Of a stretch of DNA of 36,342 bases, positions 1 to 36,342 are shown piece after piece; the stretch's first letter is position 1; the number at the start of each line of letters is the position of its first letter. The stretch spans positions 1 through 36,342 of the forward strand of contig VCMS01000542.1 of NCBI GenBank assembly GCA_022539475.1. Reading direction: 5' to 3'. This stretch comes from Gracilaria domingensis (lineage: Eukaryota; Rhodophyta; Florideophyceae; Gracilariales; Gracilariaceae). The translations under genes were made by a program, and so were the position numbers. The notes under the pieces are model-generated. The model searched no databases. It was not told the DNA's origin and was given only the letters and a program-made list of their open reading frames with translations.

Positions 1-1720
1 AATTCGACTCGAAATCCGTTACAAGAAAGACTCCTGAACACTCAGGCTGATGCACTGTCCCGCTTCGAAACAGCGGCTGAAGCTGCGCAACATCTATGAT
101 CTTGGCAGATACCGTGCTTCCTCGCTGGGAAGACGGTCAGCGATGCCGATGAAGAATCGAAGGGATGGGACATCTACGATGCTGTTTTAGCCGTGTCAGA
201 CACGCAACCCGAACCGGCTCTTTCGTACCGATCAAGCCGGAGGAACTCATCCGGGAGCAGCACACCGACCGTTTTTGTACGGAGATTCGTAGTCGTCTAA
301 ACGGTGGAGCACAGTTGCCTTTCGTCGAGAACGACCAAAAATTTCTAATCCGAACTGTCGGAAACAGGCCACAGATTGTGGTTCCGCACTCACTTCAGTC
401 ACGAGTATGCATTTGTCGCACTATGCGAAGTTGTCAGCCCACCCTGGTGGCAGGAAGTTGTACTACACCTTACGGAAGGACTTTTACTGGCCAGCAATGG
501 CTTTCGACGCGTATGCCACTGTTCGTGGATGTTCTGACTGCGCGAAGAACCGCGTCAAGCTGCATAAGTATTCCAAGAAGTTGGCACTATTCCCTGCTAG
601 GGCTCCACTGGAGTTTGTGGCGATCGATCTACTCGGCGAGTTTATTCGCACCCGCCGGGGAAACCGGTTTTGCTTGTTATCACCGACCGCTTTTCTAAGC
701 TGGTACGGACTGTGCCTTTAAAGAAGGTTACTGCTAGTGCGGTCGCCCAAGCTTTCGTTACTCACTGGGTCTTTGTCTACGGACCGCCGATGACTTACTA
801 TCGGATAATGGACCGCAGTTCACGGCTAAGTTCTTTCAGGACGTATGCCGCATCTTGCGGATCCAAAACTGGTTTACGACAACATATCATCCCCAGAGTA
901 ATGGGCAGGTTGAGCGTTTAACCGCACGATGCTCAACGCATTGCGGACGTTTGTTGCCGAGCATCCGTCGGAATGGGATCAGTACACCGATGCGGTGACT
1001 TATGCCTACAATACGCAGGTTCATCGCACGACTCGAATCTCGCCGTTCGAGCTGTGCTATCACGCGTCCCACCTTCGGTGGCTATCGAGCCACAGCCAAC
1101 TTTGGATAAGTTTCCGTCGCCCCGTCTACACAGGGACGCCTGGAAGGACTGGCTTAAGAACATTATCCCTACAGTTGGGCAGCATATCGCTAAGGCCCAG
1201 GCCGCATACAAGCGGAATTTCGACGCTAGAGTGCGTAAGAATGCCCCTCAGATCAGGGAAGGTAGCTTTGCCTTCGTACGGAAGGAGTACTACAACCCCG
1301 AAAAGGAGAAGCGCCACAAGCTTTCTCCTATCGCGGACGGCCCGTTCCGGGTTATTGCTGTCACCGACACAACGTTGTCCTTGATATCAAGGGAGAGCAC
1401 GAGCGTTTGTCGCTAGATCGCATAACGCCTGCGCCAAAGCCTGTTTCGCAGGATTCGCTACCGTCATCGTCGGCCCCTACCGCACCCACTGTGGAAACAG
1501 CCGTCGAAACGGAAACAGACGCCGCGGCGGGTACCCGCACTCAACCGTCTGTGTGCCGCATCCGGATCGCGGACTTGCCCATTGCCTGCTAAGCCGGAAT
1601 CTGACCGGTCGGTCTCCAATGCCGCACATGTGCACACGCGGATAAGGGCCCCTATGGGGATACTCGCCGCCACCCCCGACACTCCGACTGAGGAGGGGAG
1701 GAGGCAGGTCGTTCTTTTTC
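1..1720 (+). pseudogene. pol: pol fragment: RNase H end and integrase, frameshifted
   Basis: This is the C-terminal third of a Ty3/gypsy polyprotein. Homology to the intact pol of element A covers the end of RNase H, the HHCC zinc-binding region (CSDC near 535-545), the DDE integrase core and the GPF/GPY segment (KLSPIADGPFRVI near 1318-1360). The frame changes repeatedly, so the coding sequence is scattered over overlapping pieces at 165-698, 407-721, 670-921, 929-1384 and 973-1416. Examples are a lost T at the integrase SDNG region near 790 and a lost T near 918 in the segment that reads VERFN in A. The tail after 1407 is acidic and proline-rich and passes into the linker. No working integrase can be made from this copy as given. 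Confidence 0.88.
1688..1704 (+). other. Internal polypurine tract at the end of pol (element L)
   Basis: CTGAGGAGGGGAGGAGG. The first 11 bases match the terminal polypurine tract of this element at 4773-4787 (CTGAGGAGGGGGAGA). The same place in element A (14142) and in element C (29296-29309, minus strand) also carries a PPT-like tract. Confidence 0.55.
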
Positions 1721-1721
1721 G

Positions 1722-3022
1722 TTGTCGCCGTCGTCGACGGAGTCGCCTTCGCAGGCCTCTGTATCGCACGCAAGTCGTGATGAAGGCGCGTCAACGCGCG
1801 ACACACAGCCGGAGAGCCGGAAAGAAGAGAACGACGCGCGGCTACCGCGGAAGCCTCAAGAAGAGGAAGATCTCTCTCGCTCACCACCGCCGTCGCGAAC
1901 GGAGTTACGTTTGCAGGCCCAAGAACGGGAACACAGTACCGATGTGGTACGTGATTTGCAGCTGGAAAGCCGGAGGGATCGCACAGTTTCTCGGAGGCCT
2001 TCTGAGAAGGACGCCACCTCGGTGACGATTGCAGCCGGAAGACCGGAAGAGAAGGACGCGCCGTTACCACGGAAGGCTGAAATGGGAGGCACCACTATGG
2101 TGAATCGCAAAGCCGGAAGTCCGGAGAAAGAAGAGTTAGTTCGAAAAAACCGTGCTGTTACGGCAGACCCGACTTCGGGAGATCTTCGTGCAGCACCGAG
2201 TGCCAAAGCCGTCAAAAAGACGGAACCAACCACCAGTGTGGCGAACAGTCAAGCCACAGCAAGTGGGCAGCACTCAAGCACTGACGACGCGTGCACGTCG
2301 CGCCAAGTGTCGAGCCCGTGGGAGATCCGCCTCCAACCGAGGATTACAGTGCGCAAGCCGGGCACGTGCCAGCCACAGACCTGGCGCCGCCTAAAAACGG
2401 TTCAAAAAATTCCGAATTTGAATCGGCTCTTGACAGCCATGCAAAGGCGCAGGTGTCGCAAACCGCAGCGCGCGGCGAACCGCCGCCACGGCACGTGCCA
2501 GAACACCACTCGCTGGCTCACCGCTCTGCGGACCGTTCACCGTCGCAACGGGAGATTGTGCCGGAACGCCGGAAGCTCGCTATTCGAGAAGACCGAAGCA
2601 CGGTCACAGCCCAGCAGCATGGGGAGAAGAACCAGAAATCTGGAAGCATGATGGTCAGGAAATACCATGGTCACGAGACCAAAGCCTGGCGTACAGGATG
2701 TACTGCCGTCAGGACGGAAGCCGATCACGAACGACGATGCCCACGACGGGAGAACGACGACTACGCCTCGAAAGAGGATTCTTCAAGCAAGCCGCACACA
2801 GAGTGGAGTGTTCTCGATGAGGAATAGGTCATTGACCGTCTGGTAAGTCACGGCTACGCCCCTGACGGGGAACTACTGTATCGAGTCCGTTGGTACGGCT
2901 ACGCCTCTTCAGAGGATACGCACGAGCCCATTGAGCACTTGCCTCGCTCGAAGGTCTTGCAGTACCACCGTCGCACACGGACACCGATACCGGCTACGCT
3001 GGACAAGGCCCAAGTGGGTTGA
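1722..3022 (+). pseudogene. Linker plus chromodomain tail, broken
   Basis: A long hydrophilic linker rich in Ser, Pro, Glu and Arg leads to a C-terminal chromodomain. The linker reads openly from 1722 to about 2330, then shifts to the frame of 2291-2827, with further small breaks near 2660-2750. The chromodomain occupies about 2827-2960, with the hallmark segment LLYRVRWYGY and the following EPIEHLPRSK. In chromoviruses this domain binds modified chromatin and steers integration. A T-to-G change relative to B turns the Tyr codon before VIDRL into TAG at 2824-2826. The final stop is TGA at 3020-3022, ending KAQVG. Except for the indels this copy is almost identical to element B and clearly different from element A in the linker. 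Confidence 0.8.
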
Positions 3023-3321
3023 CCACCCACGTCTCTATTGAGCACAGCCGTCTCAGACGGAATATGCCGCCTCATGCGGACAATATTGCATTACGCAAGA
3101 ATAAGCCGCTTCGAGCGGATGCAACCAAGTTAAGTTGAGAGCACCAAGCCGCCCTACGCGGACAGCTTTGCGCTGACAATACACGCCGCGAAACGCGGAA
3201 GCCACTTTACAGTGGAGAAGAAGAAGAAGAAAGAAGCCTAGAAGAAGGAAAAGAAGCCAGGATACTGGAATGAAGACTATGAAGTTATGATTCTACAGCC
3301 GCTCACTGCGGAAGGCTAGCC
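3014..3321 (+). repeat. Array of miniature hairpins after the chromodomain (L)
   Basis: Short perfect inverted repeats follow one another. They include GTGGGT/ACCCAC at 3014-3030 overlapping the stop codon, CCGTCTCAGACGG at 3048-3060, CCGCCTCATGCGG at 3067-3079, TTGCATTACGCAA at 3086-3098, CCGCTTCGAGCGG at 3106-3118, CCGCCCTACGCGG at 3149-3161, CAGCTTTGCGCTG at 3163-3175, CCGCGAAACGCGG at 3186-3198, CCACT/AGTGG at 3202-3215 and CCGCTCACTGCGG at 3299-3311. Stems are 4-6 bp and loops 3-5 nt. The purine-rich stretch 3216-3260 lies between the last two. No long ORF is present here. Confidence 0.75.
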
Positions 3322-3368
3322 TCTCTCTCGCGGGTCATTCGCAACAGCCTTGAATGAGGTATTGCCCA

Positions 3369-3382
3369 CTGAGAAGGGGAGA
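3369..3382 (+). other. Internal polypurine tract before the accessory gene (L)
   Basis: CTGAGAAGGGGAGA is identical to the terminal tract of element B (20106-20119), but here it is followed by GCAGAAG and not by an LTR. The same 14-mer sits at the same place in B (18133-18146), and with one extra G in A. Confidence 0.6.
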
Positions 3383-3396
3383 GCAGAAGAGAAATT

Positions 3397-4772
3397 TTGA
3401 GCCAAGCCGGCAACGGCTGGATGAATTACCACTACTATCCTGGTCATGCCCCATCATCTATACCACCTTCTGGTGCCAATACATATCGCACAGTGCCGAG
3501 TCCCGTCGGTTTCTTTGCCGCAAAGACGGATTTACATTCGCCATTACTGGAAAATTGCTCTCGACCGTTCTCGCTTTTCACGGTTTCATAGCCCAGTGTT
3601 CTTGAGTTATATGCACGCTCATGGGTGTCTGGCATCTTTTGAACCGTTCTACGGCATGTTCGAAGTCCGTTTGTTGACGGTACGCCTTCATTTGTGACGA
3701 AGGTTTGAGCACTACAGTACTTCCAGTACGCTGGATCGGACATGTGCTGTATCCGTCACACGGCATTCCCGAAGATCTCGGCATCGCTAGACCAACTCTT
3801 TGGATGGTACGAAGCGCCTCTGGGAGATCCCTTTCCTTGGGGAAGGCTGGACGCGAAGTTCCGAACTCATCTCGGTCGGTCAATCAACTTGCCCTTTTGG
3901 GATGTCCGAACTGGAACGATCGCGTTTGACCCACTTAATCGGGAGCAAATTCCGATCTTTCGGCGTACATTGACTCTACCTAGAGAGACTTAAACTTGAG
4001 TTGAATGGCTTATTGCCGTCTTCAACGGTTATGGAGTTATGGCGCTCGCGAAAACACCCCCTGTCAGGCTATTTTTAGCACAACTTGGGACAGCGCTATC
4101 TCCGCAACGCGAGAGCGGATTGAGACGGAAACTGCCATCCAAATAGAGATTTGGCAGGGCTACAAGGAATGCGAGGGAATGCCGAGTTCGGGTATCGTTC
4201 AAGCCGCTCAGCGGAGATGGTCAGTTTGCCGAATTTCGGTTGTTTACAGTATACCTGAACCGAAAAGACCTCGTTTGAGGCACTTCCCGGTCTTCAAATC
4301 CAACTTTTGTGGGCTCGATCGTCTTGTACGACGCAGGAGAAATATCCGACTAGCCGGTTTCCTCCGTACTTGACGGCAAGCCGAAAACTCGGAAGTGCCG
4401 AAACTGGTGAAGGACGTACTGTAGCCGATATCAGTCGGGGATTTTCGCTCAATGACGCCCACCGTCGTGGACGGGAGCCTCTCTGAGGAGGATGTAGGAC
4501 TCATTGTCGCTTGTGTAGGAGACACGTACAGCCGCTAGGATGCGGAAGGGAAGCCCAACACTGGGAATTTTCGCGAACGACCTGAGAAACCTGCGGGCAG
4601 TCCGGACCCGTCGTTGACGTTGTCGACACTTCGACCAGGAGGCTCGTGGTCACTGCCCTACGCGAGAAGCCCCCTGGGGATCTGGGACGATTCGACCGAG
4701 GAGTTCGGCTTGCGAGGATGGATTGCCGGGTTCCGGGCTCGTCAACCGCATCTTTGCGCGTTGTGCCTCGTC
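3397..4772 (+). pseudogene. Decayed sense-strand accessory gene, unidentified
   Basis: This block replaces the antisense accessory gene seen in A and B. Protein-like stretches occur on the plus strand in several frames: 3421-3588 (Tyr/Pro/Ser-rich start, NYHYYPGHAPSS), 3742-3990 (containing LFGWYEAPLGDPFPWGRL and INLPFWDVRTG), 3997-4140 (VEWLIAVFNGYGVMALAK), 4450-4536 (TPTVVDGSLSEEDVGLIVA) and 4541-4730. Between them are stops and frameshifts, so the gene is broken or badly sequenced. I see no known domain, signal peptide or nucleic-acid-binding motif, and no resemblance to the antisense protein of A-D. The strand is inferred from the better amino-acid composition of the plus frames. The minus-strand frames here are short and unconvincing. 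Confidence 0.45.
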
Positions 4773-4787
4773 CTGAGGAGGGGGAGA
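4773..4787 (+). other. Terminal polypurine tract (L)
   Basis: CTGAGGAGGGGGAGA lies directly before the LTR start TGTAG. This is the expected primer site for plus-strand DNA synthesis. Confidence 0.8.
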
Positions 4788-5530
4788 TGTAGTGCAAATT
4801 GCGCCAATATTATGCGCATTTTACAGTGCATATTATGCACCGGGTGTCCATTGCTGGACCCCGGCCTGCTGGCACATTTCTTAGAATTAGTAATTTATTT
4901 TGCCTAATATTTTAGGAATTTACACTGGCACGCCTCGGCCTCCACAGTACTTAGGTGTGCCGACTGCGCGCCAGCTTCACTCAGTAAACCTCAACGAGGC
5001 CTTTGGCTCTGATCTTCTTGCCGCTTGCGCACGGTCACCAGCCCCATCCTGGGGAATACCGCCGCAATTCCGGGCTGATCAACCAACCTCCGTCCCTGAG
5101 GAGTACTAATCCGTCGTCACGGCACTTTTCTTATCTATTTTATTGTTTTCATTTCCGTCTTACGGCTTTCGCTACTCTGCCCTACATTGTAGGTTTGTTT
5201 TATTTGTCTCGGGAGTTTTCCCGCTTATCGCGAGTCAGTGCTCCGCAGTGCGGCTCGTTTGTTGATCTTTTGTCGTCCCATACCGTTGGGCTGGATACCC
5301 CCACTCGCTGTGGCTCGCCGGAACCATCCGGATACCTACGCCGATTCTACCCCTTCTACCTCCGACTGCACGCCCAGATCGGGGCCACCCGGATTTACAC
5401 CCGGCTCGTGTTGGCCCTATCGGAGGGTTCTGCCGCTCGACTGCCCTTCACAGGGAGCAGGGCCTGAACACCCTGAGGTGCTCGTCCGCGACGCGGCTTG
5501 TTGTTTTCCCGTCGAGGGTTTTGCACCACA
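4788..5530 (+). repeat. 3' LTR of element L
   Basis: 743 bp, beginning TGTAG and ending CACCACA. From about 4982 to the end it is nearly identical to the LTRs of A and B (7246-7794 and 20416-20973). The first roughly 195 bp (U3) are unrelated to theirs except for the first few bases, and contain GTGCATATTATGCAC and GCGC/GCGC inverted repeats. A 154-codon open frame in the shared part starts at a non-ATG codon and is broken by a one-base deletion in the B copy, so I do not treat it as a gene. Confidence 0.85.
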
Positions 5531-5707
5531 AAAATGTGGGAGGAGAAAAGGCTGCTTGAAGAGAGAAGGCTTGCAGTTCATGAGAGGGAGCTGGATTTGC
5601 GACGAGAGCAATGGAAAGAGGATAAGAAGGATCGTGAAATATCTCGGGAAAAGAGCAAGAGACAGCTAGAATTAATTTTCACTTTGATTCTCCAGCTAAA
5701 GAAATAG
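5531..5707 (+). pseudogene. 3' end of a coiled-coil gene cut by the LTR
   Basis: The frame from the LTR end to the TAG at 5705-5707 encodes about 57 residues of charged alpha-helix (MWEEKRLLEERRLAVHER onward, then repeated Arg/Lys/Glu), finishing LQLKK. The composition and heptad-like Leu spacing indicate a coiled coil, as often found at the C-terminus of Myb/SANT-like DNA-binding or transposase-associated proteins. That family link is a guess. The rest of the gene would lie beyond the other end of element L, outside the window. The frame is continuous with an ATG in the LTR at 5498, giving a 69-codon chimeric ORF. Confidence 0.5.
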
Positions 5708-6049
5708 TTGGCATATATTCAAGCGTTGGTGTATAGCACAATCCAGAATGTCTTCAAGGTGAAGGTTGCCTAGTTCTTTGTCAGTTTAGAATTTCGCGAT
5801 GTTATGGGGAATCATTTGTCTGTATCCAGGAAAAATTCCCCAAGGCGTCTATAGTGGGCATATGTTTTTGATTTTGCTAATACAAAGGACGTTTCTTCTG
5901 CAGTTGTGTGAAAAGTGGCTGGCTTCGCTGTAGCATGAAAACTGTAGATCACTTTGGCACGCACTGCCTTTACGTTATGCTTTATAACGTTTCATTCAAT
6001 ACCTTGTGTCTCATATTGCTCCTTTGCGCAACAGCACGATTCTTCTCCC
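5708..6049. other. Flanking DNA without a recognisable gene
   Basis: AT-richer than the elements. I see no ORF of note, RNA gene or repeat. It is probably the 3' flank of the coiled-coil gene. Confidence 0.5.
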
Positions 6050-6903
6050 TGTAGGGAATAACGCCCTTTGTGGGGATGCACCAAGGTGGTTTTCATAGTT
6101 TGTTGGTCCGTTACCGGCTTCGACACCTCATGTTATGAGAGGTTACTGTAGTGATGGCCCTATTTTGGGGTATGCCTAGAACGGGTAGTGTTTCTGCACA
6201 CTTGTGCTATGCTGGCCCGATACCGAGTGCGCCGTGGCAAGCCTGCTACGGTTTCACACGTGTGGAATGTTGATCGGCAGCGCCGGATAGTTACGTATTT
6301 CTAGTTTAGAGTTTTAAGTGCTCTATATAGGTGGCGGCACTTGCCGCCATTGTACGGGAAGTAAAACTCAAGAAGGCTTCTGGCTCTGACTTTATTGCCG
6401 CTTGTGAACGGTTTTGATCCCTGACCGGGCAAACTGCCAAAACTCCGAGCTAGTCATCCGATGTCTACGACGAAAGATTTTTAGACCGTTGTTACGGCAT
6501 CTTTTCTGTTCTGTTGTTGTTGTTACTTCCGTCATACGGCTACTATTGCTGTGCCTTGTTATACGCGTTTGACCCACATTGTCTGGAAATATTGCTTGAT
6601 CTCACGAGTCATTACACCGTTTTGGGGCTCGTTGGTTTCCCGTTTTGCCCAACATCGTTGGCTTGGGTGTCTCTAATCGCTTTGACTTGCTGAAACTGTC
6701 CGGAATTTTGACAAATTCAACCAACCCCAACCTTTAACTGCACACCGAGAAAAAGGCTGCCCGGATGCACACCCGTTTTGTGTCAGCTTTACCGGAGGGT
6801 TCTACCACCGACCCTACTTCTTTAGAAAGTAGGTCTGAAAAATTCTGTTGGTGCGCTTTCCGCGACGCGGCTCTTGTTTGCCCACTCGTGGGATTGCCCC
6901 ACA
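6050..6903 (+). repeat. Degenerate solo LTR of the A/B family
   Basis: It starts TGTAGGGAATAACGCCC and ends GCCCCACA, 854 bp, the same length as the LTR of B. It aligns along its whole length with the A/B LTRs but with many substitutions and small indels. The TATA-like TATATAG (near 6324) and the following GTGGCGGC/GCCGCCAT palindrome are kept. No internal element sequence or PBS adjoins it, and the flanking 5-mers (CTCCC, CTGTC) do not match. It is much older than its neighbours. A 33-bp unique spacer (6904-6936) separates it from element A. Confidence 0.8.
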
Positions 6904-6936
6904 CTGTCGTCGTAGTTCGGCTTTAAGCCTTCGAAT

Positions 6937-7794
6937 TGTAGAGCAAAACGCCCTTTTGTGGGGATGCACCGAGGTGCTTTTCATAGTTTGTTGATCCGTC
7001 ATCGGCTTCGACACCTCAGGTTATGAGAGGCTACTGGGGTAGTGCCCCTATTTTGGGGTATGCCTAGGAAGGGTAGTATTTCTGCACACGTGTGCCAAGT
7101 TGGCCCGATCGCGCGGGCCCCGTGGCAAGCATGCCACGGGGGCACACCTGTAGTGTATTGGCCGGCAGCGCCGGATAGTTAGATATTTTAATTGATATTT
7201 TCAAGTGCCGTATATAAGTGGCGGCACTTGCCGCCACTGTACGGGAAGTAAACCTCAACGAGGCCTTTGGCTCTGATCTTCTTGCCGCTTGCGCACGGTC
7301 ACCAGCCCCATCCTGGGGAATACCGCCGCAATTCCGGGCTGATCAACCAACCTCCGTCCCTGAGGAGTACTAATCCGTCGTCACGGCACTTTTCTTATCT
7401 ATTTTATTGTTGTCATTTCCGTCTTACGGCTTTCGCTACTCTGCCCTACATTGTAGGTTTGTTTTATTTGTCTCGGGAGTTTTCCCGCTTATCGCGAGTC
7501 AGTGCTCCGCAGTGCGGCTCGTTTGTTGATCTTTTGTCGTCCCATACCGTTGGGCTGGATACCCCCACTCGCTGTGGCTCGCCGGAACCATCCGGATACC
7601 TACGCCGATTCTACCCCTTCTACCTCCGACTGCACGCCCAGATCGGGGCCACCCGGATTTACACCCGGCTCGTGTTGGCCCTATCGGAGGGTTCTGCCGC
7701 TCGACTGCCCTTCACAGGGAGCAGGGCCTGAACACCCTGAGGTGCTCGTCCGCGACGCGGCTTGTTGTTTTCCCGTCGAGGGTTTTGCACCACA
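6937..7794 (+). repeat. 5' LTR of element A
   Basis: 858 bp, TGTAGAGC at the start and CACCACA at the end, nearly identical to 20120-20973. The right end is fixed by the point where copies at 5530, 7794 and 20973 diverge from each other. The left end is fixed by the TG after the PPT in B. Confidence 0.92.
7211..7238 (+). promoter_or_regulatory. LTR core promoter: TATA box and adjoining palindrome
   Basis: TATATAAG at 7211-7218 overlaps a perfect 9-bp inverted repeat, AGTGGCGGC (7217-7225) and GCCGCCACT (7230-7238) with a 4-nt loop. A start site about 25-30 bp downstream would fall just after the palindrome. The same arrangement is at 20391-20418 in B and, slightly decayed, near 6324-6350 in the old solo LTR. 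Promoter function is inferred from position. Confidence 0.6.
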
Positions 7795-7797
7795 AAC

Positions 7798-7812
7798 TGG
7801 TCTCCCGACTTA
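7798..7812 (+). other. Candidate primer-binding site
   Basis: TGGTCTCCCGACTTA begins three bases after the LTR. TGG would pair with the CCA end of a tRNA whose 3' end reads CGGGAGACCA. The budding yeast tRNA-Tyr end looks similar, but the host tRNA is unknown and the assignment is tentative. Confidence 0.5.
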
Positions 7813-7958
7813 GAATCGGCTTAATTGGCCAACGTTCGTTGGAGTTGGTTCGTTTGTTTGGAGCCAAGATAGCTGGGAATATCCGTTCTTACGGTTCTCT
7901 CATTGTCCGTTTTCGGAAGTTGTTTTGGTTGCCCATTGGCCGCCTGTGTCGGTGAACG

Positions 7959-9968
7959 ATGTCGTCCCGTCGCAGGAGTGGCGCGCCACGTGCCGCTTCT
8001 GTGCCCGGTTCGTCCGGCTTGCCGGCAAGTTTGCCTCCGTTGCCGAAGGACGCACTGGAGGTCCCAGGCAATGGCGACCCGAAACCGGCTTCCCGGGGCC
8101 GCCGTTCTGATAACGGGACCCCACCCACTCGTGGGCCAACTGAAACCGCACCTGCGGCTGATGCCGCCGCAGCGGTTGACGTTATGTCGTCGCGGTCCGA
8201 CGAGTATACCCTCCGTGAATTAGAGGCTCAGGTTCGCATCCTGCAGAACTCCCAAGTGGGCCTCATCCGGGACATTACGAAACTCCGGCAACGGCTCGAT
8301 GAAGCCGGTGTCCGGGATGTTTCGAGCGACGTCCGTGTTTTACGGTCTGATGTCAACCAGATTATGGAACACCGACAGGTGTCGGCTGGTCTGCACGAGC
8401 AGGCTGCCGCACGCCTGGACCGCCTGGCTACCCGTCTGGAGACGGTCGAGCAAATCATCGTATCTGATGCTGTTGCGCCGGGAGCCCCGGTTTCTGAGGG
8501 TTCTCAGCACTCGCGCCGTTCCCGGGATCGTCCGGCAAAGAAGAAGGTCAAGGTTGAGTCTGACTCGTCTTCTTCATCCTCTTCTGATGAGGAGGGCCCC
8601 AAAAAGGGATCGTCTACCGACTCTTCGGACAGCGCGGAAGAGCGCTCTCGCTATCGTGCATCCCGTTCGCGGGCTACTGAAGCCACTTCTGGCGTTGCAC
8701 GAGGCCGTACGAAAGGACGGAGACACCTCGGATTGAAGGAGTTGAAGCCGACAAACTTACTGTATCGGAAGCTACTATCTTACCGATATTATCGGCTTGA
8801 TGACACGACGCCACAGAGGACCCCACGTGGGACTGGCAAAGTGCGAAATCATCTCCGACAAATGGAGCTCACGTTAAAGCCCCACAAGTTCTCTGGGGAA
8901 GATCCAATTCTTGTCTTGGATTTTCTTAGCCGCTTCGTAGCGGAAGCCGATGTACTTCGGATGAGTGAGGCACAGGCCTACATCGCGCTGCCGTACTTTT
9001 TGACGGGTGTAGCCGAAGATCAATTCAATTCGGTTCGTGGGTCGTCTCGCGCCTCCGAAGGAGGAGTTACGTGCTGGCCGCAAGCGGTACAATATCTCCT
9101 GCGCTCTTACGCGACAGGCAATGCGATACAAGGTGCCATACTCGCGCTACGAGACACGAAGCAAGGAGCCGAAGAGTCGGAAACCGTTTATTCGACCCGC
9201 CTCAATAAGGCTTTCCACAGATGTGGCAACGTGTTCTCCGCAGCCGAGCGGTGTACGATGTTTGTTGATGGACTGGACCGATCAATTCGGACGTTGGTAG
9301 CCCATTATCGGGAGAACAAACGCCGGATTACCTATCTGGAACTCGTTCAATTTGCCCAAGCGGAGGGAGATGCAGCTCGAGCACGCACTGGTATCAAGGC
9401 GCGCACGCGCCGACTCCTTCATGTAGAAGGCCGAGACTCCTCACTGCCTCACTCGCGAGGTTCTGTTCAAGGGGGTTATGATAACCTGCACCTGTTACAG
9501 GACGATGGTTCAATGCCGAGTTCGGAATTGCCGTCGACGACGGAGCAGTCTACAGTGGACGGAGACCCCGCTCTGTACGCCGGACGTCAAGTCCCGGCAT
9601 TGCCCGTGCCGCACTCTGGCGGATATCGAAGCCAACGCCCTGGATGGAGGGACCCGTATCCTCCTCGACAGGAGCGCCGGCCGCCCAACGCGGATCTTCT
9701 TCGTCACCTTATTTGTCATACCTGTTACAGGCCAGGGCACATCGCTCCGAATTGCTTAATGCCCATACGGGATATGGCGAAGATAGTGCCTCAGTATGAG
9801 TCGTTGACGCCCGCCGAGCGGGAACGTGTTCCCGACAAATCGTACCTTCGTGCGAAGGCGGAAACTCAGCCTGGAAACCAGGAAACGGTGCCATCGAATG
9901 GTGGAACTGTAGCCGCCCCTGCGGAATCGCAACCTCCGCAGATTGGCGGCGACGCTCAGAAAAACTGA
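7959..9968 (+). CDS. gag: Gag polyprotein
   Basis: 669 codons, ATG at 7959, TGA at 9966. It forms the virus-like particle and packages element RNA. The basic, Pro/Ala-rich N-terminus is followed by a predicted coiled coil (about residues 88-165), a Ser/Asp/Glu-rich acidic stretch (about 200-225, SDSSSSSSSDEEG), then the capsid-like domain (about 305-470, with FSGEDPILVLDFLSRF and a Ty3-type helical composition). A single CCHC zinc knuckle, CHTCYRPGHIAPNC, lies near residue 587 and should bind RNA. The ATG at 7959 is the first long-frame ATG after the leader. A shorter in-frame start cannot be excluded. The stop is placed within the likely frameshift site leading to pol. The CCHC spacing C-x2-C-x4-H-x4-C is canonical. 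Confidence 0.9.
   Translation: MSSRRRSGAPRAASVPGSSGLPASLPPLPKDALEVPGNGDPKPASRGRRSDNGTPPTRGPTETAPAADAAAAVDVMSSRSDEYTLRELEAQVRILQNSQVGLIRDITKLRQRLDEAGVRDVSSDVRVLRSDVNQIMEHRQVSAGLHEQAAARLDRLATRLETVEQIIVSDAVAPGAPVSEGSQHSRRSRDRPAKKKVKVESDSSSSSSSDEEGPKKGSSTDSSDSAEERSRYRASRSRATEATSGVARGRTKGRRHLGLKELKPTNLLYRKLLSYRYYRLDDTTPQRTPRGTGKVRNHLRQMELTLKPHKFSGEDPILVLDFLSRFVAEADVLRMSEAQAYIALPYFLTGVAEDQFNSVRGSSRASEGGVTCWPQAVQYLLRSYATGNAIQGAILALRDTKQGAEESETVYSTRLNKAFHRCGNVFSAAERCTMFVDGLDRSIRTLVAHYRENKRRITYLELVQFAQAEGDAARARTGIKARTRRLLHVEGRDSSLPHSRGSVQGGYDNLHLLQDDGSMPSSELPSTTEQSTVDGDPALYAGRQVPALPVPHSGGYRSQRPGWRDPYPPRQERRPPNADLLRHLICHTCYRPGHIAPNCLMPIRDMAKIVPQYESLTPAERERVPDKSYLRAKAETQPGNQETVPSNGGTVAAPAESQPPQIGGDAQKN
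9957..9968 (+). promoter_or_regulatory. Candidate -1 frameshift site at the gag end
   Basis: In gag frame the sequence reads CAG AAA AAC TGA. Pol lies in the -1 frame, which is open from 9800 onward. The A-site codon AAC preceded by AAA resembles the second half of the AAAAAAC slippery heptamer, although the first base is G. Element C ends gag with CAG AAA AAA TGA, so the A-run plus stop is conserved. Downstream, GCCTCC at 9977-9982 can pair with the GGAG..AGGC around 9989-9996 as a small stem. Confidence 0.5.
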
Positions 9969-12900
9969 GCAAGGGAGCCTCCAGCAATGGAGAGGCGCCC
10001 CCAGCGACGGGGTTTAGTGCGCCTGAGGCTGAGAAGCCTCGCTCCCCGGTCACAATCCTTTCGAGGAAACTGGCCACTACAGACGTGGACTCTGAGCACC
10101 TTGGTGTCTTGCGTCGCCCGTGGATACGGTCTAAGAACAGCCGGTTCCCGGATAGAGTCCTGGTCATGGCGAAACGTAACTACAAAGTTTACGCCGACCT
10201 GGGTGTTTCCGACCAGTACATGGTTCGGCAGTTGTCCGTGCTCGATACAGGAGCTGGGCCAAATTTCTTGGTTGAATCAATGATTCCGCCGCACTTGCGG
10301 TCTCGCGTTCGTGCGGCGCCGCAGATTGACATAGCGGATGCGAACAATCGGCCACTTTCGACTGTGGGAGTAATAGACCTGCTCGTCAGGCTTGGCCGCT
10401 ACGTGGCGAAGCTCGACTTCTTGGTTTGCAAGCAACTCGCTGCGCCGGTTATCCTCGGCTGCGACTTCTGTGACCGCTTCGTCGATGCAATTCGACCGCG
10501 GAAGCGAACCATCGAAATGGAAGATGGGACTACTGTACCGATCGTTCGGCGTCCCCTGCGCCGGGCTCTGAAGAAGCAAGTCCCTTTGCCTGCGGCACAG
10601 AAGCCTACAGCCGATGAACGGAAGTCTACAAAGCTCCGAGTAGCTCGACCCATTTCCATCCCGCCTGAATCACAGGTCTGGGTTACTGTGACCTCCCCAC
10701 AATGTGGCTTACAAACGGTACAACCGTTGCCTGCGTTACAGGAGAAGCATCAGCTTGCCCTCGCTAATGGGATTGTTTTCGTCGAACCCGAGAAGCCTTT
10801 TCAGGTGCTGGTTGCGAACTTCAGCCGTTTTTCTCAACGGTTGGTTAGGAGCCAAGTTATTGGTTCGTTGCTTCCGCACCCTGCGGCTATAGTGCCTACT
10901 CAGGTTTCTATTGCCGAGGTTCTCGGAATCCTCGAAGCTGAGGAGGGGGAAGCGGAACGGAACAATTCCGAAACGACTGGACCGAACAGTTCGTCGGAAG
11001 ATGCTACGCCGACTTCGTCGGATGCAAATAACCGCAGCCTGTCGAAGGAGGCAATGCCGACCTCGTCGGACAGTAATGATACGGACCTGAGTGCTGCTGA
11101 CACGAAGGATAAGGCAGTACAGGAACTGGAGTCTCTGGATCTTGAACATGTCCCAGAGACTCACCGCGATAAATTGCGGCACATGCTTGAGGAGTTCACG
11201 CCCATGTGGGATGGCACACTGGGTAAGATTGGTATTACCGAACATCGGATTGATTTGCTACCGAATACTCGGCCCATTTCACAGCACCCTTACAGGGCAG
11301 GACCGACAGCTCGGCAGGAGGAGAAAGCTCAAGTTGAGAAGATGCTCCGCGCTGGAGTTATCGAGCCGGCTCAGTCACCTTGGGCATCGCCGGTGGTGCT
11401 CGCGCCCAAAGCTGATGGGTCTTGGCGATTTTGCATCGATTACCGCAAGCTAAACGCGGCTACGGTCAAGGATGTGTATCCTATCCCACGAATGGATGAA
11501 TGCATCGATTCATTGGGCGACGCGAAAGTGTTCACAACCCTAGACGCGAATTGGGGCTATTGGCAAGTTCCCGTGAGGGCTGAGGATCGTGACAAGACAG
11601 CCTTCGTTTGTCATGAAGGATTGTACCGATTCAATCGGATGCCCTTTGGGTTAACGAACGCGCCAGCCACTTTTCAACGAGCTGTGGATATTTTGCTAGC
11701 CCGCTTTAAGTGGAAGACTTGCCTGGTATACCTGGATGACATCATTGTCTACTCCAGCAACCTGGATGAGCACTTGACCCACGTACGGGATGTGATGCGA
11801 GTCCTACGCGATGCAGGCATTACGCTCAAGCTCAAGAAGTGTGAGTTCTTTACCGAAACCGTCAGGTATCTCGGCCATGTTATCCGTCCGGGACGGCTTT
11901 CGATTGACGAAGTACGCGTGAAATCCCTCAAAGAGGCTAAGCATCCGAGGACGCAGACGGAACTCCGATCTTTTCTCGGCTTGTGCAATGTGTATCGCCG
12001 CTTCATTCCGAACTTTGCGGATATCGCTGCACCTCTGAACGAGCTTCTTCGCAAAGGCCAGCCAGTCGATCTGGAAGAATTCGACAACCGCAAGGTCGCG
12101 GCTTTCTCGTCGCTCGTGGACGCGGTGACATCGCCACCTGTTTTATCCCTGCCTAGGGCTGGTTTGCCATATGCAGTAGATACGGATGCGAGCGACTACC
12201 AAGTCGGCTGTGCCCTATTCCAGACCACCAATGATGGCGAGCGATTGCCAATTGGGTATTGGTCAAGGAGCCTCAACGTTCACGAGAGGAATTACTCGGT
12301 ATCCGAGAAGGAGTGCTTGGCAGTTGTCTGGGCGTTACAGACACTGCGGCCCTATCTTATGGGGACCCGCTTCATTGTCCATACCGATCATTCGGCATTA
12401 CGCTGGCTACTCTCTATAGCAGAGCCATCTGGCCGCTTGATGCGGTGGAGACTTCGCTTGTCGGAATTCGACTTCGAAATCCGTTACAAGAAAGGACTCC
12501 TGAACACTCAGGCTGATGCACTGTCCCGCTTGGAAACAGCGGCTGAAGCTGCGCCAGTCGATGATCTGGAGATACCGTGCTTCCTCGTGGAAGACGGCTC
12601 GAGCGATGCCGATGAAGAATCGGAAGGATGGGACATCTACGATGCTGTTTTAGCCGTGTCTGACACGAAACCCGAACCGGGCTCTTTCGTACCGATCAAG
12701 CCGGAGGAACTCATCCGGGAGCAGCACACCGACCGTTTTTGTACGGAGATTCGTAGTCGCCTAAACGGTGGAGCACAGTTGCCTTTCGTCGAGAACGACC
12801 AAGGATTTCTAATCCGAACCGTCGGAAACAGGCCACAGATTGTGGTTCCGCACTCACTTCAGTCACGAGTACTGCATTTGTCGCACTACGCGAAGTTGTC

Positions 12901-14164
12901 AGCCCACCCTGGTGGCAGGAAGTTGTACTACACCTTACGGAAGGACTTTTACTGGCCAGCAATGGCTTTCGACGCGTATGCCACTGTTCGTGGATGTTCT
13001 GACTGCGCGAAGAACCGCGTCAAACTGCGGAAGTACTCCAAGAAGTTGGTACTCTTCCCTGCCAGGGCTCCACTTGAATTCGTGGCAATTGACTTGCTCG
13101 GCGAGTTTATCCGCACTCGCCGGGGAAACCGGTTTCTACTTGTGATCACCGACCGTTTTTCTAAACTGGTACGGACTGTGCCTTTGACGAAGGTTACCGC
13201 CAGTGCGGTCGCCCAAGCTTTCGTTACACACTGGGTTTTTGTCTACGGACCGCCGATTGACCTGTTATCGGACAATGGACCGCAGTTTACGGCTAAGTTC
13301 TTTCAGGACGTTTGCCGCATCTTGCGGATCCAAAACTGGTTTACGACAACATACCACCCCCAGAGTAATGGGCAGGTTGAACGTTTTAACCGCACAATGC
13401 TCAATGCATTACGGACATTCGTTGCCGAACATCCGTCGGAGTGGGATCAATACACCGATGCGGTGACATATGCCTACAATACGCAGGTTCATCGCACTAC
13501 TCAGATCTCGCCGTTCGAGCTTGTGCTATCACGCGTTCCACCTTCGGTGGCTATCGAGCCACAGCCAACTTTGGATAAGTTCCCCTCGCCTCGTCTACAC
13601 AGGGACGCCTGGAAGGCCTGGCTTAAGAACATCATTCCTACAGTTAGGCAAAACATCGATAAGGCACAAGCCGCGTACAAGCGGAATTTCGACGCACGAA
13701 TGCGCAGGGATGCCCCTCAGATCAGGGAAGGTAACTACGCCTTCCTACGGAAGGAATACTATAACCCGGAAAAGGAGAAGAGGCATAAGCTCTCTCCTAT
13801 CGCGGACGGCCCCTACAGGGTTATTTCTATCACCGATACAACGGTTGTCCTCGATATTGAGGGTGAACACGAGCGTTTTTCGCGCGATCGCGTAACGCCT
13901 GCGCCACAGCCTGTTCGTCAGGAAAAGCAACCGGAAACGCCGGACAGCGCTACGCCTACTGTGGACCAAGCCGCGACAGCGGGAGAGCGCGCTTCGTTGT
14001 CAGTCCTGCCGCATCCTAGCCGCGGACTTGCTGATTTGCCGGCAAAGCCGGAAGCTAACCCGCCAGTCTCGAACGCCGCACATGTCCACACGCGGATACT
14101 GGCCCCTCAGGGGATACTCAACACCACCCCCGACGCTCCAACTGAGGAGGGGAGGAGGAGGTAA
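9962..14164 (+). CDS. pol: Pol polyprotein: protease, RT, RNase H, integrase
   Basis: The open frame is -1 to gag. I start it at 9962 because similarity to the pol of element C (SPVTILSR/ATTD segment) begins upstream of the first ATG at 10085. Counting from that ATG: aspartic protease LDTGAGPN at 53-60; variable Ser/Thr/Asp spacer about 280-350; reverse transcriptase about 390-640 with catalytic YLDDIIVYS at about 549; RNase H starting DTDASDYQVG at about 699; HHCC zinc region with CSDC at about 970; integrase DDE core with AIDLLGEF near 1001, SDNGPQF near 1062 and VERFNR near 1097; GPY/F segment KLSPIADGPYRVI near 1235. It copies element RNA into DNA and integrates it. It stops at TAA 14162-14164 after a Pro/Thr/Glu-rich tail. 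All catalytic residues are present and no frameshift is visible. Confidence 0.93.
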   Translation, partial: KLSKGASSNGEAPPATGFSAPEAEKPRSPVTILSRKLATTDVDSEHLGVLRRPWIRSKNSRFPDRVLVMAKRNYKVYADLGVSDQYMVRQLSVLDTGAGPNFLVESMIPPHLRSRVRAAPQIDIADANNRPLSTVGVIDLLVRLGRYVAKLDFLVCKQLAAPVILGCDFCDRFVDAIRPRKRTIEMEDGTTVPIVRRPLRRALKKQVPLPAAQKPTADERKSTKLRVARPISIPPESQVWVTVTSPQCGLQTVQPLPALQEKHQLALANGIVFVEPEKPFQVLVANFSRFSQRLVRSQVIGSLLPHPAAIVPTQVSIAEVLGILEAEEGEAERNNSETTGPNSSSEDATPTSSDANNRSLSKEAMPTSSDSNDTDLSAADTKDKAVQELESLDLEHVPETHRDKLRHMLEEFTPMWDGTLGKIGITEHRIDLLPNTRPISQHPYRAGPTARQEEKAQVEKMLRAGVIEPAQSPWASPVVLAPKADGSWRFCIDYRKLNAATVKDVYPIPRMDECIDSLGDAKVFTTLDANWGYWQVPVRAEDRDKTAFVCHEGLYRFNRMPFGLTNAPATFQRAVDILLARFKWKTCLVYLDDIIVYSSNLDEHLTHVRDVMRVLRDAGITLKLKKCEFFTETVRYLGHVIRPGRLSIDEVRVKSLKEAKHPRTQTELRSFLGLCNVYRRFIPNFADIAAPLNELLRKGQPVDLEEFDNRKVAAFSSLVDAVTSPPVLSLPRAGLPYAVDTDASDYQVGCALFQTTNDGERLPIGYWSRSLNVHERNYSVSEKECLAVVWALQTLRPYLMGTRFIVHTDHSALRWLLSIAEPSGRLMRWRLRLSEFDFEIRYKKGLLNTQADALSRLETAAEAAPVDDLEIPCFLVEDGSSDADEESEGWDIYDAVLAVSDTKPEPGSFVPIKPEELIREQHTDRFCTEIRSRLNGGAQLPFVENDQGFLIRTVGNRPQIVVPHSLQSRVLHLSHYAKLSAHPGGRKLYYTLRKDFYWPAMAFDAYATVRGCSDCAKNRVKLRKYSKKLVLFPARAPLEFVAIDLLGEFIRTRRGNRFLLVITDRFSKLVRTVPLTKVTASAVAQAFVTHWVFVYGPPIDLLSDNGPQFTAKFFQDVCRILRIQNWFTTTYHPQSNGQVERFNRTMLNALRTFVAEHPSEWDQYTDAVTYAYNTQVHRTTQISPFELVLSRVPPSVAIEPQPTLDKFPSPRLHRDAWKAWLKNIIPTVRQNIDKAQAAYKRNFDARMRRDAPQIREGNYAFLRKEYYNPEKEKRHKLSPIADGPYRVISITDTTVVLDIEGEHERFSRDRVTPAPQPVRQEKQPETPDSATPTVDQAATAGERASLSVLPHPSRGLADLPAKPEANPPVSNAAHVHTRILAPQGILNTTPDAPTEEGRRR
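10938..10952 (+). other. Internal polypurine tract in the protease-RT spacer (A)
   Basis: CTGAGGAGGGGGAAG closely matches terminal tracts of this family (CTGAGGAGGGGGAGA in L). It encodes part of AEEGEA in the fast-evolving spacer. Element C has its own PPT spelling at the homologous codons (32428-32441). Confidence 0.55.
14142..14161 (+). other. Internal polypurine tract at the pol 3' end (A)
   Basis: CTGAGGAGGGGAGGAGGAGG encodes the last residues before the pol stop. It is homologous in position to 1688-1704 in L and 29296-29309 in C. Confidence 0.55.
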
Positions 14165-14729
14165 GTCGCTCGATCTCGTTGTCGCCGTCGTCGACGGAAG
14201 TGCCTTTGCAGGCCTCCGGGCCGCACGCAGTCGTGGTGAAAGCACGCGGACGCGCGACGTACAGCCGAAGATTCGGAAAGAAGCGAGAAACGCGCAGTTA
14301 TCGCGGAAGCCTAAAGAGGAACGCACCACTTCGGTGGAGCACGAAGCCGGAGAACCGGAAGAACACCAGGATGTAGCTGCTGCAGAAGTCGCCGCTTCGC
14401 CCGCGGATAGCACTGTACGGCCGTCACAGACGGAAGGACAAGAGCCTGCCCCAGCTGTGCAGCGTGAGACCGGTACGCCGGAAAAGAGGGTGGTAACCAC
14501 CGCAGCAGCCACGTCGAATGCGGAAAGTACATGCCCGCCGCAGTCGGAGCCCGGCAGCGGCAGCGCACTCGCGTCAAAAGAAGCCGGAAGACCGGAAAAG
14601 AAGCCTGTCCAGAAAGACCGTGTTGTTACGGCAGACCCGATTTCGGGAGATTTTATTGAAGCATCGAGTAATGAAGCCGTTGAAAACACGGAGGCAACCG
14701 CCGCAAAGCAGGCCGACATGCCACAGTAG
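14165..14729 (+). pseudogene. Pol-chromodomain linker, first part (A)
   Basis: After the pol stop the linker continues in a different frame (open 14028-14729, ending TAG): Ala/Glu/Thr/Lys-rich, repetitive use of EAG, PEK and similar, no domain. It matches the linker of L and B in style and at anchors such as VTADPISGDF, but elsewhere it is strongly diverged. Two frame changes (near 14164 and 14729) separate pol from the chromodomain. Whether these are decay or bypassed in expression cannot be told. Confidence 0.5.
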
Positions 14730-15486
14730 GTGGGCAGCAGCCCAACGCTGCACACGCGCGCACGCTGCGCAAGTGTCTGGCTTCGCCGGCGATCCGCCTC
14801 CAGTGGAGGGTGACAACACACGAGCCGGGCACGTGCCCGCTGTAAGGATTGCGGCCGCCGGAAACGGAAATTCCGAATTTGAATCGGCAACGCACAGCCG
14901 TGCAACGGCGCAGGCCCCACCGCCAGCAATGCTTGGCAAGGCGTCGCCTCGGCACGTGCCACGGCACCACTCGCTGGCACACCGCATTGCGGACCGTTCA
15001 CCCTCACTTCGGGAGATCTTGCCGGAACGCCGGAAGCTCGCTATTCGAGAACACCGAAGCTCGGTAACAGCCCGACAATACGGGAAGGAAAGCCAGAACT
15101 CTGGAAGCCGGAATGACATGGAAACACCATGGTCAAAATGGCTCTCGCCTGGCGTACAGGGTGTCTTGCCGTCAGGACGGAAGCCGAAAGTAACCAATGA
15201 AGCCCACGACGGGAGAAGTAACAACGACACCTCGAGAGAGGATACATCGACAAAGCCGCATCTTGCGCGGAAGGTCCTCGATGAGGAGTATGTCATTGAC
15301 CGTCTGATAAGTCACGGCTACGCCCCTGACGGGGAACTACTGTATCGAGTCCGTTGGTACGGCTACGCCTCTTCAGAGGATACGCACGAGCCCATTGAGC
15401 ACTTGCCTCGCTCGAAGGTCTTGCAGTACCACCGTCGCACACGGACACCGATACCGGCTACGCTGGACAAGGCCCAAGTGGGTTGA
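14518..15486 (+). CDS. Linker second part and chromodomain (A)
   Basis: A 322-codon open frame ending TGA at 15484-15486. The first ~75 residues overlap the previous linker frame and are probably not used. From about 14730 the protein matches the B linker (HVPRHHSLAHRIADRSP, LPERRKLAIREHRS). The last ~75 residues form a chromodomain, with EYVIDRLISHGYAPDGELLY, RVRWYGY and EPIEHLPRSK, ending KAQVG as in B, L and C. The aromatic residues Tyr, Trp and Tyr expected of a methyl-lysine pocket are present at EYV and WYGY. The start shown is simply the first ATG of the frame. The domain is more likely the C-terminus of the integrase polyprotein. Confidence 0.7.
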   Translation: MRKVHARRSRSPAAAAHSRQKKPEDRKRSLSRKTVLLRQTRFREILLKHRVMKPLKTRRQPPQSRPTCHSRWAAAQRCTRAHAAQVSGFAGDPPPVEGDNTRAGHVPAVRIAAAGNGNSEFESATHSRATAQAPPPAMLGKASPRHVPRHHSLAHRIADRSPSLREILPERRKLAIREHRSSVTARQYGKESQNSGSRNDMETPWSKWLSPGVQGVLPSGRKPKVTNEAHDGRSNNDTSREDTSTKPHLARKVLDEEYVIDRLISHGYAPDGELLYRVRWYGYASSEDTHEPIEHLPRSKVLQYHRRTRTPIPATLDKAQVG

Positions 15487-15845
15487 CCACCCACGTCTCT
15501 ATTGAGCACAGCCGTCCCAGACGGAATATTGCCGCCTCATGCGGACAGTATTGCATTACGCAAGAATATGCCGCGTCAAGCGGATGCAACTTGAAGTTAA
15601 CTCGAGATCACTTAGCCGCCTCAGGCGGACCAGGCCGCTCTAAGCGGACAGCTTTTCGCTGAACAAACATGCCGCGAAATGCGGAAGCCACTTACAGTGG
15701 AGAAGAAGATAAAGAAGAAAGAAGCCTAAGAAGAAGGAGAAGAAGCCAGGACACTGGAAGGAAGACTAAAGAAGTTTATCGCTACAGCCGCTTGTGCGGA
15801 AAAGTTACCCCTCTCTTGTGGGCCATTCGCAACAGCCTCAAACGA
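15479..15845 (+). repeat. Array of miniature hairpins after the chromodomain (A)
   Basis: Same layout as in L but with changed stems and loops: CCGTCCCAGACGG, CCGCCTCATGCGG, TTGCATTACGCAA, CCGCGTCAAGCGG, CCGCCTCAGGCGG, CCGCTCTAAGCGG, CAGCTTTTCGCTG, CCGCGAAATGCGG, CCACTTACAGTGG, CCGCTTGTGCGG and CCTCAAACGAGG. No ORF of note. Confidence 0.75.
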
Positions 15846-15856
15846 GGTATTGCCCA

Positions 15857-15871
15857 CTGAGAAGGGGGAGA
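15857..15871 (+). other. Internal polypurine tract before the accessory gene (A)
   Basis: CTGAGAAGGGGGAGA, one G longer than the copies in L and B. Confidence 0.55.
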
Positions 15872-15949
15872 GCAAGACGAAGAGTTGAGCCAAGCCAGCA
15901 CGGCTGGAGAAGTTTACCTCTAACTATGAGTCCCCCTCATCATCGGGGT

Positions 15950-16650
15950 CTATTCGCGGACTACCGTCAGCCCGTAGGGGATCGCGAGCCGGGAATTACG
16001 CGCCGGACGGCCCAGCACCTGGGGTGCCCCCACTACCGGAGCCCCGGAGAAGCGCTGTGCCGCTATTGCCTGCAACTCCGACTCGTCGGTCACCGTATCG
16101 GGAACGGCCACTCCCACGCCTCGAAGAAAGTCGCGAATGACCGGCCGCTCGCGGAGTGAGAGAAGAACTGCCGCCCACGGCGGATGCACATCCTGAGCCC
16201 ACGGGCCGGTCGGAGCGGGAGCCGCTACAGCGGGCGGGTCAACGATCACGACTTCGTCGTCATCTCCCGTAGCGTCGGCTCCGAGGCAACCCCCACTGGG
16301 CTCCCCTCATCCATGGGACTTCTCCCTCTGCAGGGTCATCACCGTCATCGTCGACGTATACGAACCCACGCGGGTGCCCTTCCGGGATATATCGCTCCTC
16401 TCGGCGGCGAACCAGCCGCCTCAGCGGGACCAATTACCTCCCAAATCCATGGGTCAAAGTATACGAAGTCGCCGGCGTTGACTTCCGTCCGGGTCGAGAA
16501 CGGTCGACTGCCGACGGACCCCGTCGAAACCATGACTAGCATTGCACCTCATTCCAGTCAATCTGTGTCAATTACGTCCACCAACGCGGTGGCTTCGCGC
16601 GCATTGCGGACCGAGCCGAGCACTTCCCCGGAGAGATCCAACCGCTCGGA
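15950..16650 (-). pseudogene. Antisense accessory gene, C-terminal part, cut by the gap (A)
   Basis: Read on the minus strand this is about 97% identical in DNA to the same part of the B gene (18228-18900). The C-terminal open frame 16249-15950 carries the conserved ending with VIRDFLRGVGVAVPDT. A second piece (16542-16345) has VNAGDFVYFDPW. Small indels, mostly in C or G runs, break the frame. They may be sequence errors close to the contig end. The N-terminal two thirds lie in or beyond the N gap. Confidence 0.65.
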
Positions 16651-16724
16651 NNNNNNNNNNNNNNNNNNNNNNNNNNNNNNNNNNNNNNNNNNNNNNNNNN
16701 NNNNNNNNNNNNNNNNNNNNNNNN
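16651..16724. other. Assembly gap (74 N)
   Basis: The left side ends inside the antisense gene. The right side restarts about 2.3 kb further upstream in the element map, in the linker. The gap therefore joins two overlapping pieces of similar copies and its size is not meaningful. Confidence 0.95.
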
Positions 16725-16725
16725 C

Positions 16726-17766
16726 AGTTTCGCGAGGCCTTCTGAGAAAGACGCCACCTCGGTGACGATTGCAGCCGGAAGACCGGAAGAGAAGGACGCG
16801 CCGTTACCACGGAAGGCTGAGGTGGAAGGCACCACTATGGTGAATCGCAAAGCCGGAAGTCCGGAGAAAGAAGAGTTAGTTCGAAAAAACCGTGCTGTTA
16901 CGGCAGACCCGACTTCGGGAGATTTTGGTGCAGCACCGAGTGCCAAAGCCGTCAAAAAGACGGAACCAACCACCAGTGTGGCGAACAGTCAAGCCACAGC
17001 AAGTGGGCAGCACTCAAGCACTGACGACGCGTGCACGTCGCGCCAAGTGTCGAGCTCCGTGGGAGATCCGCCTCCAACCGAGGATTACAGTGCGCAAGCC
17101 GGGCACGTGCCAGCCACAGACCTGGCGCCGCCTAAAAACGGTTCAAAAAATTCCGAATTTGAATCGGCTCTTGACAGCCATGCAAAGGCGCAGGTGTCGC
17201 AAACCGCAGCGCGCGGCGAACCGCCGCCACGGCACGTGCCAGAACACCACTCGCTGGCTCACCGCTCTGCGGACCGTTCACCGTCGCAACGGGAGATTGT
17301 GCCGGAACGCCGGAAGCTCGCTATTCGAGAAGACCGAAGCACGGTCACAGCCCAGCAGCATGGGGAGAAGAACCAGGAATCTGGAAGCATGGTGGTCAGG
17401 AAAGTACCATGGTCACGGAGACCAACGCCTGGCGTACAGGATGTACTGCCGTCAGGACGGAAGCCGATCACGAACGACGATGCCCACGACGGGAGAAGCG
17501 ACGACTACGCCTCGAAAGAGGATTCTTCAAGCAAGCCGCATACAGAGCGGAGTGTTCTCGATGAGGAATATGTCATTGACCGTCTGGTAAGTCACGGCTA
17601 CGCCCCTGACGGGGAACTACTGTATCGAGTCCGTTGGTACGGCTACGCCTCCTCAGAGGATACGCACGAGCCCATTGAGCACTTGCCTCGCTCGAAGGTC
17701 TTGCAGTACCACCGTCGCACACGGACACCGATACCGGCTACGCTGGACAAGGCCCAAGTGGGTTGA
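16726..17766 (+). CDS. Linker and chromodomain, intact open frame (B)
   Basis: One uninterrupted frame of 346 codons from the gap edge to TGA at 17764-17766. The linker (about 270 residues) is hydrophilic, rich in Ser, Glu, Lys, Pro and Arg, with no predicted fold. The chromodomain follows (YVIDRLVSHGYAPDGELLY, RVRWYGY, EPIEHLPRSK). Because the frame is open through the whole linker, the linker is most likely translated in a working element as a tail of pol, joining integrase to the chromodomain. The gene's 5' end is lost in the gap. Such a long linker is unusual: chromodomains normally follow the integrase core closely. Confidence 0.75.
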   Translation, partial: SFARPSEKDATSVTIAAGRPEEKDAPLPRKAEVEGTTMVNRKAGSPEKEELVRKNRAVTADPTSGDFGAAPSAKAVKKTEPTTSVANSQATASGQHSSTDDACTSRQVSSSVGDPPPTEDYSAQAGHVPATDLAPPKNGSKNSEFESALDSHAKAQVSQTAARGEPPPRHVPEHHSLAHRSADRSPSQREIVPERRKLAIREDRSTVTAQQHGEKNQESGSMVVRKVPWSRRPTPGVQDVLPSGRKPITNDDAHDGRSDDYASKEDSSSKPHTERSVLDEEYVIDRLVSHGYAPDGELLYRVRWYGYASSEDTHEPIEHLPRSKVLQYHRRTRTPIPATLDKAQVG

Positions 17767-18185
17767 CCACCCACGTTCCTATTGAGCGCAGCCGTCTCGG
17801 ACGGAATATGCCGCCTCATGCGGACAGTATTGCATTACGCAAGAATATGCCGCGTCAAGCGGGTGCAACTAAGTTAACTTGAGATCACTCAGCCGCCTCA
17901 GGCGGACCAGGCCGCTCTAAGCGGACAGCTTTTTGCTGAACAAACATGCCGCGAAATGCGGAAGCCACTTACAGTGGAGAGAAGATAAAGAAGAAAGAAG
18001 CCTAAGAAGAAGGAGAAGAAGCCAGGACACTGGAAGGAAGACTAAGAAGTTTTATCGCTACAGCCGCTTGTGCGGAAAAGTTACCCCTCTCTTGTGGGCC
18101 ATTCGCAACAGCCTCAAACGAGGTATTGCCCACTGAGAAGGGGAGAGCAAGACGAAGAGTTTGAGCCAAGCCAGCACGGCTGGAG
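17759..18185 (+). repeat. Array of miniature hairpins after the chromodomain (B)
   Basis: CCGTCTCGGACGG, CCGCCTCATGCGG, TTGCATTACGCAA, CCGCGTCAAGCGG, CCGCCTCAGGCGG, CCGCTCTAAGCGG, CAGCTTTTTGCTG, CCGCGAAATGCGG, CCACTTACAGTGG, CCGCTTGTGCGG, CCTCAAACGAGG and AGCCAGCACGGCT in succession. It fills the interval between the convergent chromodomain and antisense genes. Confidence 0.75.
18133..18146 (+). other. Internal polypurine tract before the accessory gene (B)
   Basis: CTGAGAAGGGGAGA, an exact copy of this element's terminal tract at 20106-20119. Confidence 0.6.
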
Positions 18186-18227
18186 AAGTTTACCTCTAAC
18201 TATTGAGTCGCCCCTCATCATCGGGGT

Positions 18228-20067
18228 CTATCGCGGACTACCGTAGCCGTCGGGGATCGCGAGCCGGGAATTACGCGCCGGACGGTCCAGCACCTGGGGT
18301 GCCCCACTACCGGGAGCCCCGGAGAAGCGCTGTGCCGCTATTGCTTGCAACTCCGACTCGTCGGTCACCGTATCGGGAACGGCCACTCCCACGCCTCGAA
18401 GGAAGTCGCGAATGACCGCCGCTCGCGGAGTGAGAGAAGAACTGCCGCCCACGGCGGATGCTACATCCTGAGCCCACGGGCCGGTCGGAGCGGGAGCCGC
18501 TACAGCGGGTGGGTCAACGATCACGACTTCGTCGTCATCTCCCGTAGCGTCGGGCTCCGAGGCAACCCCACTGGGCTCCCCTCATCCATGGGACTTCCTC
18601 CCTCTGCAGGGTCATCACCGTCATCGTCGACGTATACGAACCCACGCGGGTGCCCTTCCGGGATATATCGCTCCTCTCGGCGGCGACCAGCCGCCTCAGC
18701 GGGGCCAATTACCTCCCAAATCCATGGGTCAAAGTATACGAAGTCGCCGGCGTTGACGTTCCGTCCGGGAGAACGGTCCGACTGCCGACGGACTCCGTCG
18801 GAAACCTGACTAGCAGGCACCTCATTCCAGTCAATCTGGTCAATGACGTCCACCAACGCGGTGGCTTCGCGCGCATTGCGGACCGAGCCGAGCACTTCGG
18901 AGAGATCCAACGCTCGGATCGCTTGCCGGATGAGTTCCGGATGAACCAAACTCGGTACGAATCATATGCCTCGATGAGGAGGAAAGCCGCAACGCGGACG
19001 GTCCATTCTGTTGCCAGGATGCTCCACAGGCCGCGAGGCGGATCGTTCATGAAGTACGAGCCTATGTAAGTTAGGCAGGGCGGTAGCTCTACGTGACACC
19101 CTCGTGGGACTTCGACCGCAGGCCAGAATGACGGCAGCGGCAGGTATCGCCCAGTATGGGAGTGACGCGCAATGCGTTCCACCTCCGTGCACTGGTACGG
19201 CACCAGTACCCCGAAGCGGGAACGCCATTTCCTCTCGAATCGGAGGCCTTCATGAAATTGAGACCGTCCAGGACGGCGAAGGAACCGGAACTCGGCGCGA
19301 AGGATCGGCCGCGCCCACAGGATCAACTCCTGCTGCGGCTGAACGGTATCCGAATATCGGTCAATTTCGTCCAACGCGTTGGCTAGGTGGTCGCCGTAGC
19401 CGACCTCGCCGAAAGTTCGGTAACGTGCCACATCGTACTGGTACTGTGCCGGCACCGGATGTTCGTTCGGAGCTCGGAAGTGTCGCGCGTACCCAATGCG
19501 GGCCATCTCATTGCGAGCGAATTGTCTCGTCTCGTTTCGACCTACAAACAGGCAGCTCGGTATAACCGCAACGCGGGCGATCCAGTCCCATGAACGGGTA
19601 ACGTCAGCAGGAAGCCCACCAGGGAGTTGACCGTCGACAGCGTACGAGTCGACGAGCTCTGTATCCCGAACGGCTTCGGCGTCAAACCAGGGAGCCTGGG
19701 CAAAAAGGAAACTGTGCCGGTGCGGATCCCGGATGCGTAAGGCGCCTGCGGTAGGCCATCCACCCAGCGTAGCTGGCATCTCGGCGTTGAACCAATCCCA
19801 CACGGGCGCGGGACCAGCCTGAGCTGGAGCGTGATCTTGTCCGGAAGAACCCGGCTGGGAGGCAGCCGCCGACTGCGGGAGAGGTACAGACCGGAACGGC
19901 GGGTTCGACACTTGCATGCGTGCCGTCGAGGACGGAGGGCCGTTCGGTGCGTTGGACATCGCGGAAGGGCTCGAGATGACGAGGTTCGCTACTGACACCG
20001 GAGGTGTTGGTGGCTCCGAACAGTTCTCGGCAGACCCGTCTTGGGAGACTTCCTTATATCCCTCCAT
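18228..20067 (-). pseudogene. Antisense accessory gene of the A/B family (two frameshifts)
   Basis: Begins at ATG 20067, 52 bp from the 3' LTR, and runs toward pol to a stop at 18228-18230, about 610 codons. The frame 20067-18709 carries most of it; a one-base loss near 18945 moves it to the frame 18949-18521, and another near 18570 (C run, one C fewer than in A) to 18524-18228. A Ser/Pro/Ala-rich N-terminus (about 100 residues) precedes a conserved core with QAPWFDAEAV, GQLPGGLP, RYRTFGEVGYGDHLA, RPILRAEFRFLRRP, RFERKWRSRFG, VEVPRGC, ELPPCLTYIGS and RVAAFLLIEAYDSYRVW, then SDRSPGR, DFVYFDPW and a C-terminal helix. No signal peptide, transmembrane segment or known catalytic motif is evident. 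The protein is homologous to the antisense gene of elements C and D. Function unknown. Confidence 0.82.
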
Positions 20068-20105
20068 CGCGAGGCGTATCGAGCCGACGGAGTCGGTGTC
20101 TCAGC

Positions 20106-20119
20106 CTGAGAAGGGGAGA
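20106..20119 (+). other. Terminal polypurine tract (B)
   Basis: CTGAGAAGGGGAGA directly before the LTR start TGTAGAGC. Confidence 0.85.
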
Positions 20120-20973
20120 TGTAGAGCAAAACGCCCTTTGTGGGGATGCACCGAGGTGCTTTTCATAGTTTGTTGATCCGTTACCGGCTCGACACCTCAG
20201 GTTATGAGAGGCTACTGGGGTAGTGCCCCTATTTTGGGGTATGCCTAGGAAGGGTAGTATTTCTGCACACGTGTGCCAAGTTGGCCCGATCGCGCGGGCC
20301 CGTGGCAAGCATGCCACGGGGGCACACCTGTAGTGTATTGGCCGGCAGCGCCGGATAGTTAGATATTTTAATTGATATTTTCAAGTGCCGTATATAAGTG
20401 GCGGCACTTGCCGCCACTGTACGGGAAGTAAACCTCAACGAGGCCTTTGGCTCTGATCTTCTTGCCGCTTGCGCACGGTCACCAGCCCCATCCTGGGGAA
20501 TACCGCCGCAATTCCGGGCTGATCAACCAACCTCCGTCCCTGAGGAGTACTAATCCGTCGTCACGGCACTTTTCTTATCTATTTTATTGTTTTCATTTCC
20601 GTCTTACGGCTTTCGCTACTCTGCCCTACATTGTAGGTTTGTTTATTTGTCTCGGGAGTTTTCCCGCTTATCGCGAGTCAGTGCTCCGCAGTGCGGCTCG
20701 TTTGTTGATCTTTTGTCGTCCCATACCGTTGGGCTGGATACCCCCACTCGCTGTGGCTCGCCGGAACCATCCGGATACCTACGCCGATTCTACCCCTTCT
20801 ACCTCCGACTGCACGCCCAGATCGGGGCCACCCGGATTTACACCCGGCTCGTGTTGGCCCTATCGGAGGGTTCTGCCGCTCGACTGCCCTTCACAGGGAG
20901 CAGGGCCTGAACACCCTGAGGTGCTCGTCCGCGACGCGGTTTGTTGTTTTCCCGTCGAGGGTTTTGCACCACA
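20120..20973 (+). repeat. 3' LTR of element B
   Basis: 854 bp, TGTAGAGC to CACCACA, near-identical to 6937-7794. TATATAAG at 20391-20398 with the 9-bp palindrome follows the same pattern. Flanking DNA starts at 20974. Confidence 0.92.
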
Positions 20974-22020
20974 GTGTGCAGTTGAGGACTGGAATGTCAA
21001 TGGCTCAGGGTGTACCACCTAATAATGCTATGGGTCCGAATTCAGTTCTGAATGTAGCTCCCAATGGAAACCCCTCAAACCCTGCCATTAACCGTATAAT
21101 CGGAGAAACTCCAGCTACTTCGGGTTCACAGATTTATAGTTCTCTTCTTAATACACGGAATATGATTAACATAGCTGCAGCTTTTGGGTTCTATACAGCC
21201 AGGTCTGTCTCTAGCGGCTCCTCGAACTATTGCCGCAGAATCCCAGACTTCAACAAGAGTGACTGGACCGGAGCCACGTGCCCATGACAAAGACACAACC
21301 ACTGGAAATGTTTTAGACAATGGAAGCAATGTTGTAGCCGGAGTGCTCACAGCAATCTCCCAGGTAAAACGGTATGGAGCCGAATGCTGTTGATATGATC
21401 GGGCTTAAGGCAACAAGCTTCCGGGGGGTGCGGTAGGAGTCGGAGGTTTTGCTAATAGAGTCGGTATGAACGTCATGGGCGGAAAAGATCAGGCTTTGTC
21501 AACCAATACGGTCGGACACCAGGCTGGATATGTTCCAACTCCGATTGGCGCTGTTCCTCCGACGACGCCTCCAGCGACGAGCGAGAGACGTTTGTGGATG
21601 GGAACAATATGCGTGTGGGGCAAAGCTGCGACACATAAAGTACACTGTGTTGCTATATCAGGAACGATGAAAGGACAACCACCATCTAAGATACCCGCAC
21701 TTGGTCCAAACGATTAGATTGCAATCATGACAAGATGCGAACCTTGGATCTGCCTGAACTGTCAGGGGCCCAGTGGTATGCTCGTTTCGTACTTGTTGAT
21801 GAGACTGGCAGAGAATTTGCCAACAGTAGAGTGACAAATGATCTTGTTAAGGTGATGCTTCAAAGTAAACTGGGGTTTAGGATTCGATGCAGAGAGCAGA
21901 AGGAATTCCTGGTTCGTTGCTGCTGTTCAGAAAGAGACTGGGTGCAGACCTACTGAGAATTCTCAAACCGAACACCGTACTGACGTTATAATGATGATGG
22001 ACAACATCGCTCGAAAGCAG
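20974..22020 (+). pseudogene. Decayed unidentified gene beside the B LTR
   Basis: Plus-strand protein-like pieces follow one another with frame breaks: 20994-21190 (Asn/Pro-rich, with PPNNAMGPNSVLNVAPNG and SGSQIYSSLLNTRN), 21184-21390 (SLAAPRTIAAES, NVLDNGSNVVAGVLTAI, then two stops), 21424-21717 (VGGFANRVGMNVMGG, YVPTPIGAVPPTTPPATS) and 21735-21956 (LPELSGAQWYARFVLVDETG), with a last shift near 21912 giving a tail ending DNIARKQ at about 22020. Codon use and composition differ from the retroelements. I do not recognise the family. Splicing could explain some breaks but I see no convincing introns. The 5' end is cut by the LTR. Confidence 0.45.
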
Positions 22021-23653
22021 TAATCTAGAAACTGCCACACGTCATCATCCAGTTAGTGTATGTCCATTACATAGTTCGCACTCTAACAATTGGAATTGAA
22101 TTGTAAAGTTTTCTCAGTGTTGTAGATAACTAACAAGAGCTCTTTCTCCAAGTGAGGTCACCAAGTTTCTAAATCACAAACTGACTTTTTACTGATCAAG
22201 ATGTGTAGCTGTTTCATTCTCAGTACAAGAGAGCTACCGTTGTGCTGAGCTCGTTGCTAAGGGCAACTCGTTTCAGTGTATTGTGACACCATATCCCAGA
22301 GGAGCTGAAAGGTTTACATGAATTCACAGGGAACGAAAGCTTGATAACTACAATCACATGAACAGGATACGGAGGCACGTTCTATTCTCAGGTCTCCGCG
22401 TAAATGGCTGTACAAACTTCGTTCAATGCTCTGCGTCGTATACATGGATATCGGGCTAAGTATATGTTGCCCACTACGACATCAATAATTCTCCGACCTA
22501 TAACAAAAGCGCACGCGAGGTTACCGTCATATTGAGTGGCACTTTATGTACTGAGCAATGGATTTGGATATCTGGACAAGTCTGAACCATCTGAGACGCG
22601 AGCAACAGTTCCTCGATGGTGGTGCGCACCTGAAGCTTTCCAGCTACAACGAGGGCAGAGATTGATTGGCGCAAAAGAGAAGTTGAGTATTTCTGCGACT
22701 TACCAATCAGAAGAGGATGAAAGATTTGCCATAACAAAGCCAGCAGCCTGGCTGAAATGAGTAAGCGAGAGGTATGAAATAGATGTAGAAAACCAAGGAC
22801 TAAGTCAGATATAAAACTCCTGTCCAAAGCAGTGGAAACTGTGTGACCATTGGCACTACCGGAAGCAGAGATGGTAGCAGTGTCGGATGTAGTCTTCGAA
22901 CTCTTGCCGTCACAGTTGCTCGTCTTGCACTTTTCGAAAAGCCAACTATTGGTAATGCGTTGGTGTGAGAGGCGGACCACGACTGGTCACAAGAGACCCG
23001 GGAGAGGAACGCTAACTCCGCGACGCATGAAACATAAAGCTGAGATATCTGAAAGCAAGAGTACCCACCGATGCCACACTCTCAGCTCCTCTTGTTGAGA
23101 TTTGCCGCTTCATGATCCAAAACATGTATTCCCGAAGTACAAAATCGAGGTGGAGCTGCAGGCAGTGCGAATTAACCGGGAAGTGTGGACGTGTCGCCCA
23201 GCGGAATTTCCAAGACCGAGTGGCAGCACTAGAGTAAAACACGCGCTTTATACCGCACAAGCATCATGATGATCATCATCTCTCTCTCTCTCTCTCACCG
23301 TCGACGATGTGAACGTCTGCAACTAGGCTGCTCCCAGCTTGGGAGTCCAAAGAATGCAATGGTGGGCAAAGTCATACTCGCAGTCCAATTGTTTGCAGTG
23401 GCTCATCCGACAACGTGAAATGAGGTCTCCTTCGCCTCAATCTGCCTTCAACCCCCCTCCTCCTCGAATTGAATGTTGCCAGACATCCTCTCTGTCATAG
23501 GTCCCACTCTCGGTTGCAGCCGCTATCCCCGACAATCACATCGTCATTGGGCATAGTCTCCTCACCATCTTGAAAAAACTTTGCCGCCAGTATCATCGCA
23601 TCTATCGCGCAAGAATAGTCATAGTTCCTCGCCTGTCCGTCCTTGACCACAAG
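22021..23653. other. Flanking DNA without a confident gene
   Basis: Opposed ORFs overlap here: plus 22536-22760, with a plausible-looking stretch around RWWCAPEAFQLQRGQRLI, and minus 22980-22498 (160 codons). Neither has a recognisable domain. The plus pieces could be a further decayed continuation of the pseudogene upstream. There is no RNA gene or element sequence that I can recognise. Confidence 0.4.
23279..23296. repeat. (TC)n microsatellite
   Basis: Nine TC units, preceded by a CATCATGATGATCATCA stretch from about 23262. Confidence 0.9.
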
Positions 23654-24112
23654 TCACTTCCATTGTAGAAACGTCACGAGGCACATAATAATGGTAATTA
23701 TCGTAGCCACTCCAGCGGTGAATAAGAACAGAGGTACTGAAACCTCCGTTTCGTGAACTTCCCTATCCAGTACTTCAAGCGGTTTGTTTTTAACTACGCT
23801 CAATAATGACATTGCGATGGTGAAAATCAATGTGACAAAGTCCAGCAGAGATGTGAGACATGCTCTTTCTTTCGACGTTATACCGTAGTCCGCAAGACAT
23901 GAAAGCCGACTGGTTGTGAGGCCTAGGGATTGTGCGCTGTTATGTAGATCCTTTAGGTTGTGTGTACGTATGTACATTTGTAGAGCAAAACCAAAACATT
24001 TCCAAAGGTGACTACATACAGTCCACTCACGAGGTTTGAGTGTGCCGAGATTATCATCGCATCTTGCACTACGTTTCAGCACTAAGAGGATAAATTCGAT
24101 ATTCCGTCTGGC
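23654..24112 (-). CDS. Unidentified membrane protein, C-terminal exon
   Basis: Open on the minus strand from a stop at about 24110 to the stop codon at 23654-23656, roughly 150 residues. Two hydrophobic segments are clear, DFVTLIFTIAMSLLSVV and, near the end, LFLFTAGVATIITIIMCLV, followed by only a few residues (QWK), so the C-terminus is membrane-anchored. There is no ATG at the start. The preceding minus-strand sequence is pyrimidine-rich and ends AACTAG, which would suit an intron acceptor, so this is probably a last exon. The topology recalls peroxisomal PEX11-type proteins, but I cannot support that assignment. It lies downstream of, and on the same strand as, the gene fragment at 24387-24751, and may belong to it. 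Confidence 0.5.
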   Translation of the reverse strand, partial: ARRNIEFILLVLKRSARCDDNLGTLKPREWTVCSHLWKCFGFALQMYIRTHNLKDLHNSAQSLGLTTSRLSCLADYGITSKERACLTSLLDFVTLIFTIAMSLLSVVKNKPLEVLDREVHETEVSVPLFLFTAGVATIITIIMCLVTFLQWK

Positions 24113-24386
24113 CTAGTTGTTTGAGTGCTAACAAAACTGGTTGAAAAAGAGATTCTGAAAAGTGAAACGCTTTCATTGGTACCACTTGCGAACCAATACC
24201 CCGCAAACCAGTTTGAACACGCGATTGTGCGAGTGGCTCATAAGTTAGCTATATCTCCCGACTGCCAGCAACCTCGGTAGCCAAAACAGAGCCCACCTTG
24301 GTTCTATCGCCCAAGTCACCTTTTGCAGACACAGACCCCAAAGTTTTGTCACTAATACACTGCTAAACGGTTCTCTAGACACAAAT

Positions 24387-24751
24387 TCAAAGCATCTGAA
24401 TTGCTTCAGAGGTAGAGACGAAACCAGACTCCCAGTTCTCGAGCTCATCCAATTCTAGCTCCTCGCCGAAGTCGTCAGACATACCATAAGAGATGCTCTC
24501 GTCGTCCAAAAACCTCGAGTACATCCGCCCACTTGTTTCTGCTTCACCCGTTTCCGGGTCCATCGTTTGGCGTACATTACCAAACCTTAGCTCCGTGTAC
24601 CCCTCCATATCGAGCTTCTTCACAGTTTTGTTTCGAGTCCGAAATAGAGACTCATTGAACGCACAGAAGATTAGCTTAGCCACTTTCTTTGGTTGCAAAC
24701 GGTTGCGTGCTGGTGTTCTCACTCGACCCTGAAAACTAAAACTGCGCTCAA
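24387..24751 (-). pseudogene. 3' part of an unidentified gene cut by the element C LTR
   Basis: About 120 C-terminal codons remain on the minus strand, starting at the LTR boundary. A basic segment (VRTPARNRLQPKKVAK) is followed by LDMEGYTELRFGNVRQTMD and a strongly acidic tail (DDFGEELELDELENWE) ending EAIQML. No family is recognised. The upstream part of the gene would lie on the far side of the nested insertions, outside the window. The frame is continuous with an LTR ATG at 25112, making a 241-codon chimeric ORF. Confidence 0.55.
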
Positions 24752-25725
24752 TGTGGGGCAAACTCGGAAGAGTGAAACCCACCAGACTGTCCGAAGGTCC
24801 GCTCTCGTGAGAGATGGCAGACCAGTGACAGAGCCCTCTGTACCACCGTAACTCGGTTGTAAGGCCGAAGTGGCAACTGGCTATACCTACAGAGGTGCTA
24901 GGCCACGTGGTGAGGAAACGATGAGAAACTCCAGAGATGGGGTGGTATCGGCAACGATGAAACACGACCAACGACAGGTGTAGTCCCGAGAGGGAAAGCA
25001 ACAGAAAACAACAACCAAACAACACCCACACGCGACGGGTAGGGCCTCCTCGGCACTGTGCCCGGAGCGGGGCGAGATCCTCCAACGGTAATGCACGGGT
25101 TTCCGTAAACACGGCAAAACTCTATACAGAGTCGGATCACTTCGTAATCTAGTCCTATACCTCCTCGGTACGACCCTCAGGTCCCGACATCAACGACAGA
25201 TGTTCCTCAAAGGTACCGAGAGGGTAGGACCACCGTAACCAGACGTGGCTATACTCGCGAGAGTGATAACCCACGTAGGCGGTTGGCGCCAGAGCCTCAC
25301 TCGTGTAGAGTCCACTCAGGAGAGCGCTACTCGACAAAGAGTTCACTTAGAAGTGCTCGGGTTGACTTTACAAAGGTGCTCGCGACGACGAGGTCGAGCT
25401 CACCTAAGTAGGTCTAAACTAACTATGTACATGTGGTGCACACCCGCAGGGGTCCGTACACGTGGCTAGCCCAGTGTCAGGCACCTCAGGTGCACTACCT
25501 ATTGTCCCGTAATATGCACACACACGGTGGTGTAGTACACGCGTCCACCTAGCGGTATTGGCCAGCAATGGCAACCCTGATTACAGGTAACTGTGGGAAA
25601 GCCATTCCAAAAGTAACCGCCAAAATTGGGTCCAACTCATAACTCTTCGAGTGCATCCTCGTATCACTCCCCTGAGTATATGAGGCGCATCATCCTGATA
25701 ACCACGCAAAATGCGTTGCTCTACA
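24752..25725 (-). repeat. 3' LTR of element C
   Basis: 974 bp. On the minus strand it begins TGTAGAGCAACGC and ends GCCCCACA. It matches 33511-34484 with only a handful of substitutions. Its first 10 bases and last 5 resemble those of the A/B LTRs; the rest is unrelated at DNA level. Confidence 0.92.
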
Positions 25726-25726
25726 T

Positions 25727-25740
25727 CTCCCCCTCCTTAG
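25727..25740 (-). other. Terminal polypurine tract (C)
   Basis: On the minus strand, CTAAGGAGGGGGAG followed by A and the LTR. The same 14-mer occurs twice more inside pol of this element. Confidence 0.85.
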
Positions 25741-25804
25741 AGCCGAGAACGACTTCGAGGCTGAAGTTTTGTGCGAAACGCAAGTACGTAAATACGTCAC
25801 AATC

Positions 25805-27654
25805 ATGAGCGGTACCAACTCCTCGGTTTCTATACCTCGCAAGCGCGATACACACTCAAGCGAACAGAGTATTCAAGTATCCGAACTCGATCACAGTACA
25901 TCATCTGTCATTCCGATGAACCCGAATCAGTTTCCTCATCACCCGACGGGTCAGGCGAGCGCGTCGAACTACCCTCAGCCGCTGCGACGGCTCCACTGCC
26001 TCAGTCTCAACCGATGGTCCCGGTGAACGTTCCGTTATGGAATTCAGCGCAAGCGATGCCGCTGATGGCGAACCAAGCTGGTTGGATATCGAAGGAATCT
26101 CTCGCAGTACGCGATCCACTCCGTGATGGGTTTGCGTTCAGCCGTGCACCGTGGTTTCATCCGGTAGCTGTTAACGATGACACTCTCCTGGAGTCGTATG
26201 CCGAAAACGGCTTCCTACCGGGCGGTCTGCCGTTAGCGGTAGTGCAATCCCCAGAATGGAAAGTTCGTATAGCGATCGACCCGATGCTCCTCCGGTACGA
26301 TACCCGCGAGGGTGAGAACCTGAACACCGCGCGCGCGGAACACGCGAAGTTGGCGTACAAGAGACTCAGTCGAGTGCACCTCGAGCACCTGGTTCCACCG
26401 TCATATGGGTTCGATACTCCGTTCTACCGTACTTTCGGTGAAGTCCGATATGGAGACAACTTGGCGACGTTCGACCATGCGCGGTACGCTGGCGATGGCC
26501 CGACCACATCGAGGTTGATGTTGTGCTGGAATCGGCCCATACTCCGAGCGGAGTTCCGTTATCTTCGCAAGAACGCTTCCCAGGGTGGGTTCGTCAACCG
26601 CATTCGGTTTGAGCGGAAAGCTCGTTCCCGTCATGGGTATCTGATTCCGTACCCGAATATCGAGACCGAGAGGTACAGACCGCAGGCCTTTGTTGGACGG
26701 TTCCCTCCTCTACCAGATTGGTGGCGTGATGTGGAGGTACCCAAAGGGTGTTTTGCAGAACTGCCTCCGTGCTTGAGTTACATCGGCTCCCGATTGATCA
26801 ACGATCCGCGTTCAGGATGGTGGGGTCTCGTAGCCGGCGAGTGGGCGGCACGCGTAGCAGCGTTTCTTCTCTGGGAGGCTTACGACAACTACCGTGTTTG
26901 GTATATTCCGCCGATGCTTCGCAGCATTATCCGCTCGCTGGATTTGCACACTCCCTTGGGGTCCGAAGAGAACGTGGATGAGATCCATTACATCTTGGAT
27001 GTTATCGATGGAGTCGATTGGGAAACGGTGCCCCGTTCGCAACGCGGGAAAGGTCCTCGTCGTCACTACGACCGCTCACCCGGTAGGAGACATCCCACAG
27101 CAGAAGATTTCGTGTATTACGACCCATGGGAGGGTACGATGACGACTAGCGCATATGCCGAGTGGGCAGCGAACCAGCCACGGTCGATTCCAGACAGTCA
27201 CCCCGTTGGGTTCATGTTCAGTGACAACTGGGTCGCCCCAGTAGATCTGGATGATCCGAACATGGATACTGGTGGAGAGGCAGCTGGAGCACTCGTCGAG
27301 ATGGACCAGAAGTTGGTGAACGACCTACCGGCGGCGAATCAGGTGTTGCACGCCAGCGGCGGGGTACCCCAGGCTCCTGTGGGTTGGAATGTTCCGACTC
27401 AAGCGAGTGTTCCGGTGGTGGGTCCGGTCCCTGTAGCGGCTACCGTTCCTTCGGTCCTTCCGGCCCCGACAGCTCCGGTCGCTCCGGGAGATTCTCCGGC
27501 GAACATCGCGATGTTGCGCGCCACTCTCCAGAACGCTGGAATTATCGTGCCCGATCATCTCACCACTATGGCAGGGATACTGGCTTACGCCGTTCCGCAC
27601 CCTTCGCAGGGTCCCTCCGGTAGCGGCGGTGCCGGTCCCTCATCGGGGGTGTAA
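25805..27654 (+). CDS. Antisense accessory gene of element C (4-bp deletion near the start)
   Basis: Oriented opposite to gag-pol, starting 80 bp from the 3' LTR. The main open frame is 26014-27654 (546 codons). Compared with copy D, a 4-bp deletion near 25987 disconnects the first ~60 codons that begin at ATG 25805, so only the internal ATG at 26014 remains in frame. The conserved core has RAPWFHPVAV, GFLPGGLP, FYRTFGEVRYGDNLA, RPILRAEFRYLR, RFERKARSRHGYLIPY, VEVPKGC, ELPPCLSYIGS and RVAAFLLWEAYDNYRVWYI, then DRSPGRR, DFVYYDPW, a Pro/Val-rich spacer and a C-terminal helix (about residues 495-530). It is homologous to the A/B antisense gene at clearly diverged DNA level. No known domain, signal peptide or catalytic signature. 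It converges with the chromodomain gene. Confidence 0.85.
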
Positions 27655-28023
27655 GATGACCAGCAGGGCTGGAGGACTTGGTCCTTAGTATAAGATAGAA
27701 ACAGTAAAACCATCTAGTGGTAACTTTCCCTTCACCCTTTTGCCTGTTCTCCACGAACTTGATCGATCTTCGATTACTTCTTCACTCACACTGTGTTCAA
27801 GTGTACTTCACTTCTTTGGTGCTTCTTCTACTCTAACCGTTTTAAATCGGTACAACCGGCATTTCGGTATGCTCTTCTTCCTTTCTTCTCACTTCCTCTA
27901 GTTCAGTCTTCACCGCTTCATTGGTCTTCTTCCTTCATTCATCCCCACACAGGAGGGGTCAACTCTCCATTCTGAGTCTTCCGCATCGCGGTATAGTTGA
28001 AAGCTCCTCACCGGGAACGGTTC
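27655..28023. repeat. Convergent spacer with small hairpins (C)
   Basis: 369 bp between the two convergent genes. It contains GGACTTGGTCC (27670-27680), ACCGTTTTAAATCGGT (27837-27852), ACCGGCATTTCGGT and CCGCATCGCGG inverted repeats, similar in size to the arrays in L, A and B but with different sequence. No ORF of note. Confidence 0.55.
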
Positions 28024-28377
28024 TTATCCCACCTGGGCTTGGTCCAGGTTGGACGGCAAGGCTGACCGAGTGCGACGGTGGTATGAAACGATCTTCGACC
28101 TAGGTAGGTGCTCGACCGGCTCCATGGTGTCCTCCTCGGCGGAGTAGCCATACCATCGCACTTGGTACAGTACCGTCCCATCGGGGTCTACAACATGACG
28201 TACGATACGTTCGATCACGTATTCCTGCGGGTACACCTCGGTGTTTGACTGCTCTCCTTCACCCATTGTGGTTTCGTACCTTCGAGGGTGGCGAGGTGGT
28301 GGCCGGCTAACCTCTAGAGGGGTTCCTCTTGGACTTAACCAGTCACGACTCACTAGGAGTTCCTCGCTGCGCGACAA
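28024..28377 (-). CDS. Chromodomain tail (C)
   Basis: 117-codon open frame on the minus strand, in the same phase as pol. After about 45 residues of basic/Pro-rich linker comes a chromodomain with EYVIERIVRHVVDPDGTVLY, QVRWYGY and EPVEHLPRSK, ending DQAQVG like the A/B copies. One stop codon (28378-28380) separates it from the preceding linker frame. It would target integration if attached to pol. Confidence 0.75.
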   Translation of the reverse strand: MSRSEELLVSRDWLSPRGTPLEVSRPPPRHPRRYETTMGEGEQSNTEVYPQEYVIERIVRHVVDPDGTVLYQVRWYGYSAEEDTMEPVEHLPRSKIVSYHRRTRSALPSNLDQAQVG

Positions 28378-28959
28378 CTACAACTTACGCCAGGAGCGTC
28401 CAATCTTCAACCTGAAAGGTTCTTCTTGAAATACTCTCCTTCTTGAGTCTGACGAGCTTCGGCTCGTTTTGGTTGAGCTTCCGACCGTCCAACGGTAGCT
28501 TCGGGATTCTGAGCTCCCTCTTGCTATCCAGAAGGATCGTCCGTGCGACGGAGAACGGGCAGGGTCTCGCTCGTGCGCCATGGAGGCGGATTGACCAATC
28601 ACGGTGCATATCGCGGCCTTCTGGTTGGCCAGGCGGTGGCACGTGTGAGCCACGAGTTACCCTAACAGGTGTCCGTTCGCCTACGGTTGGCGATCGTACA
28701 TCGTGCACCGTGCACGTGTGGTACTCGCGCACGCGACTTACTGTCAGCAGTTCCCCGCGTCGGCGGTGCTTTCCATACGTCACCACGTCACACAACGTGT
28801 TACTCTCCACTTGGGTGTGTCATGAGTCCTCTGCCACGCGGCGTGGGTGCACCATCGACGGTTTCCAAACTCGTACTTCGTACTTCACCTTTCCAAGGTT
28901 GTTTTCCCAAATAATACGCGGGTAAGTACGACTTCTCGTTTCCTCATATCACGGCGTGG
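28378..28959 (-). pseudogene. Pol-chromodomain linker (C), interrupted by stops
   Basis: In pol phase this stretch has stops at 28960-28962 (the pol stop), 28885-28887 and 28378-28380. The part 28653-28381 reads as a Ser/Arg-rich linker whose ARSPSHGRSFWIARGSSES recalls the DRSPSLREILPERRKLAIRE part of A. A competing open frame at 28810-28385 (141 codons) is also hydrophilic. Whether the linker is translated in C is uncertain. Confidence 0.45.
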
Positions 28960-31900
28960 TTAACACCGGTCGGTAACATTGAGCTGATCTACCGCTTGCG
29001 GTTCTGCGTTCCCCGGAAAGCCCGGGTCTACAGATACTGTCTTCTCCGCTCTGCGGGTGGTGACCTCACTCAGTTGTGGTGTTCCCGACGGGGTTACGTT
29101 ATCCACAGCGGTGTGTACCCCCTGGGTGGGTCGTGTCGTTTCCAGCGCATTGCTCAACGAACTCGACGAAGTATCACCACGAGGTACAGCGCCTCGGCGC
29201 ACCACAACGCTATCGGTAGAGACCGCGAGATTGGTTGCGGTACCTTGCGACAGAGTGTGACCGTGCGACGCCGGTGTAACGGGTTCCGTACTTTCCTCCC
29301 CCTCCTTAGGCGGTGGCACGGGAGCCACGACGTCCGGTGGGGGGTCAACTGTAGTTGAGTTTTCCTCTTCGTCTCCCGCAACGGGTTGTGCTACCCGCGT
29401 GGGTGATTCTGACTTCGGTAGATCCGATAACCCGCGATCAGGGCGGAGAGTCGCAGGGCGCGAAGATACGACCTGTTCGTCCCCTGTAGCTTTACCCAGT
29501 TGGGTGTTAACGTGAACGTACGGTGGTGGGGCCAGCGCGACACGGTCTAACGATATCCGTTCGTGGAGATTATTGATATCCAATACTACTGTATCGTGCG
29601 TGACGGAAATAACCTTGTAGGGTCCTTCCGCGATAGGCGAGAGCTTGTGGCGGCGTTCCTTCTCCGGATTATAGTATTCTTTGCGGAGAAATACCATATC
29701 GTCTGGTTTGACCTTTGGTAATGGGGTCTTAACCTTCGCATCGAAGTTGCGCTTATAAGCGGCCTGCGCCTTATTCATCGCTGTGCGAGCGACCGGTACC
29801 ATTTTGGTTAACCAATCCTTCCAAGCGTTCCTGTATAACCCAACAGACGGGTACGTAGAAAGCGTTTCTTGAGCCTCGATTGCAACCGGTGGCGGTACTC
29901 TTGACAATACCAACTCAAAAGGTGCTAGCTTCGTTACCCGGTGGACTTGGGTGTTGTACGCATACGTAATAGCGTCCGTATACAAATCCCAATCCTTAGG
30001 ATGATCTGCCACATAAGATCTTAATGCATTCAGCATGGTACGGTTAAATCGTTCTACCTGACCATTTGTTTGGGGGTGGTAGGTGGTCGTAAATAGATTC
30101 TTGACACTCAAGATCCGACAGACGTCCTGGAAAAACTTCGACGTGAACTGTGAACCGTTATCTGATAATAGATGAACCGGTGGACCGTACACAAAGACCC
30201 AGTGGGTGACAAAAGCTTGTGCAACCACGGTGGCCGTAATCCGTTTCAGCGGGACTGTCCGTACCAACTTAGAGAACCGATCGGTGATAACCAGAAGGTA
30301 TCGATTACCTCTTGCGGTTCTGATCAATTCACCTAAGATATCGATAGCGATAAACTCCAAAGGAGACCGTGCTGGGAACAGCGTTAACTTCTTCGAGTAC
30401 TTACGAAGTTTCACGTTATTCTTAGCGCACTCGGTGCAAGAGCGTCGTACTGCGTAGCAGTCCAATGCCATTGACGGCCAGTAAAAATCCCTACGCAGGG
30501 TCAAGTATAGTTTTCGACCTCCTGGGTGGGCTCCTACCTTCACATAGTGTGTCATGACCAACACACGGTTTTGCAGCGAGTATGGGACCACAATTTGGGT
30601 ATACGCTTCGACCAACCTAACCAGGTACCCCTGATCGTTAACCTGAAAAGGTAAACGATCTCCTCCATTGAGACGAGCGCGAATTCGCGTACAAAACTCA
30701 TCCGGTTGCTGTTCTCGGATCATCTCCTCGGGAGTGATGGGTACAAAAGATCCAGTCAAGGGATCCAACTTCTCAGAAGTGAGCAGGATGTCGTCACAGA
30801 TGTCATCCGACAAGGATTCGACCCAACCTGCTTGTTCTTCCACCATAAAGCATGGTATGTCCAGATCGTCAACTGGTGCCGCTTCTGCATCTGTCCCCAA
30901 GCGGGAGAGTGCATCTGCCTGCAGATTCAACGTTCCTTTTTTGTACGTAACTGTGAAATCGAACTCCGATAACCTCAAGCGCCAACGCATCAAGCGTCCT
31001 GATGGTTCCGAGATTTCCATGAGCCATCGGAGAGATGAGTGGTCCGTATGTACCGTAAAATGGTTGCCCATAAGATATGGCCTCAGTGTAGTTAGAGCCC
31101 ATACAACGGCTAAGCACTCTTTCTCCGAAACTGAGTAGTTACGTTCGTGTACGTTCAAGGATCGCGACCAGTATCCAATTGGATGTCTCACGCCGTCTTC
31201 CGTGACCTGAAACAGGGCGCAACCAACCTGGTGTGCATTGGCGTCAGTGTCTACTTCGAATGGAAGTCCTAGCTTAGGCAAAGCCAAGATTGGCGGTGAC
31301 GTTACTGCGTCAATTAATGCCGAAAAGGCAGACGCTTCCGCGTCGCCTAGGGGTTCCAGTTGAACTGGTTGACCTTTTCTCAAAAGGTGGTTAAGGGGGG
31401 TCGCAATATCTGCGAAGTTCGGGACAAAACGCCGATATACATTACAAAGACCCAGAAAACTGCGGAGTTCCGTTTGTGTCGTAGGGTGTTTCGCTTCCTT
31501 CAGCGACTTCACGCGAACTGCGTCAACTGAGAGCTGTCCAGGTCGAATGATATGCCCTAGGTATTTGACAGAATCTGTGAAGAACTCGCACTTCTTGAGT
31601 TTCAGCGTAATGCCCGCGTCCCTGAGGACTCTCATGACGTCCCGGACGTGTGTTAAGTGGTCATCAAGGTTATCGGAGAACACGATGATATCGTCAAGAT
31701 ACACCAAGCAGGTCTTCCACTTGAATCGAGCCAAGAGGATATCGATAGCACGTTGAAACGTAGCCGGTGCGTTGGTTAATCCGAACGGCATTCGCTTAAA
31801 CCGGTACAAACCTTGGTGGCACACAAAAGCAGTTTTGTCCTTATCCTTTTCACGGATCGGAACTTGCCAGTATCCCCAATTGGCATCCAAGGCGGTGAAC

Positions 31901-33417
31901 ACTGTAGCACTCCCAAGCGAGTCAATGTATTCGTCCATCCTGGGTATGGGATAAACGTCTTTGACGGTGACCGAATTTAGACGACGGTAATCAATACAGA
32001 ATCGCCACGATCCGTCCGCTTTTGGAACTAGCACCACGGGTGAGGCCCAAGCGGATTGAGCCGCCTCTATGACGCCAGCGCGTAACATCTTCTCAATTTG
32101 AGATTGCTCTTCTTCCCTAGCTTTGGGACCAGCCCGGTATGGGTGTTGGGAAATGGGGCTAGTACCTGGAAGTAGGTCAATACGGTGTTCCGTGATTCCA
32201 ATTGTCCCGAGGGATCCATCCCACATGGGTGTGAACTCCCTCAACATTTCTCTTAGCTTACCTCTATGAGATTCAGGTACATGACTAAAATTCAACTGTT
32301 CCAGTTCCTTGACAGGGTCTGTATCTTCCGTTCCTGGTGGCAACGCTTTACCCTCGGTGGGTGCCAGCGATTCGGTAACTTCGCTCGCCGGGGTAACCGA
32401 TGCGGTAAAAGCGGTTTCCGCTGATCCCTCCCCCTCCTTAGCATCGGTTATACCGAGAACATCCGCAACGGGTATCTTCGTCGATACGATAGCAGCAGGG
32501 TGTGGGAGAGTGGTACCAAGGATTTGGTTTTTAGCTAACCACTGTCGGGTTGTGCCAAAGTTGGCGACCAAAACTCTGAATGGTTTGTCGGGTTCCACCG
32601 AGATTACTCCGTTCGCCAAAGCGAGTTGCTTCTGATCATACAATGATGGCAATGGTTGTACCACACGTAGGCCAGACTGCTTAGTAGTTATGGTGACCCA
32701 AACTTGGGATTGCGCAGGGATTGCGATGGCATGAGCCACATGGAGCTTAGATGATACCGGGTCGACGGTTGGAACTTCCTGTACAGCAGGGAGCGGGACG
32801 CGCTTGCGTGTAGCTCTCTTTAGCGGTTTCCTTACAATCGGTATTTCGGAACCATCATCCATGGTAACAACTCGAGCTCGAGGTCGAATCGCTTCAACAA
32901 AACGATCACAAAAGTCACAACCGAGTATCACCGGTGCGGCAATGCTTTTGCAAGCCATGAAATCCACTTTAACCATACAGGTTCCTAATCGTACCATGAG
33001 AGGTATGTACCCAAGAGTACGCAACGGGTTATTGTTGGCATCCGCGATGTCCAAACCTGGACCATGACGAATTTCATCCCGTAGCGCGGGTGGCACCAAC
33101 TCAAGGTGAATCAGGTTCGGTGCAGCTCCTGTATCCAACACAGACAACTGTCGAACCATGAACTGGTTAGACAAGCCAAGATCGGCATAAACTTTGTAGT
33201 TTCTCTTGGCCATCACAAGAACTCTTTCCGGAATACGGAGATTACGGGACCGTATCCACGGACGACGTAGAACCGAAAGGTGTTCTGAGCTCACGTCAGT
33301 TGTAGCCGCTATCCTTGAAAGGATTCTAACAGCTGGGGAGCGAAGCTGTGACGCCTCGGGCGCCTTCAACTTCGGCTCAGAAGGCGCCCCTCCCGTAGGG
33401 GAAACTCCCGAAGTCAT
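28960..33417 (-). CDS. pol: Pol polyprotein: protease, RT, RNase H, integrase (C)
   Basis: 1485 codons with no break, ending TAA at 28960-28962. The ATG at 33417 overlaps the gag stop as ATGA, so entry may be by -1 frameshift or by re-initiation. Protease LDTGAAPN is near residues 94-101. The reverse transcriptase has YLDDIIVFS near 572. RNase H starts DTDANAHQVG near 720. The integrase has an HHCC region with CTEC, a DDE core with AIDILGEL near 1023, SDNGSQF near 1082 and VERFNR, and a KLSPIAEGPYKVI GPY segment near 1262. A Pro/Ser/Thr-rich tail of ~150 residues follows. It is homologous to A pol throughout, with clear divergence, so C belongs to a sister family. All catalytic residues are present. 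Confidence 0.94.
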   Translation of the reverse strand: MTSGVSPTGGAPSEPKLKAPEASQLRSPAVRILSRIAATTDVSSEHLSVLRRPWIRSRNLRIPERVLVMAKRNYKVYADLGLSNQFMVRQLSVLDTGAAPNLIHLELVPPALRDEIRHGPGLDIADANNNPLRTLGYIPLMVRLGTCMVKVDFMACKSIAAPVILGCDFCDRFVEAIRPRARVVTMDDGSEIPIVRKPLKRATRKRVPLPAVQEVPTVDPVSSKLHVAHAIAIPAQSQVWVTITTKQSGLRVVQPLPSLYDQKQLALANGVISVEPDKPFRVLVANFGTTRQWLAKNQILGTTLPHPAAIVSTKIPVADVLGITDAKEGEGSAETAFTASVTPASEVTESLAPTEGKALPPGTEDTDPVKELEQLNFSHVPESHRGKLREMLREFTPMWDGSLGTIGITEHRIDLLPGTSPISQHPYRAGPKAREEEQSQIEKMLRAGVIEAAQSAWASPVVLVPKADGSWRFCIDYRRLNSVTVKDVYPIPRMDEYIDSLGSATVFTALDANWGYWQVPIREKDKDKTAFVCHQGLYRFKRMPFGLTNAPATFQRAIDILLARFKWKTCLVYLDDIIVFSDNLDDHLTHVRDVMRVLRDAGITLKLKKCEFFTDSVKYLGHIIRPGQLSVDAVRVKSLKEAKHPTTQTELRSFLGLCNVYRRFVPNFADIATPLNHLLRKGQPVQLEPLGDAEASAFSALIDAVTSPPILALPKLGLPFEVDTDANAHQVGCALFQVTEDGVRHPIGYWSRSLNVHERNYSVSEKECLAVVWALTTLRPYLMGNHFTVHTDHSSLRWLMEISEPSGRLMRWRLRLSEFDFTVTYKKGTLNLQADALSRLGTDAEAAPVDDLDIPCFMVEEQAGWVESLSDDICDDILLTSEKLDPLTGSFVPITPEEMIREQQPDEFCTRIRARLNGGDRLPFQVNDQGYLVRLVEAYTQIVVPYSLQNRVLVMTHYVKVGAHPGGRKLYLTLRRDFYWPSMALDCYAVRRSCTECAKNNVKLRKYSKKLTLFPARSPLEFIAIDILGELIRTARGNRYLLVITDRFSKLVRTVPLKRITATVVAQAFVTHWVFVYGPPVHLLSDNGSQFTSKFFQDVCRILSVKNLFTTTYHPQTNGQVERFNRTMLNALRSYVADHPKDWDLYTDAITYAYNTQVHRVTKLAPFELVLSRVPPPVAIEAQETLSTYPSVGLYRNAWKDWLTKMVPVARTAMNKAQAAYKRNFDAKVKTPLPKVKPDDMVFLRKEYYNPEKERRHKLSPIAEGPYKVISVTHDTVVLDINNLHERISLDRVALAPPPYVHVNTQLGKATGDEQVVSSRPATLRPDRGLSDLPKSESPTRVAQPVAGDEEENSTTVDPPPDVVAPVPPPKEGEESTEPVTPASHGHTLSQGTATNLAVSTDSVVVRRGAVPRGDTSSSSLSNALETTRPTQGVHTAVDNVTPSGTPQLSEVTTRRAEKTVSVDPGFPGNAEPQAVDQLNVTDRC
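29296..29309 (-). other. Internal polypurine tract at the pol 3' tail (C)
   Basis: Minus strand CTAAGGAGGGGGAG, identical over 14 nt to the terminal tract of C. It encodes part of PPPKEGEE, at the place where A has PTEEGRR and its own tract. Confidence 0.65.
32428..32441 (-). other. Internal polypurine tract in the protease-RT spacer (C)
   Basis: Minus strand CTAAGGAGGGGGAG, again identical to the terminal tract. It encodes part of DAKEGEG, homologous to EAEEGEA of A. Confidence 0.65.
33358..33389 (-). promoter_or_regulatory. Stem-loop just downstream of the gag stop (C)
   Basis: A perfect 10-bp inverted repeat, GGGCGCCTTC (33358-33367) and GAAGGCGCCC (33380-33389), with a 12-nt loop, starts about 25 nt after the gag stop on the minus strand. 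A second small stem (CCCC/GGGG) lies between. It is a possible stimulator of frameshifting. Confidence 0.45.
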
Positions 33418-33510
33418 TTTTTCTGAACGGGGCTCACCGAATTCGGTGCCTGAACTCCGTTCGGGGGGCCTAACTGAACCCCATGCGTGGGTACTTCGCC
33501 TTGAACCTGG
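33414..33510 (-). pseudogene. gag: Gag C-terminal remnant of element C
   Basis: About 31 codons in the -1-complementary frame to pol, ending VQKK and TGA (33414-33416), like the DAQKN end of gag in A. Upstream it stops abruptly at the LTR of element D, so zinc knuckle and capsid are absent from this window. The end reads CAG AAA AAA TGA, the candidate slip site. Confidence 0.6.
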
Positions 33511-34484
33511 TGTGGGGCAAACTCGGAAGAGTGAAACCCACCAGACTGTCCGAAGGTCCGCTCTCGTGAAAGATGGCAGACCAGTGACAGAGCCCTCTGT
33601 ACCACCGTAACTCGGTTGTAAGGCCGAAGTGGCAACTGGCTATACCTACAGAGGTGCTAGGCCACGTGGTGAGGAAACGATGAGAAACTCCAGAGATGGG
33701 GTGGTATCGGCAACGATGAAACACGACCAACGACAGGTGTAGTTCCGAGAGGGAAAGCAACAGAAAACAACAACCAAACAACACCCACACGCGACGGGTA
33801 GGGCCTCCTCGGCACTGTGCCCGGAGCGGGGCGAGATCCTCCAACGGTAATGCACGGGTTTCCGTAAACACGGCAAAACTCTATACAGAGTCGGATCACT
33901 TCGTAATCTAGTCCTATACCTCCTCGGTACGACCCTCAGGTCCCGACATCAACGACAGATGTTCCTCAAAGGTACCGAGAGGGTAGGACCACCGTAACCA
34001 GACGTGGCTATACTCGCGAGAGTGATAACCCACGTAGGCGGTTGGCGCCAGAGCCTCACTCGTGTAGAGTCCACTCAAGAGAGCGCTACTCGACAAAGAG
34101 TTCACTTAGAAGTGCTCGGGTTGACTTTACAAAGGTGCTCGCGACGATGAGGTCGAGCTCACCTAAGTAGGTCTAAACTAACTATGTACACGTGGTGCAC
34201 ACCCGCAGGGGTCCGTACACGTGGCTAGCCCAGTGTCAGGCACCTCAGGTGCACTACCTATTGTCCCGTAATATGCACACACACGGTGGTGTAGTACACG
34301 CGTCCACCTAGCGGTATTGGCCAGCAATGGCAACCCTGATTACAGGTAACTGTGGGAAAGCCATTCCAAAAGTAACCGCCAAAATTGGGTCCAACTCATA
34401 ACTCTTCGAGTGCATCCTCGTATCACTCCCCTGAGTATATGAGGCGCATCATCCTGATAACCACGCAAAATGCGTTGCTCTACA
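33511..34484 (-). repeat. 3' LTR of element D
   Basis: 974 bp, the same length as 24752-25725, with very few differences, so C and D are recent relatives. It is preceded on the minus strand by a PPT and the accessory gene, so it is a 3' LTR and not the 5' LTR of C. Confidence 0.9.
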
Positions 34485-34485
34485 T

Positions 34486-34499
34486 CTCCCCCTCCTTAG
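34486..34499 (-). other. Terminal polypurine tract (D)
   Basis: Minus strand CTAAGGAGGGGGAG next to the LTR, as in C. Confidence 0.85.
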
Positions 34500-34563
34500 A
34501 GCCGAGAACGACTTCGAGGCTGAAGTTTTGTGCGAAACGCAAGTACGTAAATACGTCACAATC

Positions 34564-36342
34564 ATGAGCGGTACCAACTCCTCGGTTTCTATACCTCGCA
34601 AGCGCGATACACACTCAAGCGAACAGAGTATTCAAGTATCCGAACTCGATCACAGTACATCATCTGTCATTCCGATGAACCCGAATCAGTTTCCTCATCA
34701 CCCGACGGGTCAGGCGAGCGCGTCGAACTACCCTCAGCCGGGTTCTGCGACGGCTCCATTGCCTCAGTCTCAACCGATGGTTCCGCTGAACGTTCCGTTA
34801 TGGAATTCAGCGCAAGCGATGCCGCTGATGGCGAACCAAGCTGGTTGGATATCGAGGGAATCTCTCGCAGTACGCGATCCACTCCGTGATGGGTTTGCGT
34901 TCAGCCGTGCACCGTGGTTTCATCCGGTAGCTGTTAACGATGACACTCTCCTGGAGTCGTATGCCGAAAACGGCTTCCTACCGGGCGGTCTGCCGTTAGC
35001 GGTAGTGCAATCCCCAGAATGGAAAGTTCGTATAGCGATCGACCCGATGCTCCTCCGGTACGATACCCGCGAGGGTGAGAACCTGAACACCGCGCGCGCA
35101 GAACACGCGAAGTTGGCGTACAAGAGACTCAGTCGAGTGCACCTCGAGCACCTGGTTCCACCGTCATATGGGTTCGATACTCCGTTCTACCGTACTTTCG
35201 GTGAAGTCCGATATGGAGACAACTTGGCGACGTTCGACCATGCGCGGTACGCTGGCGATGGCCCGACCACATCGAGGTTGATGTTGTGCTGGAATCGGCC
35301 CATACTCCGAGCGGAGTTCCGTTATCTTCGCAAGAACGCTTCCCAGGGTGGGTTCGTCAACCGCATTCGGTTTGAGCGGAAAGCTCGTTCCCGTCATGGG
35401 TATCTGATTCCGTACCCGAATATCGAGACCGAGAGGTACAGACCGCAGGCCTTTGTTGGACGGTTCCCCCCTCTACCAGATTGGTGGCGTGATGTGGAGG
35501 TACCCAAAGGGTGTTTTGCAGAACTGCCTCCGTGCTTGAGTTACATCGGCTCCCGATTGATCAGCGATCCGCGTTCAGGATGGTGGGGTCTCGTAGCCGG
35601 CGAGTGGGCGGCACGCGTAGCAGCGTTTCTCCTCTGGGAGGCTTACGACAACTACCGTGTTTGGTATATTCCGCCGATGCTTCGCAGCATTATCCGCTCG
35701 CTGGATTTGCACACTCCCTTGGGGTCCGAAGAGAACGTGGATGAGATCCATTACATCTTGGATGTTATCGATGGAGTCGATTGGGAAACGGTGCCCCGTT
35801 CGCAACGCGGGAAAGGTCCTCGTCGTCACCACGACCGCTCACCCGGTAGGAGACATCCCACCGCAGGAGATTTCGTGTATTACGACCCATGGGAGGGTAC
35901 GATGACGACTAGCGCATATGCCGAGTGGGCAGCGAACCAGCCACGGTCGATTCCAGACAGTCACCCCGTTGGGTTCATGTTCAGTGACAACTGGGTCGCC
36001 CCAGTAGATCTGGATGATCCGAACATGGATACTGGTGGAGAGGCAGCTGGAGCACTCGTCAAGATGGACCAGAAGTTGGTGAACGACCTACCGGCGGCGA
36101 ATCAGGTGTTGCACGCCAGCGGCGGGGTACCCCAGGCTCCTGTGGGTTGGAATGTTCCGACTCAAGCGAGTGTTCCGGTGGTGGGTCCGGTCCCTGTAGC
36201 GGCTACCGTTCCTTCGGTCCTTCCGGCCCCGACAGCTCCGGTCGCTCCGGGAGATTCTCCGGCGAACATCGCGATGTTGCGCGCCACTCTCCAGAACGCT
36301 GGAATTATCGTGCCCGATCATCTCACCACTATGGCAGGGATA
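34564..36342 (+). CDS. Antisense accessory gene of element D, open to the window end
   Basis: ATG at 34564, open for 593 codons to the window edge without a stop. By comparison with C it lacks only about 25 codons. This is the best guide to the true N-terminus: a Ser/Gln/Pro-rich, probably disordered segment of about 80 residues (MSGTNSSVSIPRKRDTHSSE, later PNQFPHHPTGQ) before the conserved core described for C. The frame is intact across the site of the 4-bp deletion in C. Differences from C are scattered substitutions, including Asn to Ser in the LINDP segment. No known domain. It starts 80 bp from the LTR, so its promoter may lie in the LTR or the PPT-proximal leader. Confidence 0.85.
   Translation, partial: MSGTNSSVSIPRKRDTHSSEQSIQVSELDHSTSSVIPMNPNQFPHHPTGQASASNYPQPGSATAPLPQSQPMVPLNVPLWNSAQAMPLMANQAGWISRESLAVRDPLRDGFAFSRAPWFHPVAVNDDTLLESYAENGFLPGGLPLAVVQSPEWKVRIAIDPMLLRYDTREGENLNTARAEHAKLAYKRLSRVHLEHLVPPSYGFDTPFYRTFGEVRYGDNLATFDHARYAGDGPTTSRLMLCWNRPILRAEFRYLRKNASQGGFVNRIRFERKARSRHGYLIPYPNIETERYRPQAFVGRFPPLPDWWRDVEVPKGCFAELPPCLSYIGSRLISDPRSGWWGLVAGEWAARVAAFLLWEAYDNYRVWYIPPMLRSIIRSLDLHTPLGSEENVDEIHYILDVIDGVDWETVPRSQRGKGPRRHHDRSPGRRHPTAGDFVYYDPWEGTMTTSAYAEWAANQPRSIPDSHPVGFMFSDNWVAPVDLDDPNMDTGGEAAGALVKMDQKLVNDLPAANQVLHASGGVPQAPVGWNVPTQASVPVVGPVPVAATVPSVLPAPTAPVAPGDSPANIAMLRATLQNAGIIVPDHLTTMAGI

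What the first reader, a model, noticed from the sequence alone, without database searches (positions are those of the whole stretch)
18228..20067. A conserved unknown gene on the antisense strand of two divergent Ty3/gypsy families
Seen: between chromodomain and 3' LTR, a gene of about 600 codons opposite to gag-pol occurs in A, B, C and D. The A/B and C/D proteins share long motifs in the same order (YRTFGEV-YGD-LA, RPILRAEFR-LR, RFERK-RSR-G, VEVP-GC--ELPPCL-YIGS, RVAAFLL-EAYD-YRVW, SDRSPGR/YDRSPGR, DFVY-DPW), although the DNA is well diverged. Known: antisense or additional ORFs occur in some plant LTR elements, and antisense genes in some retroviruses. I recognise none of those proteins here. 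Inference: it has been kept by protein-level selection, and might be a regulator, a silencing suppressor or a particle component made from an antisense transcript.
Basis: partly seen in the sequence, partly recalled or inferred. Interest (0 to 1): 0.92.

Follow-up and report, generated by a model that had tools for sequence, protein, structure and literature searches.

The report
Antisense accessory gene in red-algal retrotransposons
Jumping genes in a red alga carry, on the strand opposite to their other genes, an extra gene for an unknown protein that natural selection has preserved and whose job still has to be found.

Summary
In a red-algal genome, chromodomain Ty3/gypsy elements carry a gene of 599-681 codons between chromodomain and 3' LTR, on the antisense strand. 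At least three families (B, C/D, E) have it, with proteins 41-48% identical. Of 66 fetched loci, 57 (50 distinct places) show a chromodomain, always facing the other way. The gene is under protein-level selection: third codon positions vary like flanking non-coding DNA, first and second positions 2-4 times less. No sense frame explains this.

The window's own copies are imperfect: B and C are frame-broken, D runs off the end, A is a fragment. Intact copies exist elsewhere in the genome.

The protein matches no Pfam family. AlphaFold gives a confident, mostly helical core without a significant match in PDB or among viral models. Sixteen homologues were found, two in Gracilariopsis chorda. The start codon lies 52-79 nt from the 3' LTR, so the mRNA should start in or beside U3.

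Antisense genes at this position are known in plant Retand/Grande elements and fungal Boty. This is a different protein in a new host lineage: a new variant of a known kind. A regulatory role is my best guess, not shown.

The parts
18270..20067 (-). antisense gene (aORF) of element B; frame broken in this copy, 599-codon copies elsewhere in the genome
15999..16641 (-). aORF fragment 'A', a divergent relative of B, truncated at an assembly gap
   Evidence: 60-76% identity to B in two frames
25805..27654 (+). aORF of element C, antisense to the minus-strand pol; frame broken near 25,981 in this copy
34564..36342 (+). aORF of element D, open from ATG to the end of the window
20120..20973 (+). 3' LTR of B; its U3 edge lies 52 nt from the aORF start codon
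6937..7794 (+). 5' LTR of B, 99.1% identical to the 3' LTR
20107..20119 (+). 3' polypurine tract of B
18134..18146 (+). second exact copy of the polypurine tract, between pol and the aORF 3' end (B family)
7959..9968 (+). gag ORF of B
   Evidence: zinc-knuckle match weak, E 0.3
10085..14164 (+). pol ORF of B (RT, RNase H, integrase)
17569..17715 (+). chromodomain next to aORF B
   Evidence: PF00385, E 1.4e-7
15289..15435 (+). chromodomain next to fragment A
   Evidence: PF00385, E 1e-7
28960..33417 (-). pol ORF of element C (RT, RNase H, integrase)
24752..25725 (-). 3' LTR of element C; edge lies 79 nt from the aORF start codon
   Evidence: 79 nt measured in five other C copies
33511..34484 (-). 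LTR between C and D

Best explanation
A conserved accessory gene of a red-algal lineage of chromodomain Ty3/gypsy retrotransposons. SHOWN BY SEQUENCE: the gene lies convergent to gag-pol between the chromodomain and the 3' LTR, its ATG 52-79 nt from the LTR edge, and its protein is under purifying selection in two families, with relatives in a third family and in another red alga. INFERRED: it is read from a separate antisense mRNA that starts in or right beside U3 of the 3' LTR, so the LTR would act as a two-way promoter. The protein (mostly helical core of about 320-390 residues; variable, probably disordered N-terminal tail with a short PLPQS-like motif; low-confidence linker; small C-terminal helical segment) would then act in trans on the element's life cycle. 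The most likely level is regulation of the element's expression or silencing, or handling of its nucleic acid, as proposed for the plant Grande and Retand antisense genes and known for retroviral HBZ. My estimates: conserved antisense accessory gene 0.95; antisense LTR-proximal transcription 0.75; regulatory role 0.4.
For: Position and strand: of 66 aORF loci 57 show a chromodomain and all 57 have it on the opposite strand; 9 show none; 7 of the 57 repeat a place. Of 79 C-family aORF matches, 44 have a listed RT match within 8 kb, 44 of 44 opposite, 40 of them 2.7-2.95 kb apart; 35 have none listed. Selection. The C aORF is as free of stops as an equal-length RT/RNase H piece: 57 of 79 against 58 of 79 best-scoring matches. 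Homologues. ATG to LTR 52-53 nt in 27 B copies, 79 nt in 5 C copies and 1 E copy. Model. Plant and retroviral analogues.
Against: No RNA evidence of any kind was available. No fold or domain match suggests a biochemical activity. The core is not basic (pI 5.8 in B, 6.9 in C), so nucleic-acid binding is not indicated by charge. Copies were found and ranked by similarity to the aORF protein, which favours intact ones, and one search left out copies without an ORF above 450 codons.
Confidence: 0.5

Rival explanations
1. Structural or particle-associated protein: the aORF product is packaged in, or forms part of, the virus-like particle.
For: About 600-680 residues with a conserved folded core and a small C-terminal helical segment that could oligomerise (oligomerisation is a guess).
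Against: No profile similarity to the one Gag tried (hhalign probability 0.1%) and no significant Foldseek match in PDB or viral models. Expression from the antisense strand would uncouple its amount from Gag.
Confidence: 0.15
2. Suppressor of host silencing: the protein protects the element from RNAi or heterochromatin, needed because sense and antisense RNAs of the region are complementary over about 1.8-1.9 kb.
For: Geometry: the genomic RNA contains the complement of the aORF mRNA. Gene kept in high-copy families.
Against: No similarity to any Pfam family; not testable here.
Confidence: 0.2
3. Envelope-like or movement protein.
For: Lies between pol and 3' LTR, where env lies in retroviruses.
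Against: Antisense; the modelled core is a compact, mostly helical domain. No transmembrane predictor was run.
Confidence: 0.03
4. The ORF is a by-product of constraint on the sense strand or of composition, not a gene.
For: GC-rich DNA gives long chance ORFs; sense frame '-2' also shows fewer than expected changes (0.44 in B and 0.54 in C).
Against: That sense frame has 13 (B) and 26 (C) stops and its signal is expected as the shadow of shared third positions. The aORF frame alone is open, with ratios 0.35 and 0.51. Homologues keep the protein at 26-51% identity to C.
Confidence: 0.02
5. Host gene captured once and carried as a passenger.
For: Extra ORFs in some LTR elements are transduced host genes (PMC7264820, parts 1-2 of 3 read).
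Against: The listed matches fall in high-copy families, but the lists are capped and a few odd rows (such as C9:253483, with a stop) were not followed up. Selection and presence in three families argue against a passenger.
Confidence: 0.1

Closest known systems
Plant Retand lineage antisense ORFs (TRP28, PF04195), incl. maize Grande gene23 and rice RIRE2
   Same: Gene antisense to gag-pol between pol and 3' LTR, kept in most copies, function unknown; Grande gene23 protein is nuclear and transcribed from its own promoter (PMC11963269 abstract and passages; PMC7264820 parts 1-2 of 3).
   Different: Red-algal host; elements carry a chromodomain (Retand are described as non-chromovirus); no TRP28 or other Pfam match; ATG only 52-79 nt from the LTR.
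Boty of Botrytis cinerea (antisense ORF between pol and 3' LTR)
   Same: Non-plant element with an antisense 3' ORF (seen only as a mention in PMC7264820).
   Different: Fungal; its protein was not compared here.
HTLV-1 HBZ / HTLV-2 APH-2 antisense genes
   Same: Antisense genes of retroviruses with nuclear products; HTLV has an antisense promoter inside the 3' LTR (passages of PMC11963269; part 2 of PMC7264820).
   Different: HBZ overlaps other genes and is a bZIP protein (recalled); here the gene has its own interval and no Pfam match.
Oomycete Chronos elements (Ty3/gypsy with a captured chromodomain)
   Same: Chromodomain Ty3/gypsy outside plants, fungi and vertebrates (PMC5348765, passages seen).
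   Different: Chronos also carries an extra RNase H, which was not looked for here; the word 'antisense' does not occur in that paper's main text.

Membership tests
Antisense additional ORF at the 3' side (aORF-3R type) | ORF antisense to gag-pol, between pol and 3' LTR | tested here: met
Antisense additional ORF at the 3' side (aORF-3R type) | present in most copies of a family, conserved like other element proteins | tested here: inconclusive
   57 of 79 best-scoring C copies without stops against 58 of 79 for RT, and selection; but copies were found by the aORF itself, so the share of all copies that have it is not known, and pol is better conserved than the aORF
Antisense additional ORF at the 3' side (aORF-3R type) | antisense transcript | not testable with these tools
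   no RNA reads available
Plant Retand aORF | TRP28 domain PF04195 | tested here: not met
   Pfam scans at E <= 1 of 19 alignment members and of 4 proteins, two of them among the 19: no PF04195
Plant Retand aORF | non-chromovirus element | tested here: not met
   PF00385 chromodomain downstream of pol in B, A and C; no RT tree was built
Retroviral HBZ-type antisense gene | promoter inside 3' LTR | not testable with these tools
   only indirect: ATG 52-79 nt from LTR edge
env-like gene | sense orientation | tested here: not met
Gag duplicate | similarity to the element's Gag | tested here: not met
   hhalign probability 0.1%; one Gag sequence only

The most novel reading that the evidence does not exclude
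A protein family with a fold not seen before, spread through red-algal Ty3/gypsy elements and made from an antisense promoter at the LTR edge, is an essential trans-acting factor of these elements. Antisense genes in retroelements would then have arisen independently at least in flowering plants, fungi, retroviruses and red algae, pointing to a general advantage of placing a regulator on the antisense strand. In the B family, a second polypurine tract beside the gene may serve plus-strand priming or mark how the gene was acquired.
Probability: 0.35. Interest if true: 0.82.

Novelty: new variant of a known kind. Interest (0 to 1): 0.62.

Why it matters
In the two reviews seen here, antisense genes of LTR retrotransposons come from flowering plants and one fungus, with no function established. 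A further, apparently unrelated case in red algae, with clear selection, three families in one genome, a core with no structural match found and a start codon tight against the LTR, makes convergence testable. It also offers a compact, well-conserved protein for structural and localisation work. It warns that such genes can stand in databases as host 'hypothetical proteins', as two do for Gracilariopsis chorda (their place inside elements there was not checked).

Tried and rejected

Literature: ten searches of open PMC papers; their listings showed no report of an antisense gene in red-algal retrotransposons. Most listed papers were not opened; subscription papers and Repbase were not searchable.

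Full report
WHAT WAS CHECKED. The window is one whole contig (C542) of a 77.9-Mb eukaryotic genome held as 680 contigs. The host is most likely a red alga: 14 matches to the phycobilisome linker family, four on one contig that is probably the plastid genome, and one linker whose matches include the rod-core linker LRC2 of PDB entry 5y6p besides cyanobacterial linkers (that 5y6p comes from a red alga is recalled). The only named homologues of the gene are from Gracilariopsis chorda, a florideophyte. The species is not known to me.

ANATOMY. Element B runs from its 5' LTR at 6937-7794 through gag (7959-9968) and pol (10085-14164; RT, RNase H, integrase by Pfam) to a 3' LTR at 20120-20973; the two LTRs are 99.1% identical. 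Its 3' part is duplicated around an N gap at 16651-16724, giving two chromodomains (15289-15435 and 17569-17715, PF00385) and two antisense genes: fragment A (15999-16641) and gene B (20067 down to about 18270). On the other side, element C has pol on the minus strand (28960-33417), LTRs at 24752-25725 and 33511-34484, and aORF C at about 25805-27654 on the plus strand. A further aORF, D, runs from 34564 to the window end. The aORF start codon is 52 nt (2 copies) or 53 nt (25 copies) from the LTR edge in 27 B copies, and 79 nt in five C copies and one E copy, with the polypurine tract in between.

IS IT REAL? Yes. BLASTP of B against C: 48% over 294 residues, E 6e-84. The genome lists 79 C-type and 93 B-type matches; both lists are capped and may include redundant contigs. 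A third family, E, accounts for 20 further rows (same query range, 42% identity to the query P0003); two were fetched, one was read (681 codons), and its pol 3' part lies downstream on the opposite strand. Of 66 fetched aORF loci, 57 show a chromodomain and all 57 have it on the opposite strand. Nine show none: six were cut out too short, one is cut by a contig end, and two (L029, L030) lack it. Seven of the 57 repeat a place already counted, leaving 50 distinct places. Of 79 C aORF places, 44 have a listed RT match within 8 kb, 44 of 44 on the opposite strand, 40 at 2.7-2.95 kb; the other 35 had no listed RT nearby, which two capped lists can explain but was not checked.

SELECTION. Within family B (32 loci, 30 unique sequences, 241 variants) the ratio of nonsynonymous to synonymous changes, each against expectation from the same mutation spectrum, is 0.35; in C (32 loci, 7 of them repeats, 23 unique, 173 variants) 0.51. 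The other frames give 1.09-2.00, except one sense frame (0.44 and 0.54) that shares third positions with the aORF and holds 13 and 26 stops. Variant density by codon position is 0.025, 0.040, 0.099 in B (26 unique copies), against 0.124 in the flank towards pol and 0.093 in the LTR. In C (24 unique copies) it is 0.037, 0.037, 0.075 against 0.071 and 0.063 (copies without an ORF above 450 codons were left out). So third positions evolve like non-coding flank and the others two to four times more slowly. In the 53 nt beside the ATG, density is low in B (1 variant) and high in C (8 variants), which I do not explain. Between families, differences per codon position are 0.42/0.40/0.67 (B-C), 0.44/0.38/0.67 (B-E) and 0.48/0.42/0.65 (C-E); NG86 dN is 0.59-0.68 and dS 2.5-3.3, saturated. 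pol is better conserved between B and C (68.6% amino-acid identity; dN 0.23) than the aORF (43-48%). Fragment A against B gives dN/dS 0.55 and 0.64 in the two matching frames and 1.10 in a wrong frame; A is short, broken and from the C-terminal part. Caveat: all copies were found by similarity to the aORF protein, which favours intact ones; the codon-position comparison with LTR and flank depends less on this than the stop counts do.

THE PROTEIN. Sixteen homologues were found in a database of 5.8 billion proteins, of which each search scored about 8,000 candidates. Two are named, both hypothetical proteins of Gracilariopsis chorda (a third search added none). P0010 is 66% identical to B, closer than B is to C in the same genome, and P0012 is 43% identical to E. 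The families are therefore probably older than the split of these hosts, or the elements moved between them. Whether any of the sixteen lies in a retrotransposon was not seen: no context was available. Fourteen columns are invariant in the 19-row alignment, many of them Arg and Glu (R139, E143, R182, E200, R201, R204 and others of C). The model of C has a mostly confident core (residues 22-407, with a dip to 60-67 around 341-360), a low-confidence linker (408-490) and a short helical segment near the C terminus (495-526). Residues 22-340 alone reach pLDDT 91.7 and pTM 0.89. No Foldseek match is significant. By eye, six of the proteins (B, C, E, P0001, P0010, P0012) share a short motif like FRSVPLPQS in the N-terminal tail; its significance was not tested, and the tail was not modelled.

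HOW IT MAY WORK. Because the start codon is within 80 nt of the LTR, an mRNA for it must start in that short stretch or inside the LTR, unless it is spliced. I infer an antisense promoter in U3. The gene converges on pol, so its mRNA need not overlap gag-pol, but the genomic RNA carries its complement. A separate promoter would let the element make this protein independently of Gag-Pol. That suits a regulator or silencing counter-measure better than a particle subunit. This is inference; no activity was shown.

A SECOND POLYPURINE TRACT. In 25 of 27 B copies examined, an exact copy of the last 13 nt of the copy's own tract recurs downstream of the aORF stop (about 140 nt in copies with the full frame); the other two are L029 and L030. 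In L015 the shared word is 15 nt; a shared word of 14 or more nt had probability 0.00025 or less in Markov simulations. It was not found in C and E, so it is not part of the shared design. It may be a central primer site or a trace of how the segment was added.

KNOWN OR NEW. [quoted passage not shown] PMC11963269, abstract and passages read). Retand elements are called non-chromovirus and 97% of their clusters carry TRP28; neither applies here. I therefore file this as the same kind of arrangement, with a different protein and a new host lineage, not as a member of the Retand type.

WINDOW QUALITY. B and C in this contig differ from copies on contig C100 only by small indels (0 substitutions over 1794 and 1847 aligned bases), and the two genes lie about 6 kb apart on both contigs. 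C542 is thus probably a redundant or less accurate assembly of the same locus, and its broken frames may be assembly errors.

Noticed in passing
18134-18146 and 20107-20119: Exact second copy of the polypurine tract (15 nt shared in copy L015) between pol and the antisense gene; seen in B copies, not in C or E.
   Followed up: yes
window against contig C100 (about 402-417 kb): The right half of the window seems to be the same locus as C100, differing by indels only in the two genes compared: probably a redundant assembly contig.
   Followed up: partly
28960-34484: Element C has no room for gag: the pol ORF begins about 93 nt from the 5' LTR. It shares that LTR with element D in a tandem arrangement.
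   Followed up: no
16651-16724: Run of N inside element B, with the 3' part of the element duplicated on both sides (chromodomain and antisense gene twice).
   Followed up: partly
P0010 (Gracilariopsis chorda): The annotated protein lacks a stretch of about 30 residues that B has near the start of the core: perhaps a false intron in the gene model.
   Followed up: no
N-terminal tails of B, C, E, P0001, P0010, P0012: Short conserved motif like FRSVPLPQS in an otherwise variable tail; a possible binding motif.
   Followed up: no
7798-7809: Primer-binding-site-like TGGTCTCCCGAC three nt after the B 5' LTR; which tRNA it fits was not tested.
   Followed up: no
G000 C9:253483-254934: A lone, more distant aORF match with stops, not grouped with B, C or E.
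   Followed up: no
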